DNA from: Amycolatopsis deserti
GTDB lineage: Bacteria; Actinomycetota; Actinomycetes; Mycobacteriales; Pseudonocardiaceae
Assembly (NCBI RefSeq): GCF_014653945.1
Contig: NZ_BNAU01000001.1
Location: 744,001 to 808,000, forward strand
DNA length: 64,000 nt
Reading direction: 5' to 3'
This document shows, one piece after another, positions 1 to 64,000 of the stretch (position 1 is the first letter of the stretch; each line of letters opens with the position of its first letter). Made by a program: the position numbers and the translations under genes. The notes below the pieces were generated by a model. The model was not told the origin of the DNA. It saw nothing but the letters and a program-made list of their open reading frames with translations, and made no database searches.

Positions 1-686
1 AGCACCGGCGCCCGCACCTCGCGCAGCAGCCGGTCGTAGTCGTGGCTTCCGCCGCGCGGGCGGTAGCGGCTGGTGCGCGAGTGCCGCGCCCAGTCGGTCA
101 TGACGCCGCCCGCCATCGCGCCCGGGATCAGCACCCCGCCGGGCCACCACCCGCGCACCTTCGCGACCAGCCCGATCCACTGGATCTTCCACAGCGCCTC
201 GGCCCACCGCCGTGGCCCGAAGGCGCGCCAGAACACCGTCCCGGTGCCGATCGTGACCACCCCGGCCACCTCGTCCGGATGCGCCGCCGTGAACAGCAGC
301 GCGATCTGCCCGCCCAGGCTGTGCCCGAACAGGTGCAGCGGCGCGCCGGGGAACCGCGACCGCAGCGCCGCGGTCACCGCGGGCAGGTCGGCCTCGATCA
401 GCTCCCGGTACCCGAAGTCCGGGCCCTCCCGCAGCGCCGGCTTCGCCTCGCCCTGGCCGCGCAGGTCCACCGTCGCCACCGACAGGCCCGCCGCGTGCAG
501 CGCCTTCGCCAGCGGCAGGTAGAACTTCGCCTTCATCGCCATCGCCGGCAGCACCAGCACCACCGGCGCCGCCGGGTCGGCCGCGGGCAGCAGCCGCACG
601 GTGAACGTCGCGCCCTCGGACGCCACGGTCAGCGACTCCAGCGACGAGAACTCCGACGGGCGCCGGCCCGCCTCACTCACCGACAC
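1..686 (-). CDS. alpha/beta hydrolase, C-terminus cut by window edge
   Basis: Minus-strand frame that runs off the left edge, so the C-terminus is missing. The protein has an alpha/beta hydrolase fold: a strand VVLVLP, an oxyanion region, and the nucleophile elbow GHSLGG near residue 118. A tryptophan-rich lid segment follows the elbow. The start is GTG at 686 or GTG at 680; both overlap the end of the upstream thioesterase gene, which argues for translational coupling in one operon with the thioesterase and the acyl-CoA dehydrogenase. The substrate is unknown; an ester or lactone hydrolase role in a CoA-linked pathway is an inference. Confidence 0.85.
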   Translation of the reverse strand, partial: MSVSEAGRRPSEFSSLESLTVASEGATFTVRLLPAADPAAPVVLVLPAMAMKAKFYLPLAKALHAAGLSVATVDLRGQGEAKPALREGPDFGYRELIEADLPAVTAALRSRFPGAPLHLFGHSLGGQIALLFTAAHPDEVAGVVTIGTGTVFWRAFGPRRWAEALWKIQWIGLVAKVRGWWPGGVLIPGAMAGGVMTDWARHSRTSRYRPRGGSHDYDRLLREVRAPV

Positions 687-1200
687 GGCCGGACTCCTTG
701 AGGTTGCCCACGTACTCGAACGTGAACTTGGCGACCAGCACCTCGTCGTCGTTGTAGCACAGCGCCTTGCCGTCCAGGTCGAACCGGGTCGCGGCCGGGT
801 CGCCCAGCACGCGGCGGATCTCGCGCTCGTCGACCGTGGCGATGGCGCGGATCCGGCCCGTGGCGGGCTTGCGGAACGAGCACCGCGCGTCGCGCAGCAC
901 CAGGAACTCCACATCGGACAGGCGGGGCGCGATGGCGCCGACGAACGCCGAAGCCCCGGCGATGTCCGCGGCGAGGAACAGCGCCCCGGCGTGCACGGTG
1001 CCGAGGTGGTTGAGCTGGTGGTCCGCGCCCGCCACTTCGGCGACCGCGCGGTCCGGGCCGACCTCGGTGATCGCGACGCCGGCGTGGTTGCCGAACGGCA
1101 CCAAGGCGTCGGCGACCTCACGGATCTTGGCGTAGTCGGGCGTGCCGCCGCCGGCGCCGGCGAAGGCGTCGGCGAACCCGCCCAGTTCTGCGGTGACCAT
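673..1200 (-). CDS. hotdog-fold thioesterase (PaaI/DUF4442-like)
   Basis: 175-residue protein with the hotdog thioesterase pattern: a segment LNHLGTVHAGALFLAADIAG around residues 63-82, in which the N-H-x-G-T-x-H-A-G arrangement matches PaaI-like acyl-CoA thioesterases. The family hydrolyses acyl-CoA in the cytoplasm. The start ATG at 1200 has a good ribosome site (AAGGAG, 6 nt upstream). It lies 14 bp after the acyl-CoA dehydrogenase and overlaps the hydrolase downstream, so the three probably form one operon. Specific acyl substrate not deducible. Confidence 0.85.
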   Translation of the reverse strand: MVTAELGGFADAFAGAGGGTPDYAKIREVADALVPFGNHAGVAITEVGPDRAVAEVAGADHQLNHLGTVHAGALFLAADIAGASAFVGAIAPRLSDVEFLVLRDARCSFRKPATGRIRAIATVDEREIRRVLGDPAATRFDLDGKALCYNDDEVLVAKFTFEYVGNLKESGRVGE

Positions 1201-1214
1201 TCCAGTTCTCCTTG

Positions 1215-2381
1215 TCAGCGGTAGGGGCGCAGGACGCGGCGGGCGATCGACCACCGCAGCACTTCGGACGGTCCCTCGTAGATGCGGAAGGCGCGGGCCT
1301 CGACCAGGAACCGGGCGACGAGGTGGTCCTCGCACACGCCCAGCCCGCCGTGCAGCTGCACGGCCCGGTCCAGCACCCGCCACACCGCTTCGGACACGAA
1401 CGTCTTGGTCACCGACGCGTGGTGCCGGGCCGCGCTGCTCGCCGGGCCTTCGGCGTCGATCACCTCCGCGCAGCGGGCGATCAGCGCGCGGGAGGCTTCG
1501 ATGTCGATTTCGTTGTCGGCCAGGTGCCCCTGCGCCAGCCCGTGTTCGGCGATCCGCGCGCCGAACGCCTCGCGCCGCGAGATGTGCCGCGCCGCCAGCT
1601 CCTGGGCACGCGTGGCCAGGCCGAGCCAGCTCATGCAGAACGACAGCCGCGACGGCGCCAGCCGCACTTGCGCGTACTCCATGCCCAGCCCGACCTCCCC
1701 GAGCACCGCCGTGTCCGGCACGAAACAGCCGCTGAACTCGACCTCGCAGTGCCCGCCGGGCGCGCTGGTGTGGTCCAGGGTCGGCATCCGGCGCAGCACG
1801 CGCATGCCCGGGTTGTCGGCGTCGACCAGGAACATCGTCGGGCCGTCGTCGGTCCGGGCCACGCAGATGACGAACGCGGCACCGTCCGCGCCGGTGGTCA
1901 GGTGCTTGGCGCCGTTGATCACCCACCCGCCCGGCGCTTCTTCGGCGGTGGTGCGCAGCATGCCCGGATCGGCCCCGGCGCCCGGCGCCGGCTCGGTCAT
2001 CGCGATCGCCGACCGCACCTCACCGGAGGCCAGCGGCGCCAGGTAGCGCTGCGCCTGTTCGGGGTTCGCGGCGTGGGCGAGCAGGTGGATGTTGCCGTCG
2101 TCGGGCGCCCAGCAGTTGAGCGCGAGCGGGCCGATCAGGCTGGTGCCCGCGGCCTCCAGGACGACGGCCTGGTCACGGGTGTCCAGGCCGAGCCCGCCGT
2201 GCTCGACGGGGGACAGCGGGCCGAACACGCCCGCCTCCTTGGCCGCTTTCTGCAGCTCCAGCCGCAGCGCGTCGTCCATCGGGCGGCCGTCGACGACGAT
2301 CTCCCGCTCGACGGGCAGGACCTGTTCGGAAATGAAGCGACGGGTTCGCGCGGCGAGTTCCAGCGCGCTCGTGCTGACCAT
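1215..2381 (-). CDS. acyl-CoA dehydrogenase
   Basis: 388-residue flavoprotein of the acyl-CoA dehydrogenase family. Visible features are the FAD-binding segment AIAMTEP, the C-terminal RxxFG-type helix (SRREAFGARI), the VQLHGGLG motif and the catalytic-base region IYEGPSEVL near the C-terminus, where Glu aligns with the classical base. The length is normal for the family. The ATG at 2381 is chosen because upstream codons encode no family sequence and enter the promoter region of the divergent reductase. It leads an operon with a thioesterase and a hydrolase, suggesting oxidation of a specific acyl-CoA rather than general beta-oxidation. Confidence 0.92.
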   Translation of the reverse strand: MVSTSALELAARTRRFISEQVLPVEREIVVDGRPMDDALRLELQKAAKEAGVFGPLSPVEHGGLGLDTRDQAVVLEAAGTSLIGPLALNCWAPDDGNIHLLAHAANPEQAQRYLAPLASGEVRSAIAMTEPAPGAGADPGMLRTTAEEAPGGWVINGAKHLTTGADGAAFVICVARTDDGPTMFLVDADNPGMRVLRRMPTLDHTSAPGGHCEVEFSGCFVPDTAVLGEVGLGMEYAQVRLAPSRLSFCMSWLGLATRAQELAARHISRREAFGARIAEHGLAQGHLADNEIDIEASRALIARCAEVIDAEGPASSAARHHASVTKTFVSEAVWRVLDRAVQLHGGLGVCEDHLVARFLVEARAFRIYEGPSEVLRWSIARRVLRPYR

Positions 2382-2484
2382 GCGGCCAGTCTGCGGCGGG
2401 CGCGGGACCGCTCCGGCGGGCATTGCCAGATCCAATCGCCCGAATCGAATCCGGTCCGCACCCGTGGCCTGGGACTGACGGGTC

Positions 2485-3405
2485 GTGACGCTGGAGTTCA
2501 TGCGCACGCTGCACGTGGAGTCCAAGACCACCGAGGCCGACGGGGTCGTGTCGTTCGTCCTGGCCGGGGACGACCTGCCCGGCTGGGAGCCCGGCGCGCA
2601 CGTCGACGTCGAGATCCGGCCCGGCCTGCTGCGCCAGTACTCGCTGTGCGGGGACCCTGCCGACCGCACCCGCTGGCGCATCGCCGTGCTGCGGGAGGAG
2701 GCGGGCCGCGGTGGCTCGGCCTACCTGCACGACGCGGTGCCGCAGGGCGCGACGTTGCGGGTCGGCGACCCGCGCAACAACTTCCCGCTCGTGCCCGCCC
2801 CGTGCTACCGGTTCGTGGCCGGCGGCATCGGGATCACCCCGCTGCTGCCGATGCTGCGCGCGGCCGAGAACGCCGGCGCCGAGTGGGAGCTGTACTACGG
2901 CGGCCGCCGCCGCTCCCGGATGGCGTTCACCGGCGAGTTGAGCGAGTACGGCTCCCGCGTGCGGATCCTGCCCGAGGACGAGCACGGGCTGCTGCCGCTG
3001 GCCGACATCGTGTCCGGCGACGCCCTGGTGTACTGCTGCGGGCCGGGGCCGCTGCTGGACGCCGTGGAACGGCTGTGCCCGGCCGACCGGCTGCGCGTGG
3101 AGCGCTTCCAGCCCCGCGAGATCGCCGACACGCCGGCGCGGGGTTTCGAGGTGGTCGCGTCCGCCTCCGGACGCACCGTGCGGGTCGCGCCCGGCCAGTC
3201 GGTGCTGGACGCGCTCAGCCGGTCCGGTGTCGCGATGCCGTCGTCGTGCCGGGAGGGGACCTGCGGCAGCTGCGAGACGACCGTGCTGGTCGGCGAGGTC
3301 GAGCACCGCGACTCGGTGCTGTCCGAGCAGGAACGCGCCGCGGGCAAGACGATGATGGTGTGCGTGTCGCGCGCGGTGTCGGACCGGCTCGTGCTCGACG
3401 TGTGA
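2485..3405 (+). CDS. phthalate dioxygenase reductase-type flavin/2Fe-2S oxidoreductase
   Basis: 306-residue reductase with an N-terminal flavin-binding barrel (RQYSLCG around residue 51), a central NAD(P)-binding domain (GGIGITPLLPML) and a C-terminal plant-type 2Fe-2S domain with CREGTCGSC (Cx4Cx2C) and a fourth Cys in MMVCVS. This domain order is that of vanillate O-demethylase/phthalate dioxygenase reductases, which pass electrons from NAD(P)H to a Rieske oxygenase or a P450. No oxygenase partner is adjacent. GTG start at 2485; it diverges from the acyl-CoA dehydrogenase across about 100 bp. Confidence 0.92.
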   Translation: MTLEFMRTLHVESKTTEADGVVSFVLAGDDLPGWEPGAHVDVEIRPGLLRQYSLCGDPADRTRWRIAVLREEAGRGGSAYLHDAVPQGATLRVGDPRNNFPLVPAPCYRFVAGGIGITPLLPMLRAAENAGAEWELYYGGRRRSRMAFTGELSEYGSRVRILPEDEHGLLPLADIVSGDALVYCCGPGPLLDAVERLCPADRLRVERFQPREIADTPARGFEVVASASGRTVRVAPGQSVLDALSRSGVAMPSSCREGTCGSCETTVLVGEVEHRDSVLSEQERAAGKTMMVCVSRAVSDRLVLDV

Positions 3406-3556
3406 GCCGGCGATAGGCGTCCCCGATCGGCCGTTCGGGTTTGCTCGCGCGCGCGTGCGGGAGTGGTCTGGTCCAGGTCATGCTGGCGGGGCCAGCGCGG
3501 GCACCGGTCTGGAGCGCGTGCCTGGCGTATCACGCTCTCGGCAGATCGGATGAACC

Positions 3557-4351
3557 ATGCAGCTCACTGTTCTCGGCTGCCGGTCGGGGATGCCCGCCGG
3601 CGGATCGCCCAGCTCCGGATACCTCGTGGACACCGGGCGGACCCGCCTGCTGCTCGACTGCGGACCCGGGATCGCCACCGCGCTGTCCGCGGTGGACGGC
3701 CCGCTGGACGGTGTGGTGATCACCCATCTGCACATCGACCACTGCTACGACCTGCTGCCCCTGGGCAAGGCGCTGCTCAAGCCGATGCTGCGCTTCCCCG
3801 GGGCGCCCGAGTTCGGCGGCGAATGCGCTCCGGTGCCGCTGCTCGTGCCGGCGGGAGCCAAGGAGCTGTTCGCGCGGTGGTCGCAGCTGTTCCCGATCGC
3901 GTCGATGCCGGTGCTCAACCGCGCGTTCGAGGTGGCCTACGACGTGCGCGAGTACGCGCCGGGTGAGCTGTTCGAGTTCGGTGACTGCGCGGTGGAGCTG
4001 CACGAGCTGGTGCACTCCGCCCCCAACTGCGGGATCCGCGTGACCGATGGCGAGCGGACCCTGGCCTACACCGGCGACACCGGCATGACCGACGCCCTGG
4101 TCAAGCTCGCCGCCCACGCCGACGTGTTCCTGTGCGAGGCGACGCTGCGCGCCACCGACACCACCGGCCACGGCCACCTCAGCGCCGCCGAGGCGGGCCG
4201 GGTCGCGGCGGAGGCGGCGGTGGGGGAGCTGGTGCTGACCCACTTCGCCTCCACCGAGCCCGACTGGCTGCACGGCCTGCTCACCGACGCCGGATCGGAG
4301 TTCGACGGCCCGATCCGGCTGGCCGAGGCGGGCAAGACGCTGACGTGCTGA
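3557..4351 (+). CDS. metallo-beta-lactamase fold hydrolase
   Basis: 264-residue protein with the metal-binding signature THLHIDH near residues 57-63, a second His in ELVHSAP, a metal-bridging Asp in YTGDTG and a late His in LTHFAS. This is the pattern of ribonuclease Z/AtsA-like MBL-fold phosphodiesterases and lactonases. No signal peptide is visible, so it is probably cytosolic. It stands alone between the reductase and a decayed gene; substrate not deducible. Confidence 0.9.
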   Translation: MQLTVLGCRSGMPAGGSPSSGYLVDTGRTRLLLDCGPGIATALSAVDGPLDGVVITHLHIDHCYDLLPLGKALLKPMLRFPGAPEFGGECAPVPLLVPAGAKELFARWSQLFPIASMPVLNRAFEVAYDVREYAPGELFEFGDCAVELHELVHSAPNCGIRVTDGERTLAYTGDTGMTDALVKLAAHADVFLCEATLRATDTTGHGHLSAAEAGRVAAEAAVGELVLTHFASTEPDWLHGLLTDAGSEFDGPIRLAEAGKTLTC

Positions 4352-4402
4352 TCACCCCCGGCCCTTCTGAGGTCAGCCGATCCAAGTAGCGGGATCGCCC
4401 GG

Positions 4403-4545
4403 TCAGTCGATGCCTTCGACGATGCGGAAGTCGCGCTCGACGCCGTCGGAGAGGGCGGCCAGCGCCTCCTGGTAGGCCGCACTCTCGCGCGCCGCGACGG
4501 CCTGCTCGAAGCTGTCGAACTCGACGAGCTGCGCGTGCGGTCCTG
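4403..4545 (-). pseudogene. remnant of a DUF1330-family protein
   Basis: On the minus strand one frame ending in TGA at 4403-4405 reads like the C-terminal half of a DUF1330 protein (QLVEFDSFEQAVAARESA, then YQEALAAL and a DFRIVEGID end). The N-terminal half, including a start codon, cannot be found upstream; the sequence beyond 4545 does not continue in the same frame. I interpret it as a 3' remnant left after a deletion. Confidence 0.5.
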
Positions 4546-4624
4546 GACGCCCGCCTGGTACTCCCGGAGGTCAGGACTACGAGCGGTTCCGGCACCCAGA
4601 GTGGCCTTCCAAACATGATCGGAA

Positions 4625-4638
4625 TTGGACCTGTCCAA
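4625..4638. promoter_or_regulatory. palindrome TTGGAC-CT-GTCCAA, possible operator
   Basis: Perfect 6-2-6 inverted repeat 72 bp upstream of the PaiB-like start codon. Its size and position fit a dimeric repressor site; no binding protein is identifiable. Confidence 0.4.
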
Positions 4639-4709
4639 AGGCCACTTGCGTGTGGAAACCTCGACGCTGGTTGTTCGAAAGCAAGGTCGAACCTGGTGAG
4701 GTCTACCCG

Positions 4710-5336
4710 ATGTACGTTCCCGCCCACTTCGCCCCCGACGAGGACGCGGTCCACTCGCTACTGGAGCATCACGGCGCCGCCGACCTGGTCACGTCCACTC
4801 CGGACGGCCTGGTGGCCACGACGCTGCCGTTCGTCTACGACCGTGCGCGGGGAAGGCTTCTGGGGCATCTCGCCCGCAACAACGACCACTGGCGCCGGAC
4901 CGCGCTCGGTGACTCGCTGGTCATCGTGCGCGGTCCGGACTCCTACGTCACGCCCTCCTGGTATGCCTCGAAGGCCGAGCACGGGCGCGTCGTGCCCACC
5001 TGGAACTACGTCACCGCCCACGTGTACGGCACCCTGTCCGTCCACGACGATCCCGACTGGGTCGCCGACGTGGTACGCCGGCTCACCGATCACCACGAGG
5101 CCGGCCGGGCTGAGCCCTGGTCGGTCGACGACGCGCCCGAAAAGTTCATCCACGGCCAGCTGCGAGCCATCGTCGGGGTGGAGGTGACCATCACCCGCAT
5201 CGAGGCGAAGTTCAAACTCAGCCAGAACCGCCCGCCCGCCGACATCGAGGGCGTGATCGAGGGTCTTCGCGCAGAGGGAGACGAGGCCGGCGCGGCCGCG
5301 GTCGCCGCCCACCGGCCCCGCAAGGGCGGTTCGTGA
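4710..5336 (+). CDS. FMN-binding negative transcriptional regulator (PaiB-like)
   Basis: 208-residue protein of the PaiB family, a split-barrel flavin-reductase fold. Family landmarks are MYVPAHF at the start, HLARNNDHW in the middle, and KFKLSQNRP near the end. Bacillus PaiB represses sporulation and degradative-enzyme genes, but the actinomycete homologues are mostly uncharacterised and may be FMN-binding enzymes. The start ATG at 4710 begins the conserved N-terminus and has GGTGAGG upstream; earlier in-frame codons encode nothing family-like. Confidence 0.85.
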   Translation: MYVPAHFAPDEDAVHSLLEHHGAADLVTSTPDGLVATTLPFVYDRARGRLLGHLARNNDHWRRTALGDSLVIVRGPDSYVTPSWYASKAEHGRVVPTWNYVTAHVYGTLSVHDDPDWVADVVRRLTDHHEAGRAEPWSVDDAPEKFIHGQLRAIVGVEVTITRIEAKFKLSQNRPPADIEGVIEGLRAEGDEAGAAAVAAHRPRKGGS

Positions 5337-5406
5337 CACACCAGAGCCGGAACGGCCACCCGGGACCGCCGAATCGCACCACTCGCGCTGCGTTGTCCCG
5401 CCGGCC

Positions 5407-5437
5407 GGCGGAGGCCCCGGTCCGGAGGACCTCCGCC
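5407..5437. terminator. inverted repeat between convergent genes
   Basis: GGCGGAGG (5407-5414) pairs perfectly with CCTCCGCC (5430-5437) over a 15-nt loop, between the ends of two convergent genes. There is no T-run; it fits a factor-assisted bidirectional terminator. Confidence 0.45.
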
Positions 5438-5448
5438 AGCCGCGCCGG

Positions 5449-6369
5449 CTACAGCACCGACCGCAGGTGCTCCACCGCCGCCTGGTGGATTTCCGCGCTG
5501 CGCGGGATCGCCGCGGTGGCCCAGTAGGTGGCGTGCGCCAGGCCCGCCATGCGTTCGGCTCGAGCGTCCACCCCGGCCGACCGCAACGCGGCCGCGAAGG
5601 CCTCGCCCTCGTCGCGGAGCGTGTCGTACTCCGTGGTGATCACCAGGGTCGGCGGGAGGCCGCTCAGCTCGTTGCGGTCCAGCGCCAGCCGCGGGTCCAC
5701 GGCGTCCTCCGGGCCACCGCAGTACTGCGCGCCGAACCACCGCAACGCGTCCAGGTGCAGCAGGTACCCCTCGGCGTACTCGCGCCGCGACGCGGTGTCG
5801 GCCAACGGGTCCACCAGCGGGTAGACCAGCACCTGCCCTCGCACGGCCGGCTCGCCCTCGTCCCGGGCCCGGATGACCGCCGACGCGGCCAGGTTCCCGC
5901 CCGCGCTGTCACCCATGACCGCGATCCGCCCGGGATCGCCGCCGTGCGCGGAGATCTCCTTGGCCGTCCACCGCAGCGCGGCGAACACGTCGTCGTGGGC
6001 GGCGGGGAACTTCGCCTCGGGGGCGAGCCGGTAGGTGACCGACACGACGATCGCTTCGGCGTCGAGCGCGAGGGCCCGCACGGGCTCGTCGACGACGTCG
6101 AGACCGCCCGCGACGAACCCTCCACCGTGGACGTACAGCACGACCGGGAACGGCCCGTCGCCCGGCGGCACGTAGATCCGCGCGCGGTGGGCCGGGTCCG
6201 GCCCGTAGGACACCTCGCTGGTCCGGGAGAAGCCGCGCTTGGGCTTCTGCAACCCGGTGAACGACGCGATCGTCTCGCGGGTCGCCTCGAGGCCGATCTT
6301 CTCGAACGACTGGAAACCCTGCTGCGCCAGGCCGTCGAGCAGAGCGGCGACGGCGGGATCGAGTGGCAT
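5449..6369 (-). CDS. alpha/beta hydrolase, HSL-type esterase
   Basis: 306-residue esterase of the hormone-sensitive-lipase family: oxyanion motif HGGGF (about residue 80), nucleophile GDSAGGN (about 153), and late Asp (EYDTLRDEG) and His (GLAHATY) for the triad. It follows the Baeyer-Villiger monooxygenase by 13 bp on the same strand. That pairing is typical of pathways in which the monooxygenase turns a ketone into an ester or lactone and the esterase opens it, so I infer that role here. Confidence 0.92.
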   Translation of the reverse strand: MPLDPAVAALLDGLAQQGFQSFEKIGLEATRETIASFTGLQKPKRGFSRTSEVSYGPDPAHRARIYVPPGDGPFPVVLYVHGGGFVAGGLDVVDEPVRALALDAEAIVVSVTYRLAPEAKFPAAHDDVFAALRWTAKEISAHGGDPGRIAVMGDSAGGNLAASAVIRARDEGEPAVRGQVLVYPLVDPLADTASRREYAEGYLLHLDALRWFGAQYCGGPEDAVDPRLALDRNELSGLPPTLVITTEYDTLRDEGEAFAAALRSAGVDARAERMAGLAHATYWATAAIPRSAEIHQAAVEHLRSVL

Positions 6370-6382
6370 GACGGTTCCTCTT

Positions 6383-8020
6383 TCAGGCGAAGACGCGGGA
6401 GGCGGACGACAGGGTGAAGCCCGCGTAGCCGGCGGCGACGACCTCGTCGCACTTGGCGCGGTAGGCCGGGGCGCCGCCGAGGTAGACCAGGACGCGGCGC
6501 GGTTTGCCGGGGATGTTGTTGCCCATGTACCAGGACGTGGGGGAGTCGGGCAGCAGCGTCGCCTCGGCCAGCTCGTTGGTGTGCGCGACCCACGCCCGCT
6601 CCGCTTCCGGCTCCGGCTCGATGACGTCCAGTCCGTTCTCGCGCAGGTGGTCCAGTGCGGCGACGGTGAAGTCGACGTGGTCCTCGATGGCCAGCGGCAT
6701 GTTGTACAGCACCGACGGGCTCTGCGGGCCGGTGATCATGAACAGGTTGGGGAACCCGGCGGCCATCAGCCCGAGGTAGGTCTGGGGCCCGTCGGCCCAG
6801 TGGTCGGCGAGCCGGAGGCCGCCGCGGCCGGTGATGTTCATCGCCAGCAGCGGGCCGGTGCACGCGTCGAAGCCGGTGGCGAGGATCAGCATGTCGAAGT
6901 CGTGCTCGGTGCCGTCGGCGAGGCGTACCCCGGTGGGGGTCACCGCGGCGATCGGGTTGTCCTTGACGTCGACGAGGTCGACGTTGGGCCGGTTGTAGGC
7001 CTCGTAGTAGTCGGTCTCCAGCGGCGGCCGCTTGGTGCCGTACGGGTAGCCCTCCGGCGCGAGCAGCTCGGCCTTGGCCGGGTCGTGCACCCGTTCCCGG
7101 ATCCGGTCCCGGATGTAGGCGGCGATCGTGTCGTTGGCGGCCTTGTCGAACAGGATGTCGCCGAAGGAGTCGATGAACAGCCGGAACCCGCCGCGGTTCC
7201 AGCGGTCGTCGAACACCTGCCGCCGCTCCTCCGGCGACACGGCCAGCGCCGAGGGCTGCACGTCGGAGTAGGGCACGCCGAGGAAGTGGTTGCGCGAGGC
7301 GTCCCGGATGGCGCGGTAGTCCGCCTTCTCGGCGGCCTCCTCCTTGGGCCGGGTCGGGTAGTTGCCGATCGGGGTGGCGTAGTTGGGGGTGCGCTGCAGG
7401 ACCGTGAGGTGCCCGGCGGTCTTGGCGATCTCGCTGATCGCCTGGAGCCCCGACGAGCCGACGCCGATGATGCCGACCCGCTTGCCCGCGAACGACACCT
7501 CGTGGTGCGGCCAGTTGCCGGTCATCAGGACCTCGCCGGCGAAGTCCTCGACGCCGGGGAACTCCGGCTTCTTCGGCACCGAGAGGGTGCCGGCGCCGGA
7601 GATGACGAACCGCGCGCGGTGCGTCTGGCCGGTGCTCGTGGTGGCCGTCCACAGCGACTCGGCGTCGTCCCAGGTCAGGGATGTGATCCGGGTGTTGAAG
7701 CGGAAGCTGCGGCGCAGGTCGTAGCGGTCGGCGACGTGTTCGAGGTAGGACAGGATCTCCGCCTGCGCGGGGAACCGTTCGGTCCAGTGCCACTCCTGCT
7801 GCAGCTCGTCGTCGAACGAGTAGGAGTAGTGCACGCTCTCGATGTCGACGCGGGCGCCCGGGTAGCGGTTCCAGTACCAGGTCCCGCCGACGTCCCCGGC
7901 CGCGTCGAAGCCGATGACCCGCAGGTTCCGCTGGTTGCGCAGGACGTGCACAGCGTACAGCCCGGCGAAACCGGCGCCGATGACGATGGCGTCCTGGGTG
8001 GGCGGTTCGGGTGACACCAC
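6383..8020 (-). CDS. flavin-dependent monooxygenase, Baeyer-Villiger type
   Basis: 545-residue class B flavin monooxygenase. It has the FAD Rossmann motif GAGFAGLY at residues 16-23, the GGTWYWNRYPGARVD segment, and the NADPH-binding GVGSSGLQ. Length and order match cyclohexanone/phenylacetone monooxygenases, which insert oxygen next to a ketone. The Baeyer-Villiger fingerprint F-x-G-x3-H-x3-W reads FAGEVLMTGNWP here, so the usual His is Met; the enzyme may have altered chemistry. It is transcribed with the esterase and diverges from the LuxR-type regulator gene. Confidence 0.92.
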   Translation of the reverse strand: MVSPEPPTQDAIVIGAGFAGLYAVHVLRNQRNLRVIGFDAAGDVGGTWYWNRYPGARVDIESVHYSYSFDDELQQEWHWTERFPAQAEILSYLEHVADRYDLRRSFRFNTRITSLTWDDAESLWTATTSTGQTHRARFVISGAGTLSVPKKPEFPGVEDFAGEVLMTGNWPHHEVSFAGKRVGIIGVGSSGLQAISEIAKTAGHLTVLQRTPNYATPIGNYPTRPKEEAAEKADYRAIRDASRNHFLGVPYSDVQPSALAVSPEERRQVFDDRWNRGGFRLFIDSFGDILFDKAANDTIAAYIRDRIRERVHDPAKAELLAPEGYPYGTKRPPLETDYYEAYNRPNVDLVDVKDNPIAAVTPTGVRLADGTEHDFDMLILATGFDACTGPLLAMNITGRGGLRLADHWADGPQTYLGLMAAGFPNLFMITGPQSPSVLYNMPLAIEDHVDFTVAALDHLRENGLDVIEPEPEAERAWVAHTNELAEATLLPDSPTSWYMGNNIPGKPRRVLVYLGGAPAYRAKCDEVVAAGYAGFTLSSASRVFA

Positions 8021-8091
8021 TGATCCAGCCTCCTCGATGGTTCGGGTGTGATCGCCGCTACAGCCTGCGGTGGCGCGCGGCGGGCCGGACA

Positions 8092-8122
8092 GGGTGAGAT
8101 CACCCCATCGGCCACCCCATCG
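8092..8122. promoter_or_regulatory. operator-like repeats between the monooxygenase and its regulator
   Basis: GGGTGA-GA-TCACCC is a 6-2-6 palindrome at 8092-8105, and CACCCCATCG occurs twice at 8101-8110 and 8113-8122, one 12-bp step apart. They lie in the divergent intergenic region, upstream of both the monooxygenase and the LuxR-type gene, and could be sites for that regulator. Confidence 0.4.
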
Positions 8123-8196
8123 CGGTCCGGGACACCCCCGCGTGTCCTACGGTGGGAGCCGCGGTGTCCAGCGGCGGGCGCGTGATGGGAGGCGTC

Positions 8197-10535
8197 ATGG
8201 GTGACGGTGCCGGAGGGGGGCTGCGGCATCCCGCCGTGGCGCTGACCAGCTTTGTCGGCCGTCGTCAGACCTTGGCGCAGCTGGACGCCGAGCTGCGCGC
8301 CCACCGGCTGGTGACCGTCACCGGTCCGGGCGGGGTGGGCAAGACTCGCACCGCGATCACCGCCGCCGACCGGACCAGCCTGCCCGGCGGGGTGCGGGTG
8401 GTGGAGCTGGCCAGCGTCACGCACGACAGCCAGGTCGCGCCCACCGTCGCGACCGCGATCGGCGTCTCCGACCAGTCCAACCGGGACGCCGTCGACCGGG
8501 TCGTGGACCACCTCTCCGGCACCAGCACGCTGCTGGTCCTGGACAACTGCGAGCACGTGCTGGACGCCAGCGCGCGGCTGGTGCTGCGGCTGCTGGAGGC
8601 GCTGCCCGGCCTGCGTGTCCTGGCCACCAGCCGGGAGCCGTTGGGCATCGGCGGGGAACGCGTGCACCTGCTCGCGCCGCTGGCCGTGCCGGAGGAGAGC
8701 GACGCGGCGGGCACCGGCGCCCTCGACCACGTCCCGGCGGTCCAGCTGCTGGTCGACCGTGCGCGCGCGGTGCTGCCGGACTTCACGGTGACCCCGGAGA
8801 ACCGGGCGGCGGTGGTGGCGCTGTGCCGCCGCCTCGACGGGCTGCCGCTGGCGATCGAGCTGGCCGCGGTGCGGTTGCGGTCGTTGTCGGTGTCGGAGGT
8901 GGTGCGGCGCCTGGACCGGCGGTTCCACCTGCTCGCCGGGACGGACCCGGCGGCGGATGCGCGGCAACGGTCGCTGCGGGCCCTGATCGACTGGAGCCAC
9001 GACCTGTGCACCCCGGACGAACGCCTGCTGTGGGCGCGGATGGCGGTCTTTCCCGCCTCGGTCGACCTGGAGACGCTGGAGCGGGTGTGCGGGTTCGGCG
9101 ACCTGGCCGGGGACCGGCTGTTCGACGCGCTCGACGGACTGGTCGGCAAGTCCGTCGTGGTCGCCGACCGCAACGGCGAGCAGGTCCGCTACCGCCAGTT
9201 CGTGACGCTGCGCGAGTACGGCGCGGAACTGCTGGCAGCCTCCGGTGAAGCGGATTCACTGCGGCGACGGCACCGCGACCACTTCATCGACCGCGCGGCG
9301 GAGTGTGTCGGCCGGTGGTGTGGCCCGCACCAGGCCGGCGACCTGGCGCGGTTGCGGGAGGACCACCCGAACCTGCTGGCCGCGCTGGCTTGGTCGGCCG
9401 AAACCCCGGGCGAGGCCCCGGCCGGGGCGCGGCTGGCGTCGCTGCTGCGCTACCACTGGATCGCCGGCGGGTTCCTCAGCAACGGGCGCCGGTGGCTGGA
9501 ACGCTTGCTCCCTCAACTCGAGCCCGGCAGCCCGGAACGTGGCGAGGCGCTGTGGGCGGCGGCGTGGGTCGCGCTGATCCAGGGCGACCGCATGGTGGCG
9601 AGGGGGTATCTGAAGGAGTGCGCGGTGATCGCCGACGCGCTCGGGGATCCGGGGCTGCGCGGGCACGTGCGGTTGTGGCGGGCGCTGCTGAACCTGTTCG
9701 AGGGCGATCTGCAGGCCGCGATCGGACTGTACCGCCAGGCGATCGCGATCCACCGGGCCGGCGGCGACACCGGGCTGGCGCTGACCGCGTCCTTCCAGCT
9801 GGCGATGGCGCAGGCCTACGCGGGCCGTCCACGGGAGGCGCTGGAGACGTGCTCGGCGGTGATCGAGGAGGCCTCAGCCGTCGGGGAACGGTGGAACCGG
9901 GCCTACGCGCACTGGGCGGCGGCCATCAGCCACCTGCACCTGGGGGAGGTGGCCGCGGCGCGGACGGCGATCGCCGCGGCGATGCGGATCGAGCAGGACT
10001 TCCGCGACGGCGTGTGCACCGCGCTGTGCACCGAGGTGTGCTCGTGGGTGGCCGCCTCGTCGGGCCACGCGGCCGATGCCGCGGCGCTGGAGGGCATGGC
10101 GGCCTCGGTGTGGCACCGGATCGGCACGTCGCTGCAGGCCTTCGGACCCCATGCAGCCCGGGAGGGACGACGGCACTCCACGGCAGTGGACGAACAACTC
10201 GGAGCGGCCACCGCCCGCGCCATCCGCAAGGACCACGCCGACGTCACGCTGCCGGACGCCGTGCGGCTCGGGCTCGATCTCGTGGTGCGCCAGAGCGGAC
10301 GTGGCCGCCCGATGCCGCCGCGCGAACCCCGCGTGCCGGAGTCGCCGTTGACCGGGCGGGAGCGGGAGATCGCCGTGCTGATCGCGCGGGGCCTGAGCAA
10401 CAAGGCGATCGCGGAGCGGCTGACGACTCACCGCGCACTGTGGACGGTCACGTGGAACGGATGCTGCGCAAGCTGGACTTCACCTCCCGCACGCAGATCG
10501 CCTCGTGGGTGGCGGCGAGCAGCGCGGCTCGCTGA
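8197..10535 (+). pseudogene. LuxR-family ATPase regulator, frameshifted before the HTH end
   Basis: Large regulator with an N-terminal NTPase (TGPGGVGKT, Lys at about residue 49; LLVLDNCEHVL Walker B), a long helical repeat region, and a C-terminal LuxR HTH that starts LTGREREIAVLIARGLSNKA. At about 10,425 the frame shifts: after AERLT the helix continues in the +2 frame as SPRTVDGHVERMLRKLDF and ends at a TGA at 10,535. As read, translation runs to 10,668 with a nonsense tail that enters the convergent FAD-synthetase gene. One missing base explains it. ATG 8197 is preferred for its GGGAGG site. It is probably the regulator of the divergent monooxygenase. A sequencing error is possible. Confidence 0.8.
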
Positions 10536-10553
10536 CGCACATGACCGGCGGCG

Positions 10554-11300
10554 TCAGCCGCTGAGGAAGTCCACGCCGGCCGGCCCGCTGCGCGAGGTGC
10601 GTACCGCCACGCCGTTCGCGTCCACCTCGACCACGACCTCCTCGCCGCACGTCAGCCGTCCCCGGTAGACGCCGGGCGCGGGCAGCGCGGTCCCCGGTTC
10701 CACGCGCAGCCGGCCGTTGGTGAGCACGCCTTCGACGCGGTGCGGCCGTCCCAGCGCCCGCGCGGCTCCGGCCACGTCACCGGCCCGCAGGCACGACCGG
10801 ACGTGCGTGGACGACACTAGCGGCAACAGGTCCACCGGGTGGGTGGTGAAGCCGTAGTTGCGTCCGAGCCGCCGCAGCGTGTCCGGAGTGCCCTCGCCGC
10901 GGTGGCCGAACGTGAAGTTGCTGCCCACCACCACGGCCGCGGCCCGCAGGCGCCCGGCCAGGATCCGGGCGACGAAGTCCAGGGGTGACATCCCCGCCAG
11001 CTCCCGGGTGAAGGACAGGACGCACACCGCGTCGACACCGAGTTCCCCGGCCAGCTCCGCGCGCCGCTGGACAGTGCTGAGCGCGTCGGTGCACCGCGGC
11101 GGCCCGACGACCCGCGCCGGGTGCGGGTCGAAGGTGACGAGCACCGTCGGCAGGCCGCGGGCCCGGCCGATGCCGACGGCCTCGCCGATGAGCCGCGCGT
11201 GCCCTCGGTGCACCCCGTCGAACACGCCGAGGGTCACCACGCACGGCCCGAGATCGGCGGGCCCGGTGTCGCGCCACACCGGGCACAGCGTCGCGGTCAT
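10554..11300 (-). CDS. FAD synthetase-like protein with a degenerate riboflavin-kinase half
   Basis: 248 residues. The N-terminal half is an FMN adenylyltransferase domain as in RibF: GVFDGVHRGH near residue 23, a NFTFGHRG segment and the SSTHVRSCLRAGD end. RibF proteins are normally about 300 residues or more, with a C-terminal riboflavin kinase containing a G-R-x-L-G-x-P-T-A-N motif. Here the match stops at ALGRPHRVEG and only about 50 unconserved residues follow. It may therefore only adenylate FMN. It follows the flavin monooxygenase/reductase genes on the same strand, which suggests dedicated FAD supply. ATG 11300 has GGAG upstream. Confidence 0.8.
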   Translation of the reverse strand: MTATLCPVWRDTGPADLGPCVVTLGVFDGVHRGHARLIGEAVGIGRARGLPTVLVTFDPHPARVVGPPRCTDALSTVQRRAELAGELGVDAVCVLSFTRELAGMSPLDFVARILAGRLRAAAVVVGSNFTFGHRGEGTPDTLRRLGRNYGFTTHPVDLLPLVSSTHVRSCLRAGDVAGAARALGRPHRVEGVLTNGRLRVEPGTALPAPGVYRGRLTCGEEVVVEVDANGVAVRTSRSGPAGVDFLSG

Positions 11301-11418
11301 CGCGGCTCCTCGCTGGTGTCGCCGGGTGCGGCGCCCCGGGGGAGGAGGCGCCGCACCCGGCGGTGGTGGCCCGGCGACGTCGTTGTCCACCCGGGCCCCG
11401 CCGTGCGGTCGGCCGCCG

Positions 11419-12960
11419 TCAGCGGCGGCGTTCCGGGTTGAACAGGTCCGGCACGGTCCAGCCGTCGAGGTCGTACTCGGCCATGCACTGCTCGGCGAAG
11501 CCCTTCATGCCGTCGGCCTGACCCGACTGCTGCGCGGCGAACAGCAGTTCGGCGCGCACGCCCTCGTGGTTGCCCGAGTAGTTGCGCTCGTACAGCTCGT
11601 GCCTGCCGCCGAACTCGCTGCCGATCGAGTCCCAGATCAGCTTCATCAGCTTGACGCGCTCGATCGCGTCGATGCCGTTGGAGCCGCGCACGTACTGGTC
11701 GAGGTAGGGGCGGATCTCCGGCGAGGCGAAGTCGTCGGCGTGCGAGGGCAGGTAGATCAGCCCGGATCCGAGGTCCTGCATGATGATCTCGCGCACGCGG
11801 GGGTAGCCGACGGTCATGAACCAGCGGTAGGCCAGGCCGTAGTCCAGGTGCGGCAGGACCGCGCCGTCGATCCACTCGTCGGGCCGCGCGGCCATCGCGT
11901 CGGACAGCGCCCAGAACAGGTTGCGCCACCCGACGACCTCGCCGACGCGGGTCTGGATGCCGCGGAAGTCCTTGGTGCCGGTGACTTCCACGCCCTTCAT
12001 CAGCAGGCCGGCGATGAAGTCGAGCTTGACCGCCAGCCGGGTGACGCCGTGGAAGGTGAAGCGGTGCAGGAAGCCGGAACCGGGGAAGAACGTGCTGGCC
12101 TTCTCGGCGTCGCCGTAGATGAAGACGTTCTCCCACGGGATCTTCACCTTGTCCAGGATGAAGATCGTGTCGTTCTCGTCGAACCGGGACGACAGCGGGT
12201 AGTCGAACGCGCTGGTCGCGCTCTGGGCGTAGGACTGGCGGCAGATCAGCTTCATGCCCGGCGCGCCCATCGGCACGGTGCACACCAGCGCGAACTCCCG
12301 CTTCTTGATGGGCAGGCCGTAGTGGGCGATGAAGTTGTAGTTCGTGATCGCCGAACCGGTCGCGACCACCTTGGCGCCGGAGACGATCAGGCCGTCGTCC
12401 TTCTCCTCCTCGACGTGGATGAAGATGTCCTTCACCTCGTCGGGGTTGCGGTCCCGGTCGACCGGCGGGTTGATGATCGCGTGGTTCCAGTAGAGGACCT
12501 TCTCCTGCGACTCGGTGTACCAGCGGCGGGCGTTGTCGGCGAAGGGGGTGTAGAAGTCGGAGTTCGCGCCCAGGGTGCCGAGGAAGGCGGCCTTGTAGTC
12601 GGGGCTGCGGCCCATCCAGCCGTAGGTCATGCGGGCCCATTCCGCGATCGCGTCCCGGTCGGCGAAGAGGTCTTCCCGGCTGCGCGGGGTGCGGAAGAAC
12701 GGGTGCGTGAAGCCGCCGCTGCCGGTGTCCGTCGGCGCGGTGAGCACGCCCTGCTTGTCCGGGTCGTGCAGGGCGTCGTAGAGGCGCGCGGTCATGCGCG
12801 CCGAGTTGCGGAACGCCGGGTGGGTGGTGACGTCGTCGACCTTTTCGCCGTAGATGAAGATCTCGCGACCGTCCCGGATGCTTTCCAGGTACTCCTCGCC
12901 GGTCATCGGGCGGGTGGTCCGGGTGGGGGTCACGGCTTCGTCGGGCTGGTGGATCGCCAC
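11419..12960 (-). CDS. HpaB-family FADH2-dependent monooxygenase, oxygenase component
   Basis: 513-residue protein of the 4-hydroxyphenylacetate 3-monooxygenase (HpaB/HpaH) family. It has the family start [18 protein letters not shown], the [11 protein letters not shown] and [12 protein letters not shown] flavin-contact region, and a C-terminal [18 protein letters not shown] segment. Such enzymes use reduced FAD from a separate reductase to hydroxylate phenols. GTG 12960 is chosen because it has AAGGGA upstream and begins the conserved N-terminus. The reductase gene lies 47 bp upstream and the FAD-synthetase-like gene downstream. The true phenolic substrate is unknown. Confidence 0.92.
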
Positions 12961-13007
12961 GGGATTGGTCCCTTCGTCGTTGAACGGGATCGTTGTGGTG
13001 GGGGGAA

Positions 13008-13550
13008 TCAGACGGCCGCGGGAGCGGCCGGGAACCAGCCGATCTCGGGGCAGTCGAGGGAGACGGCCCAGTGCGAGCCGTCGTCGGCGGGGCCGAGTTC
13101 GCGGAAGCGGCCCGAGTGGAACAGCAGCGGCTCGGCGTCGGTGATCTCGAGGTCGACGACCTCGCCGAGCACGATGAGGTGGTCGCCGCCGTCGTAGGTG
13201 CGCCACGGCAGGCACGAGATCGTCGCGGCGTTGCCGAGCAGCACCGGCGCCGTCGGGCCGGTGCCCCAGCGGGGCCCCGGGTGCTGCGGGCGGCCGGCGA
13301 AGTGCATCGCCGTGTCCAGCTGGTTCGCGGCGAGGATGTTCACCGCGAAGGGGGACCCGGCCAGGTATCCGCACGCCTTGGAGGTGCGCGTCAGCGTGAC
13401 CTGGCAGAGCGCGGGCTCGAGCGAGACCGCGGTGAACGCGTTCACGGTCGCGCCGTGGGGTTCCCCGGCGCTGTTCCGGCAGGTCACCACCGTGACACCG
13501 GTGGCGAACCGGCCGAAGCCGGCGCGCAGCTGCCGCTGATCGAGCGTCAT
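13008..13550 (-). CDS. flavin reductase (HpaC-like)
   Basis: 180-residue flavin reductase domain protein: [10 protein letters not shown] and [19 protein letters not shown] near the N-terminus are the flavin-binding split-barrel landmarks. The family reduces FAD or FMN with NAD(P)H and hands it to a two-component monooxygenase. It is the first gene of the block with the HpaB-like oxygenase and has a strong ribosome site (AGGAGGTG) before ATG 13550. Two operator-like palindromes lie directly upstream, between it and the divergent IclR gene. Confidence 0.92.
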
Positions 13551-13564
13551 CGTCGACACCTCCT

Positions 13565-13599
13565 GTACGCTATGCGTACTAGCTGTCCGCTTTGCGTAC
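13565..13599. promoter_or_regulatory. two operator palindromes, probable IclR sites
   Basis: GTACGC-TAT-GCGTAC (13565-13579) is a perfect 6-3-6 palindrome. GTCCGC-TTT-GCGTAC (13585-13599) is a second copy with one arm mismatch. The copies start exactly 20 bp apart, two helical turns, so dimers would sit on one face of the DNA. They lie in the divergent promoter of the flavin reductase and IclR genes. Confidence 0.7.
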
Positions 13600-13662
13600 A
13601 CGAGAAGGGTGCCCGCTGGTGGGTGAGCGAGTCAATACCTCGCATGCGGGAAGATGGCGGCC

Positions 13663-14484
13663 ATGACCACCGAGGGGAATCCGCGCGACCTCATCCAGAG
13701 CCTCGAGCGGGGCTTCGCGGTGCTGCTCGCGTTCGACGCGGAACGGCCCAACCCCACGCTCGCCGAACTGGCGGCCGCGACGAACCTGTCACGCCCGGCG
13801 GTGCGGCGGATCCTGCTGACCCTGCAGCACCTCGGCTACGTGCACGGCGAGGGCGGGCGCTGGACGCTGACGCCGCGGGTGCTGAGCATCGGGCAGCACT
13901 ACTCCGCTTCGCACGGGATGATCGAGATCGCGCAGCCGCACCTGCTCCGGCTCGCCGAGCAGACCGGCGAGTCGGCGTCGCTGGCCGCGCTCGACGGCAC
14001 CGAGGTCGTCTACGTCGCCCGCGTGCCGGTGCGGCGGATCATGAGCATCAACATCTCGATCGGGACGCGCGTGCCCGCGCACTCGACGTCGATGGGCCGC
14101 GTGCTGCTCGCGTGGGCGCCGGACGAGGTGGTCGACCACGTCATCGCCGCGGGACTGGAGGCCCACACCGAGCACACGGTCACCGACCCGGACGAGTTCC
14201 GGCGCCGGCTGCGCGACGTCCGGTCGCTGGGCTACTCGGTGGTCGCGGAGGAGCTGGAGAAGGGCCTGCTCTCGGCCGCCGCACCGGTGCGGGACTCCTC
14301 GGGGGCCGTGGTGGCCGCCCTGGCCTCCTCGACGTCCAGCGGACGCTCCACTGTGGAGCAGCTGCGCGCCGACGTGGTGCCGCTCCTGGTCAAGACGGCG
14401 GAACGCATCAGCGCCGACTTCGGCCACCGGCAGGGCGTGACGTCCGGACCGCTCGTCCGGAAAGGACACGAAGGCTTCTTCTGA
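13663..14484 (+). CDS. IclR-family transcriptional regulator
   Basis: 273-residue regulator. The N-terminal winged helix contains SLERGFAVLLAFD and LAELAAATNLSRPAVRRIL, and the C-terminal effector domain has GTRVPAHSTSMGRVLLAW and GYSVVAEELEKGL, as in PcaR/PobR-like regulators of aromatic catabolism. ATG 13663 is preferred because GGGAAG lies 9 nt upstream; ATG 13654 is an alternative. It diverges from the two-component monooxygenase operon, which it probably controls. Confidence 0.92.
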   Translation: MTTEGNPRDLIQSLERGFAVLLAFDAERPNPTLAELAAATNLSRPAVRRILLTLQHLGYVHGEGGRWTLTPRVLSIGQHYSASHGMIEIAQPHLLRLAEQTGESASLAALDGTEVVYVARVPVRRIMSINISIGTRVPAHSTSMGRVLLAWAPDEVVDHVIAAGLEAHTEHTVTDPDEFRRRLRDVRSLGYSVVAEELEKGLLSAAAPVRDSSGAVVAALASSTSSGRSTVEQLRADVVPLLVKTAERISADFGHRQGVTSGPLVRKGHEGFF

Positions 14485-14526
14485 CGGTCGCCGGCATCCC
14501 GAGCGGCCGGAGCCGGCGGACCGGGT

Positions 14527-14562
14527 GGATCGCGCGCTCCGGACCCGGCGGGCGCGCGATCC
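14527..14562. terminator. inverted repeat between convergent genes
   Basis: GGATCGCGCGC (14527-14537) and GCGCGCGATCC (14552-14562) form a perfect 11-bp stem with a 14-nt loop in the 87-bp gap between the convergent IclR and hydrolase genes. No T-run; a bidirectional terminator is likely. Confidence 0.6.
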
Positions 14563-14571
14563 CCGGTCGTC

Positions 14572-15492
14572 TCACACGCGCTTCGCCAGCAGGTGTTCGA
14601 CGAACCAGTCCCGGGCCGGCGGCGCCGAGCACTCGAACCCGGGCCCGTGGTAGGCGTCGAAGTGGCCGCCCGGGATCAGGACGAGCTTCTTCGGGTGCAG
14701 GGCCTCCTCGTAGACCTGCGTGGCCAGCTGCCCGTCGGCCAGCCGGTCGAGCGGGGCGACGATCATGAGCAGCGGCGTCGGCGCGATGAGCCGCGCCCAG
14801 CGGCCCGGCTCGTACCCGCGCAGGAACTCCATCGACAGCAGCGTGACCTCGTTGCGCCACGCCGGCGCCCGCTGCTCGGCGGTGGTCGTGCACCACTCGT
14901 AGGCGTCCGGCGTCGGCAGCGCGGCCGCACCGGCCGGATCGGTCGTCACCACCGGCAGCATCGACGGCTCCGCGCCGGCCAGCCGGGCCCGGCGCTCGGC
15001 CGCGAACACCGCGTCCAGCTCGGCCCAGCGATCGATCCGGATCAGCTCCTTGAACGCCATCGACCCCGACACCGGCGGCACCTGGCTCACCACCGCCTTC
15101 ACCCGGCGGTCGATGCCGGCCACGACGAGGGCGTGCCCGCCGGCGTAGCTGGAACCCCACAGGCCGATCCGCTCGGCGTCCACCTCCGGCCGCGACTGCG
15201 CGTAGGTGATGGCGTGCTGCACGAACCGGACCTGCTGCCACGGGTCGATCTCCAGCCGCGGGCACCCCGGCACGGCGTCACTGGCGCCGAACCCGGGGTG
15301 GTCGTACACCAGGCACGCCAGCCCGGCCGCCTGGAACAGCTCCGCGTAGCTGTCCAGGTACATCTCCTTGACGCCGGAGAACCCGTGCTGCAGCACCACA
15401 CACGGGGCCTCGCCGGTCGCTCCCTCCGCCGGGTAGAACCAGCCGCGCAGCGTCGTGCCCTGCGCGGTGAACTCGATGTCCTCACGTGCCAC
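14572..15492 (-). CDS. alpha/beta hydrolase
   Basis: 306-residue hydrolase with HGFSGVKEMYLD near residue 36, the nucleophile elbow GSSYAGG (about 114), and a C-terminal His in GGHFDAYHG. The pattern resembles the acetylxylan-esterase/dienelactone-hydrolase-like group often seen near aromatic-compound genes in actinomycetes. It is 33 bp downstream of the AraC gene and may share its transcript. Substrate unknown. Confidence 0.88.
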   Translation of the reverse strand: MAREDIEFTAQGTTLRGWFYPAEGATGEAPCVVLQHGFSGVKEMYLDSYAELFQAAGLACLVYDHPGFGASDAVPGCPRLEIDPWQQVRFVQHAITYAQSRPEVDAERIGLWGSSYAGGHALVVAGIDRRVKAVVSQVPPVSGSMAFKELIRIDRWAELDAVFAAERRARLAGAEPSMLPVVTTDPAGAAALPTPDAYEWCTTTAEQRAPAWRNEVTLLSMEFLRGYEPGRWARLIAPTPLLMIVAPLDRLADGQLATQVYEEALHPKKLVLIPGGHFDAYHGPGFECSAPPARDWFVEHLLAKRV

Positions 15493-15525
15493 GAAATCCT
15501 CCTCGATCCACAGCGGCTTCGCCGG

Positions 15526-16500
15526 TCAGCCTGACTCGGGCGCGGCGCCGACCGCCTGCACTTGCCTGCCAGCGACTGGTCCGGCCGTGCCAGCACCGGC
15601 CCGGTGGTCGCGCGGGGTGCACCCGTAGCGCGCGCGGAAGGCACGCGTGAAGTGGCTGGCGTCGGCGAAACCCCAGCGCAGGGCGATGTCGGCGATCGGG
15701 TCGTCGCCGGTGGCGAGGTCACGGCGCGCGCGGGCGAGGCGGCGGTCGCGGACGAACGCCGCCACTGTCGTCCCGGCCCCGGCGAACACGCGGTACACGC
15801 TGCGCACCGACATGCCGTGCGCGGCGGCGATGGCCGCCGGGGTGACCTCGCCCGAGGCCAGGTGCCGTTCGATCCACGTCTCCATCAACGCCAGCGGCGC
15901 CGGTGCGGTGTCGTGCCGGGCCGCCGCCGCGAACAGGTCGAGCGCCGCGGACCGCGCGGTGGCCACTTCCGCCGGGCCCAGGCGGTCGAGCGTGCGGGAC
16001 AAGATGTCGAGGTAGCCGGTGAACAGCCGGACCGCGGGCGCGGACCCGTCGAGCACGACTGTCCGGAACAGACGGTGCCCGCCGGGCACGTCGGCGAGCG
16101 CGGCGACCGGGACGATGAGCGTCTGCTTCCGCTGCGGCGCGTGCACCTCGAACCGGGCCGGGCGGTCGCTGCGCCACACCACCACGTCGCCCGGCCGCAG
16201 CTCAGCGGTGGCCTCGCCGAGCGCCACCGTTTCCCGCCCCCGCCGGACGACCATCACCCCCAGGTACGGGCGTCCGGTGCGGGCGGCGCGACGCGGCCCC
16301 CGGCGGCCGCTGCACGGGTCGCACGCGGTGTCCACGAGGACGACGTCGTCGATGCGCCGCCGCCGGATCGAGGCCCGGAACGACTCGGCCGGCCTGCCGA
16401 GCCGCACCGCCATGTCCACGTGCGTCTCGGCGACCAGTTCCTCGAGCCGGGCCTCGCGCTGGGCGGCGGGCACCGCGGTCAGATCGTGGAAGTCAGCCAT
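15526..16500 (-). CDS. AraC-family transcriptional regulator
   Basis: 324-residue protein with an N-terminal sensor domain and a C-terminal double HTH: AIAAAHGMSVRSVYRVF and the signature PIADIALRWGFADASHFTRA near the end. ATG 16500 overlaps the stop of the SDR gene by 8 bp on the same strand, which fixes the start and indicates translational coupling. It probably regulates this small SDR-regulator-hydrolase operon. Confidence 0.9.
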   Translation of the reverse strand: MADFHDLTAVPAAQREARLEELVAETHVDMAVRLGRPAESFRASIRRRRIDDVVLVDTACDPCSGRRGPRRAARTGRPYLGVMVVRRGRETVALGEATAELRPGDVVVWRSDRPARFEVHAPQRKQTLIVPVAALADVPGGHRLFRTVVLDGSAPAVRLFTGYLDILSRTLDRLGPAEVATARSAALDLFAAAARHDTAPAPLALMETWIERHLASGEVTPAAIAAAHGMSVRSVYRVFAGAGTTVAAFVRDRRLARARRDLATGDDPIADIALRWGFADASHFTRAFRARYGCTPRDHRAGAGTAGPVAGRQVQAVGAAPESG

Positions 16501-17341
16501 GCGGGATCTTGAACGGCTGGGTGGCGCCGGCGTCGAGCACCATGGTCGTGCCGGTGACGTGGCGGGACTCGTCGGAGGCCAGGTACAGGACGGCGTTGCT
16601 GATGTCGTCCACATCGAGCCACGGGATCGGCAGCGCGTTGAGCGTCTTCATCCCGACGGCGGCCTGCTCCCGGGTCGCGCCCTCGATTCCGCCGAGGAAC
16701 AGCTTCCAGGAGGCTTCGTTGGCCACCATGGGGGTGTCCACAGTGGCCGGGTGGATGGAGTTGACGCGGATGTGGTGCGGCGCCAGCTCGATCGCGAGCA
16801 CCCGCATCAGCCCGGTGACGCCGTGCTTGGCCGCGGTGTAGTGAGCCAGGTGGGGGAAGCCGATCAGGCCGGCGATCGAGCTGGTCAGGATGATCGAGCC
16901 GCCGCGGCCGCGCTCCACCATGGACGGCGCCGCGGCCCGGACCGTCTTCCACACGCCGGTGAGGTTGATGTCGAGGACGTCGTGCCACATCCGCTCGGTG
17001 AGCTCCAAGGCGGACCCGAAGCTCGCGATGCCGGCGTTGGCGCAGACGACGTCGATGCCGCCGAAGCGGGCCAGGCCCTCTTCGACGACCCGTTCCAGGG
17101 CGGCGAGATCCCGGACGTCGGCCTGCCGCGCCAGCACCCGCCCGCCGAGTTCCTCGACGCGCTTGGCGGTTTCGGCCAGGTCGGCGTCGGTCGCCCCGTC
17201 GTAGGGCGTGGTGCCGACGCTCTGGCACAGGTCGACGGCGATGATGTCCGCGCCCTCGGCGGCCAGGCGCAGCGCGTGCGCGCGTCCCTGGCCGCGGGCG
17301 GCTCCGGTGATGAAGGCGACTTTGCCTTCGGCTCGCTTCAT
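16493..17341 (-). CDS. mycofactocin-coupled SDR family dehydrogenase
   Basis: 282-residue short-chain dehydrogenase: cofactor motif TGAARGQGRAHA, the extended N-terminal section EGADIIAVDLC, NAG at about residue 99, and the active-site Tyr/Lys in HYTAAKHG. The G-Q-G-R-x-H-A and D-I-I-A-x-D sequences with the long insertion after the first strand are those of the mycofactocin-associated SDR subfamily, in which the nicotinamide cofactor does not exchange freely and mycofactocin accepts the electrons. Mycofactocin genes are not in this window. First gene of its operon; diverges from a PucR-type regulator. Confidence 0.9.
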   Translation of the reverse strand: MKRAEGKVAFITGAARGQGRAHALRLAAEGADIIAVDLCQSVGTTPYDGATDADLAETAKRVEELGGRVLARQADVRDLAALERVVEEGLARFGGIDVVCANAGIASFGSALELTERMWHDVLDINLTGVWKTVRAAAPSMVERGRGGSIILTSSIAGLIGFPHLAHYTAAKHGVTGLMRVLAIELAPHHIRVNSIHPATVDTPMVANEASWKLFLGGIEGATREQAAVGMKTLNALPIPWLDVDDISNAVLYLASDESRHVTGTTMVLDAGATQPFKIPHG

Positions 17342-17365
17342 GGGTGTCCTCCACGGATCGGGTGA

Positions 17366-17456
17366 GCGTCAGCGTGCCCGCGGCGCCGCGAGCTGTCTTC
17401 GGTCAACCGGTCAACCGCGGGGCGCCCGGTTGACCATCTGGCGGATACGCTGACGC
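17366..17456. promoter_or_regulatory. repeat-rich divergent operator region
   Basis: GGTCAACC occurs twice in tandem (17401-17408, 17409-17416) and once inverted (17428-17435); the outer copies extend to a perfect 10-bp inverted repeat GGTCAACCGG/CCGGTTGACC. A second perfect 10-bp pair, GCGTCAGCGT (17366-17375) and ACGCTGACGC (17447-17456), brackets the region. It lies between the SDR and PucR genes and is probably the PucR-type regulator's binding region. Confidence 0.6.
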
Positions 17457-17457
17457 C

Positions 17458-18660
17458 ATGTCCACGGCGCCCGATGACGCGATCCGCGCGGCCACCAGGC
17501 ACGTGGCGGCGGCGATGCTGCCCGAGCTGACCGCGATCGCCGACGGCACGGTCGCTCACATCGCGGCGGGCATGCCCGAGCTGGCCGAGCGCGACGCACT
17601 GGATCTGGCTCGCGCGACCGCCTTCGCCAACAGCGAGGCGCTGCTGCACGCCCTCGTCCGCGGCGACCAGCCGAAGGACGTGACCACCTCGCCCGAGGTG
17701 ATGCGCTCCACGCGCTCGATGGTGCAGCACGGGCTCAGCCACGACGGGGTGATGCGCGGCTACCGGCTCGGCATCACCTACTGGTGCACGCGGTGGGGGC
17801 GGGCGGTCGAGGAGCACTGTCCCGACGCGGCGCTGGCGGTGCCGGTGGTCAACCACGGCACGACGTTCCTGTTGTCCTGGCTGGAACTGGTCAGCGACCG
17901 GCTCAGCGCCGAGTACCGCGACGAGGCCGAGCGGCTGGCCCGGGAGGGTTCGCTGGAACGCGCCGAGTTCGTGCGCCGCGTGCTGGCCGGGGAGACCGAC
18001 GTCGCGGAGGTCCGGCTACGGCTGGGGTACGACCTCACCGGCAGCCACGTCGCGCTGGTCTTGAAGAACCCGCGGGAGGGCCAGCGGCAGCCGCTGGAAT
18101 CGACGGCGCGGGCGCTGGCGGCCTCCCTGACCGCCGCTGCGCCGCTGGTGGTGCGGGTGGATGTGGACACCACGTGGTGCTGGGTCCCGACGCGCGACGC
18201 CGCCCGGTTGTCGTCGGCGGGCGCGCCGGTGCTGGCCGGGCAGGGGGCGCCCGCGGCCGGGCCGGAGGGGTTCCGGCGCAGCCACCGGCAGGCCCGGGAA
18301 GCGCTGCGAGTCGCGCAGCTCGCGAGCCGTCCGGCGGGAACCGTCACCCACTTCGCGGACATCGACGTGACGGCGCTGTGCAGCACCGATCCCGGCGCCT
18401 GCCGCACGTTCGTGGCCGAGACGCTGGGGCCGCTGGCCGCCGGCACCGAGGACGCCCGCCGCCTGCGCACCACACTCGCGGCGTTCTTCGACGCGGGCGG
18501 CAACTTCCGGGCCGCGGCAGCCCGGCTCGGCGTGCACCACAACACCGTCCGGTACCGGGTCGACCAGGCGGGCGCCCTGCTCGGTCATCCGCCGGGGGAG
18601 CACCGCCTCCGCCTCGAACTGGCGCTGCACCTGGCCGACCGCCTCGGGCTGGTCACGTGA
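17458..18660 (+). CDS. PucR/CdaR-type helix-turn-helix regulator
   Basis: 400-residue regulator. The C-terminus has the PucR-type HTH: FFDAGGNFRAAAARLGVHHN then TVRYRVDQAGALLG. The central region resembles a GGDEF-like sensor as in CdaR-family regulators; the N-terminal part (MSTAPDDAIRAATRHV onward) is helical. ATG 17458 lies just after the inverted repeats of the divergent promoter. The 3' end overlaps the convergent aldo/keto reductase by 8 bp. It probably controls the mycofactocin-type SDR operon. Confidence 0.88.
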   Translation: MSTAPDDAIRAATRHVAAAMLPELTAIADGTVAHIAAGMPELAERDALDLARATAFANSEALLHALVRGDQPKDVTTSPEVMRSTRSMVQHGLSHDGVMRGYRLGITYWCTRWGRAVEEHCPDAALAVPVVNHGTTFLLSWLELVSDRLSAEYRDEAERLAREGSLERAEFVRRVLAGETDVAEVRLRLGYDLTGSHVALVLKNPREGQRQPLESTARALAASLTAAAPLVVRVDVDTTWCWVPTRDAARLSSAGAPVLAGQGAPAAGPEGFRRSHRQAREALRVAQLASRPAGTVTHFADIDVTALCSTDPGACRTFVAETLGPLAAGTEDARRLRTTLAAFFDAGGNFRAAAARLGVHHNTVRYRVDQAGALLGHPPGEHRLRLELALHLADRLGLVT

Positions 18661-19609
18661 GGGCGGCCGCGAACGAGTCGGAGGCCGTGGTGAGCCGCTC
18701 GTCCTGCGCCGGGGTCAGTTCGAGCGACGCCGAGGCCAGGAGCGCGTCGAGCTGGTCAACGGCGCTGACGCTGGCGATCGGTGCGACGACGGTCGGACGG
18801 CTGCGCAACCAGGCCAGCGCGACGGTGGCCGGCTCGGCCTCCAGTTCGGACGCGACCGCCTCGAGTTCCCGGACCACGGCGAACCCGGCGCCGGTGAGGT
18901 AGTCGCCGAGCAGTGCGCCGCGCGCGGTCCCCGCGGCATCGGCCGCCGAGCGGTACTTGCCGGTGAGGAAACCGGAGGCCAGCCCGGAGTAGGGGAGCAC
19001 GCCCAGGTCGTTGCGCTCGGCCACCGGACGCAGGTCGCGCTCGAAACCGGTGCGAGCGAGCAGGTTGTAGTGCGGTTGCAGGGAAACCGGCGGTGCCGCG
19101 CCCAGGTCGTGCGCGACGTCCACCCACTCCTGGACGCGGTCGGCGGTGTAGTTCGACAGCGCCACGTGACGCACGAGTCCACGCTGGACGAGGCGGTCGA
19201 ACGCGGCGACCGTCTCCTCCAGCGGTGTCGCCGGGTCGTCGACGTGGGCGTAGTAGACGTCCAGGTGGTCGGTGCGCAGCCGCTTCAGCGACCGTTCGGC
19301 GCCCGCCGTGATGTTGTCGGCGGTCAGTCCGGGAAAGGCGGGGTGGCCGGACACCTTCGTCGCGATGATCACCCGTTCGCGGTTGCCGCGTGACGCCAGC
19401 CACTCGCCGATCACGCTCTCCGACTCCCCGCCGCTGTTCCCGGGCGCCCAGACCGAGTACACGTCCGCCGTGTCGAGGAAGTTTCCGCCGCGCTCGACGA
19501 ACGCGTCCAGGATGCGGTGCGACTCCGCGGTGCTCGCGGTCCACCGGAAGGTGTTCGTCCCCAGTGCGAGTGGGAAGACGTCGAGGCCGGATGATCCCAG
19601 AACGGGCAT
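18653..19609 (-). CDS. aldo/keto reductase
   Basis: 318-residue NADPH-dependent aldo/keto reductase with the catalytic residues in place: Asp and Tyr in NFLDTADVYS, Lys in IIATKVSG and His in VYYAHVDD. The C-terminal cofactor region reads VVAPIASVSAVDQLDALL. ATG 19609 has AGGAG upstream. Two TetR-type operators lie 25 bp beyond the start, so it is probably repressed by the divergent TetR gene. Confidence 0.93.
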   Translation of the reverse strand: MPVLGSSGLDVFPLALGTNTFRWTASTAESHRILDAFVERGGNFLDTADVYSVWAPGNSGGESESVIGEWLASRGNRERVIIATKVSGHPAFPGLTADNITAGAERSLKRLRTDHLDVYYAHVDDPATPLEETVAAFDRLVQRGLVRHVALSNYTADRVQEWVDVAHDLGAAPPVSLQPHYNLLARTGFERDLRPVAERNDLGVLPYSGLASGFLTGKYRSAADAAGTARGALLGDYLTGAGFAVVRELEAVASELEAEPATVALAWLRSRPTVVAPIASVSAVDQLDALLASASLELTPAQDERLTTASDSFAAALT

Positions 19610-19633
19610 GGTGTGCTCCTTGTAGGATGAGCG

Positions 19634-19683
19634 AAACGGGGAACTCCCCGTTTCTCCGACAGTAAGCGGGGAGTTCCCCGTTT
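19634..19683. promoter_or_regulatory. twin TetR-type operators
   Basis: AAACGGGGA-AC-TCCCCGTTT (19634-19653) is a perfect 9-2-9 inverted repeat. AAGCGGGGA-GT-TCCCCGTTT (19664-19683) is a second copy with one mismatch, centred 30 bp away. Both sit in the 89-bp gap between the aldo/keto reductase and TetR genes. Confidence 0.8.
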
Positions 19684-19698
19684 CGCAACCGGTGAGGG

Positions 19699-20268
19699 GT
19701 GAAGGTGGCCGCGAACACACCGAAGCGGCGTGCCGACGCACGCGAGAACCGCGACGCCATCCTGGCGGTCGCGCGGCGGGCCCTCGCCGAATCGCCTGAG
19801 ATTTCCTTGAACGCGATAGCCAAGCTCGCCGGTGTGGGCAACGCGACCTTGTACCGGCACTTCCCGACGCGGGAGTCCCTGGTGCTGGCGGTGTACGGCC
19901 GGGATGTCGAGGAAATCCGCGAGGTGGCCGGCCGTCTGCTCGCCGAGCGCTCACCGTCGGAGGCGCTGCGGGAGTGGATGCGCGAGTTCGCCCGGTGCGT
20001 GCTGACCCGGCGCGGTCTGGCCGGCGCCCTGCGACTGGCGACGGGTGCGGACCGGGCGCAGTTCGCGGGCACCTACCAGGCGATGGCCGACGCTCTGGGG
20101 GAGTTGCTCGCGGCCAACGAGAGGGCCGGGACGGTGCGCCCGGGCCTGGATCCGGAGATCGTCCTGCTGGCCCTGGGCAGCCTCTGGCAGCTCGATCCGG
20201 ACGGGGACTGGCGGAAGCAGGCCGACGGGATCATCGACCTGCTGATGGCCGGGCTCGCCGGGCGATGA
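19699..20268 (+). CDS. TetR-family repressor
   Basis: 189-residue protein with an N-terminal TetR HTH: NRDAILAVARRALAE, SLNAIAKLAGVGNATLYRHF, and the following PTRESLVLAVYG. The C-terminal ligand domain is of the type seen in regulators of drug or aldehyde-reductase genes. GTG 19699 is used; GTG 19705 is possible. The twin palindromes upstream are its likely binding sites, giving autoregulation and control of the divergent reductase. Confidence 0.9.
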   Translation: MKVAANTPKRRADARENRDAILAVARRALAESPEISLNAIAKLAGVGNATLYRHFPTRESLVLAVYGRDVEEIREVAGRLLAERSPSEALREWMREFARCVLTRRGLAGALRLATGADRAQFAGTYQAMADALGELLAANERAGTVRPGLDPEIVLLALGSLWQLDPDGDWRKQADGIIDLLMAGLAGR

Positions 20269-20289
20269 CCGGCGCCCTGATCTTCCGCC

Positions 20290-21006
20290 TCATGCGCAGC
20301 GGCCACCGTCGATCAGGTAGGTCTGGCCGGTGATGTAGGAGGCCGCGGCGGACAGCAGGAACGTCACCAGTGACGCCACCTCGCCGGGTGTGCCGAGCCG
20401 GCCCAGCGGGGTCCGTGCCGCCGTCTCGGCCCGCATCTCGGGGGTCAGGTCCCCGGCGAGCGGGGTGTCGATCAGGCCGGGCGCCACCGCGTTGACGCGA
20501 ATCCCGTCCCCGGCGTACTCCAGCGCGGCCTGGCGGGTCAGCATGGCCACCGCCGCCTTGGACGCGGTGTAGGCGGCGAAACCCGGACGTGCCCGCACCG
20601 CTCCGACCGAGGCTGTGTTGACCACCGCGCCGCCGCCGGCGAGCATCAGCGGCAGTGCGGCCCGCAGCACCAGGAAGGCGCCCCGCAGGTTGACGGCCTG
20701 CACCCGGTCCCACTCCGCCGGCTCGTACTCGTGCAGCCGGCGGCCCGGTGCGCCACTGATTCCAGCGTTGTTGAACAGCAGGTCGACCCGGCCGAACCGC
20801 TCGCGACACACCTCGAACAGTCCTCGCACATCGCTTTCGTCGCTGACATCGCACACCACCGGGACGAGCCCGGGTGCGGTGATTTCCCTCCGGTCGGCCG
20901 CCACCACCGTGGCGCCCCCCTCGTGGAGTTTCCGCGCGACCGCCTCACCCAAGCCGCTCGCCGCCCCCGTGACCACCGCGACCCTGCCGTCGAACCTCTC
21001 GTCCAT
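20290..21006 (-). CDS. SDR family oxidoreductase
   Basis: 238-residue classical short-chain dehydrogenase: TGAASGLGEA cofactor motif, NNAG at about residue 79, catalytic Ser in NTASVGA, YTASK at about 142, and the C-terminal GQTYLIDGG. It is read away from the shared promoter at 21,007-21,114, which carries the regulon element found three times in the window. It is probably part of the same catabolic regulon. Substrate unknown. Confidence 0.9.
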   Translation of the reverse strand: MDERFDGRVAVVTGAASGLGEAVARKLHEGGATVVAADRREITAPGLVPVVCDVSDESDVRGLFEVCRERFGRVDLLFNNAGISGAPGRRLHEYEPAEWDRVQAVNLRGAFLVLRAALPLMLAGGGAVVNTASVGAVRARPGFAAYTASKAAVAMLTRQAALEYAGDGIRVNAVAPGLIDTPLAGDLTPEMRAETAARTPLGRLGTPGEVASLVTFLLSAAASYITGQTYLIDGGRCA

Positions 21007-21030
21007 GCCGCTCCTTCATCATAGATCAAA

Positions 21031-21047
21031 TGATGTGATCCTTGACA
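21031..21047 (+). promoter_or_regulatory. regulon promoter element, copy 1
   Basis: TGATGTGATCC followed directly by a -35-like TTGACA (21042-21047), 68 bp before the hydrolase start. The same element occurs at 25,809 and 36,899. Upstream GATCA (21024-21028) and TGATC (21036-21040) form an inverted repeat. Likely controlled by the MarR protein at 25.2 kb. Confidence 0.65.
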
Positions 21048-21114
21048 ATCTCAGGTCACACTTCCTACCGTTCAGCAGGTCGCTGGTCAACGTCGACCTG
21101 GCTGGAGGTCAGAG

Positions 21115-21909
21115 ATGACGCGCTTCGCCCCCGTCGCCACGGGACCCCGGATTGCCTACCGGGACACCGGGCAGGGGATCCCGCTCGTGCTCGGGCACGG
21201 GTTCATGCTGGATTCCGACCTGTTCGACGAGGTGGCCGCCCTGCTGTCCGGCCGGTGCCGCGTCATCACCTGGGACGCCCGCGGCCACGGACGCACCTCC
21301 TACGACGGCGAACCCTTCACCCTGTGGGACAGCGCCCGCGATCTGATCGCCCTCCTCGACGCGCTCGGCATCGGCAGGGCCGTCGTCGGCGGGCACAGCC
21401 AGGGCGGTTTCGTCGCGCTCTCGGCCGCCCTGCTGGCCCCCGAGCGCGTCGCCGGCCTCGTGCTCATCGACACGACGCCCGCCGGCCAGGACGGCAGCGC
21501 CCTGGGCGAGCTGACCGCGTTCGCCGAGGACTGGCAGGCCGGCGGACCCACCCCGGAGTTGTGCCAGGTCCTGGGCGCGATGGTCTTCGGCGACGGCGAC
21601 GTCGAACCCTGGATCGAGAAGTGGATGAAGCAGCACCCCGCGGAGTTCGCCACCCCGTTCCGCGCGGTGATGGAGCGAGACGACCTGTCGCCCCGCCTGC
21701 CCGAGATCACCGCACCGGCACTGGTGGTGCACGGCGGTGCGGACTCGGCCATCACGGTGGCCGAGGCGCGGCAGTGGGCCTCGCTCCTGCCGCACGCGGA
21801 TCCGGTCGTCGAGATCGACGGCGCGCCGCACGCCGCCCCGGCCACCCATCCCCGTGAAGTGGCGGCCGCCGTCGGCCGGTTCCTGTCCGAGCGCGCGCCC
21901 GCGTTCTGA
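21115..21909 (+). CDS. alpha/beta hydrolase (enol-lactonase-like)
   Basis: 264-residue hydrolase: oxyanion strand LGHGFMLDSD, WDARGHGRT, nucleophile GHSQGG near residue 93, Asp in HGGADSAI and His in GAPHAAP. The layout matches 3-oxoadipate enol-lactonase-like hydrolases, but that family is broad and the reaction is not certain. It is the first gene of an operon with an MFS transporter and a class II aldolase-type enzyme, under the shared regulon promoter. Confidence 0.9.
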   Translation: MTRFAPVATGPRIAYRDTGQGIPLVLGHGFMLDSDLFDEVAALLSGRCRVITWDARGHGRTSYDGEPFTLWDSARDLIALLDALGIGRAVVGGHSQGGFVALSAALLAPERVAGLVLIDTTPAGQDGSALGELTAFAEDWQAGGPTPELCQVLGAMVFGDGDVEPWIEKWMKQHPAEFATPFRAVMERDDLSPRLPEITAPALVVHGGADSAITVAEARQWASLLPHADPVVEIDGAPHAAPATHPREVAAAVGRFLSERAPAF

Positions 21910-21937
21910 CCCCTGCTCCCGCGAACGGAAGACAACC

Positions 21938-23290
21938 ATGACCGAGATCGGCTCGGCGCCCGACCGCACGAAACTGTGGCGCAAGGTCGCCCTCCGCACG
22001 TTCCCCCTGCTCGGCGCGGCCTACGTGCTGGGCTACATCGACCGGGTCAACATCGGCTTCGTCGCCGCGCCGATGTCCCGCGACCTGGGCCTGACCAACG
22101 TCCAGATCGGACTGACCTCGACGCTGTTCTTCATCGGCTACATCATCGCGACCGTCCCGAGCAATCTGGCGCTGCGGCGCTTCGGCGCACCGACTTGGAT
22201 CGGTTGCACACTGCTCGCCTGGGGCACGGTCACCGCGGTGATGGCGGCCGTCGACTCGGCCGGGGCGCTGTACGTCCTGCGCGTCCTGCTCGGACTCGCC
22301 GAAGCCGGCCTGGCTCCCGGCGTGCTGCTCTACATCACCTACTGGTTCCCGGCGAAACAGCGCGCCTGGGCCTACCCGGTGTTCGTGTCGGTGATCGCCG
22401 TGTCCGGCATCGTGGGCGCGCCGCTGTCCGCCGGGCTGCTCGAGTGGGGGCAGCACCTGACGGGGATGGCCGGCTGGCGCTCGGTCTTCCTCGTCGAGGG
22501 CGTGATCACGGTCGTCGTCGGGATCCTGCTGATGGCCCGCCTGGCGAAGAGCCCGGCCACCGCGAAATGGCTGTCCACTTCGGAGCGCCAGTACATCCAG
22601 GACCAGCTGGACGCCGAGGCGGCGCTCAAACGGAACAGCGCGGTGCCGGCCCGCATCACCGACGCGCTCAAGAGCGGTCGCGTGTGGGCGCTGGCGTTCG
22701 CGTTCTTCGCGCTCACCTTCGGCATCTACGCGTTCAGCTATTTCCTGCCGCAGATGCTGCAGCTGCTCACCAACAAGCGCGGCGCGTCCCCGACCGACGT
22801 CACCAGCGTGCTGCTGTCGGCCATCCCATCGGCCTTCGCGTTGCTGGTCATGCTGGTGTGGCCGAAGGTGTTCGCCCGGCGCAGCGCCGTCTTCTCCACC
22901 GTGCTCCCGCTCTCGGTGGGGACGGCCGGTGTGGTGCTGGCGGCGTTGACGAGCAACCCCGTCGCGTTCCTCGTCGGCACCTGCCTGAGCTTCGCCGGCA
23001 TCTACACGTCGTTGTCGCAGTTCTGGCGCATCCCGGTGCTCGGCCTGACCGGCGCCGCCGCGGCGGCCGGGATCGCCGTGATCAACTCGTCCGGCAACCT
23101 CACCGGCATCGTCAGCCCGCTGCTGACCGGCAGCATCCAGCAGGCCACCGGCAGCTTCCGCTACGCCCTGCTGCTCATCGCGTTCGTCATGGTCCTGGGT
23201 GTGGTGACCGTGCTGGTCGTCGGGCCCCGGATCGAGCGGATGGACACCGGTTCCCCAGCGCAGTCGCAGGAGAGAAAGGAAACAGTATGA
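21938..23290 (+). CDS. MFS transporter, anion:cation symporter (ACS) type
   Basis: 450-residue membrane protein with about 12 predicted membrane helices. LGYIDRVNIGFVAAPMSRDL near the N-terminus is the ACS-family signature (phthalate, gallate and tartrate transporters). ATG 21938 follows GGAAG. Its stop overlaps the next gene's start (ATGA). Together with the catabolic neighbours this suggests uptake of an organic acid that feeds the pathway. Confidence 0.92.
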   Translation: MTEIGSAPDRTKLWRKVALRTFPLLGAAYVLGYIDRVNIGFVAAPMSRDLGLTNVQIGLTSTLFFIGYIIATVPSNLALRRFGAPTWIGCTLLAWGTVTAVMAAVDSAGALYVLRVLLGLAEAGLAPGVLLYITYWFPAKQRAWAYPVFVSVIAVSGIVGAPLSAGLLEWGQHLTGMAGWRSVFLVEGVITVVVGILLMARLAKSPATAKWLSTSERQYIQDQLDAEAALKRNSAVPARITDALKSGRVWALAFAFFALTFGIYAFSYFLPQMLQLLTNKRGASPTDVTSVLLSAIPSAFALLVMLVWPKVFARRSAVFSTVLPLSVGTAGVVLAALTSNPVAFLVGTCLSFAGIYTSLSQFWRIPVLGLTGAAAAAGIAVINSSGNLTGIVSPLLTGSIQQATGSFRYALLLIAFVMVLGVVTVLVVGPRIERMDTGSPAQSQERKETV

Positions 23291-24075
23291 GCACGGCCCT
23301 GCCGACGTTCGACGACCCCGCCTACCGGGTCCCGGCGCCGCCCGTGGCGGACTCGCCCGAGGAGGAACGCCTGCGCCGCAAGCGCGAGCTGGCCGCGACC
23401 TTCCGGCTGTTCGGGAAGTTCGGTTTCGGCGAGGGGGTGGGCGGGCACGTCACCGCCCGCGACCCGATCCACCCGACCTGCTTCTGGGTGAACCCGTTCG
23501 GTGTGCCGTTCGAGCACATCCGCGTCTCCGACCTCCTGCTGGTCGACGAGAACGGGCGGCTGGTGCAGGGCGAGGGGCTGGTCAACCTGGCCGGCTTCTA
23601 CATCCACTCGCGCGTGCACGCCGCCCGGCCGGACGTGCAGGCCGTCGCGCACGCGCATTCCCTGCACGGCAAGACGTTCTCGGCCTTCGGACGGCCGCTC
23701 GACCCGATCACCCAGGACTCGCTCGCGTTCTACGACGACCACAGCGTCTACGACGGGTTCGGCGGCCTGGTGTTCGACCCGGAGGAGGGCAACCGCATCG
23801 CCAAGGCCCTCGGCGACCACAAGGCCGTGATCCTGCAGAACCACGGTCTGCTGACGGTCGGGCGGACGGTGGCCGAGACCGCGTGGTGGTTCATCTCGAT
23901 GGAGCGGTCGTGCCAGTCGCAGCTGCTCGCGATGGCCGCCGGTGACCCGATCCTGATCGACGAGGCGGAGGCGCGTCAGGTGTCGAGCGTGACCGGCACG
24001 CCGGGGTTCGGGTGGTTCAACTTCCAGCCGCTGCAGCAGAAGATCCTCCGGCTGGAGCCGGATCTCCTGGACTGA
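23287..24075 (+). CDS. class II aldolase/adducin family protein
   Basis: 262-residue protein of the class II aldolase/adducin fold. Metal-binding His residues are visible in GHVTAR (residue 56 area), HAHSLHGK and LQNHGLLTVG. Family members are aldolases, epimerases or, in aromatic pathways, decarboxylases. No alternative upstream start is needed because the ATG lies in the ATGA overlap with the transporter. It ends before a strong inverted repeat. Confidence 0.9.
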   Translation: MSTALPTFDDPAYRVPAPPVADSPEEERLRRKRELAATFRLFGKFGFGEGVGGHVTARDPIHPTCFWVNPFGVPFEHIRVSDLLLVDENGRLVQGEGLVNLAGFYIHSRVHAARPDVQAVAHAHSLHGKTFSAFGRPLDPITQDSLAFYDDHSVYDGFGGLVFDPEEGNRIAKALGDHKAVILQNHGLLTVGRTVAETAWWFISMERSCQSQLLAMAAGDPILIDEAEARQVSSVTGTPGFGWFNFQPLQQKILRLEPDLLD

Positions 24076-24083
24076 CGGGGGTG

Positions 24084-24115
24084 GCGGGCCGGGTGCGTGC
24101 GCGCGCCCGGCCCGC
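24084..24115. terminator. bidirectional terminator hairpin
   Basis: GCGGGCCGGG (24084-24093) and CCCGGCCCGC (24106-24115) pair perfectly over 10 bp with a 12-nt loop, in the gap between the convergent aldolase and reductase genes. Confidence 0.65.
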
Positions 24116-24120
24116 TCGCG

Positions 24121-25191
24121 TCACCACGTCCGCGGTAGCTCGCCGCTCCAGGCGTGGTCGAGGATGCGCATCAGCTCGTCCCGGCCGCCGATCGACCGGG
24201 GGTTGCCGGGCAGACCGGACTCCACGAGCGCGTCCGCGACCAGGGGCAGCTGTTCGCGGCCCGCCCCGGCGGAGCGCAGGCCGCGCGGCACGCCGAGGCG
24301 GTCCAGCAGCGCTGTCACGCCGTCGAGGGCGGCCGGAGCGTGCAGCGCGTCGGCGATCAGGGCGTGCCGGTCCGGCACCGCCGGGGCGGTGTAGCTCATC
24401 ACGGTGCGGCACAGCACCCCGTGCGCCACGGCGTGCGCAACCCCGAGGACCGGGGCGAGCACGTGCACGATGGCGTGCGCCGCCGCCATCCGCACGCGGG
24501 GGAGGGCGGCGAGCACCGAGGCGTTCTGGAACGCGCTGAGCGCCTCGTGCGGATCGTCCAGCCGGTCCACCCCGTCGCGGATCAGCGCCAGGGAGCGCAG
24601 GTAGAACGCGTCGGTCAGCGGCGAGCGGCCGGTGCCGGCCAGACCCTCGACGCAGTGCGCCAGCGCGTTGGCGACGGAGACGTGCGCGAGCCGGGACGGC
24701 AGCGCCGCGGGCACCCGCGGGTCGAGCACGACGACGTCCGGCACGATCCGTTCGTCGCTGAGGCCGACCTTGTGGCCCTCGTCGGTCACCCCGGCGCGCG
24801 GGGTGACCTCCGCGCCGCCGAACATCGCGGGGATCGCGACCGACCGGCGGCGCGTGGTGCCGAGATCCAGCCACACGGCCGCCTTCACGGTGTCGATCAC
24901 GCTGGACCCGCCGACGGCCACGTAACCGTCCGCTCCGGTCGCGACGGCGAGATCGCGCAGCTTCCGCACGTCCATCATCGGTGAATGGGGTGTGACCGTG
25001 GCGTGCACGACGTGGTCCCCGGCCCGCTCGCGCGCCGTCGCGAACACCGGGCTGCGGGACATGGACGGGCTGGTCACCAGCACGACCCGGGTCAGGTCCA
25101 GTTCGGACAGCAGGCCGGGCAGCGAGTCCAGCGCGGACGGACCCGAGACGATCCGCCCGGGCGCGGGCGGCGACCAGTCGTAGGCGTCCAC
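24121..25191 (-). CDS. maleylacetate reductase-like iron-containing alcohol dehydrogenase
   Basis: 356-residue protein of the Fe-ADH superfamily. The NAD(P) motif is VGGSSVIDTVKAA near residue 93, and the metal ligands are in the segments NALAHCVEGL and LGVAHAVAHGVLC. The length and the lack of an extended C-terminus resemble maleylacetate reductases of resorcinol/hydroxyquinol pathways. It starts 4 bp downstream of the MarR stop, so both are one transcript. An aromatic-ring pathway role is inferred from context. Confidence 0.88.
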   Translation of the reverse strand: MDAYDWSPPAPGRIVSGPSALDSLPGLLSELDLTRVVLVTSPSMSRSPVFATARERAGDHVVHATVTPHSPMMDVRKLRDLAVATGADGYVAVGGSSVIDTVKAAVWLDLGTTRRRSVAIPAMFGGAEVTPRAGVTDEGHKVGLSDERIVPDVVVLDPRVPAALPSRLAHVSVANALAHCVEGLAGTGRSPLTDAFYLRSLALIRDGVDRLDDPHEALSAFQNASVLAALPRVRMAAAHAIVHVLAPVLGVAHAVAHGVLCRTVMSYTAPAVPDRHALIADALHAPAALDGVTALLDRLGVPRGLRSAGAGREQLPLVADALVESGLPGNPRSIGGRDELMRILDHAWSGELPRTW

Positions 25192-25195
25192 GGCG

Positions 25196-25699
25196 CTATC
25201 CGGCGTGGTGCTCGACGACGCGGCGCAGGAGGTCGGCCAGCGTGCGGCGCTCGGCAGGCGACAGCCCGCTCGTCCACTCCCGTTCGCGGTCGTGGTGGCC
25301 GCCGAAGGTCTCCAGCACGGTTTCCAGGCCGCGCTTGGTCAGCTCCACGGTCACGATGCGGCGGTCGGTGGAGTCCCGCCGCCGTTCGACGAGCCCGGCG
25401 TCCTCCAGGGTGTTGAGCACGCTGGACACGCTCGACCTGGTGACCGCGGCGAGCTGGGCGAGCTGCCGCGGCTCGCTCTCGCCCACGACCCACAACGCGA
25501 ACAGCACGCGGAAGCCCGCGTAGCTCACGCCGCGTGCCCGGTAGACGTTCTGCTCCAGGTCGGCGACGAGCTTGTTCGCCGCGCGCACGAGGTTGAACGT
25601 CACGGCGAGCACGTCGAGGTCGACCTCGACGCCGGAGCGCTCGGCCCGCTCGACCATGAGCTCCTCGTACTCCTTGGCGTGGATGTGGTTCACGGACAC
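25196..25699 (-). CDS. MarR-family transcriptional regulator
   Basis: 167-residue protein with a MarR winged helix: SYAGFRVLFAL, QLAQLAAVTRSSVSSVLNTL, and the wing with VERRRDSTDRRIVTVELT. GTG 25699 is used; GTG 25693 is possible. It diverges from the 11-gene operon, and the intergenic region holds a TCATC(8 nt)GATGA palindrome over the shared promoter element. Because the same element precedes two other units, it is the best candidate for regulon control. Confidence 0.92.
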   Translation of the reverse strand: MSVNHIHAKEYEELMVERAERSGVEVDLDVLAVTFNLVRAANKLVADLEQNVYRARGVSYAGFRVLFALWVVGESEPRQLAQLAAVTRSSVSSVLNTLEDAGLVERRRDSTDRRIVTVELTKRGLETVLETFGGHHDREREWTSGLSPAERRTLADLLRRVVEHHAG

Positions 25700-25792
25700 C
25701 CCTGTCGTCGCTTCGGCGCACCGGTCGAGATCTGACCATCAGCGCCCACTTCATCCGAGTCCTCGCCATCGTACGGGATCAGCCAAAACGAG

Positions 25793-25825
25793 ATCATCAG
25801 AATTGAGATGATTTGATCCTTGACG
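25793..25825 (+). promoter_or_regulatory. regulon promoter element, copy 2, with MarR-type palindrome
   Basis: TGATTTGATCC then TTGACG (25820-25825) repeats the element at 21,031. ATCATC (25793-25798) and GATGAT (25807-25812) are inverted around an AATT core, the usual shape of a MarR operator, and overlap the element. Confidence 0.7.
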
Positions 25826-25918
25826 ACTTTGGGGTCGATGGGGGACCGTAGAGGAGTCCGGGCCGCGGCCCGGGCACCGACCACGTGCAACGGTGCCGGG
25901 AAGGAAGTGAATGCTGGC

Positions 25919-27457
25919 GTGCGCACACTGACCGATGTCACGCGCCGGGGAGCGAGGCGGTTCGCGGACCGGACGGCGGTGTCGACGGGCGGGGCCGCCC
26001 TGACCTACGCCGAACTCGACCGCGACGCCGACCGGCTCTCGGCGGCGTTCCGGGGGCTGGGCGTCCGGCGCGGTGACCGCGTCGCGATCCTGGCGGAGAA
26101 CTGCGTCGAGCTCGTCGTGGTGGCGTTCGCCGCGATGAAGGCGGGCGCCTGGTTCGTCCCGCTCAACTTCCGGTACGGGCCGGAGGAGCTGTCCTACGTC
26201 CTGGCCGACACCACGCCCCGCGTGGTGGTCGCCGGCCAGGGGTACGCCGGCGCCCTGGAGGCCGCGCTGCCGGACGAGCGTCCGGCGCTCGTGGTGATCG
26301 ACGACCGGGAGACCGCTTCCGGGCGGCTGTCCTACCGCGACCTCCTGGCCGCGCACACCGGCGCCGCGCCGGAGGACCTCAGCGAGCCGCAGGACATCGC
26401 CACCGTGCTCTACACCAGCGGCACCACGGGATTCCCCAAGGGCGTGCTCGCCACGCACGACGCGACCGTGCGGCTGCTGCCGGTCTACGCGATCGAAGGC
26501 GACCTGCGCGCCGGTGACGTCATGCTGATCTCGATGCCGCTGTTCCACGGCGGCGGGCTGGTGATCCAGCTCCTGCCGGCGCTCGCGCTCGGCGCGACGG
26601 TCGTGCTCACCGGCCGCGGGTTCTCCGCCGACGGCGTGCTCGAACTCGTCGAGCGCGAACGGGTGACCGTGACGTTGTGGTCGCCGACGATGCTCGCGAT
26701 GATCCTGCGCGACGCCGACCTGACCGCCCACGACACCGGATCGCTCACCAAGATCTGGTACGGCTCCTCGTCGATCGCCACGACCACCCTGGAGCGGGCG
26801 CGCGAAGCCTTCCCGCAGGCCGGGTTCTACCAGTGGTACGGCACCACCGAGGCCACCACGATCGCGGTCCTGCGGCCCGAGGACCACCGCGACCGCGCCG
26901 ACCAGACCGGCCGCGAGGTCTACGGGGTCGACGCCCGCATCGTCGATCCGTCGGGGGCCGAAGTGGCGGTGGGACAGACCGGTGAGGTGGTCGTCAGCGC
27001 CGCCGGCACGTGCATGGTCGGCTACCACCACAAGCCCGAGGCGACCGCCGAGGCGATCCGCGACGGCTGGCTGCACACCGGCGACCTCGCCGTGCGCGGC
27101 ACGGACGGGTACTTCACCATCGTCGACCGCATCAACGACGTCATCATCTCCGGCGGGGAGAACATCTACCCGCGCGAGGTGGAGGAGGCGCTGCACAGCC
27201 ACCCCGCGATCGCCGAGGCGTCGGTGTTCGGCGTGCCCGACGAGGTGTACGGCGAGTCCGTGGCCGCGGCCGTCGTCCTGGTCCCGGGAGCGGAGGCGAC
27301 CGCCGAGGAGCTCGGCGCGCACGTCGCACAACGGATCGCCCGCTACAAGCGGCCGACGCGGTGGCACCTGGTGGACCAATTGCCACGCAACGCCTCCGGC
27401 AAGGTGCTCAAACGCGCGCTCCGCGATCAGGTGGCCGCGCGGGCCGAGGCGGTGTGA
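25919..27457 (+). CDS. AMP-dependent acyl-CoA ligase
   Basis: 512-residue adenylate-forming enzyme. It has the P-loop-like A3 motif TSGTTGFPKG, the aromatic YGTTEAT motif, HTGDLA, and the C-terminal catalytic Lys region NASGKVLKRAL. Such enzymes activate a carboxylic acid with ATP and CoA. GTG 25919 is chosen with AAGGAAG upstream; GTG 25907 is close behind. First gene of an operon of 11, so it probably activates the pathway's entry substrate. Confidence 0.92.
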   Translation: MRTLTDVTRRGARRFADRTAVSTGGAALTYAELDRDADRLSAAFRGLGVRRGDRVAILAENCVELVVVAFAAMKAGAWFVPLNFRYGPEELSYVLADTTPRVVVAGQGYAGALEAALPDERPALVVIDDRETASGRLSYRDLLAAHTGAAPEDLSEPQDIATVLYTSGTTGFPKGVLATHDATVRLLPVYAIEGDLRAGDVMLISMPLFHGGGLVIQLLPALALGATVVLTGRGFSADGVLELVERERVTVTLWSPTMLAMILRDADLTAHDTGSLTKIWYGSSSIATTTLERAREAFPQAGFYQWYGTTEATTIAVLRPEDHRDRADQTGREVYGVDARIVDPSGAEVAVGQTGEVVVSAAGTCMVGYHHKPEATAEAIRDGWLHTGDLAVRGTDGYFTIVDRINDVIISGGENIYPREVEEALHSHPAIAEASVFGVPDEVYGESVAAAVVLVPGAEATAEELGAHVAQRIARYKRPTRWHLVDQLPRNASGKVLKRALRDQVAARAEAV

Positions 27458-28242
27458 CCGTGCCCGACTTGCAAACCCTCCTCGTCACCGACCGCGACCA
27501 GGTCCGCTGGATCACGCTGAACCGGCCGGAGCGGCGCAACGCGATCTCCCCGCTGATGCTCGACGAACTGGAAGCCGTCCTCGAGGACACGGCCGAAGAC
27601 GGCGGAGTCCGGGCGCTGGTGGTCACCGGGGCCGGGAGCGCCTTCTGCGCCGGCGCCGACCTCACCGTCGACCCGGACGACCCGGACGCGCTGCCCGACG
27701 TCGACCTCGCCCGCAGCGACGCGGTGTTCGACGTGCTGGAACGCCAGCCGCAGCCGGTGATCGCCGCGGTCAACGGCACGGCCGCGGCGGGCGGACTCGA
27801 ACTCCTGCTCTGCTGCGACATCGTGCTCGCCGCCGCGGGCACACGCATCGGCGACCTGCACGCCAACGCCGGGCTCCTGCCCGGCGCCGGCGGGACCTAC
27901 CGGCTGCCCCGGCGAGTCGGCGTGAACCCCGCGTTGTGGCTGCTGTTCACCGGTGACACCGCACCGGTCGAGGACTTCCAGCGCTGGGGCCTGGTCCACC
28001 GCGTGGTGCCGGGGGAGGAGCTGCTCGCCGAGGCCGGGCGGCTGGCGGCCGGACTGACCCGGAAGAGCCCGCTCGGCCTGCGCCGGATGAAGGAACTGGT
28101 CCGCGACGGGCTCGAGCAGGACCGGCGGACCGGCCTGGCCCACGCGCTGGAGGTCGCCCAGGCGCACCAGAAGTCGGCCGACTACGCCGAAGGGGTGCGG
28201 GCCTTCGCCGCCCGCCGCGCACCGAGGTTCACCGGGCGATGA
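27454..28242 (+). CDS. enoyl-CoA hydratase/isomerase family protein
   Basis: 262-residue crotonase-fold protein: oxyanion-hole segments SAFCAGADLT and NGTAAAGGLELLLCCD, and the active-site stretch LLPGAGGTYRLPRRVG. GTG 27454 overlaps the ligase stop by 4 nt (GTGA). It should hydrate or otherwise process an enoyl-CoA produced in this operon. Confidence 0.92.
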   Translation: MTVPDLQTLLVTDRDQVRWITLNRPERRNAISPLMLDELEAVLEDTAEDGGVRALVVTGAGSAFCAGADLTVDPDDPDALPDVDLARSDAVFDVLERQPQPVIAAVNGTAAAGGLELLLCCDIVLAAAGTRIGDLHANAGLLPGAGGTYRLPRRVGVNPALWLLFTGDTAPVEDFQRWGLVHRVVPGEELLAEAGRLAAGLTRKSPLGLRRMKELVRDGLEQDRRTGLAHALEVAQAHQKSADYAEGVRAFAARRAPRFTGR

Positions 28243-28973
28243 CGAACCTGGACGGCAAGGTCGCCCTGGTCACCGGCGCCTCCTCCGGACTGGGCGCGCA
28301 CACCGCCCGCATCCTCGCCGAGCACGGCGCCACCGTGATCGGCGCCGCGCGGCGGCCGGAGCGCGTCCCCCGGCACGACCGGATCGTGCCACTGGAACTG
28401 GACATCACCGACCGCGCGGCCGTTCGGGAGGCGGTCCCGCGGATCGCCGGGACGACCGGCTGGCCGGACATCGTGGTGAACAACGCCGGTGGTGGCGCCG
28501 TCAAACCCGCCCTGGACCACACCGACGCCGACTGGGACCACGCGCTGGCGGTCAACCTGACCGGGGCCTGGACGGTGTCCACAGTGGTCGCCGAGGGGCT
28601 GCGCCGACTCGGGCGGCCCGGCTCGATCGTCAACGTCGCCTCCGCGGCCGGGCTGAACCCGGTGGCGGACACCGCGGCCTACGGCACGAGCAAGGCGGCG
28701 TTGATCCACCTGACCCGGCAGCTCGCCCTGGAATGGGCGCCGCTGGGGATCCGGGTCAACGCGATCTGCCCGGGCCACTTCCCGACCGAGCTCAACGCGG
28801 AGTTCCTCGCCGACGAGCGCTTCCGGGAGCGGATCACGCGGCGGATCCCGCTCGGCAGGCTGGGCCGGCTCGACGACCTCACCGGGCTGGTGCTGCTGCT
28901 GGCCTCCGACGCCTCGGCCTACCTCACCGGGGGCGTCATCCCGCTCGACGGCGGACAGAGTTTGCGTTCCTGA
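28239..28973 (+). CDS. SDR family oxidoreductase
   Basis: 244-residue classical SDR with TGASSGLGAH, NNAGG, catalytic Ser in NVASAAG and YGTSK, ending GGVIPLDGG. The ATG overlaps the hydratase stop (ATGA), so the two are translationally coupled. By position it is a candidate 3-hydroxyacyl-CoA dehydrogenase, acting after the hydratase; this is inference from order. Confidence 0.9.
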   Translation: MTNLDGKVALVTGASSGLGAHTARILAEHGATVIGAARRPERVPRHDRIVPLELDITDRAAVREAVPRIAGTTGWPDIVVNNAGGGAVKPALDHTDADWDHALAVNLTGAWTVSTVVAEGLRRLGRPGSIVNVASAAGLNPVADTAAYGTSKAALIHLTRQLALEWAPLGIRVNAICPGHFPTELNAEFLADERFRERITRRIPLGRLGRLDDLTGLVLLLASDASAYLTGGVIPLDGGQSLRS

Positions 28974-28990
28974 CAACGACAAGGACGGAC

Positions 28991-30163
28991 ATGGACGACA
29001 CCGACCACCAGAAACTACGGCAGGCCATCGCGCGGGCGATGACCGATCTGATCCCGCCGATGGAGGACCGGATCGAGGACACCGACTGGATCCCGAAGGA
29101 CGTCCTCGTGCCCGCGCTGCGCGAGGTCAACGCGTTCGGGCTGCTGTTGCCCGAGCGGTACGGCGGATCCGGCCTCACCGTCTCGCAGTACCTGCCGATC
29201 CTCGCCGACCTCTCCCGCATCCACGGTGGCCTGCGCGGGTTCGTGCACGCGCACAACTCCTCCGCGCACGTCTTCGAGATGCTCGCCAGTGACGAGCAGA
29301 AGGACGCCCTGCTGCCGCTCGTGGCCACCGGGCACGCGTCCTTCGGCATGGGCATCACCGAACCCGACCACGGCACCGGTGCCGACATCGGCACGCAGTG
29401 CTTGCGCGACGGGGACAACTACCGGATCACCGGGCAGAAGTGGCTGACCACCAACTCCGACTGGGTGAGCCACTTCATCGTCTTCGCCAAGACCGACCCC
29501 GCCGCCGGGGCCCGCGGGGTGAGCGCCGTCCTCGTCGAGCGGGACCGGCCGGGCCTGACGATCGCGCCGTTGCCCGGCACCCTGGGCACCCGCGGGCTGC
29601 AGCACGGCCACCTCACCTTCGACGACGTGGTCGTGCCGGTGACCAACCGGCTCGGCGAGGAGGGGCAGGGACTCGGCCTGATCGAGCACGGCATGGAGGT
29701 CAGCCGCGTCTTCGTCGCCGCGTCCTCCCTGGGCACCGCCGAAGAGGCACTCGCGCTGAGTGTCGCCCGCGCGAACGAGCGGGTCACCTTCGGCAAGCCC
29801 ATCGGCACCCGGCAGGCCGTCCAGCGCTACCTCGCCGAGATGGCCACCGACGTCTACGCCCTGCGCACCATGCTGGAGGACGCCGCCGCCAAGCTCGACG
29901 CCGGGCTGCGCATCCCCATCGAGGCCTCGGCCTGCAAGCTGTTCGGCTCCGAAGCCGTCTGCCGCGTCACTGACCGGGCCCTGCTCGTGTTCGGCGGGAT
30001 CGGGTTCACCCGCAAGTTCCCGATCGAGCGCATGCTGCGCGACGCGCGCGCGAACGTCGTCGAGGAGGGCCCGCCCACCATCCAGCAGTTCGTGATCGCC
30101 CGCAACCTCCTGGACGGCGCCACCCTGCGCGGTCCGTCCATCTTCGAACCCACGCACCTGTGA
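28991..30163 (+). CDS. acyl-CoA dehydrogenase
   Basis: 390-residue acyl-CoA dehydrogenase. FAD-contact segment GMGITEPDHGTGAD, FGKPIGTRQAVQ helix, LLVFGGIGF, and a catalytic-base position in VVEEGPPTIQQ, where the second Glu aligns with the usual base. The ATG follows 17 bp after the SDR stop. It should introduce the alpha,beta double bond upstream of the hydratase step. Confidence 0.92.
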   Translation: MDDTDHQKLRQAIARAMTDLIPPMEDRIEDTDWIPKDVLVPALREVNAFGLLLPERYGGSGLTVSQYLPILADLSRIHGGLRGFVHAHNSSAHVFEMLASDEQKDALLPLVATGHASFGMGITEPDHGTGADIGTQCLRDGDNYRITGQKWLTTNSDWVSHFIVFAKTDPAAGARGVSAVLVERDRPGLTIAPLPGTLGTRGLQHGHLTFDDVVVPVTNRLGEEGQGLGLIEHGMEVSRVFVAASSLGTAEEALALSVARANERVTFGKPIGTRQAVQRYLAEMATDVYALRTMLEDAAAKLDAGLRIPIEASACKLFGSEAVCRVTDRALLVFGGIGFTRKFPIERMLRDARANVVEEGPPTIQQFVIARNLLDGATLRGPSIFEPTHL

Positions 30164-30171
30164 GGCACCTG

Positions 30172-30960
30172 ATGAACCAGAACGTGTTGTCCATGCACGG
30201 CCGGGTCGGCCTGGTGACCGGGGCCGGCCAAGGCGTCGGCCGGGCGGTCGCCCTGCACTTCGCCACGCACGGCGCCCGCGCCGTGGTGGTCAACGACTTC
30301 TACTCCGATCGCGCCGAGAAGGTCGCCGAGGAGGTCCGCGGCCAGGGCGTGGAAGCCCTCCCGCTGGCGTTCGACGTCACCGACTACGCCCAGGTCGCCG
30401 ACGCGTTCTCCCGCGTGCAGAAGGAATACGGCGAGCTGCACGCGCTGGTGAACAACGCGGGCAACGCCGGGCCCGGCGGCCGCGCCGGGTTCTCCGACTT
30501 CTGGTCCGAGGAGCCGTCGGACTGGGACCGCTGGCTGGGCACCAACCTCTACGGCGTGCTCAACTGCGTCCGGCACGGGGTGCCGCTGATGCGCGAGCAC
30601 GGGACCGGCCGGGTGGTCACCGTGATCTCGGACGCGGGCCGCCAGGGCGAACCGGGCCTGGAGGTGTACTCGGCCGCCAAGGCGGGCGCGGCCGGGTTCA
30701 CCCGGGCCGTCGCGCGCAGCACGGGCCGGTTCGGCATCACCGCGAACGCCGTGTCGATCGGCGCCACCCGCACACCCTTCGTCGAGGACATCCTCAACGA
30801 CGAGGCGGCGGCCAAGGCGCAGCTCAAGCGCTACATCATCCGCCGCTTCGGCGAACCCGAGGACATCGCGAACATGATCCTGTTCCTCAGCTCCAACGCG
30901 AGCTCGTGGGTGACCGGGCAGACGATCCCGGTCAACGGCGGCTACTCGGTGACGCTGTGA
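30172..30960 (+). CDS. SDR family oxidoreductase
   Basis: 262-residue SDR with TGAGQGVGRA, NNAGNAG and the active-site YSAAKAG; C-terminal GQTIPVNGG. ATG 30172 has GAGG 6 nt upstream; a GTG at 30160 overlapping the previous stop is the alternative. It resembles the extended cofactor-binding SDRs of CoA-ester oxidation. It is the second SDR of the operon; the duplication suggests two separate alcohol oxidations. Confidence 0.9.
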   Translation: MNQNVLSMHGRVGLVTGAGQGVGRAVALHFATHGARAVVVNDFYSDRAEKVAEEVRGQGVEALPLAFDVTDYAQVADAFSRVQKEYGELHALVNNAGNAGPGGRAGFSDFWSEEPSDWDRWLGTNLYGVLNCVRHGVPLMREHGTGRVVTVISDAGRQGEPGLEVYSAAKAGAAGFTRAVARSTGRFGITANAVSIGATRTPFVEDILNDEAAAKAQLKRYIIRRFGEPEDIANMILFLSSNASSWVTGQTIPVNGGYSVTL

Positions 30961-31286
30961 GCGCGCCCGGTTTGCCCGCCCGCCGCTGTGCGCGTTGCGA
31001 AGCGGCATTCCCGTCGGTCGAAAGCCCCGAGCGCTGCCCCTACTGCGGCAACACCTGGCTGTCCGACACCACGCTGTCGTCCACCGGGACGGTCGTGACC
31101 AGCACCGTGGTCCGCGTCGCGCCACCCGGCACCGAGGTGCCGTACACGCTGGCCTACGCCGACTTCGCGCCCGGCGCGCGGTTGTTCGGGCGGGTGCGCG
31201 GCAGCGCGCCGATCGGCGCGACCGTCCGGCTGGTGCCCGCGCCGGAACCCGACCACTACGTCTTCGAGCCGGAGGAGAAGCCATGA
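30957..31286 (+). CDS. DUF35 OB-fold protein with zinc ribbon
   Basis: 109-residue protein: N-terminal rubredoxin-like zinc ribbon with CARC and CPYCG, then an OB fold ending DHYVFEPE. DUF35 proteins partner with thiolase-like or SCP2-like enzymes, for example in retro-aldol cleavage of steroid CoA esters. It overlaps both neighbours by 4 nt and is followed by such a thiolase, so I infer a two-subunit enzyme. Confidence 0.9.
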   Translation: MSAPGLPARRCARCEAAFPSVESPERCPYCGNTWLSDTTLSSTGTVVTSTVVRVAPPGTEVPYTLAYADFAPGARLFGRVRGSAPIGATVRLVPAPEPDHYVFEPEEKP

Positions 31287-32425
31287 CGAACAGGCGCGTC
31301 GCCGTGATCGGCACCGGTCTGGTGCCCTTCGGCAAGCACGAAGACACCGCACTGGAGGACCTCGGTATCGCCGCGGCCGAGGGCGCGCTCGCCGAGGCCG
31401 GGGTCGAACCCGGCCGGATCGGCGCGGTCTTCTCGTCGAACGTCCTCGGCGGCGGGGGCGCCGGCCAGCGGATCCTGGCCGGTGTGGGCGTGTTCGACGT
31501 GCCCGTGGTCAACGTCGAGAACGCCTGCGCGAGCGGGACGACCGCCGTGCACCTGGCCCGCCTGGCGATCGAAGCCGGGCAGCACGACGTGGTCCTCGTG
31601 GTCGGCGCGGAGAAGATGACCGGGAAGTTCCAGGGCGGCATCACCCTGGACCGGACCGACCGCCCCACCCTGCTGGGCCTGACCATGCCCGCCATCTACG
31701 CGCTCAACGCCCAGCGCTACGCCCACGACACCGGCGCCGGCCTGGACGACTTCGCAGAGGTCAGTGTGAAGAACCGCGCCGCGGGGGCGCGCAACCCGCA
31801 CGCGATGTTCCGGCAACCGGTGACTCGGGAGGAGGTGCTGGGCTCCCGTCCCGTCGCCGATCCGCTGACCCTGCTGCAGTGCTGCGCCAACGCCGACGGC
31901 GCGGCGGCGCTGGTCCTGGCCGCCGAGCACGTGGTGGAGTCCCGGCACGATCCGGTGTGGCTGCTCGGTTCCGGGCTGGCCTCGGGCACCACGACGGGCC
32001 CGAAGACGGAGTTCGGCACCTCGCGTCCCTCGGCGCTCGCGGCCCGGCAGGCGTACGCGGCGGCGGGACTGACCCCCGCCGACATCGATTTCGCGGAGGT
32101 GCACGACGCCTTCACGATCGGCGAGATCACCTCGGTCGAGGCGCTCGGGCTCGCGAGCCCGGGCAAGGCGCTGGCCGCGGTGGCCGGCGGCGAGCTCAGC
32201 CTCGGCGGCCGCGTGCCGGTCAACGCCAGCGGTGGCCTGCTCGCCAAGGGGCATCCGGTCGGCGCGACCGGCGTCGGGCAGGTCGTCGAGCTGACCACCC
32301 AGCTGCGCGGGGGCGCGGGGGAGCGGCAGGTGGCCGGCGCCCGGATCGGCCTGTCCCACACGGTCGGCGGCGGGGTTGCGACGCTCGACGCGATCGCCAG
32401 CGGCGTCGTCATCGCCGGCGCGTGA
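31283..32425 (+). CDS. thiolase-like / lipid-transfer protein
   Basis: 380-residue thiolase-fold protein: NVENACASGTTAVHLA with the nucleophilic Cys, VHDAFTIGE, and the His motif GHPVGATGVGQ. The C-terminal Cys of true biosynthetic or degradative thiolases (CGGG) is replaced by SHTVGGG, as in SCP2/Ltp-type proteins. Such enzymes with a DUF35 partner can do acyl transfer or retro-aldol cleavage. ATG overlaps the DUF35 stop. Confidence 0.9.
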   Translation: MTNRRVAVIGTGLVPFGKHEDTALEDLGIAAAEGALAEAGVEPGRIGAVFSSNVLGGGGAGQRILAGVGVFDVPVVNVENACASGTTAVHLARLAIEAGQHDVVLVVGAEKMTGKFQGGITLDRTDRPTLLGLTMPAIYALNAQRYAHDTGAGLDDFAEVSVKNRAAGARNPHAMFRQPVTREEVLGSRPVADPLTLLQCCANADGAAALVLAAEHVVESRHDPVWLLGSGLASGTTTGPKTEFGTSRPSALAARQAYAAAGLTPADIDFAEVHDAFTIGEITSVEALGLASPGKALAAVAGGELSLGGRVPVNASGGLLAKGHPVGATGVGQVVELTTQLRGGAGERQVAGARIGLSHTVGGGVATLDAIASGVVIAGA

Positions 32426-32438
32426 AGCGGGGCCCGCG

Positions 32439-33965
32439 ATGACTGTCACGCCGACCCTCGCCGGCCTGCTCAGCAGCGCTCACGATCGGTACGCCGACCT
32501 GGTCGCCCTGCGCGAGGGAACCACCGCCCTGACCTACGGTGAGCTGGGCTCGTTGGTGCGCCGCGCCATCGCCGGACTGACCGAGCGGGGACTGCGGCCG
32601 GGTGACCGGGTGGTCACGATCGCCGCGAACTCCCTCGCGTACGCCGTCCTCGACCAGGCCTGCTTCCTCGGCGGGTTCGTGCGGGTCGGCATCAACCGCC
32701 GCCTGAACCCGCACGAACTCCCGTCGATCCTGGCCACCGCCAAACCCGCGCTGCTCTGCGCCGACGCGGACTGGGCCGCCCGGCTCGACGCCGATCCGTC
32801 CGTGCGGGGCGGGGTGCCGCTGCTCGACCTGGAGTCGGATTTCCCCGCGCTGACCGGCCGGGCGGACCCCGGGCCCGCTCCGCTGCCCTCACCCGACGCC
32901 CCGGCGGCCCTGCTGTTCACCTCCGGTACCACCGGAGAGCCGAAAGCCGTGGTCGCGACGCAGCGGGCCATGGCGTCGATGGTCCGCAACGTGCTGGTCG
33001 CCTTCCCGGTTCAGCCCGGCGACCGGGTGCTGCAGGCGATCCCCCTGAGCCACGCCGCGGGACACCTCGTGCCTGCCTTCGCCTGCCACGGCGCGGACCA
33101 GGAGGTGCTGCCCGCCTTCGTGGTGGACGACGTGCTGCGGCGCATCGTCGCCGACCGGGTCGCCGTCGTCTCCGCGGTGCCCACCGTCGTCGGGCCGCTC
33201 GCCAGGGCGGCGCTGGCGAGCGGGCACGACGTGTCCGCGCTGTCGGCGATCGTCTACGGCGGCTCGCCCATCGGCGCGGACGACCTCGCGACCGCGGTCG
33301 AGGCGTTCCCGCACGCCCTGTACCAGGTTTACGCGCAGAGCGAGAGCCTGCTGCCGGTCACCGTGCTCACGCCCGCCGACCACCGTGCTGCGGCCGGACC
33401 CAGACCGGAACTGGCCGGTTCGGCAGGGCGGGCGGTGCCGTTCCTGGACCTGCGCATCGCCGACGCCACCGGGAAACCCTGCCCCGTAGGCGAACCGGGC
33501 GAGGTGCAGTTGCGAGGTGACACCGTGATGACCGGGTACTTCGAGAACCCGGAGGCGACGGCGAAAGCGCTGGAGCCCGACGGCTGGCTGCACACCGGCG
33601 ACGTCGGCTACCTGGACGCCTCCGGCTACCTCCACCTGGTCGACCGCCTCAGCGACGTGATCATCACCGGTGGGTTCAACGTCATGCCGTCCGAAGTGGA
33701 GCGGGTGCTGGCCGAGATGCCCGGCGTGCGGGGCGCCGCGGTGTTCGGCGTGCCGGATCCGCGGTGGGGCGAGACGATCTGCGCGGCGCTCGCGGTGGAC
33801 GGCCCCGCCCCGGCGCTGGAGGAGGTGCAGGAGTTCTGCCGGGCTCGGCTGGCCCGGTTCAAGGTCCCGCGGCGGCTGTTCGTGCTCGACGAGCTGCCCT
33901 ACAACGCGACGGGCAAACTCGACCGGCGCGGCCTGCGGGCCCGGTTCCGGACGGTGCCGGCGTGA
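32439..33965 (+). CDS. AMP-dependent acyl-CoA ligase
   Basis: 508-residue adenylate-forming ligase: FTSGTTGEPKA, YAQSES in place of the Y-G-x-T-E motif, HTGDVGYLD, and catalytic Lys in NATGKLDRRG. It is the second ligase of the operon and differs clearly from the first in its N-terminal half, so they probably act on different acids. A possible order is ligase 1 for entry, ligase 2 for a released side product. Confidence 0.92.
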   Translation: MTVTPTLAGLLSSAHDRYADLVALREGTTALTYGELGSLVRRAIAGLTERGLRPGDRVVTIAANSLAYAVLDQACFLGGFVRVGINRRLNPHELPSILATAKPALLCADADWAARLDADPSVRGGVPLLDLESDFPALTGRADPGPAPLPSPDAPAALLFTSGTTGEPKAVVATQRAMASMVRNVLVAFPVQPGDRVLQAIPLSHAAGHLVPAFACHGADQEVLPAFVVDDVLRRIVADRVAVVSAVPTVVGPLARAALASGHDVSALSAIVYGGSPIGADDLATAVEAFPHALYQVYAQSESLLPVTVLTPADHRAAAGPRPELAGSAGRAVPFLDLRIADATGKPCPVGEPGEVQLRGDTVMTGYFENPEATAKALEPDGWLHTGDVGYLDASGYLHLVDRLSDVIITGGFNVMPSEVERVLAEMPGVRGAAVFGVPDPRWGETICAALAVDGPAPALEEVQEFCRARLARFKVPRRLFVLDELPYNATGKLDRRGLRARFRTVPA

Positions 33966-35062
33966 CCGCGGGCCCGCTCGACGGGGTGCGGGTGGTCAAC
34001 CTCAGCGAAACCGTGCCCGGCCCGCTCGCCGCGCTGCTGCTGGCCGACCTGGGCGCCGACGTGATCACCGTCGAGCGGCCGCCGCCCGGGGACCCGGCCC
34101 GGCGGTTCCCCGCGGTGTTCGCCGCGCTGTCGCGCAACCAGCGTTCGGTCTCGCTGGACATCGCGCACCCTCGTGGACGGGAGTTGTTCTACCGCCTCGC
34201 CGGCGCCGCCGACCTCGTCATCGCCGGCCAGCGCCCGGGGACGGCGCGCAAGCTCGGCGTCCACCCGGATCAGCTGCGCGCCCGTTTCCCGGGCACTTCC
34301 GTGGTGAGCGTGTCCTCGTTCGGGCTGACCGGTCCCGGCGCGTCCCGGCCCGGCCACGACCTGGTCTTCCAGGCCATCGCCGGGCTGCTCGACGGGCCGC
34401 CGGGGGCGGTGCCGGTGGTCGACATGGTGTCCGGGTTCCTCACCGCGCTCGGCGCCCTCGCCGCCATCGCCGGCCGTGTCCGGGACGGGCGGGCACGCAC
34501 GATCGAGACCGCGATGTTCGACGGCGCGCTGGCCCTGAACACCTTCGCCCTGACCCGCGAGCTCGCCGGCTTGCCCGCGGACGCCACCCCGGTCCCGCCC
34601 GCGGGGTACGGGGTCTACGGGCTCGGCGACGGGGCGCGGGTGTGCCTGGCCGTCTCCTACGAAGCGCACCACTGGCGCTCGCTGTGTGAGGCCGTCTCGT
34701 TGCCGGAGCTGGCTTTCCTGTCGTTCGACGAACGCGTGACGCGCCGCGACGAGGTCGACGGGAGGCTCGCCGAGCGGTTGCGGGAGCTGCCCGCCGAGGA
34801 GGTCCGGAAACAGCTGGCCGCCGCTGGCGTGCCCGCGGAACCGGTCCTCGGCCCCGCGGAGGTCGTGCGCACGGCCGAGTTCGCGGAGCGGATCGTCGGT
34901 GGGCGCCACCTCGCCGCGCCGTTCCGGATCGACGGGCAGCGCGCGGGCGTGGCGCGGGGCGTGCCGAGGATCGGCCGGGACACCGCGACGGTGTTCGGCG
35001 AGCTGGGACTCGGCCCGGCTAACCTCGCCCGGCTCGCGGACGAGGGAGTGATCACCCGATGA
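33962..35062 (+). CDS. class III CoA-transferase (CaiB/BaiF family)
   Basis: 366-residue protein: GVRVVNLSETVPGPLAALLL at the start, ALSRNQRSVSLDI, and GHDLVFQAIAGLL with the catalytic Asp expected at the GHD. Formyl-CoA-transferase-type enzymes move CoA between acids, or epimerise as in alpha-methylacyl-CoA racemase. The size is shorter than CaiB but close to racemases, so racemase activity is an alternative. GTG overlaps the ligase stop. Confidence 0.88.
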   Translation: MTAGPLDGVRVVNLSETVPGPLAALLLADLGADVITVERPPPGDPARRFPAVFAALSRNQRSVSLDIAHPRGRELFYRLAGAADLVIAGQRPGTARKLGVHPDQLRARFPGTSVVSVSSFGLTGPGASRPGHDLVFQAIAGLLDGPPGAVPVVDMVSGFLTALGALAAIAGRVRDGRARTIETAMFDGALALNTFALTRELAGLPADATPVPPAGYGVYGLGDGARVCLAVSYEAHHWRSLCEAVSLPELAFLSFDERVTRRDEVDGRLAERLRELPAEEVRKQLAAAGVPAEPVLGPAEVVRTAEFAERIVGGRHLAAPFRIDGQRAGVARGVPRIGRDTATVFGELGLGPANLARLADEGVITR

Positions 35063-35925
35063 CGTCCGTGGCCGTCGTCGGGGCCGGCGGCATCGGCACC
35101 GTCCTGGCCGCGGCGCTCGCCGACGCCGGGCACGACGTCGTCGTCTGCGCGCGTTCCGCGGTGGGGCCGCTGATCCTGGAACGCGGCGGGACCTCGGCGA
35201 AGCTCGACGTGCGGCTGCTCACCGAACCGGATGAACTGTCGCGTGTGGACTGGGTGCTGTTGTGCACGAAGGCCCACGACACGCGAGCCGCGGCTTCGTG
35301 GCTGGCGCGCTCGTGCGGTCCGGGCACGACGGTGGTGGTGTGCCAGAACGGGATCGGCCACGCCGACCGGGTCGCCGGGCTGACCGGGCCCGCGCAGGTG
35401 CTGCCCGCCCTGGTCTACATCGCGGCCGAACGGGTGGCGCCCGGACGGGTGCGCCACCACCGCGGCGCGCGGCTCGTGGTGCCGGCGGGGGAGGCCGCCG
35501 CCCGGCTGGCCGGGCTGGCCCCGGGCCTCGACATCACCGCCGAACCCGACTTCCGGACCGCGTCCTGGCGCAAGCTGCTGACCAACGTGGCCGCGAACGC
35601 GGTGACGGCGCTGACGTCGCGGCGGATGGACGTGCTCGGCGAGCCGGAGATCCGGGAGCTGGTCACGGCCCTGCTCACCGAGGCCGTCGCGGTGGGGCGC
35701 GCGGTGGGCGCGGACCTCGGCCCGGCGGACGTGACCGGAACGCTCGGCTTCTACGACCAGCTGGGCCCGGAGGACGGGACCTCGATGCTCTACGACCGCC
35801 TCGCCGGGCGGCCCACCGAATACGAGCTGTTCAACGGCGCCGTGACCCACCTCGGCCGCCGGCACGGTGTCCCGACACCGGCCAACCAGGCGGTCTACGC
35901 CCTGCTGCGGGCGAGCGAACCGTGA
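35059..35925 (+). CDS. ketopantoate reductase family (ApbA/PanE) oxidoreductase
   Basis: 288-residue protein: N-terminal NADP motif GAGGIGTVLAAAL, QNGIGH, the catalytic Lys in WRKLLTNVAANAVTAL, and the C-terminal helix with PTEYELFNGAV. The family reduces 2-ketopantoate, but members within catabolic operons act on other 2-keto or 3-hydroxy acids, which is more likely here. ATG overlaps the previous stop. Confidence 0.85.
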   Translation: MTSVAVVGAGGIGTVLAAALADAGHDVVVCARSAVGPLILERGGTSAKLDVRLLTEPDELSRVDWVLLCTKAHDTRAAASWLARSCGPGTTVVVCQNGIGHADRVAGLTGPAQVLPALVYIAAERVAPGRVRHHRGARLVVPAGEAAARLAGLAPGLDITAEPDFRTASWRKLLTNVAANAVTALTSRRMDVLGEPEIRELVTALLTEAVAVGRAVGADLGPADVTGTLGFYDQLGPEDGTSMLYDRLAGRPTEYELFNGAVTHLGRRHGVPTPANQAVYALLRASEP

Positions 35926-36890
35926 TGCGTGCCGTGCAGGCGACCGCGCTGACCGGCCCGGACGGGCTTCGGCTCGTCGAGGCGCCGGAACCGGACGGCC
36001 GGGACCGCGTCCTCGTGGACGTGCTGTATGCCGGCGTTTCGTTCCCCGACCTGCTGCGCACCCGCGGCCGGTACCAGGTGCGGCAGCAGCTGCCCTTCGT
36101 GCCCGGCGCCGAGGCCGCGGGCATCGTCCGGTCTGCCCCGCAGGCGAGCGGCTTCCAGCCCGGCGAGCGGGTGGCGGTGATCGCGGAGGGCACGTGGCAG
36201 GAGGTCGTGGCCGTGGACCCGGCGCTGGTGTTCCCTGTGCCCGGTCCGGTACCGCTGTCCACCGCGGCGGGCATCCCGCTCAACTACTTCACCGCCCACT
36301 GCGCGCTCGTCCGGCGAGCCCGGGCCGAGCCAGGCGAGACGGTGCTCGTCCACGGCGCCGCGGGCGGAGTGGGCAGCGCCGTCCTGGGCCTGTGCCGTGC
36401 CCTGGGCTTGCGCGCGATCGCCGTGGTCAGCAACGGCGCGAAGGGCGAGTTCGCCCACGCGGCTGGCGCATCCGATGTGGTCCACGGCGAGGACTGGGCC
36501 GACGAGGTGCGCGCGCTCACCGCGGGCCGGGGAGTGGACGTGGTCGTGGACCCGGTCGGCGGCGACCGGTTCACCGACTGCCTGCGTGTCCTCGCACCGG
36601 AGGGCCGCGTCGTCGTGCTCGGCTTCGCCGCGGGCCGAATCCCGGCGGTCCAGGTGAACCGCCTGCTGCTGCGCAACGCAACTGTCATGGGCGCCGGCTG
36701 GGGCGAGATCGTCCCTCGCGAACCCGCTTACCCGGGTGCACAGTGGACCGAGCTGTCCGCACTACTGGCCGACGGTCGCCTCGTCGTGCCGAAGCCGGAG
36801 GTCCTGCCACTGCCCGAAGCACCCGAAGCACTCCATCGGCTCGAAACCCGCACCGCGATGGGGAAGACCGTGCTGGACGCGACGCGTTAG
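35925..36890 (+). CDS. zinc-free quinone oxidoreductase-like (MDR family)
   Basis: 321-residue medium-chain reductase of the quinone oxidoreductase type: FVPGAEAAGIV, the NADPH motif HGAAGGVGSAVLGLC, and a DPVGGDRF strand. The catalytic-zinc ligands of alcohol dehydrogenases are absent. ATG 35925 shares its A with the preceding TGA. Last gene of the 11-gene operon; it probably reduces an enone or enoyl-CoA intermediate. Confidence 0.9.
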   Translation: MRAVQATALTGPDGLRLVEAPEPDGRDRVLVDVLYAGVSFPDLLRTRGRYQVRQQLPFVPGAEAAGIVRSAPQASGFQPGERVAVIAEGTWQEVVAVDPALVFPVPGPVPLSTAAGIPLNYFTAHCALVRRARAEPGETVLVHGAAGGVGSAVLGLCRALGLRAIAVVSNGAKGEFAHAAGASDVVHGEDWADEVRALTAGRGVDVVVDPVGGDRFTDCLRVLAPEGRVVVLGFAAGRIPAVQVNRLLLRNATVMGAGWGEIVPREPAYPGAQWTELSALLADGRLVVPKPEVLPLPEAPEALHRLETRTAMGKTVLDATR

Positions 36891-36898
36891 GCACGATC

Positions 36899-36915
36899 TG
36901 ATGTGAAGCTTGACG
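36899..36915 (+). promoter_or_regulatory. regulon promoter element, copy 3
   Basis: TGATGTGAAGC followed by TTGACG (36910-36915), matching copies at 21,031 and 25,809, with a shared downstream GATTTCAG/AATCTCAG. It precedes a decayed oxidoreductase gene, so it may now drive nothing useful. Confidence 0.55.
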
Positions 36916-37050
36916 ATTTCAGTCAGACATTTTTGCTGTGCCTCACACCGGCGATTTCCGGCGGAGGCCAACCAGCCCGCCGACCGCACCGATCCCACTG
37001 GTTGGTGTCCGAGGGGGAATCGGACACGCTTCCGTGCATCCATGGACAGA

Positions 37051-38073
37051 ATGCGGTTCATGTGACAGAACAAAGCTCGGCAACGCACAGCCGGGATCAC
37101 CCTCGCTCAGCGGCCCGAGCCGACAGCCGCGATCAACGACGTGGTCGTGGAAGTCCACGCGTCGGGCTTCGTGCCCGCGGAGTGGGAGTGGCCTTCGACC
37201 TGGGGCGATCGCTCGCGTCACGATCGGACGCCCGCGATCATCGGCCACGAGTTCGCCAGAGTGGTCACCGCCCTCGGCTATGGCACGACGGGACTCTCGC
37301 TGGGGCAGCGGGTTTTCGGCATCACGGACTGGCACCGCGATGGAACCCTGGCCGAGTACGCGGCCGTGGAGGCGCGCAACCTCGCGCCGTTGCCGGGGGA
37401 CGTCGACTTCACGGTGGGTGCGAGCCTGCCGATTTCCGGGTTGACGGCGTGGCAGGGTCTGTTCCAGCACGGTCGTCTCCGGGCGGGGCAGAGCGTCCTC
37501 GCGCACGGCGCGGCCGGTGCAGTCGGTGCGATGGTGACGCAGCTGGCACGGGAGTTCGGTGGCTATGTCATCGGTACCGGGCGGGCGGCGGACCGCCAGG
37601 CGGCGCTCGTGTTCGGCGCGAACGACTTCCTCGACCTCGAGCACGACGATCTCGGCGACGTCGGCGGGGTCGACCTGGTCTTCGACGTCATCGGCGGCGA
37701 CGTTCAGCGGCGCTCGGCGAGCCTCCTCCGTCCGGGCGGGACCCTGGTGTCGGTGGTCGGGCCCGTCGAGGCTCGCCCGGTCGACCGCCTCACGATCGAC
37801 TTCGTCGTCGAGTCCGTTCCCGGCCGGCTGATGGAGATCGTCGGCCGGGTGCGGGACGGACGCCTCCGCACGCACATCGGCACGGTCGTGTCCCCTCGAC
37901 GACGCCCTCCCTGCGCTCACCCCGACCGAGCGGCGCAGGGCAAGACCGTCATCCGCGTGCGACCCCGAAATGTCGGGGCGGCTTCACTCCAAGCCCGATC
38001 CGGCGACGCGCGCCGAGATTTACAAACACCGAGCACTTGTACACCTAGTGCTACATCCTCTAAGGTTTTGTAA
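37051..38073 (+). pseudogene. NADP-dependent quinone reductase-like gene, decayed
   Basis: The body from 37,141 reads cleanly as an MDR-family reductase: GHEFARVVTALGYG, GITDWHRDGTLAEYAAVEAR, HGAAGAVGAMVTQLA. Three lesions are visible. The likely start at 37,051 is followed by an in-frame TGA at 37,063-37,065 before the conserved RPEPTAAIND. Near 37,893 an extra C shifts the frame away from SLDDALPALTPTE, and a lost G near 37,940 restores it at GKTVIRVR. The expected stop after VRP is CGA (37,966-37,968), so translation would run to 38,073, into the alkB operator. A GTG at 37,141 might still give a partial protein. Confidence 0.7.
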
Positions 38074-38074
38074 A
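38019..38074. promoter_or_regulatory. alkB promoter with nested inverted repeats
   Basis: TTTACAAA (38019-38026) and TTTGTAAA (38067-38074) are perfect inverted copies. Inside them AGCACT (38032-38037) and AGTGCT (38047-38052) form another pair. The block ends 20 bp before the alkB ATG and is the likely operator of the TetR protein encoded at the end of the operon. Confidence 0.6.
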
Positions 38075-38093
38075 CCTCGCAGAGGAGGATGCG

Positions 38094-39491
38094 ATGAGCG
38101 ACGAAAAGGCAACGGTGCCCGACGGCTCGACCGAGCAGTGGACCGATCGCAAGCGCTACCTGTGGCTGATCGGTCTGGTCGTGCCGTCGTTGGTGTTCCT
38201 GGCGATCGGGTTGCACGCGGCGACTGGCTGGGGTGTGTGGTTCTGGATCGGGCCGATCGTGATCCTGGTCGTGGTGCCCCTGATCGATCTGGTCGCCGGG
38301 CTGGACCGCAGCAACCCGCCGGACGACGTCATCGAACGCCTCGAGAACGACCGGTACTACCGGTGGATCACCTACGCGTTCCTGCCCATCCAGTACGCCG
38401 GGTTCGCGGTCGCGCTGTGGCTGATCGCCCGCGGCGAACTGTCCATCGTGGACAAGGTGGGCCTGGCGATCACCGTCGGGTGCGTCGGCGGGATCGGCAT
38501 CAACACCGCGCACGAGCTGGGGCACAAGAAGGAGAGCCACGAGCGGTGGCTGTCGAAGATCGCGCTCGCCCAGAGCTTCTACGGTCACTTCTACATCGAG
38601 CACAACCGCGGGCATCACGTGCGGGTCGCGACCCCGGAGGATCCGGCCAGCAGCCGGGTCGGGGAGAGCTTCTACCGGTTCTGGCCGCGGACCGTCATCG
38701 GCTCGCTGCGCTCGGCCTGGCGCCTGGAACGCAACCGCTACGCCCGGCGGAACCAGCACCCGTTCCGCATCGGCAACGACGTGCTCAACGCGTGGCTGAT
38801 GTCGGCCGTGCTGTGGGCGGCGGTGATCGCCTGGCTGGGCGCGGGTGTCCTGCCCTACCTGCTGATCCAGGCCGTGGTCGGGTTCTCGCTCCTGGAGATC
38901 GTCAACTACATGGAGCACTACGGCATGCGGCGGCGGCAGGTGGGCACGCCCGAGCGGCGCCGGTACGAGCGCGTCGATCCCAGCCACAGCTGGAACTCCA
39001 ACAACATCGCCACCAACGTCCTGCTCTATCACCTGCAGCGGCACAGCGATCACCACGCCAACCCGACCCGCCGGTACCAGACGCTGCGCGACTTCGCGGA
39101 ATCGCCGGTCCTGCCCACCGGGTACGCCGGGATGATCGTGCTCGCCCTGATCCCGCCGCTGTGGCGCCGCGTGATGGACCCGCGCGTGCTCGCCCACTTC
39201 GACGGCGACATGAGCCGCGCCAACATCCATCCCGGCAAGCGGGCGAAGGTGCTCGCGCGGTATGGGCGCACCGAGTCCCCGGAACCCGTCGCCGCCGACA
39301 CCCGTGGTGATGCGACGGACGGCGGGATGTGTCCCGGCTGCGGCTACGTCTACGACGAGAAGATCGGCGACCCCAGGGAGGGCTTCCCGGCCGGCACCCC
39401 GTGGTCGGCGATCCCGGATTCCTGGTGCTGCCCCGACTGCGGGGTCCGGGAGAAGGTCGACTTCGTCGCCCCGGGGAGGGTGAGCGCGTGA
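38094..39491 (+). CDS. alkB: alkane 1-monooxygenase fused to rubredoxin
   Basis: 465-residue fusion. Residues 1 to about 400 are the membrane diiron hydroxylase AlkB, with hydrophobic helices and the four His/NYMEH boxes HELGHKK, EHNRGHH, NYMEHYG and LQRHSDHHAN. Residues about 408-460 are a rubredoxin with CPGCGYVYD and WCCPDCG. AlkB hydroxylates the terminal carbon of n-alkanes in the inner membrane using electrons from rubredoxin. Fusions of this kind are known from some actinomycetes. A ribosome site AGAGGAGG precedes ATG 38094. First gene of a four-gene operon. Confidence 0.95.
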   Translation: MSDEKATVPDGSTEQWTDRKRYLWLIGLVVPSLVFLAIGLHAATGWGVWFWIGPIVILVVVPLIDLVAGLDRSNPPDDVIERLENDRYYRWITYAFLPIQYAGFAVALWLIARGELSIVDKVGLAITVGCVGGIGINTAHELGHKKESHERWLSKIALAQSFYGHFYIEHNRGHHVRVATPEDPASSRVGESFYRFWPRTVIGSLRSAWRLERNRYARRNQHPFRIGNDVLNAWLMSAVLWAAVIAWLGAGVLPYLLIQAVVGFSLLEIVNYMEHYGMRRRQVGTPERRRYERVDPSHSWNSNNIATNVLLYHLQRHSDHHANPTRRYQTLRDFAESPVLPTGYAGMIVLALIPPLWRRVMDPRVLAHFDGDMSRANIHPGKRAKVLARYGRTESPEPVAADTRGDATDGGMCPGCGYVYDEKIGDPREGFPAGTPWSAIPDSWCCPDCGVREKVDFVAPGRVSA

Positions 39492-39682
39492 TGCGGATCG
39501 AGGCGGACCGGGCCAAGTGCGACGGCCTGGGGATGTGCGAGGCGATGGCGCCGGACTTCTTCGAGGTCGGCGCGGACGGGACGGTGGCGGTGCTCGACGA
39601 GCACTCCGGTGAGGAACACCGCCAGGACGTCACCGCGGCGGTCGACGCCTGCCCCGTCCTGGCGCTGAAGGTGAGGGACTGA
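39491..39682 (+). CDS. small ferredoxin, [3Fe-4S] type
   Basis: 63-residue ferredoxin: KCDGLGMCEAMAPDFFEV and the distal DACPVLAL. The motif has two Cys spaced by five residues, with the middle cluster Cys missing, plus a distal Cys-Pro; this is the pattern of [3Fe-4S] ferredoxins that serve P450s. Its ATG overlaps the alkB stop. It is an unusual extra carrier beside the fused rubredoxin. Confidence 0.88.
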   Translation: MRIEADRAKCDGLGMCEAMAPDFFEVGADGTVAVLDEHSGEEHRQDVTAAVDACPVLALKVRD

Positions 39683-39684
39683 CC

Positions 39685-40899
39685 GTGACACTGGTGGTCG
39701 CCGGCGCGTCATTGGCCGGCCTGCGCGCGGTGGAATCGGCGCGGCGCCACGGGTACCGGGGCCGGATCGTGCTGATCGGCGCCGAGGAGCACCCGCCCTA
39801 CGACCGGCCACCGCTGTCCAAGTCCTTCCTCGCCCCGCACACCCCGGCGCGGGTGGTGCCGTTCCGGTCCGCGGCGGAGCTGCGGGAGGACCTGGGGGTC
39901 GACCTGCTCTTGGGCACCCCGGCGACCGGCCTGGACACCGGGGCCCGCACCGTTCGGGTGGGGGAGCGGACGATCCGCTACGACGCGCTCGTGATCGCCA
40001 CCGGGGCCACGCCACGTCGGCTCCGCGGCGCCGACCGGCTCGCCGGGGTGCACACCCTGCGCACCGCCGAGGACGCGCTGGCCGTCCGCGCCGCGCTGGA
40101 CCGCGGCGCGCGCACGGTCGTCATCGGCGCTGGGTTCATCGGCTCGGAGGTCGCCTCGGCAGCCCGCGCCCGCGGGCTGCCGGTGACCATCGTGGAAGCG
40201 CTCGACCTGCCCCTCACCCGCTCGATCGGCCCGCAGGCCGGCACCGTCTGCGCGGATCTGCACCGCGCGGCCGGCACCGGCCTGCGGTTGTCCACGGCCG
40301 TCGAGGGGCTGGAGTCGGCAGGCGGAGCCGTGACCGGCGTCCGGCTCGCCACGGGCGAGGTCCTGCCCGCCGATCTGGTGGTCGCCGGGATCGGGGTCAC
40401 CCCGGCCACGGGCTGGCTGGAAGGCAGCGGCGTCACCCTGCACGAACGCGACCGCGGCGTGGTCTGCGACGCCACGCTCGCCACCGGTGCGCCCGGCGTG
40501 TACGCGGCGGGCGACGTCGCTCACGTGGCGAACCCGCTGTTCGGCGGGGAGCTGATGCGCCTGGAGCACTGGACCGGCGCAGCCGAACAGGGCGCGGCCG
40601 CCGCCCGCCACGCGCTCGACCCGGCGGCGGCGCGCCCGCTGGCCCCGGTGCCCTACTTCTGGTCGGACTGGTACGGCCACCGCATCCAGTTCGTCGGCAC
40701 ACCGCACGCGGACGAGGTGCTGGTCGCGGTGCCCGCCGAGGCCGGGTTCACCGCGCTCTACCGGCGCGGTGACCGGATCACCGGCGCGCTCACCGTCGAC
40801 CGCCCGCGGGAGATCATGAAGTACCGGCGGCTGATCGCCGCCGCGGCGCCCTGGCCGGACGCCGTCGCCTTCGCCGCCACCACCAGGGCCGCCGCCTAG
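39685..40899 (+). CDS. FAD-dependent ferredoxin/rubredoxin reductase
   Basis: 404-residue reductase: FAD motif near the N-terminus (VVAGASLAGLRA), PPYDRPPLSKSFL, NAD motif VVIGAGFIGSEVA, and GVYAAGDVAH near residue 270; C-terminal domain with EHWTGAAEQG. It moves electrons from NAD(P)H to ferredoxin or rubredoxin. GTG 39685 lies 2 bp after the ferredoxin stop. It completes the electron chain for AlkB. Confidence 0.93.
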   Translation: MTLVVAGASLAGLRAVESARRHGYRGRIVLIGAEEHPPYDRPPLSKSFLAPHTPARVVPFRSAAELREDLGVDLLLGTPATGLDTGARTVRVGERTIRYDALVIATGATPRRLRGADRLAGVHTLRTAEDALAVRAALDRGARTVVIGAGFIGSEVASAARARGLPVTIVEALDLPLTRSIGPQAGTVCADLHRAAGTGLRLSTAVEGLESAGGAVTGVRLATGEVLPADLVVAGIGVTPATGWLEGSGVTLHERDRGVVCDATLATGAPGVYAAGDVAHVANPLFGGELMRLEHWTGAAEQGAAAARHALDPAAARPLAPVPYFWSDWYGHRIQFVGTPHADEVLVAVPAEAGFTALYRRGDRITGALTVDRPREIMKYRRLIAAAAPWPDAVAFAATTRAAA

Positions 40900-40900
40900 A

Positions 40901-41536
40901 ATGGCGATCATGGGCGACACTCTCCCGGCCAGGTCGGGCGCCGGGGGCCAGCACCGGCAGCCGATCATCGTCGCGGCGATCGAGATGACCGCACGGGAGG
41001 GCTGGTCGGCGGTCACCATGGCCCGGCTGGCCGAGACCACCGGGGTCAGCCGCCAGACCGTGTACAACGAGGTCGGCTCGAAGGCCGCGCTGGCCGAAGC
41101 CATGGTCGTCCACGAGCTCGACCGGTTCCTCGCCCTCGTCCGCGACGCGTTCGACCGCCACCCCGACGACCTCGTGGAGGCCATCTACGACGCCGTCCGC
41201 AACGTCCTCGAACTCGCCACCGACAACGTCCTGCTGCGCGCCGTCGTCACGGCCACCCACGGCGCGGACACCGAACTGCTGCCCCTGCTGACCACCCGGG
41301 CGGACACCCTGATCACCGAGGCCAAGGCGATCCTCCTGCGGCGGGTGGAGTCCTACCGGCCCGAGCTGACCGCCGACCAGATCGACGTGGTGGTCGACGT
41401 GCTCGTCCGCGCCGTCCTCAGCCACGTCATGCAGCCCTCGGACACACCGGCCCGCACCGCCGACGGACTGGCCTGGCTGGCGGCCCGCGTGCTCGACGAC
41501 CGCGCGCGGACGCCCCTGCGCTACATCGGGCGCTGA
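40901..41536 (+). CDS. TetR-family regulator of the alkane operon
   Basis: 211-residue TetR protein: HTH TMARLAETTGVSRQTVYNEV followed by GSKAALAEAMV. It is the last gene of the alkB operon, one base after the reductase stop, as in AlkX-type arrangements where the regulator represses its own operon. ATG 40901 or 40910. It probably binds the inverted repeats at 38,019-38,074. Confidence 0.88.
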   Translation: MAIMGDTLPARSGAGGQHRQPIIVAAIEMTAREGWSAVTMARLAETTGVSRQTVYNEVGSKAALAEAMVVHELDRFLALVRDAFDRHPDDLVEAIYDAVRNVLELATDNVLLRAVVTATHGADTELLPLLTTRADTLITEAKAILLRRVESYRPELTADQIDVVVDVLVRAVLSHVMQPSDTPARTADGLAWLAARVLDDRARTPLRYIGR

Positions 41537-41822
41537 CCGGGGTCGGACCCGCTGCGCGCCACCGATCCCGCTCCCACCTCGGCCACCGGCAGCCCGGGGA
41601 ACTCCGCGGGCGGGCCGGTGGGTGACGATCACCGCCGGGCGGCAGCCCACCAGGCGCGGCGAGGTCGGCGGCCGTCGCGCCGTCCGGGTGCGCCATCGGC
41701 TCGTCGACGGCAGCACGGGGGCGCGCGCCACGCCGAGCGGCTGACGCTCCCCGCCGGACCGCGTCGTGCCGTGCGCGCCCAGCGGGGTGTCCAGCGCGCG
41801 GCGTCCAGGTCCGCTGAGGACG
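41521..41822 (-). pseudogene. 3' remnant of an ABC transporter ATPase
   Basis: On the minus strand, fragments of one ABC ATPase are spread over three frames: ALDTPLGAHG with SGGERQPLGVARA (signature motif) in one, VDEPMAHPDGATAADLA (Walker B/D-loop) in the next, VIVTHRPA (switch His) back in the first, and an EFPGLPVAEVGAG tail ending at TAG 41521-41523 in the third. The order is correct, so this is a gene end with several frameshifts and an eroded Walker B. The pattern resembles CydC/CydD-type exporters. The 5' part is absent. Confidence 0.7.
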
Positions 41823-42185
41823 TCATGTGGGATCACCGTCCAGCACTTGGGTGTGGCGCTGGACGAGCGAGTCGTCGAGCGCTGCGGGCGGGTGGACGAT
41901 GAGCAGGTCCCGCTGCGGGTGAGTGGCTAGGAGGACGCGGTCGCCGGGGAGCAGGCAGCAGCGGTGCCGGACGGTGGCGGGTAGGCGGAGGTGGCCCTTC
42001 TTGGTCACGCTGAACACGCCGTGGTCGTCGTGGCGGATGAGGAGGAGTCCGTGCGCTTCGCGGATATCCAGCCGGGTGTCCGGCGTCCAAGAGAGCGCGG
42101 TCAGCACCGCCCGGTCGGCCACGCGGCCCCGGCAGTCGACGGCCGCCATCCCGTACACGACGCTGCTCGTACGAGGCGCCGGCAT
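41823..42185 (-). CDS. AbrB/MazE-type DNA-binding domain protein
   Basis: 120-residue protein. The core VFSVTKKGHLRLPATVRHRC then LLPGDRVLLATHP is a SpoVT-AbrB swapped-hairpin-like domain, seen in small actinomycete regulators near integrase genes. ATG 42185 begins MPAPRTSSVVYG, the usual family start; an upstream GTG at 42290 is possible but encodes low-complexity sequence. It stands at the left edge of the accessory region. Confidence 0.75.
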   Translation of the reverse strand: MPAPRTSSVVYGMAAVDCRGRVADRAVLTALSWTPDTRLDIREAHGLLLIRHDDHGVFSVTKKGHLRLPATVRHRCCLLPGDRVLLATHPQRDLLIVHPPAALDDSLVQRHTQVLDGDPT

Positions 42186-42365
42186 GGTGGGAAGTGGCAG
42201 CGTTCGGCGGGTGGCGGTGTGACCATCGCGCCGCGGAGGAGCCGCTGGGAAAGTGATCGGCTTGATCACGGCACCGGTCACGAGGACCACGCCAGGAGGA
42301 ACACAGACGCGGCCTACAAGCCGCAGTCAGGTGTTGATGTGCACTCAAGCGCTGGTACGCCAGAT

Positions 42366-42381
42366 GTGGCAGACCTGCCAC
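42366..42381. promoter_or_regulatory. palindrome GTGGCAG-AC-CTGCCAC
   Basis: Perfect 7-2-7 inverted repeat in the gene-free stretch upstream of the low-GC cassette and 181 bp upstream of the AbrB-like gene's start. Operator-like; the partner is unknown. Confidence 0.4.
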
Positions 42382-42822
42382 GAAACTGTGTCCGAGGGGG
42401 GAGTTGCACACTACCCACACGGCTCTTGCTGCCTAACGGGTTGTACAGGCGGGAGCTCGAAGATGGGTCGCTCACCAAGTAGTGTTGACTAATTCCGTCA
42501 AAGGAGCCTGCACCTTCCGGAGGGTCGCCGGCCTCCGAGTGGGACCACCGCTGCGCGGTTGCCTGCAACACTCGTGTCCGTTCCACGGGGCAAGATTGCG
42601 TGACAATACGATCACAGAACGTCCGTCGATGTGGCCGTAGAGTAACAGTAGATGTTGGCGACGCGACAAGGCAGTTGCTCACTGACATGAGGAAGGCGGT
42701 TATGTCTGCAACCACTACCGTTGGTGTCTGTGCTCTTTCATTCTTGCGGCAGGACAGGCCAAGTCGTGGACTTCCTAAGCAAATTGCCCGACATGAATGA
42801 GTGACACAGGTTTACGTCGATA

Positions 42823-42842
42823 GCAAGCCAACACTGGCTTGC
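42823..42842. promoter_or_regulatory. palindrome GCAAGCCA-ACAC-TGGCTTGC before the nuclease gene
   Basis: Perfect 8-4-8 inverted repeat ending 26 bp before the nuclease start codon. Either an operator for the cassette or an mRNA leader hairpin. Confidence 0.5.
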
Positions 42843-42868
42843 CCCAACAAGGGGGTGATGCGGCACTG

Positions 42869-43789
42869 ATGAGCAAGCGAATATCTACAGCGGCCTATCA
42901 AGCCTTGCGAAACGCTCTGCCGGTCATTGTATGGTACAAAAGAAGCTTCAAGCAGTACCTTCACACGGCGCTACGTGATCACCTGGAACTGCTCCACGGT
43001 ATCAACTTCGACGCGAGTAAGCGCGAAGTATCCGATGAACTCGTCGAGCGTTTGATTCGTAACGAGAATGCATACCAGGATGTCACTTTGCGACTCATGC
43101 TTGAGATCGCTAACCTGAACAAGTTTCCTGAGCTCGAGCGCCATGAAGACAGCGATCAATTGATTCAGAAAGCCCGCGCCGCAGTGGACGAACTGCGAGA
43201 ACAGACGGCTGGGCATGAGCAGCTCATCGTCGAGCGCGAACGTATTGCGGCGGAGCGCGCCGCATACACGCAGCAAGCCGAACTGCAACGTCGGTTTGCC
43301 GACGAGCTCGATGAGTTGAAGCGAGACTTCTATCGGTTGACTGCCATGAACGACCAGCGGCAGCAACGTGGCCGGGAATTTGAGGAGTTCCTCCATCGGT
43401 TGTTCAATATTTTCGATCTAGAGCCGCGCCTGTCCTACGTTGTCCGTTGGGAGCAGATTGACGGTGCTTTCAGCTTCGACACTGACGATTATATTTTGGA
43501 GGCAAAATGGACAAGCTCGCCGATCGAGGTCAAGGAGGCTACACACTTCGCTGATAAGGTTCGAGAGAAGGGTAAAAATGCACTCGGATTGCTTATCAGT
43601 ATGGGTGGCTTCTCGGCGGGCACCATCGAAAAGTATAGTCGGAGAACCCCGTTTATGACGATCGACGCGGCCGACATTATATGTGTACTAGATCAGCGAG
43701 CTCGCCTCGATGACCTGCTTCGAAGAAAGAAGCGCCATGCTAACGAGACTGGAGAATGCTACTTTCCAGCCGGTAAACTTTTTGAGTGA
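42869..43789 (+). CDS. PD-(D/E)XK restriction endonuclease-like protein
   Basis: 306-residue protein in three parts: a helical N-terminal region (1-95), a charged coiled coil (about 100-165), and a C-terminal nuclease-like domain. The nuclease signature is visible as GREFEEF (169-174), QIDGAF with Asp198, and YILEAKW with Glu211 and Lys213. This arrangement matches Mrr-like or type IV-like restriction nucleases. Codon use is much less GC-rich than in the host genes. ATG 42869 is chosen; an upstream in-frame TTG at 42839 would add ten residues. First gene of the low-GC cassette with an ATPase; a DNA-targeting defence role is inferred. Confidence 0.75.
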   Translation: MSKRISTAAYQALRNALPVIVWYKRSFKQYLHTALRDHLELLHGINFDASKREVSDELVERLIRNENAYQDVTLRLMLEIANLNKFPELERHEDSDQLIQKARAAVDELREQTAGHEQLIVERERIAAERAAYTQQAELQRRFADELDELKRDFYRLTAMNDQRQQRGREFEEFLHRLFNIFDLEPRLSYVVRWEQIDGAFSFDTDDYILEAKWTSSPIEVKEATHFADKVREKGKNALGLLISMGGFSAGTIEKYSRRTPFMTIDAADIICVLDQRARLDDLLRRKKRHANETGECYFPAGKLFE

Positions 43790-44147
43790 TATCTCACCGT
43801 CCGGACCGCGAAGGCGGAACTTCGTCAGTTCTGCAGGACCTTGTTCGGGCTCCACCGGAGGCCGTCGCCCTGGGATTGCTGTCTGACTTCTGCGAACGTT
43901 AGCTGACGCCAACCGCTGGCAGGTCGGCGGGACGGGTTGGCCCCGTCCTGCCCGTCCCATGAGTAGCACGAGGTGCGGCCAAGGGGGACCGGCGAGACGC
44001 AAGGTCGCGTCCCGTCCCGCGCTCGGGCGTGGCTGGCGATGCAGCAGCAGCTTGCGCTTTGGCTTCGCGAATACCTCTAGGCGACGCGTGCAACGCTCGT
44101 AATATAAACTGCATAGAACGACAGCCAGGCACTTATTTGGGGGACTT
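43790..44147. other. 358-bp intergenic stretch in the low-GC cassette
   Basis: No gene is supportable. It has a stem GGACGGG (43930-43936) / CCCGTCC (43942-43948) with a 5-nt loop and another CCCGTCCC 2 bp on, possibly a terminator of the nuclease gene. An AT-rich segment, AATATAAACTGCAT near 44,100, could be the ATPase promoter. Confidence 0.4.
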
Positions 44148-45368
44148 GTGACGCAAGATCGAAAGCCGGAAGACATTTTCACACCTAGAACGATTGTATC
44201 GCGTGAAATGTTTGCGCGTCGTAATGAACCGGACTTGCACGGAAATCCTGGGCTCCAGGACAACCTCTGCGATGCTCTACGCGATCGAGGTGGTCAAGTG
44301 TTGGTTTATGGCGACACCGGCGTTGGCAAGTCATCGCTTGTCAAGTATGCTGCGGAGGACGAATCGCTCGCGTCTTTGACCATTGAGTGTCTCTCATCGA
44401 AATCTTATTCTGAATTGATCGAAGATGGAATGGTAGAAGTTCGCGAGATAAAGAAGACGACAAGTCTGTCGGCCGGCGCTGAAGTTGAAGCATCGGGTAA
44501 GGTCCCTTTCTTGCTGACACTGAAGGGGAAGCTTCAAGGTAAAGTCGGCCGGGAAAGCGAATTTGAAGTTATCAACAAGCCTCCTCTAGACGTGCTACTT
44601 GAGGCGATGCAAATAGCTAATAAGAAGCTTATAATATTCGACAACTTTCAGAACATCACTAGCGAGTCGGATCGCTTGCTGATTGCGCAGACGCTAGAAT
44701 TCCTGGCTGACCGGTCGGCATCGACAGGTGACATTAAGGCTGTTGTGATTGGTATAGCCGAAGATGCGAGTTCGTTACTGGGCGGCTCGGGATCGTTTCA
44801 GCGCAGAACGACAGAGGTCGGCGTTCCGCGTATGCCTGACGACGAGATCGCAGAAATCTTGAACAGGGGCTTCAGTAAGTTGGGGATCGGTGTTTCCCCT
44901 GCGATTATCAATAAGCTTGTTTTCTATAGTGATGGTTTTCCTTATTTTGGCCATCTCCTCGGCCTGCAAGTCGCGAGAGCGGTTAGGCGAGAAGGTTCTA
45001 TCTTCGCGGCGGAGACCATGGTTGAGACTGCATTGGCGAGAGCTGTTCGGGATGTGGATAAATCGTATAACGATCGGACTAGGAGAGCGTTTGAAGCTGG
45101 CGGTGAGGTTCAGCCTAGGAGGCGCATACTCGAGATCTTGTCGATGTCTGATAAACGCGAATGGCGAAGCGCTGATGTTATATCTGCCTATGAAGACCGC
45201 TTTGAAAAGCGTGCCGATTATGCGTTTCTTCATACGTCATTAGCTCAGCTCACCGATGTTAAGCACGGTGCAGTTCTAAGTCGCTCAGGAACGCGGAATT
45301 CATACATTTACAGGTTCAGTGATCCTCAGATGCGCCCTTACCTACGGTTGACGGCTTTCGGAAAGTAG
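44148..45368 (+). CDS. AAA-type ATPase (ORC/STAND-like)
   Basis: 406-residue ATPase. Walker A is VYGDTGVGKSSL near residues 53-64 and Walker B is KKLIIFDNFQN near residue 160. A C-terminal winged-helix-like part is suggested by RRILEILSMSDKREW and an end YRFSDPQMRPYLRL, as in ORC/Cdc6-like and NACHT-related ATPases. GTG 44148 has GGGGGA upstream. Low-GC codon use like the nuclease. Between nuclease and helical protein genes, it could be a sensor or effector ATPase of a defence system; the target is unknown. Confidence 0.75.
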   Translation: MTQDRKPEDIFTPRTIVSREMFARRNEPDLHGNPGLQDNLCDALRDRGGQVLVYGDTGVGKSSLVKYAAEDESLASLTIECLSSKSYSELIEDGMVEVREIKKTTSLSAGAEVEASGKVPFLLTLKGKLQGKVGRESEFEVINKPPLDVLLEAMQIANKKLIIFDNFQNITSESDRLLIAQTLEFLADRSASTGDIKAVVIGIAEDASSLLGGSGSFQRRTTEVGVPRMPDDEIAEILNRGFSKLGIGVSPAIINKLVFYSDGFPYFGHLLGLQVARAVRREGSIFAAETMVETALARAVRDVDKSYNDRTRRAFEAGGEVQPRRRILEILSMSDKREWRSADVISAYEDRFEKRADYAFLHTSLAQLTDVKHGAVLSRSGTRNSYIYRFSDPQMRPYLRLTAFGK

Positions 45369-45472
45369 GCCAAGTGCTTTCAGTAGGTAGTTCGAATTGA
45401 TTTCGGTGTCGGGGATAGAGGCTGGTGATTGATCTGAAATTCGATGCCTCGTCGTAAATGGGGAAAGTTAGA

Positions 45473-46666
45473 ATGAACGAATATCTCGAAAGTTGGCGTG
45501 AGCACGGAGATACCTCGGAGGCGTCCTATGTGCGATTTGGTGGCCTCGAGGAGATTCTAGGAACGGCTCTTTCTAACACGATTCATCCGAAGTTCGATGC
45601 TGTTCAGAAGGAACTTCTTCCGGTCATTAGATGGTTCTTCGGCAGTAACCTTCGTCCGGAGGGGTACGCGATAGGTAACCACGCCTTTAATGATTTCGCG
45701 GAGTTGCTCACCCTACTATCGACGGGGCTTGGTCGAAGTGCTGCGCGGGCAGCCAGGGCACTATTTGAGCACGGAGTCCATTTCTGCGAAGTTTACAGTG
45801 ATCTCGAAGCCGGCATGCGATATGAGCGACACGTGAGCGTGTCTGCGCAGCGTCAGGCCAAGATCAGGACAGGTCTCGATATTCTCTCCGGCAGGGACCA
45901 TCAGGTTGAAGCTCGACGGTTGTCTAATCTAGGTCGGGACAGCCTGAAGGACTATCGAGATGCGTTAGCCGATTATGGCCACTCGTTCGAAAAGGGGTGG
46001 TCGGCAACCAGTCTGTATGACATGAGCGAACGACATGGTAAGAGTCACTTGTATGAGGTGTATCGATTTCTGTCTGAAGTGACCCACGGTAGCGCTGGCG
46101 GAGTCCTTGGTACCTACAGAAAGATGCAAGGATCAGGTGTTCATCGGACTGGCTTGTCTTTAGAGCTGTCCGTCCTTGCGTACTACCATGGAGTGTTCTT
46201 TTTTCGGGAGTTTATCCGTGACGTGATGCGTATCGTCGAAGGCGTTGAATGTGGACGGCTCCTTGGTCGCTTAGACGATTTGCTGGCGTGTTGGCCAGAC
46301 TACAGGAAGATCCTTCTCGCAGTGGATCAAAGTTTGTGGCCAAGCCAGCCTCCGGCGTCCGCGATTGCGTTAGTGAAGGCCTATGAAACAGGTGTTTGCA
46401 GATGGTACCTCTACGAGCCAGATCTTGAGTTTGCGTTCGCGGCCGACGCCCCGATGGATGCCGGTGACCTCGAGGCTGAAGCAATTATGAAAGCTCGGAG
46501 TACCGCTGGCCCGGCATCGCCTTCGGAAGGTAGCCATTTCGTCGTCGCTACGGTCCCAAACATCACGGTCACTCTAAAGTCGGGAGCGAGACCGGTGCCG
46601 ATCCGGGCGCTGCTGGGAATTCCGGATGGAGCAGAGCTGCCGGCGAGTGTGGTTGACCAGATCTAA
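45473..46666 (+). CDS. unrecognised helical protein of the low-GC cassette
   Basis: 397-residue protein of unknown function. It is predicted mostly helical, with RAARALFEHGVHFCEVYSD near residue 100 and RFLSEVTHGSAGGV near 205, somewhat like the DUF5677 helical domain found in some abortive-infection loci; I am not certain of this match. The C-terminal third changes character and ends with a short beta segment VATVPNITVTLKSG. ATG 45473 has GGGGAAAG upstream. It shares the low GC of the two genes before it. Confidence 0.65.
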   Translation: MNEYLESWREHGDTSEASYVRFGGLEEILGTALSNTIHPKFDAVQKELLPVIRWFFGSNLRPEGYAIGNHAFNDFAELLTLLSTGLGRSAARAARALFEHGVHFCEVYSDLEAGMRYERHVSVSAQRQAKIRTGLDILSGRDHQVEARRLSNLGRDSLKDYRDALADYGHSFEKGWSATSLYDMSERHGKSHLYEVYRFLSEVTHGSAGGVLGTYRKMQGSGVHRTGLSLELSVLAYYHGVFFFREFIRDVMRIVEGVECGRLLGRLDDLLACWPDYRKILLAVDQSLWPSQPPASAIALVKAYETGVCRWYLYEPDLEFAFAADAPMDAGDLEAEAIMKARSTAGPASPSEGSHFVVATVPNITVTLKSGARPVPIRALLGIPDGAELPASVVDQI

Positions 46667-46850
46667 GAGTTGTGCGTTGACGATGATGTTGTGAGCTTTC
46701 ATCAGTTTCAGTCCCTCAGTTCGGTAAGGCGCAGCCGCTGAAGGTTCGTGTCGTCCAGCGTTGGCATCGCTGGACGACACCGGTATGTGTCCCCGCTGTG
46801 GCCCCGGAGAGGCCTCGTGGTCGTGCCGCAACGCGATCAAGCTCTCCTGT

Positions 46851-47414
46851 ATGCGCTACGAAGAATACGACGGCGTGACGGAGTCAAGGCCTACAGTTCT
46901 TTCGCGCCCCGGAACCCGTCGCGAACGGGTAGGCGGTAACGAGGCGCTGGCGCGACCTGATCATTCACCGGTCGGAGCATTCGATCCAGGTGCTGGAGGT
47001 GCGCCATACCTGTACGAGGCGATGGCTGATCACTTGGCTGCACGTGTCGCCGCCGGGGAGTTGGCGGACGGGACGCGGCTGCCGTCGGAGGTGCGGCTTG
47101 CTCGCGAGTACGGCGTGTCTCTCGGGACGGCGCGTCACGCGACCGAGATCCTGCGCGAGCGTGGGCTCGCGCGGACTGTGCGGGCCAAGGGGACCTTCAT
47201 CGTTCGGCGAGAGCGGGTGGTCGGGGGTGGCGAGGAGGGATATCTCGTCCTGGAGGGGACGGCGGGAGCTGGCAGTCCTGTCCCGATCCTGGTTGGGCGG
47301 GCGGAACCCGTGATCCAGGTCGGAGTCAGCGGTCCGAGAGCGAGGTTGTCGAGCGAAGCGGCGGCTGCCCTTCGCGAGGCGATCAGTGGTGCGTGGGCCG
47401 GTGAGGGCTCGTGA
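46851..47414 (+). CDS. GntR-family regulator of the mobile element (KorSA-like)
   Basis: 187-residue protein with a GntR winged helix: LYEAMADHLAARVAAGELAD, LPSEVRLAREYGVSLGTARH, RERGLARTVRAKGTFIV. GntR proteins of this type (KorSA of pSAM2) repress transfer and replication genes in actinomycete integrative elements. The start is uncertain: ATG 46851, an upstream ATG at 46785 or a TTG at 46761. The C-terminal part lacks a recognisable effector domain. Confidence 0.7.
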   Translation: MRYEEYDGVTESRPTVLSRPGTRRERVGGNEALARPDHSPVGAFDPGAGGAPYLYEAMADHLAARVAAGELADGTRLPSEVRLAREYGVSLGTARHATEILRERGLARTVRAKGTFIVRRERVVGGGEEGYLVLEGTAGAGSPVPILVGRAEPVIQVGVSGPRARLSSEAAAALREAISGAWAGEGS

Positions 47415-47677
47415 TCGTTCTCGCGCGGCCGGTGCGTGGCACGGTTGCGGAATCTCAATGCGTCGCTCACCTGGTCTGGGTGCCTCGGGCAGGCCGGCCG
47501 GAGGTGCTCGCTGCGTTCTGTGGTGCGGAATTTGGGCCGGGTGAGCTCGAGCTGCTGACTGGTATCGCGGGTGCGCCGTGTGAGGGCTGCTTGCTTCGGA
47601 TTGCGTGTATTCGGCGGACGGTTCAGCGTGCTCAGGCCGATGATCGTCGCCAGGTTGGCGCGCGCGTGTCAGACTGA
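47411..47677 (+). CDS. small cysteine-containing hypothetical protein
   Basis: 88-residue protein overlapping the GntR stop by 4 nt (GTGA), so it is translated with it. Cys residues in SQCVAHLVW, FCGAEF and PCEGCLLRIACI could bind a metal. No family is recognised. It sits 4 bp before the HTH-Nudix gene, suggesting one operon. Confidence 0.6.
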   Translation: MIVLARPVRGTVAESQCVAHLVWVPRAGRPEVLAAFCGAEFGPGELELLTGIAGAPCEGCLLRIACIRRTVQRAQADDRRQVGARVSD

Positions 47678-47681
47678 AATC

Positions 47682-49199
47682 ATGGTTGAATCGGCTCTGC
47701 GTCAGCTCCGTGTGCCTCGCTACCGGACTGTGCTTGAGCAGAAGATCCGTGAACGGCGGATGACCCTCGAGGAGTTCGCTGAGTACGCCGAGACGTTCGC
47801 GCGGGAGCGGGGCGAGCCGGGGACGCTCAGCGTTCGTCACTTGAAGCGGTTGATGGCGGGAAAGGGGCCGAACGGCCGACCGCTCGGTCCGCTGCGGCCG
47901 GCGACCGCGCGGCTGCTGGAGCGGATCTTCGAGGTCAGCGCGGACGAGTTGCTCGGTAAGCCCGGCGATCAACCGGCTGGAGGCGACCGAGGGCGAGGGG
48001 ACGCCGACGACGTCGAGCGGTCGTGTGCTGAGTACAGCTTCGGCGTGACCGGCATAGCGGATCGGCAGGTGCGCCGAAGCCGCGTGGGGCGTTCGCGTAT
48101 TGCGGATGCGCTCGCCGAGTACTACCGGGCCGACGACGAGCTCTATGAGGTTCGGAGCGCAGGGAGCGTTGTACGGACCAGTATCTGCACGCGAGCGGAT
48201 TGGCTCGAACTGTTGTGCCCCATCCCGGCGGGTGTGCAGCTCCAGCTCGCACACGATGCGGGCGAGCTGGAGCCGTCAGACGCGGAGGCTGCTGCCGAAC
48301 GGCTGGCCGAAGCCAAGGCTCTTTACGTTCGGCTCGTGGACGCGCCGCTGTACCGGCTGCTCGACGTCGAGGTGAACCGCGGCTCGGTGTCAGGTGTGGT
48401 CGGTCTGACGTCGTTCATGAACTATGCCCTGTCTGCCGACTTACTCGAGGCCGAGCTTGCCGATCTTGTGGCGGGTGACGGACCTATCAAGCGGGGCTCG
48501 CTGCCGCTGCGGGACCGGCACCTGCCGGACCTCAGGGCTGTTCATGAACTCAGCACGCGTTTGTGCGCGGGAGGTGTGCTCGCCCTGTGTGCCATCGCGC
48601 GGCCGGCTGACCCGTACCGGGGTCCGGCCGACTACGCCCTGCTTGTCCAGGAACGATCCGACCAAGTTGTGAACGCCGCGCGTCGGCTCTCGGTCATTCC
48701 GAAGGGCTTCCACCAGCCGCTGGTCGACGCCAGCGGCGAGACCTCGATCGGTGCGACGTTGCTTCGCGAGATGGAGGAGGAGCTGTTCGGGCGGGGCGAT
48801 GTCGATGGCACCGCCGGCCCGCATCGAGCCGCAGCACCAATGCACCTGTCGCGGTTGTCTGGGCCGATGCGCTGGCTGACCGAGAGGCCGGATCGGTTGC
48901 GGATGGAGTGCACGGGCTTCGGCTTCAACCTTGTGAGCGGCAACTACGAGTTCGCCAGCCTGATCGTGATCGAGGACGAGGAGTTCTGGACTCGCTACGG
49001 CGGCCAGGTCGAGGCCAACTGGGAGACCGGCGGTATGCGGATCTACTCGAGCCGGGACCAGGAGCTGATCACGCAGTTGATCAGCGACGAGTCGTGGTGC
49101 AACGAGGGTCTGTTCGCGTTCCTGCAGGGCGTGCGGCGGTTGCGCGAGATCGGCGGAAAGCGCGTCGACCTGCCCGCGGTCGAGGTCCTAGGTGGCTGA
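47682..49199 (+). CDS. HTH-Nudix fusion protein, copy 1 (Pif-like)
   Basis: 505-residue protein. The N-terminus (about 15-90) is an XRE-type helical domain (LSVRHLKRLMAGKGPNGRPL, RLLERIFEVSADELLG). A central region has DYALLVQERSDQVVNAARRL and a Nudix box: GET at 352, then ATLLREMEEELFG with the R-E-x2-E-E core at 362-367. The pSAM2 immunity factor Pif is a Nudix protein, so a transfer-immunity role is plausible. ATG 47682 is chosen because the upstream frame encodes no domain. It pairs with an inverted paralogue at 49,538-51,088. Confidence 0.75.
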   Translation: MVESALRQLRVPRYRTVLEQKIRERRMTLEEFAEYAETFARERGEPGTLSVRHLKRLMAGKGPNGRPLGPLRPATARLLERIFEVSADELLGKPGDQPAGGDRGRGDADDVERSCAEYSFGVTGIADRQVRRSRVGRSRIADALAEYYRADDELYEVRSAGSVVRTSICTRADWLELLCPIPAGVQLQLAHDAGELEPSDAEAAAERLAEAKALYVRLVDAPLYRLLDVEVNRGSVSGVVGLTSFMNYALSADLLEAELADLVAGDGPIKRGSLPLRDRHLPDLRAVHELSTRLCAGGVLALCAIARPADPYRGPADYALLVQERSDQVVNAARRLSVIPKGFHQPLVDASGETSIGATLLREMEEELFGRGDVDGTAGPHRAAAPMHLSRLSGPMRWLTERPDRLRMECTGFGFNLVSGNYEFASLIVIEDEEFWTRYGGQVEANWETGGMRIYSSRDQELITQLISDESWCNEGLFAFLQGVRRLREIGGKRVDLPAVEVLGG

Positions 49200-49538
49200 G
49201 GGCCAGCGGACGGTGACCACCACGGCGTCACTAAGGGCTTCCCAGGAGTGATCGATGCCCGGACCCCAGACGACGTAGTCGCCCTGGCGCTGCATGGTCG
49301 TGCTGCCCTCGGTGAGGTCGATCCGGAATGTGCCCTGCACCAACAGGAGCAGCGTGGTCCGCTGATCGTCCTTGGTCCACTCGGCGCGCTTGTCGCCGGC
49401 GGGGTGGACACCCCATTTGACCTCGACGTCCTTGCTCGAGCGGACGTCGTCAGCGGGTTCGATGAAGTGGCCGAGCAGCCAGCCGCGGTTGGCGTCGCCG
49501 TCGTCATTGGCGTTGCCTCGGTACCAGTTGCTGCCCAC
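49188..49538 (-). CDS. small cupin-fold protein
   Basis: 116-residue protein with a cupin pattern: HPAGDKRAEW, LLLLVQGTFRIDLTEG, GDYVVWGPGIDHSWEALSDA. The GTG start overlaps the stop of HTH-Nudix copy 2 (TAGTG), so it is coupled to it. Its 3' end overlaps copy 1's end by 12 bp on the opposite strand. It may bind a small ligand or act with the Nudix protein. Confidence 0.75.
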   Translation of the reverse strand: MGSNWYRGNANDDGDANRGWLLGHFIEPADDVRSSKDVEVKWGVHPAGDKRAEWTKDDQRTTLLLLVQGTFRIDLTEGSTTMQRQGDYVVWGPGIDHSWEALSDAVVVTVRWPSAT

Positions 49539-51088
49539 TAGACCTCCCACTCGATCTCCGGCAGGTTCACCCGCTCCCCGCCGATCTGCGCGAGCCGACG
49601 CAGGCCCTGGAGCAGGGCGAACAGCCCTTCGTTGCTCCACGCTACATCGCTGATCAGGTCGGTCAGCAGCCGACGGTCGAGGCTCGAGTACTGCCGCAGC
49701 GCGGAGGACTCCCAGTTGGCTTCGACCTGCCCGCCGAAGCGCCTCCAGAACTCCTCGTCCTCGATCACGATCAGGCCGGCGAACTCGAAGTTTCCGCTGA
49801 TCAAGTTGAGGCCGAAGCCCGTGCACTCCATCCGGAGCCGGTCCGGCTTCTCCGTCAGCCAGCGCATCGGCTTTGACAAGCGGCTCGGGTGCATCGGGTC
49901 GGCGGCGCGTTGCTGGCCGAGCGTGTTGTCGATGTCGTCGCGGCCGAACAGCTCCTCTTCCATCTCGCGCCGCAGCGTCGCGCCGATTCGGGTGTCCGCC
50001 CGGTAGTCCGTCATCGGCTGGTGGAAGCCCTTGGGAATCACGGCCAGCTGACGTGCGGCGTTGACGACTCGGCCGGAGCGCTCCTGCACGAGCAGCAGGT
50101 AGTCAGCCGGACCGCGGAACGGGTCGGCTGGGCGTGCGACGGCGGTGAGCGCGAGGGTTCCGCCCGCACAGAGCCGGTTGGAGAGGTCGAGAACGGACCC
50201 GGCGTCAGGCAGGTAGCGGTGCCGGAGGGGAGACGTCTGCGGGGTGACCTCCGTGCCCGCGGCGAGCGTGTCGATGAGTTCGCCTTCGAGCAGGTCCATC
50301 GTCAGCGCGTAGCGGACGAACTCGGTGATGGCTGCTGAGCCCCCGAGGGTGCCTTTCCGGACGTCGGCCGAGATGAGCCGGTAGAGCGGCATGTCCACGA
50401 GGCGGATGCCGAGCGCGAGCGTCTCGGCGAGTCGCTGTGCGGCGTGGCCGGCGGCTTCCTCGTCGAGACTCTCATCCTGTGCGCCGGTGTCGGCGAGCTG
50501 AACCTGATCATTGTGCGGGGTGAGGGCGCAGTCGAGGTCCAGCCAGGCCGCGGACGTGAGGACGGTCGTCGCCGAATCGCCCCCGTCGTGACGTGCGGAG
50601 TAGCAGCCGTAGCCCTGCGGGAGATCGCGGTAGTAGTTGGCAAGGGCGCGAGCGACGTCGCGTTGACGCACCCTGCCCCGGCGGTTCCCGCGGTCTTCGA
50701 GTTCGTGGACGTCCACGCTGGCGAGCCGGTCAGCCACGTCGCGGCGACTCGTGCCCGGCGCTCGTCGGGCGTGGCGGTCCAGCCAGTCGAGCGCGGCACC
50801 GATGTGCGGATCGGCGCCCAAGCGCTGCTCAGCCTCGGATGTCGGCCGTGAAGATCCGGAGTTGGTCAAGGCCGCGAAACGCTCCTGCGCGGGCTGCGAC
50901 GCTTGCTCCAGCGCAGTGTCAAGGAGCTGCTGCATTTCCGATTTCGGGCGCAGCGTCGGCTTTTGGTGCCAGGAAGCAACGGTGCGTACACCGATCCCGA
51001 GGTGTTCGGCGAATGCCTCGTTGCTGAGTCGCAGCGCCGATTGAAGCGCGCACGCCGTGGCGCCGGTCCAGCCGTCGAGCAGGCTCAT
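49538..51088 (-). CDS. HTH-Nudix fusion protein, copy 2 (Pif-like)
   Basis: 516-residue paralogue of copy 1 on the other strand. The N-terminal XRE domain is RLSNEAFAEHLGIGVRTVAS; the shared C-terminal half includes RGPADYLLLVQERSGRVVNA and GATLRREMEEELFGRDD. The GET of copy 1 is ADT here, so the Nudix box is less complete. ATG 51088 has GGAG upstream; an in-frame GTG at 51136 lies inside a block of repeated TGCACT motifs. The N-terminal halves differ more than the C-terminal halves. Confidence 0.75.
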   Translation of the reverse strand: MSLLDGWTGATACALQSALRLSNEAFAEHLGIGVRTVASWHQKPTLRPKSEMQQLLDTALEQASQPAQERFAALTNSGSSRPTSEAEQRLGADPHIGAALDWLDRHARRAPGTSRRDVADRLASVDVHELEDRGNRRGRVRQRDVARALANYYRDLPQGYGCYSARHDGGDSATTVLTSAAWLDLDCALTPHNDQVQLADTGAQDESLDEEAAGHAAQRLAETLALGIRLVDMPLYRLISADVRKGTLGGSAAITEFVRYALTMDLLEGELIDTLAAGTEVTPQTSPLRHRYLPDAGSVLDLSNRLCAGGTLALTAVARPADPFRGPADYLLLVQERSGRVVNAARQLAVIPKGFHQPMTDYRADTRIGATLRREMEEELFGRDDIDNTLGQQRAADPMHPSRLSKPMRWLTEKPDRLRMECTGFGLNLISGNFEFAGLIVIEDEEFWRRFGGQVEANWESSALRQYSSLDRRLLTDLISDVAWSNEGLFALLQGLRRLAQIGGERVNLPEIEWEV

Positions 51089-51108
51089 CGTGCTCCTGAA
51101 CTCGTCTT

Positions 51109-51184
51109 GTGCAGTGAACCTGCACTGGTCGTGCACTCGGGTGGCACTGGATGTGCATGGGGTGCGAGGTCGATTTCCAGTGCA
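51109..51184. repeat. cluster of TGCACT-type motifs upstream of HTH-Nudix copy 2
   Basis: Six related short motifs in 76 bp: GTGCAGTG (51109), TGCACTGG (51121), GTGCACT (51131), GGCACTGG (51143), ATGTGCAT (51151) and CCAGTGCA (51177), the last being the reverse complement of the second. They lie between the XRE gene and HTH-Nudix copy 2 and are likely regulatory. Confidence 0.5.
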
Positions 51185-51232
51185 ATTACAGGCATGGAAA
51201 ACAACGGCTTCCGGAAACGGAAAACCATCGGG

Positions 51233-51616
51233 CTACCGCTTCGGGCGGACGTGCTTGAGCACGGTCGCGACGTCGGTCTGCAAGGCGTCGAGACGGTCGA
51301 CGATCTCGCTCATCTGACGTTCGAGTTGCTCCAGGCGCGTCCACAGCGTGTCGCCGCGATCCGTGACCGGCTCATGGAGTTCGGGCGGTCGGCGTCCGTG
51401 CAGCACTGCGTCCAGGTGCTGGGGGTGCCAGCCAAGAGCGACCGAGAGGGACTCCAAGGTTCGAGGGCTCCTGCGTCGCTCCACGACGTGATGTTGGATC
51501 TCCCGCACGACCGCTTGCGACACGTTCGAGCGCTTGGCGAGTTCGCGCTGAAGCCACCCGAGTTCGTTGACCCGGTCGTTGATGGCCTTGGCGACTGCCG
51601 CCCAGTCCTCCGACAC
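51233..51616 (-). CDS. XRE-family repressor-like protein
   Basis: 127-residue protein: XRE HTH LQRELAKRSNVSQAVVREI in residues 20-40, then LGWHPQHLDAVLHG and a C-terminal coiled coil (LEQLERQMSEIVDRLDALQ). It diverges from the excisionase-WhiB-transfer gene block, like the repressors that control excision and transfer in such elements. Confidence 0.8.
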   Translation of the reverse strand: MSEDWAAVAKAINDRVNELGWLQRELAKRSNVSQAVVREIQHHVVERRRSPRTLESLSVALGWHPQHLDAVLHGRRPPELHEPVTDRGDTLWTRLEQLERQMSEIVDRLDALQTDVATVLKHVRPKR

Positions 51617-51724
51617 CGATTCCTCTTCCTTCGCGCTCCGCCTCGGCGACGAGGCTAGCGGTTCCGCTCCATACCGCGGTGTAACGCGGCGCTTGTTCGG
51701 CGGCGCGCGGGAAAAGTGCGCCCA

Positions 51725-51760
51725 CTGTCTATTGAAATCAGCTGTCTATTGCTGAAATCA
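51725..51760. promoter_or_regulatory. tandem repeats upstream of the excisionase-like gene
   Basis: CTGTCTATTG is repeated at 51725-51734 and 51742-51751, and TGAAATCA at 51733-51740 and 51753-51760, giving a 36-bp block 20 bp before ATG 51781. Probable repressor or excision-protein sites. Confidence 0.55.
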
Positions 51761-51780
51761 ACGACTCGAAGGACTTCTCA

Positions 51781-51984
51781 ATGCGTATCGCTACTCGCGC
51801 CGGCCGTCCGGCGTACTACACGATTTCTCAGACCGCTTCGATGCTGGGAGTCAGTGAGCCGCGTATTCACCGCGCGATCCGGCTCGGCACGTTGCGCGCG
51901 GAGAGGCGCAATGGCCGCCTCGTGATCCCCGCCCCGGCGTTGATCAAGCTCCTCGGCCACCCGACGGTCGGAGGCGCCGGATGA
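51781..51984 (+). CDS. excisionase-like small HTH protein
   Basis: 67-residue protein with a MerR/excisionase-type winged HTH: YYTISQTASMLGVSEPRIHR then AIRLGTLRAERRNGRLVIP. It is the first gene of the forward transfer block and overlaps the next gene by 4 nt. In actinomycete elements such proteins (Xis) direct excision by the recombinase. Confidence 0.75.
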   Translation: MRIATRAGRPAYYTISQTASMLGVSEPRIHRAIRLGTLRAERRNGRLVIPAPALIKLLGHPTVGGAG

Positions 51985-52328
51985 CTGATCTCCTCTTGAT
52001 CGAGTTGGCGTGGCAGCTGGACCGGCTGCGTTGGGTCCTCACGCCCACGCTCGACCGCATCGTGAGGCGTGACGGGCTCTGCTTCTGGCGCTCCGGGGAG
52101 GCCGAGCCGCCAGAACCGTCCGGAAAGGAGCTGCCTGACCGCGAGCTGGCATCGGCTTTCTGCGCCGGGTGCCCCGTACTCGATGAGTGCTTGGAACTCG
52201 AGCTGCGCTGCGGCGGGGAGCAGACGCTGGGCATCTGGGGCGGGATGTGCGAGGACGACCGCCGGGAGTTGCACCGGTTCTGGTTGCAGCGTGGTGACCG
52301 CGCCGGCCGGCGGGGAGGCGAGGCTTGA
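51981..52328 (+). CDS. WhiB-like protein
   Basis: 115-residue protein with the WhiB Fe-S pattern: one Cys at DGLCFW, CAGCPVLDEC (CxxCx5C), then the glycine-rich turn GIWGGMCEDDRREL. WhiB proteins bind a [4Fe-4S] cluster and act as transcription factors. Copies on mobile elements are known. It overlaps both flanking genes, so it is part of the excision/transfer operon. Confidence 0.85.
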   Translation: MTDLLLIELAWQLDRLRWVLTPTLDRIVRRDGLCFWRSGEAEPPEPSGKELPDRELASAFCAGCPVLDECLELELRCGGEQTLGIWGGMCEDDRRELHRFWLQRGDRAGRRGGEA

Positions 52329-52660
52329 TGGGGAACGTCAGCCTGACGCCTGTTCAGATCTTGGCCGGCGTGGGAGTTCTCTGCGTGCTGCTGTTCGTGT
52401 GGCGGTCGGCGGCGCGGCGAGCGCGAGCGGCGGCGGACGCGGCCCGAACTGGCGCACGGTTCGCGTCGTTGGCTGGCCGGGTCTTGTTCAACGCGGCCCT
52501 GATCGTCGCGGTGCAGTGGGTGGCGATCACCTACGGACGCGGAATCGGGCTCCTGCTCGTGGTGCTCGGCGTGCCCGCCCTGTTCGCGTCGTACGCGATC
52601 ACTCGCGCGCTCACGGTCACGATGGAGGACACTCCGCGGCGGCGGGGAGGTCGCCGGTGA
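52328..52660 (+). CDS. small membrane protein of the transfer operon
   Basis: 110-residue protein with an N-terminal helix (VQILAGVGVLCVLLFVW), a basic middle segment, and two further hydrophobic stretches (VLFNAALIVAVQWVAI; IGLLLVVLGVPALFASYAI). No family recognised. The ATG shares its A with the WhiB stop. It could be a spread-type (Spd) membrane protein. Confidence 0.65.
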   Translation: MGNVSLTPVQILAGVGVLCVLLFVWRSAARRARAAADAARTGARFASLAGRVLFNAALIVAVQWVAITYGRGIGLLLVVLGVPALFASYAITRALTVTMEDTPRRRGGRR

Positions 52661-53271
52661 CGGAGCCGCTCGAGCGAGTCGCCCAGCAGGTCGACCGTTT
52701 GTGCTGGGCCGGAATCCTGCTGGGGCTCGCGTTCACGATGACCAACGTTCAGCAATTCGCGGCGGCCGGTGCGCCCGCATGGTCGCTTCGGTGGTGCGGT
52801 GCGTGGCTGCTCGACCCGATGGTCTCCCTGGTGTTACTGGCCGTGCTGCGCGCGGAGCAGGTGACGGCCCGACATGGCATCCGGACCGGTGGCTGGGCAC
52901 GTGGCGCCAAGTGGTTCACGCTCGGCGCGACCTATGTCATGAACACCTGGGAGGCGTTCGTGAACCGGTCGCCGGCGCAGGTCGTGCTGCACTCGGTGCC
53001 TCCGTTGGTGGTGTTCGTGGCGGCCGAGGCCGTCACGGATCTGCGGGACAAGCTGGGGGCCGCGATGTCTTCGGAGTCCTCGGTTGCCGAGGAGGCGGCT
53101 CGCCCGCGCGGCGTGTGGACGTCGTCCGCGGAGTACCTCGCGATGGCGCGGGCTGCCAGGACGCCGGAGACGGTGGTGACACCGGCTTGGGTCCGCGAGG
53201 TGACCGGGTGTTCGCGCGGTCTGTCTTCTCGCCTTGCGGCCGAGTTGCGGGCGGAGGGTGCGCATGGCTGA
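52657..53271 (+). CDS. DUF2637-like membrane protein (spread-protein candidate)
   Basis: 204-residue protein with about four membrane helices in the first 130 residues (GILLGLAFTMTNVQQFAA, MVSLVLLAVL, VVFVAAEAV) and a cytoplasmic tail with a small HTH-like segment, VREVTGCSRGLSSRLAAEL. This resembles DUF2637 proteins that precede FtsK-type translocases in actinomycete elements. GTG 52657 overlaps the preceding gene's stop. Confidence 0.7.
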   Translation: MTEPLERVAQQVDRLCWAGILLGLAFTMTNVQQFAAAGAPAWSLRWCGAWLLDPMVSLVLLAVLRAEQVTARHGIRTGGWARGAKWFTLGATYVMNTWEAFVNRSPAQVVLHSVPPLVVFVAAEAVTDLRDKLGAAMSSESSVAEEAARPRGVWTSSAEYLAMARAARTPETVVTPAWVREVTGCSRGLSSRLAAELRAEGAHG

Positions 53272-55345
53272 GGAGCAAAACGCCGGGCACGAGGTCGAGC
53301 GGGCCGCGCCGGTGTTCGACGCGGAGTTGGTCGATGAGGAATCACCGGTCAGCGTTGGTGCCGGCTCCCGCTGGCGTCGCCCGGCTTGGCTGACCTCTCG
53401 ACAGGAGTTCAAGCGCGCGGTCCGTGCCGTGATCGCGCTGCTGATCCGGCTGCCCTTCCGGTTCGCTTCCGCGGTTGGTCGGGGTGCTGTGTTGATGTTC
53501 CGGGTGTGGCGGAAGTGGGTCCGTGTCCACGACTACCGGGAGGCGGCTGAGCAGTCCGAGAAGCTGGCGGACAAGTTCGTGGAGATCCGGGCGCTCACGC
53601 TCTTCCGGTGGAAGGTGAGTGGAGCGGTGGCGGCCGCTGTCGGCTCGGGGTTGCTCGTCGCCTACCTGCTCTACGGTTCGGTGGCCTTGTGGGGCGCGGG
53701 CACGGTGGCAGCTGTGATGCTGGCGGTAGCCGGGCGCCGGAAGGAGGGAGCACCCGGGCGTAAGAACGTCCTGCCCGGCCCGCGGGCGCTGGCGTGGACG
53801 ATGGATCCGCAGGTGCTGGTCGACGCCTTCCGGGACGCCAAGCTGATCGGCAAGGACGAGACGCTCCGGCTGGTCGAGCGGGCGCGGCGTGTCGGCGACG
53901 GCTGGGCGATCACGGTTGACCTTCCGGCGACGCGGAAGGCCGCGGACGTGATCAAGCACCGGGATGCGCTCGCGTCCGCGCTGGCTGTCGACGAGGTCCA
54001 GTTGATCGTCGAGCGGGTCCGCGGCCGGGGTGGTCACGCTGGGCGAGTGTTCCTCTGGGTTGCTGATGAGGACCCGTATTCCGGCCCGCCGAGGAGGACT
54101 CCGCTGGTCGAGGCCGAGTGGTGGGATGCGTGGCAGCCGATTCCGTTCGGTGTGGACGCGCGCCGGCGTCGGATCGACCTGCCGCTGGTCTGGACGTCGC
54201 TCCTGGTCGGGGCGATTCCGCGACAGGGCAAGACGATGGCTGCGCGCCTGGCTGCGGCGGGCCTGATTCTCGACCCGCACACCCGGATCTACGTGTTCGA
54301 CGGGAAAGGCGGTAAGGACTGGAAGGCGGCTGAGCAGGTGGCGCACCGGTTCGTGTGCGGGGACGGCCTGCCGGATGTCCAGGCTGTGCGGGACCACCTG
54401 CTTGAGCTGGTGGTCGAGGTGCAGGCGCGATACCAGCGAATGGCCGCCCTGGACGATGAGGTATGCCCGGAGTCCAAGATCACTCCTGGAATCTCCCGTG
54501 ATCCCGGCTTGAACATGCCGATCACCGCGGTGATCATCGACGAGGTCCAGGTGTTCCTCGAGAACCCCGCCAAGATCGAGGTCGGGGCGAAGAAGATCGC
54601 GATCGGCGAGCACATCGCCGATCTGCTGGCCTACCTCGCGCGGAAGGGGCCGGCGGCCGGAATCGTCGTCGTGCTCGCGACGCAACGGCCGGATTCGCAG
54701 ACGATTCCCTCACGGCTGCGGTCGGTGCTCGGCTCGCGGTTCGCCCTGCGAGTGATGGACTGGCGGGACTCGAACATCGTGCTGGGCGAGCAGATGAACA
54801 CCCGCGGGTACGACGCGTCGGCGCTCCTGCCGAGCCACAAGGGGGTGGGCATTCTTCGGCCGGACGGCGACATGGATGCCGGGAGCGAGTCGCTCGCGAT
54901 GACGGTGTGGACGTACTACATGGGCAACCAGGACTGGCAGTCGATCTGTGCCCGTGGTCGAGCTCTGCGGGAGGCGGCCGGCACCCTGACGGGGCACGCG
55001 GCGGGGGATGACTCTCGCCGGTCGATCGACTCGACGGCGGTTGTGATGGCGCTCGGCGCGGGTGCGGGTCGATCCGAGCTGCCCGAACCGCTCGCGTCCG
55101 TCGTCGAGTACCTCGGTGACGAGCTTGAGGAACGGGAGTTCGTGCCGACCGCGGAGCTCGTGGAGGCGCTGGAGGTCGAAGCGACAGGCTTCGGACGGCA
55201 AATGGGCGAGCTGGGGTGCAGGCCGACCAGGCATTACGTGCCCTCGGAGGACGGTGAGCCGCGGCGAGTCCGCGGGTACCGCACTGCGGATCTGCGGGCC
55301 GCAGTTGATGAAATCAAGAGCAGCGCCGAACCGGACGTGAGTTGA
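53264..55345 (+). CDS. FtsK/SpoIIIE-type DNA translocase (TraB/TraSA-like)
   Basis: 693-residue translocase. It has membrane-associated segments at about 110-150 (LLVAYLLYGSVALWGAGTVA), Walker A GAIPRQGKT at 316-324, and Walker B AVIIDEVQ at 422-429, then LATQRPDSQTIP and a C-terminal winged-helix-like part. In actinomycetes one such protein moves double-stranded DNA between hyphae. ATG 53264 overlaps the membrane protein gene by 8 bp. It is the main transfer gene of the element. Confidence 0.92.
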   Translation: MAEEQNAGHEVERAAPVFDAELVDEESPVSVGAGSRWRRPAWLTSRQEFKRAVRAVIALLIRLPFRFASAVGRGAVLMFRVWRKWVRVHDYREAAEQSEKLADKFVEIRALTLFRWKVSGAVAAAVGSGLLVAYLLYGSVALWGAGTVAAVMLAVAGRRKEGAPGRKNVLPGPRALAWTMDPQVLVDAFRDAKLIGKDETLRLVERARRVGDGWAITVDLPATRKAADVIKHRDALASALAVDEVQLIVERVRGRGGHAGRVFLWVADEDPYSGPPRRTPLVEAEWWDAWQPIPFGVDARRRRIDLPLVWTSLLVGAIPRQGKTMAARLAAAGLILDPHTRIYVFDGKGGKDWKAAEQVAHRFVCGDGLPDVQAVRDHLLELVVEVQARYQRMAALDDEVCPESKITPGISRDPGLNMPITAVIIDEVQVFLENPAKIEVGAKKIAIGEHIADLLAYLARKGPAAGIVVVLATQRPDSQTIPSRLRSVLGSRFALRVMDWRDSNIVLGEQMNTRGYDASALLPSHKGVGILRPDGDMDAGSESLAMTVWTYYMGNQDWQSICARGRALREAAGTLTGHAAGDDSRRSIDSTAVVMALGAGAGRSELPEPLASVVEYLGDELEEREFVPTAELVEALEVEATGFGRQMGELGCRPTRHYVPSEDGEPRRVRGYRTADLRAAVDEIKSSAEPDVS

Positions 55346-55346
55346 G

Positions 55347-55502
55347 ATGGCCGCGCCCGATGACCACGTGATCGTCCGCGTTCCCGACCAACTCCCTAGC
55401 CTGAACAGGAAAGCTAGCGCCATACTTCTTGCCATACTGATCGAGCTGGCTGAGGTCGAGGCCCTGGACGGGCCCGGCGAGAGGGGGATCGATGACTGCT
55501 GA
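55347..55502 (+). CDS. 51-residue protein between translocase and recombinase
   Basis: Small gene: ATG one base after the translocase stop, ending TGA at 55,500-55,502, overlapping the recombinase start by 11 bp. The protein begins MAAPDDHVIVRVPD and has a hydrophobic segment SAILLAILIELAEVE. No family recognised. The tight spacing on both sides makes it likely to be translated. Confidence 0.55.
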   Translation: MAAPDDHVIVRVPDQLPSLNRKASAILLAILIELAEVEALDGPGERGIDDC

Positions 55503-57252
55503 AATCAACCACGACCCGTGGGCGACGCTCGATGACCTGCTGGGAGTCGAGGTCGCCGAGCCGGTGGACGAGAGCATCGGCCCGGTGGCCTTCTACGGCC
55601 GGTGCTCGACGGAGGACAACCAGGACCCGGAGACCTCGCACGGCTGGCAGTTGAGCAACGCGCGGAAGTTCGTCGAGCCGCTCGGCGGGAGCGTGGTGGC
55701 GGAGTTCTTCGATGTCGGGCAGTCGCGGTCGGTGCCGTGGGAGCGGCGGGAGGCGGCGAGCCGGCTGCTGAAGGCGCTGAAGGACCCCGGCCGACGATGG
55801 CAAGCGGTTGTAGTGGGGGAGGGGACGCGGTGCTGGTTCGGGAACCAGTTCTCCTTGGTAGCCCCGAAGTTCGCGGCCTACGGGGTCGATCTGTGGGTGC
55901 CGGAGCTGGGCGGGAAGTTCGATGCGCGGAACCCGTCACACAAGATGCTGATGAGCGTGCTCGGCGGGATGAGCGAGTCCGAGCGGCAGCATGTTCAGGC
56001 GCGGGTCCGGGCGGCGATGGATGCGCAGGTGATCAACGAGGGGCGGCACCAGGGCGGTCGGGCGCCGTATGGCTACAAGGTGGTGGACGGTGGGCCGCAC
56101 CCGAACCCGCGGAAGGCGGCGGAGGGGTACCGGCTGCGGGTGCTCGCCATTGATGAGGCGTCGGCCGAAGCCGTGCGACGGATTTTCGCGGAGTACATCA
56201 GCGGCAAGGGTGATCGTGCGATCGCCAACGGCCTCAATCGTGATCGGATCCCGTGTCCGTCTGCTCGCCGACCGGATCAGAACCGGCACCGGCTGGCGGA
56301 CGGGTGGCAGGGAAGTACGGTGCGGTCAATCCTGGAGAACCCGCGGTACACGGGCTAAGCGTTCTTCGGGCGCTGGACGAAGCACGAGACGTTGCTGGAC
56401 CCGGACGACGTGGCCGCTGGGCACGTCACGCGGTTTCGGAGGTCGGCACCCGATCGCGTCGTTCGGTCCCGGCTTCCGGCGCACCCGGCGATCGTGTCGG
56501 TCGAGGACTTCACCCAAGCCCAGTTGCTGAGGAGGTCGAAGGGGTCAGGCGGGTTGCGGACTGCTCGCAAGGCTGAGCGGAGTGACCGACCCACGCGGAG
56601 GGCGTATCTGTTCCGTGGTCGAATCCGGTGCGCGTACTGCCAGCGGAAGATGGAAGCGAGCCCGCGCAAGCACGGCATGTACTACCGGTGTCCAGCACGG
56701 ACTCTCGCGCCCGGCTCGCCGGCGCTGGCGGAACACCCGCCTTCGGTCTATCTGCGGGAGGAGCCGCTGATGGACGCCGTCAACACGTGGCTGGGCGGCC
56801 TGTTCGCCCGCGACAACGTTGACCGAACCGTCGCGGCGTTGGTCGCATCCCAGAGTGGCGAGGGAGCGACGTCCGGACGCGAGGTCGCCCGGCAGCGGCT
56901 CGCCAGTGCGGAGGCGAGGCTGGAGCGGTTCCGGGCGGCCATCGGTGCAGGTGTGGATCCCGCGGCCTTGGTCGACGCGATCAACGAGGCGCAGGCGCAA
57001 CGAGCAGCGGCTAGGGCTGAACTCGAGGACGCGCCTGCACCCGACCTGGTGACCGACGCCGAGGTCTACGCGATGATCGACTCACTCGGAGACGTCGGGA
57101 GGAAGCTCGCGAAAGCAAGAACGGACAGCTTGGCGGGCCTCTACGAGGCGCTCAACCTAGCTGTCCGCTACGAACACGACTCTCAGGCCGCTCAGGTCAC
57201 CATCCAACCCGTGATGCGGGTGAATAGTGTGCGTGTCCGAGGGGGGAACTGA
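55492..57252 (+). pseudogene. large serine recombinase (integrase), interrupted by a nonsense codon
   Basis: Full length would be 586 residues. The catalytic domain has YGRCSTEDNQ with Ser39, EGTRCWFGNQFS and GGMSESERQHVQARV; the recombinase domain is GGRAPYGYKVVDGG to ILENPRYTG. At codon 289 (56,356-56,358) a TAA stops the frame where the sequence continues without shift as AFFGRWTKHETLLDPDD; a Tyr codon is expected. The zinc ribbon CAYCQRK begins at residue 380 and a coiled coil follows. Loss of that part should prevent integration, so the element is probably fixed in place, unless the stop is suppressed or a sequencing error. Confidence 0.85.
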
Positions 57253-57307
57253 CCCAAGTCCCCAGCCTGGTGTATGCGACTGACCTGCAGCTTCCTTGAC
57301 GGTGTGC

Positions 57308-57330
57308 GTTCGAGTCCCCGGGCGGCTCCA
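57308..57330 (+). other. tRNA 3'-end-like sequence, possible att remnant
   Basis: GTTCGAGTCC followed by CCGGGCGGCTCCA looks like the T-loop and acceptor end of a tRNA with CCA, 56 bp after the recombinase stop. The rest of a tRNA is absent upstream, and the T-stem count is one nucleotide short, so it is a remnant, an att half or a coincidence. GGTGTGC (57301) and GCACACC (57338) are inverted around it. Confidence 0.35.
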
Positions 57331-57385
57331 CCCAGATGCACACCGGTTTCTACCCTGCTGACGTGCGTGGCACCGTCGGATCGCG

Positions 57386-57484
57386 GTCCGCGGCGCGGGG
57401 GAGCGGCCGCTCGTCCTCGAGGCGCGGGTGCCGCTGGTGATGGAGCGTCGGAAGCGTCCGCAGGAGGCGGCAAGGTCAGAGTAG
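57386..57484 (+). pseudogene. possible 3' gene remnant after the recombinase
   Basis: One frame ending at TAG 57,482-57,484 reads VRGAGERPLVLEARVPLVME then a charged tail; the codon bias looks like real host coding sequence. No start, no full gene, and the family is not recognised with certainty. Confidence 0.25.
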
Positions 57485-57611
57485 TGACTTCGGCCCTTGT
57501 TCTGATCGGACCCGCGTTCGAGCGGTCCTCCCCGGGCGAGACCTCGTGCTCAGTGCTGACCCTGGCGAGTCGAAACGGGGTTACCGGCCTGCGCCTTTAT
57601 CCTCTGTGACC

Positions 57612-58784
57612 ATGACCGTCTACCCGAGTCGAAACCGTCGTGATTCGTCGCCCAAACGGGCGGCGGAGTCGCAGGCTGAGTTTTTCGATCGGGTGGCCGG
57701 GGCGTACTGGGATCAGGTTCGCGACGTGATCAACGAGTGGTGGTCTCACCTTCCGGATCAGGCGCGGTCTGGTGTCCGTAGTCGGTTGGTGGATCGGAAC
57801 TCCGACTCGAACGTGTCTTCCGCGTTGTGGGAGTTGTATCTGCACGAGATGCTGCTCGGTTCTGGCTGCACCGTGGAGGTCGAGCAGGCGGTTGGCACCC
57901 GGGGCAAGTACCCGGACTTCCTGGTGACTCGCGATGGTGAGCAGTTCGTCCTCGAGGCGATCTGGACATCACAGCGTATTGGGGACCCTACGCAGGACGC
58001 GATGTCGGGCCGACTGCTCGATGCCATCAACGGTGTGCCGAGCCCCAACTTCTTCCTGTCGGTCTCGATCATCCGAGTCGGGTCTGTAGAGCCGCCGCAG
58101 AGGCGGCTGAAGGCGGAGCTGGTGCAGTGGCTGGGCGGTCTAGACCCCGATCGGGTCCAGGCCGACTACGAGCAGCGCCAGGTCCCGTTGCCGACCCACA
58201 TCTGGCAGGAGGCCGGATGGTCGCTCTCGTTCACGGCGATGCCACGTAGTCCCGGCGTACGCGGGCGATTCTCCAGGGGGATCGGGATCTATCCGATGAT
58301 CTGGATGCGCGACAGGTCGGACCACGTGCTTGGCGCGGTCAAAAAGAAGGGCGGGAAGTACGGCGACCTCGCGCTGCCGTTCATCGTCGCGGTGGGTCAG
58401 GCGGCACTGTTCCCCGAGGAAGAGGACATCGCGACCTCGCTTTACGGGAGTTCGGTCGAGTACGCCCACACCGGAATTGCGTCCACATTCGGTCGGCTTT
58501 CAGATGGCTATTGGTCCCCTTCTCGCGACAACGGTCACCGCCGGGTGAGCGGGGTGCTCGTCGTCGACAACCCGGCGCCCTGGACCTGGGCGAAGAACAC
58601 TCCCGTCCTGTGGCGCAGCTCCGACCCGAGGTCGATCCCGGCTCCGATTCTTCCGACGTGGGCGAGCGCGCGGCTCGCCGGGGACGAGGTCGAACGAAAG
58701 CCGGCTGCCGCCCCTGCGTACAGCGCTGTCGGCCTTGACCAGGACTGGCCGGCCGGGGAAGCATTCCCACGACACGCAGCCTGA
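57612..58784 (+). CDS. PD-(D/E)XK-like protein of unknown function
   Basis: 390-residue protein. PDFLVTRDGEQFVLEAIW at residues 101-118 resembles the PD-(D/E)XK core, but the expected Lys after Glu115-Ala is Ile117. A segment VLEAIWTS resembles YILEAKWTS of the nuclease at 42.9 kb. The C-terminal half has VGQAALFPEEEDIATSLYG and no recognised domain. ATG 57612 is used. It sits outside the recombinase end, so it may be cargo of the same element or of another insertion. Defence function is only a suggestion. Confidence 0.6.
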   Translation: MTVYPSRNRRDSSPKRAAESQAEFFDRVAGAYWDQVRDVINEWWSHLPDQARSGVRSRLVDRNSDSNVSSALWELYLHEMLLGSGCTVEVEQAVGTRGKYPDFLVTRDGEQFVLEAIWTSQRIGDPTQDAMSGRLLDAINGVPSPNFFLSVSIIRVGSVEPPQRRLKAELVQWLGGLDPDRVQADYEQRQVPLPTHIWQEAGWSLSFTAMPRSPGVRGRFSRGIGIYPMIWMRDRSDHVLGAVKKKGGKYGDLALPFIVAVGQAALFPEEEDIATSLYGSSVEYAHTGIASTFGRLSDGYWSPSRDNGHRRVSGVLVVDNPAPWTWAKNTPVLWRSSDPRSIPAPILPTWASARLAGDEVERKPAAAPAYSAVGLDQDWPAGEAFPRHAA

Positions 58785-59369
58785 AGTCGGGTGTGGCGAA
58801 GTCGGAGCGCATCGGGCTTGCGCGCTGCTCAACTCCGCATCTTGCGCAACGGAGTCAATGCCGGAACCGCGGTGGCACCGGCCTCGACAAAGGCGGCGAC
58901 TCCCAACCTGTCGTCCCGCCTAACTTGCGGGGAAGGACGGCTCGGCGCCTACCTTGGCCAAGGCGTGTCATTCCGGGTTTCGTGTAGTTCGATCCGGCCC
59001 CCTGTGTGGCGGGTGATGTTCGTGGCGTGCTGATGCGCCCGCGCGATGCTGGAGTAGACCGAGACCGACCAGTCGATCAGCCCCGCCGCGTCCGCGAAGG
59101 CCTGGAGCCGCTGCAGCACCACATCCCAGGTGCCTTCCCGGGCCAGCTGACGGTGCCAGCTCCAGATCGTCTGCCACGGCCCGAACACCGCCGGCACATC
59201 CCGCCACGCGCTCATCCGAGAGCAACTCAAACCGCCACACGACCAGCAGCATCCCAGCCACCAACCGCGACCTTGTCAGATACGCCAGGGGGAATCACAT
59301 GTCGTTGACCGCGCTGCCCGTGCAGCACACCATGCGGGTGCCGATCCCGACCGGCCGGTCATCTCGCTA
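58785..59369. other. 585-bp stretch with gene remnants
   Basis: No intact gene. The middle holds an IS5-type transposase fragment (58,949-59,230). On the minus strand at 58,829-58,921 a frame ends RLGVAAFVEAGATAVPALTP and stops at 58,829-58,831, possibly the tail of another lost gene. Confidence 0.4.
58949..59230 (-). mobile_element. IS5-family transposase remnant
   Basis: A minus-strand fragment contains WRDVPAVFGPWQTIWSWHRQ, followed by DVVLQRLQAFADAAGLIDWS and ITRHTGGRIELHE, the N-terminal DUF4096-type part of IS5 transposases. The upstream start region has shifted frames (ELLSDERV in another frame), and the catalytic DDE part after ELHE is missing. The insertion is inactive. No inverted terminal repeats were found. 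Confidence 0.75.
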
Positions 59370-60599
59370 TCACCTTCCCAGGATGACGATCGATGTCACC
59401 GCTTCCTCACCGCGGTGGAATCCACCACCGTTCTCCGCCAAAGCCAATCGCGCTCCGTCGACCTGTCGGGCACCGGATTCGCCGCGAAGTTGCTCGGTGA
59501 GTTCGAACACCTGGGCCAGCCCGGTGGCGCCGATCGGATGCCCCTTCGACTCCAGCCCTCCCGAGGGATTGACCGGGATCCGTCCTCCCAGGGTGGTGTC
59601 TCCCCGTTCCGCTGCCACGCCACCTTCCCCTGGAGGTACGAGGCCCAACATCTCGGTCTGCAGGACCTCGGCGAACGCTGTCGCGTCGTGGACCTCGGCA
59701 ACGTCGATCTCACTTGGTGAGACCCCGGCTCGCTCATAGGCTTCGGCCGAGACCAGTTGGCTGATGTGCCCGTCGAATCGGGTGATGTCGCGGTCGGTGC
59801 CTGTGCCGACGACCGAGGCCAGAACCTCGACGGGCCGTTCGCTGCGCAACCTGCGAAGGCCTTCGGCGCTGCACAGGACCACGGCGGCAGCACCGTCGGT
59901 GACCGGCGCGCACATTGGCACCGTCAGGGGGTGTGACAGCCTTCGCGCCGCGAGCACGTCCTCGACCGACATCGGTTTGCGGTAGTGTGCGCGCTCATTG
60001 TCGACCGCGTGCAGGTGGTTCTTCGACGCCACTGCCGCGATCTGCGCCGCTGTCGTTCCGTACAGCCGCATGTGCTGACGCGCCATTGCCGCGTAGATGT
60101 CCATGAAGATGGATCGAGTTCCGACATCGGCGTTCTCGACTTCTCCGCCGAGCTGGCGGAGCGTCTCGTCGAGAAGCTGAGGGTTCGATTTGTCGTAACC
60201 GGAGTCGAACAAAGCCATCGTCCGCGGAGAGTCGTCGATGTGCATCTTCTCGGTGCCCACCGCGAGTGCCACGTCGGCGTCGCCAGCCCGGATGAACGTC
60301 GCGGCCATATTCAACGCCGATGCTCCTGTTGCACAGGCATTTTCGACGTTGTGTATGGGCACTCGCTGGATGCCGATCTCGCGCAGCGCGATCTCCCCGG
60401 AGATCATGCCCTGATCGTGCAGGATGCCGTTCGTGGTCGAGGCGAAGAACGCCACGTCGATGACCTGGGCGCCGGCGCCTGGGCCTGCATCGGCCAGTGC
60501 ATCGCTGACAGCCCACCGGGCCAGGTCGTAATTGGTTTTGTCACGGTGGATGCCGAACGGTGTCATGCCCACGCCCGCAACCCATACACGTTGTGCCAC
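59370..60599 (-). CDS. thiolase-like / acetyl-CoA acetyltransferase family protein
   Basis: 409-residue thiolase-fold protein: NVENACATGASALNMA with the nucleophilic Cys, EVHDATAFAE, and GHPIGATGLAQ; the C-terminus reads LAENGGG instead of CGGG, as in SCP2-type members. GTG 60599 has GGAAAGG upstream; the longer open frame above it carries no family sequence. No DUF35 partner is found within the visible operon. Last gene of the right-hand catabolic operon. Confidence 0.88.
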   Translation of the reverse strand: MAQRVWVAGVGMTPFGIHRDKTNYDLARWAVSDALADAGPGAGAQVIDVAFFASTTNGILHDQGMISGEIALREIGIQRVPIHNVENACATGASALNMAATFIRAGDADVALAVGTEKMHIDDSPRTMALFDSGYDKSNPQLLDETLRQLGGEVENADVGTRSIFMDIYAAMARQHMRLYGTTAAQIAAVASKNHLHAVDNERAHYRKPMSVEDVLAARRLSHPLTVPMCAPVTDGAAAVVLCSAEGLRRLRSERPVEVLASVVGTGTDRDITRFDGHISQLVSAEAYERAGVSPSEIDVAEVHDATAFAEVLQTEMLGLVPPGEGGVAAERGDTTLGGRIPVNPSGGLESKGHPIGATGLAQVFELTEQLRGESGARQVDGARLALAENGGGFHRGEEAVTSIVILGR

Positions 60600-60760
60600 G
60601 CAATAGCCTTTCCATTTGTTGCGACGACGAGCTCGATAGGCGCGGGCCACACACGCAAGTCCGCAATACTGCCGGGCGCTGATCGCGCACCCCGTGTGTG
60701 CCCGCACCACAGCGACATCGGCGATCGGTCGCCTCGACCAGAGACCGTGCCCGTCCTCGC

Positions 60761-61378
60761 TCAGTCGGACGATCCGGCAAGCCAGGGCTCGAAGAAGTTG
60801 ATTCTCACGTCGTCGGGCCGCCGGGAGAGGAGGTCGAAACCGGTGTAGACGGGGTCGCTCTTGTCGCGTCGGCCGCTGGCCTCGGGCACGCTGATCGGGT
60901 CGTCGGCGGGCACCCGGAAGTTCTGCAGGTTGTCTCGGACGACGTGCCGGTAGAAGATTTTCCATTCGCCGTCGCGCTTCTCGAACAGATCGAGATAGCG
61001 GCACTCGGTGAGCTGGTGGATGACCTCCTTCTCAGGCTCGACGCCGGGCTCGACGATCTCGTGGAGCACGTGCACGTGGCTCTCGACGAAGGCTCGCGAG
61101 CCCTTCAGCTCGATGATCGGGTTCGAGATGGAGTGCACGGTGGTGCGGGCATGCGGCAGGACTTCGGTGATGACCCAGTCGCTGAAGGGGTGGGCCGGGC
61201 CGTTGGCGAACCAGTGGGTGTCGTAGGCGTCCTCGTGGTAGCAGGATTTCATGATCTCGGTGTCGAGTCGGTCCACGCCCCGGCAGTAGCGGTGCAGTAC
61301 GTCTCGAATCGACTCGCGGTCGCGGAGCTCGGTGACCTCTGCCTCGAGTGTGGCGAGGCGTCCCTCGATGTCGGTCAT
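60761..61378 (-). CDS. SnoaL-like (NTF2-fold) protein
   Basis: 205-residue protein of the SnoaL-4 type: RESIRDVLHRYCRGVDRLD, MKSCYHEDAYDTH, and DLFEKRDGEWKIFYRHVVRD. This fold is found in dehydratases, isomerases and ring-hydroxylating dioxygenase small subunits. It sits in an operon with a FAH-family hydrolase, so an isomerase or hydratase is plausible, but the reaction is unknown. ATG 61378 has AAAGGAG upstream. Confidence 0.85.
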   Translation of the reverse strand: MTDIEGRLATLEAEVTELRDRESIRDVLHRYCRGVDRLDTEIMKSCYHEDAYDTHWFANGPAHPFSDWVITEVLPHARTTVHSISNPIIELKGSRAFVESHVHVLHEIVEPGVEPEKEVIHQLTECRYLDLFEKRDGEWKIFYRHVVRDNLQNFRVPADDPISVPEASGRRDKSDPVYTGFDLLSRRPDDVRINFFEPWLAGSSD

Positions 61379-61403
61379 GTGCTGTGTCTCCTTTCGGTGT
61401 GGG

Positions 61404-62354
61404 TCAGGCTCGGGGGCGCGGGGCGAGTGGCCAGGGATCGGCGCCTGCGACGACCCGCTGTCTGGTGGTCCCGATCCCCTCGGCGGTCAGTTCGACGACG
61501 TCACCGGGGGCGAGCCAGCCAGGAAACGTGGGCGCGTCGGGTTCGAGCGCGTTGAAGTGTTCGAGCAAGGTGCAGGTCGGGATCGTGCCGGTCGCGATCA
61601 CGTCGCCCGGCTCGAGGGGGATGCCGCGGGAGGCGTAGGACAGCACCTCGCCGTAGGTCCAGTCCATCTTTCCGGTGGTGCCGCTGCCGACCAGTACGCC
61701 GTTGACCGAGGCCTTCACCTCGATGTCGAAAGGCGAATCGAAGGCGTGGTCGGGCAGCTCGTCCGGGGTCACCAGAAAGGGGCCGAGGGTGGTGCCCGCG
61801 TCCTTGCCCTTGGCCTGTCCGATGCCGAGCCCGCGGTCGAGTGCCTGCAGGTCACGGGCGCTCCAGTCGCAGTAGAGCGTGTACCCGGCGATCAGCTCCT
61901 GGGCCTGGTGGGGTGCGAGGTCGCGGCCGGTGCCGCCGATCACGGCGGCGATCTCCAGCTCGAAGTCGAACCAGGTGCTCCCCGGGGCGATGGTCACGTC
62001 GTCGTAGGGGCCGACGACGCTGGCGGGTCCGGCGAAGTAGAAGGCGGGGATGTCGTACCAGATGTCGGGTAGGTCCTCGGTGACGCCGCGTGCCGCCATG
62101 GCGTTGCGCATGTGCTGCAGGTAGCACAGGGAGTCCCGCATCGACGGAGGGCGAGGGATCGGGGCGAGGAGCCGCACGTCATTCAGCGCGACGGTGTCGG
62201 TGCTTCGGCCTGCGGCCTCGTCCAGAGTGGCGGGCAGTGTCCCCTTTCGCAGATGGTCGAGCAGGGTCTCGCCGGGCGGCAGGGCGTGGATTGTGCCGCC
62301 GTCGACGGCGCCGACTCGTTCTCCGGTCTCTGTCGCGAATGTGGCCCAGCGCAT
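61404..62354 (-). CDS. fumarylacetoacetate hydrolase family protein
   Basis: 316-residue protein of the FAH fold. Metal-binding acids are visible in TWFDFELEIAAVIGG, and YTLYCDWSARDLQ and IATGTIPTCTL are family landmarks. Members cleave C-C bonds of acylpyruvates or hydrate and isomerise 2-keto-4-pentenoates at the end of aromatic meta-cleavage routes. Between a carboxylesterase and a SnoaL-like gene it suggests such a degradation branch. Confidence 0.9.
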   Translation of the reverse strand: MRWATFATETGERVGAVDGGTIHALPPGETLLDHLRKGTLPATLDEAAGRSTDTVALNDVRLLAPIPRPPSMRDSLCYLQHMRNAMAARGVTEDLPDIWYDIPAFYFAGPASVVGPYDDVTIAPGSTWFDFELEIAAVIGGTGRDLAPHQAQELIAGYTLYCDWSARDLQALDRGLGIGQAKGKDAGTTLGPFLVTPDELPDHAFDSPFDIEVKASVNGVLVGSGTTGKMDWTYGEVLSYASRGIPLEPGDVIATGTIPTCTLLEHFNALEPDAPTFPGWLAPGDVVELTAEGIGTTRQRVVAGADPWPLAPRPRA

Positions 62355-62390
62355 GTGTACCTCCGGTCGTGGGAATCGGGTGCGGCCCGG

Positions 62391-63923
62391 TCAGGCCGCG
62401 CCGAGCCAGAGCCCGGCGAGTGGCTCCGGCGGTTCGGTCACAGGTGAGAAGCCGCTGGTGGATATGGCCAGCGTCTGGGGCTGTCGGGCACTGTGGCGCG
62501 GCCACTCGCCCTGGGGTGGCCGGGGGCGTCCGTTCGTGGCGAATGCGGCCCATGCCGCCCGCATCTGCTCGGCGAGGGCGACGTCGACCTCGCCGGCCAG
62601 GTGCTGGCCCGCCTCTGTGTCGCCGGTGTCGAACAGGTACGGCAGCTCGGCTCCGTGCACCGCGCCGATCGGCTGGCCGTCGCGGATCGTGGGCTGGTCG
62701 AAGCGGTAGCAGAAGACGGGGGAATGGTCCGCGGCCGCGCGGGCAAGCGCGAAGGCCGGGTAGCGCAGCGCGGCATCGCCCAGGACGGCGGCGGCGAGTC
62801 GTTCGTTCGGCGCCTGCGGGTAAAGCCGACGGTAGGTCGACTCGATGGCGGGGCCGAGCGGCCCGAAGCGCTCCAGAACGCCAGCGAGCAACCCTTGGGC
62901 CAGGGCGGGATCGTGTGCAGCCGCTGCGATGGCCGTCTCGAGGTGCAGAACGGCTTCGTCGCGTGTGTTGCCCACGAGCAGCGGTATGTCCGCGGCGGCG
63001 CCCCGGGCGAGCGCGCTGAGCGGATCTTCCGGGAGGACGTCGCCGTCGACGACCGGGTTGAAAGCCATGGACGCTCCGTCGAAGAACTCTCGCATGGAGC
63101 CCGCGAAGGCCTCGTCGCTGAGCTGGGTCTGCGCGTCCAGCAGGCTGCTCAGGGGGGCGGCGCGAAGCGCCTCGAGCGAGTCGCGGGGAATCCCGAGCCC
63201 GTCGGCCATCCGACGGGTCACCTCCACCGCGGAGTCCCACGACACCGCGTAGGGCGCACCCGGGGAGCCGATGACCGCCCTGTGCACCAGGCCGCGCGCA
63301 TGCGGCGAGGCGAGCAGGCACGCCACGATCATCGCTCCCGCCGAGTGACCGGCCAGGGTGACGTTGTCGGGGTCTCCGCCGAAGGCGGTGATCTCCTCAC
63401 GCACCCAACGCAGGGATGCGATGATATCGAGCAGAGCGGCGTTGGCCGAGCCTGCTGCGGAGGGCTCGGCCACTGCGGCGAATCCGAGCGCCCCGAGCCG
63501 GTAGTTGACGTTGACCTCGACCAGGCCGTGCCGGCTCAGCCCGCCACCGCGGTAGAGGGGGTCGCCGCCGGACCCGAGGGCGAACCCGCCACCGTGGATC
63601 CACACGAACACCGGCAGCCCGGACCGGCCGGGGGAGGGGGTCCGCACGGACAGGGTGAGACAGTCCTCGCTTTGCGGCAGCCTGGAGCGGTAGACCTCGC
63701 CGACGACCGCGAACGTCTGCCGCTGGGGCGCCGCCGGCCCCGGTCCTGAGACCGGCCGGACGCCGGACCAGGGCAGTGGGGGCGCGGGCGGCGCGAACCT
63801 CAGCTTGCCGACCGGTGGGGCGGCGTACGGTATCGCGTCGAACAGATGGCTTCCGTCCGGTTCGAGGAGTCCCGTCAGCTTCCCGGAACCGGTCGTGAGG
63901 ACGCTCGCGCCGAGGGCCGTCAT
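62391..63923 (-). CDS. type B carboxylesterase
   Basis: 510-residue esterase: oxyanion HGGGFALGSG, the type-B marker SEDCLTLSV, and the nucleophile GHSAGAM. Length fits the family (about 500). The start ATG at 63923 overlaps the stop of the upstream ligase (ATGA). It would hydrolyse an ester substrate and supply the acid for the ligase. Confidence 0.92.
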   Translation of the reverse strand: MTALGASVLTTGSGKLTGLLEPDGSHLFDAIPYAAPPVGKLRFAPPAPPLPWSGVRPVSGPGPAAPQRQTFAVVGEVYRSRLPQSEDCLTLSVRTPSPGRSGLPVFVWIHGGGFALGSGGDPLYRGGGLSRHGLVEVNVNYRLGALGFAAVAEPSAAGSANAALLDIIASLRWVREEITAFGGDPDNVTLAGHSAGAMIVACLLASPHARGLVHRAVIGSPGAPYAVSWDSAVEVTRRMADGLGIPRDSLEALRAAPLSSLLDAQTQLSDEAFAGSMREFFDGASMAFNPVVDGDVLPEDPLSALARGAAADIPLLVGNTRDEAVLHLETAIAAAAHDPALAQGLLAGVLERFGPLGPAIESTYRRLYPQAPNERLAAAVLGDAALRYPAFALARAAADHSPVFCYRFDQPTIRDGQPIGAVHGAELPYLFDTGDTEAGQHLAGEVDVALAEQMRAAWAAFATNGRPRPPQGEWPRHSARQPQTLAISTSGFSPVTEPPEPLAGLWLGAA

Positions 63924-64000
63924 GGTTGCGGCTCCGTCAGGACATTGGCGCGGAGCAGGCCCTTGCGGACCTTCCCGACCGACGTGCGGGGCAGCGCGTC
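63920..64000 (-). CDS. acyl-CoA ligase C-terminus, cut by window edge
   Basis: Only the last 26 residues are visible: DALPRTSVGKVRKGLLRA, with the catalytic Lys of GKVRK typical of AMP-dependent acyl-CoA ligases. The stop overlaps the carboxylesterase start by 4 nt. The rest lies beyond the window. Confidence 0.75.
   Translation of the reverse strand, partial: DALPRTSVGKVRKGLLRANVLTEPQP

Follow-up and report, generated by a model that had tools for sequence, protein, structure and literature searches.

The three low-GC genes at positions 42869–46666 of the window (the whole stretch of 64,000 nucleotides of Amycolatopsis deserti DNA analysed here) are likely to be separately acquired cargo genes, each working singly and each probably directed against phage or mobile DNA, that lie stacked in an AICE-like integrative element. 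This reading removes a false lead, the three-gene system, and puts single-gene leads in its place; the strongest of these is gene B, a member of a lone phage- or element-borne family of ORC-like ATPases whose catalytic glutamate is altered in one clade. It also suggests that low-GC cargo can stack within one element and thereby mimic an operon.

The cassette and its integrative element

The cassette consists of three intact open reading frames on the forward strand and, as originally predicted, has a lower GC (0.50–0.54) than the DNA on both sides (about 0.71). Gene A (42869–43789) encodes 306 amino acids from an ATG, with an alternative open TTG start 30 bp upstream, and combines an N-terminal helical region with an Mrr-type PD-(D/E)XK nuclease; gene B (44148–45368) starts with GTG and encodes an ORC/STAND-like AAA+ ATPase of 406 amino acids with a C-terminal winged helix; gene C (45458–46666) encodes a DUF5677 protein of 402 amino acids from an ATG. 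The earlier assignments of A as a PD-(D/E)XK nuclease and of B as an AAA ATPase were borne out by the Mrr_cat-like and AAA identities of these proteins. The GC of the genes is 0.524 (A), 0.502 (B) and 0.543 (C); measured in 3.8-kb stretches, the cassette reaches 0.533, compared to 0.710 on average (sd 0.024) and 0.651 at the lowest in the rest of the window. Composition is not uniform within the cassette, since the 358-bp spacer between A and B (43790–44147) is GC-rich (0.637, and 0.674 in its core at 43800–44100) and differs from both neighbouring genes; in a search of 31 genomes, its own included, the spacer matched only itself. The spacer fits separately acquired cargo; the common low GC of the three genes fits a single acquisition and counts against the preferred reading. 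Genes B and C are separated by 89 bp on the same strand, so that their co-transcription is possible.

The cassette had been placed beside an integrative element; it is located inside one, which extends from about 42388 to 57247 between two att-like 15-bp repeats, and the low-GC patch appears to form the cargo end of this AICE-like element. The left repeat (42388–42402, forward strand) begins 481 bp upstream of gene A and marks the left element end; its exact copy (57233–57247, forward strand) lies within the end of the serine integrase gene. The 7.74-Mb genome contains exactly three copies of the 15-bp sequence (and none of the sequence read backwards, as a control), and the third copy forms the 3' end of a tRNA-Leu(GAG) gene, which is intact and located away from the element. 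Besides the att repeats, the AICE hallmarks include an FtsK/TraB-type transfer protein (53234–55345, forward strand; FtsK_SpoIIIE at 24 bits, exactly the cut-off), 66% identical over 717 aligned positions to its counterpart at locus L118, and the integrase itself (55492–57252, forward strand), which is interrupted by an in-frame TAA at 56356–56358 and matches Resolvase, Recombinase and Zn_ribbon_recom when its two pieces are scanned separately. A GntR-type regulator (46761–47414, forward strand; GntR at residues 84–147, E 3.6e-12) follows the cassette and has relatives at loci L118 and L020. The element thus shares with AICEs its transfer protein, GntR regulator, integrase and tRNA-derived att core. 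AICEs usually use a tyrosine-type integrase; in contrast, the integrase of this element is of the serine type and broken by a stop codon, and the element lies apart from the intact tRNA-Leu.

Just beyond the right element end, a PD-T7-5-like gene (57546–58784, forward strand) matches PADLOC PD-T7-5 at residues 39–149 (E 1.5e-10) and also PD-T7-1 (E 9.2e-4), with no Pfam match at 0.01. On the left flank, synteny with two relatives extends up to 41614 (99%) and 41794 (93%) and is followed by divergence; an empty site was not recovered in the 39 kb and 19.5 kb compared in these relatives. The right flank yielded scattered short or repeat-like matches in all 10 relatives and no syntenic block.

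Genes A and C

Gene A is predicted to encode a PD-(D/E)XK nuclease of the Mrr type that stands alone and in which the catalytic residues are conserved. Its match to Mrr_cat (PF04471; E 6.7e-4, 20.2 bits) falls slightly below the cut-off of 21, which four plasmid-borne relatives of 285–303 amino acids exceed (23.2–32.1 bits); residues E172, D198, E211 and K213, which we take to be the catalytic PD-(D/E)XK residues, are invariant in a six-row alignment. Gene A shares with Mrr-type (type IV-like) restriction endonucleases the PD-(D/E)XK region with its D...E-x-K motif and the single-gene arrangement, and differs from them in an N-terminus without a profile match to the Mrr winged helix, besides the sub-cut-off Mrr_cat score. 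The EAD8 profile matched weakly (E 0.19; 12.9 bits, where the cut-off is 27), and a search of the own genome for the cognate EAD8 was empty, as it was in the control genomes. Neither gene A nor its relatives L150 and P0007 matched PADLOC, and relatives of A were not found in phage records. The enzyme may act by itself as a type IV-like nuclease that cuts foreign or modified DNA, with the N-terminal helical region as a possible sensor.

Gene C had been described as a helical protein of unknown family; the helical character stands, and the protein matches DUF5677 (PF18928) at residues 77–215 (E 4e-11, 43.7 bits, above the cut-off of 27.1). The predicted structure (mean pLDDT 76.5) combines a helical bundle with an alpha/beta C-terminal part. 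Gene C and five relatives differ from DUF5677 in their greater length (about 350–410 amino acids in this part) and C-terminal extension, and the gene C-group profile is only weakly matched by further DUF5677 proteins of the class; the strong match of relative L130 arises by construction, since the profile already contained this protein, and L130 rests on tblastn. A HEPN fold was not recovered by Foldseek at E 0.001 or better, and the VIA-align rows lay within the helical-bundle background. Phage records held no relatives of C, and 78 pattern matches among viral contigs included no true relative; gene C and L130 lack PADLOC matches. Gene C could serve as a sensor or as a regulator of a nuclease.

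Gene B, an ORC/STAND-like ATPase

Among the three genes, gene B alone matches a defence-candidate model in this profile search, and does so partially: its residues 43–261 align with positions 32–247 of the 428 positions of PADLOC PDC-S59 (E 2e-8), a model for which the library supplies no cut-off and whose matched half is a generic ATPase region. Judging by its name, PDC-S59 is presumably a single-gene candidate; gene B differs from it in matching this generic part alone and in the altered Walker B of its clade. Within the B family, 27 of 38 proteins match PDC-S59 and 22 of 38 match mad8 at E 0.001. Walker A K61 and Walker B D165 are present in all 38 rows of the family alignment; the Walker-B glutamate position is occupied by asparagine in all five members of the gene B clade (DN for DE) and by glutamate in the 33 others. 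Gene B further matches the phage family phrog_6841 over residues 30–401 (E 4.3e-31), a family without assigned function, and differs from it in being carried on an integrative element. The AAA+ plus winged-helix architecture is shared over the whole length with the archaeal ATPases Pab2304 and Sso1545 and with Orc1/Cdc6, at only 12–20% identity, high rmsd and Foldseek TM-scores of 0.43–0.48 (query length). As an Orc1/Cdc6 replication initiator, gene B was rejected; it has the same architecture, but with the NCBIfam model TIGR02928 it scored 14.6 bits, where the cut-off is 181.3.

Gene B has four close relatives (80, 59, 57 and 54% identity), the first of which resides in an element with matching FtsK (66%), Spd, HTH and GntR proteins. 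Relatives of B occupy accessory positions: the one in phage Kevin1, which shows weak mad8 and IetA matches and none to PDC-S59, lies between lysis genes and integrase and adjoins a HicB-like antitoxin gene; that in phage Cashline lies between tail genes and integrase; and in a P2-like Salmonella record it is found between replication and portal genes. Members of the B family are found singly, as accessory genes of phages, plasmids and integrative elements. Gene B would act as an ATP-binding switch whose nucleotide state or assembly is altered by an infection trigger; its winged helix may then act on DNA and block the incoming element with no dedicated partner gene, and the replacement of the Walker-B glutamate by asparagine could make hydrolysis slower and keep the protein in its ATP state. 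A more specific proposal, which we regard as tentative and rather doubtful, is that B belongs to an immunity family of single genes, so far uncharacterised and carried by various temperate phages, plasmids and integrative elements: a partnerless ORC-like AAA+/winged-helix switch with an actinobacterial clade in which a fixed Walker-B E-to-N change produces an ATP-locked sensor, not a cycling motor.

Candidate defence cargo, as originally proposed, is plausible in view of the Mrr-like gene A, the partial PDC-S59 match and phage accessory positions of B, and the nearby PD-T7-5-like gene; genes A and C themselves gave no PADLOC match, and the original interpretation is partly upheld.

Recurrence of the trio and competing readings

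A rare but real three-gene defence system, in which C or B would serve as infection sensor, B as ATP switch and A as DNA-cutting enzyme, would accord with the common strand, the shared low GC and the location inside a mobile element; nuclease plus ATPase is also a common pairing in defence. Yet a recognisable second member of the trio was present at none of 104 places with relatives of A (19), B (80) or C (5) outside this genome; flanks of 1.5 kb or more on either side were available at 19 of 19 A, 61 of 80 B and 4 of 5 C places. Neither A nor C occurs near the four close relatives of B, relatives of A and of B are found in viral contigs without the other trio genes, and the 358-bp GC-rich spacer separates A from B. 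Neighbours vary freely within the reach of the search, the commonest family at B loci recurring in 5 of 51 clusters. Since neighbours vary and no place holds a second member, the trio is not established as a system; on genomic context, A-B-C as one unit was rejected, and we consider a genuine three-gene system highly improbable. As a caveat, close relatives are few (four for B; five for A, at 38–47% identity; one for C, at 41%), so that a trio of recent origin or rare occurrence could have gone unnoticed, and tblastn could have failed to pick up partners that have diverged.

Genes B and C could form a two-gene unit to which only A is foreign, as their short gap on one strand would permit, or C could work with a nuclease; the C relative L126 runs in frame into a NucC-like domain (DUF6602 E 4.6e-27; PADLOC NucC E 1.7e-21). 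The four close B relatives without C and the five C places without B argue against the former, and the odd linker at the L126 junction, possibly two genes sharing one frame, against the latter; we regard both as quite unlikely. It is also unlikely that B, perhaps with C, serves the element itself instead of defence, for instance by replicating or partitioning it or by keeping out similar elements. By profile, B is not Orc1/Cdc6; its relatives lie outside replication modules in Kevin1 and Cashline; and gene B occupies different positions in two elements that share the same core.

Position of the cassette within an integrative element

As originally predicted, the cassette comprises three genes on the forward strand. 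All are intact: gene A (42869-43789), encoding an Mrr-like PD-(D/E)XK nuclease, gene B (44148-45368), encoding an ORC/STAND-like AAA+ ATPase, and gene C (45458-46666), encoding a DUF5677 protein. Their GC content (0.524, 0.502, and 0.543 for A, B, and C) is visibly below that of the surroundings; the 3.8-kb cassette has 0.533, against a mean of 0.710 (standard deviation 0.024, minimum 0.651) for other equally long stretches of the window. The cassette is not one uniform piece; the composition of the A-B spacer (358 bp, GC 0.637, spacer core 0.674) differs from that of A and B, and the B-C gap (89 bp) has a GC content of 0.472. The spacer matched only itself in 31 genomes (its own included) and nothing on plasmids; consensus scans gave no excess of promoters (2 seen, 2.2 expected), and 3 terminators against 4.3 expected.

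The cassette had been placed beside an integrative element; instead, it lies inside one, between two copies of the 15-mer GTGTCCGAGGGGGGA at 42388-42402 and at 57233-57247, the latter within the end of the integrase gene. Genome-wide, the 15-mer has three copies (backwards control: 0), the third of which coincides exactly with the 3' end of a tRNA-Leu(GAG) gene that is intact; in a compared genome, G259, a homologous integrase gene (58-60%) also ends in this 15-mer, there again the tRNA-Leu(GAG) 3' end. Given this copy number, the tRNA end, and the parallel in G259, the most plausible reading of the window copies is attL and attR, which would make the cassette cargo of the element (42388-57247). 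The intact tRNA-Leu(GAG) gene (C1:953175) lies about 152 kb away, though both element ends carry the tRNA core, so that the element occupies a secondary site or was relocated; ARAGORN detected no tRNA genes within the 64-kb window, and no empty site was found among the relatives compared. Since the serine integrase gene (55492-57252) contains an in-frame TAA (56356-56358), the element may be stranded, without autonomous mobility.

Besides the integrase, the element encodes a GntR regulator, a Spd-like protein, and an FtsK-type protein. The same core recurs at locus L118 of Amycolatopsis sp. GM8 (FtsK 66% over 717 positions, Spd 48%, HTH 60%, a 111-aa protein 55%, GntR 63% over 68 positions), where a B relative (80%) occupies a different position, between a NUDIX-like and a tyrosine-integrase-like ORF (named by sequence reading) with tRNA-Met behind the latter. 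In another genome (G255), a C relative lies close to FtsK- and GntR-like genes.

Distribution of the three genes

The three genes had been proposed to form one defence system; there is no supporting evidence that they belong together. A tblastn search (E 0.001, 157 loci), with own-genome loci excluded and doubly fetched places counted once, found a second member at none of 104 places (19 A, 80 B, 5 C), which include a few partial A and B matches and some near-copy viral contigs; at least 1.5 kb was available on both flanks at 19/19 A, 61/80 B, and 4/5 C places. The cleanest test is provided by the four close B relatives, whose loci all lack A and C: the L118 gene, L019 (59%; after a MazG-like ORF and before a small and a transposase-like ORF, named by sequence reading), L120 (57%; adjoining a DUF4145 gene), and L119 (54%; adjoining an ORF without Pfam match). 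Within 2.5 kb of B relatives, the most frequent neighbor family reached 5 of 51 clusters, with sides and strands mixed, in a test on mechanical ORFs that highly diverged partners would escape (77 loci clustered at 80% identity; four of 81 were dropped, namely one duplicate, one short locus, and two partial AAA matches).

In named records, B relatives lie in accessory positions: gene 30 of phage Kevin1 lies between lysis genes and integrase, adjacent to a HicB-like antitoxin gene; gene 34 of phage Cashline lies between tail genes and integrase; and a P2-like Salmonella record has its B relative between replication endonuclease and portal genes. We take these positions to be sites of prophage-borne defence genes.

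Gene families and their interpretation

Residues 166-269 of A matched Mrr_cat with 20.2 bits, slightly below the cut-off of 21, which four plasmid-borne relatives passed; E172, D198, E211, and K213 are invariant in a six-row alignment, and the PD-(D/E)XK site therefore looks intact. The N-terminal region, where an EAD8 match (E 0.19) is a hint at most, varies among distant relatives and is common to five closer ones (L125, L150-L153) that align near full length at 38-47% identity. Judged by the nuclease domain, A-like proteins are frequent on plasmids, with 1371 records, of which none reaches 80% coverage of A; A matches occurred in 4 of 396 genomes of the phylum sample (own included; one other strong, 51%) and at eleven viral-contig loci, and were absent from phage records. 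PADLOC matched neither A nor its relatives L150 and P0007.

The protein encoded by C, described earlier as of unknown family, belongs to DUF5677 (43.7 bits, cut-off 27.1) and matched no PADLOC model. Beyond the gene itself, relatives were found in 1 of 72,556 plasmid records, 2 of 298 genomes of the order sample, and 1 of 396 of the phylum sample, and in neither phage records nor viral contigs; DUF5677 carriers numbered 19 of 276 genomes in the class sample (own included), with a single C-relative locus, L130. In the predicted structure (mean pLDDT 76.5; nine sequences), a helical bundle is followed by an alpha/beta end; fold comparison gave no match that stood out. At locus L126 (genome G327, 6073-8205), a C relative reads on in one open frame into DUF6602 (E 4.6e-27), a part matched by the PADLOC models NucC (E 1.7e-21) and PD_DExK (E 6.6e-32). 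This continuity hints at a link between DUF5677 and nucleases; given the odd-looking linker, it may represent two genes sharing one frame.

Each of the three genes has a known family, and integrative elements with defence cargo are a known kind of thing; what stands out is the Walker-B change from glutamate to asparagine, fixed in the clade of B and its close relatives, and the spread of the B family without partners. It is likely that A, B, and C are three single-gene passengers, most likely defensive ones, although B and C are near enough for a single transcript, low GC is common to all three, close relatives are scarce, and A and C lack PADLOC model matches. As separate passengers, A would be a stand-alone type IV-like nuclease, a reading slightly more likely than not and the most secure of the three; B could be an ATP-state switch that protects its carrier, a tentative guess based on phage locations and a partial match to the PADLOC candidate model PDC-S59.

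Surroundings of the element

Two facing, similar genes within the element (47571-49199 and 49538-51136; 532-542 aa) had no PADLOC match, and one of them had a weak NUDIX match (E 0.13). Left of the element, what seems to be left of a CydC-type ABC transporter gene spans 41537-41836; the relative G298 has seemingly full cyd genes by the same TetR gene (both from ORF reading), with a DNA match up to window position 41794. Directly beyond the right att-like repeat, a 412-aa ORF (57546-58784) matched PADLOC PD-T7-5 (E 1.5e-10, residues 39-149), and thus another defence-like gene flanks the element. Further on, 58961-59357 is short repeat-like DNA that is present several times among genomes of the same genus, in part at contig ends, and resembles the end of a mobile element.
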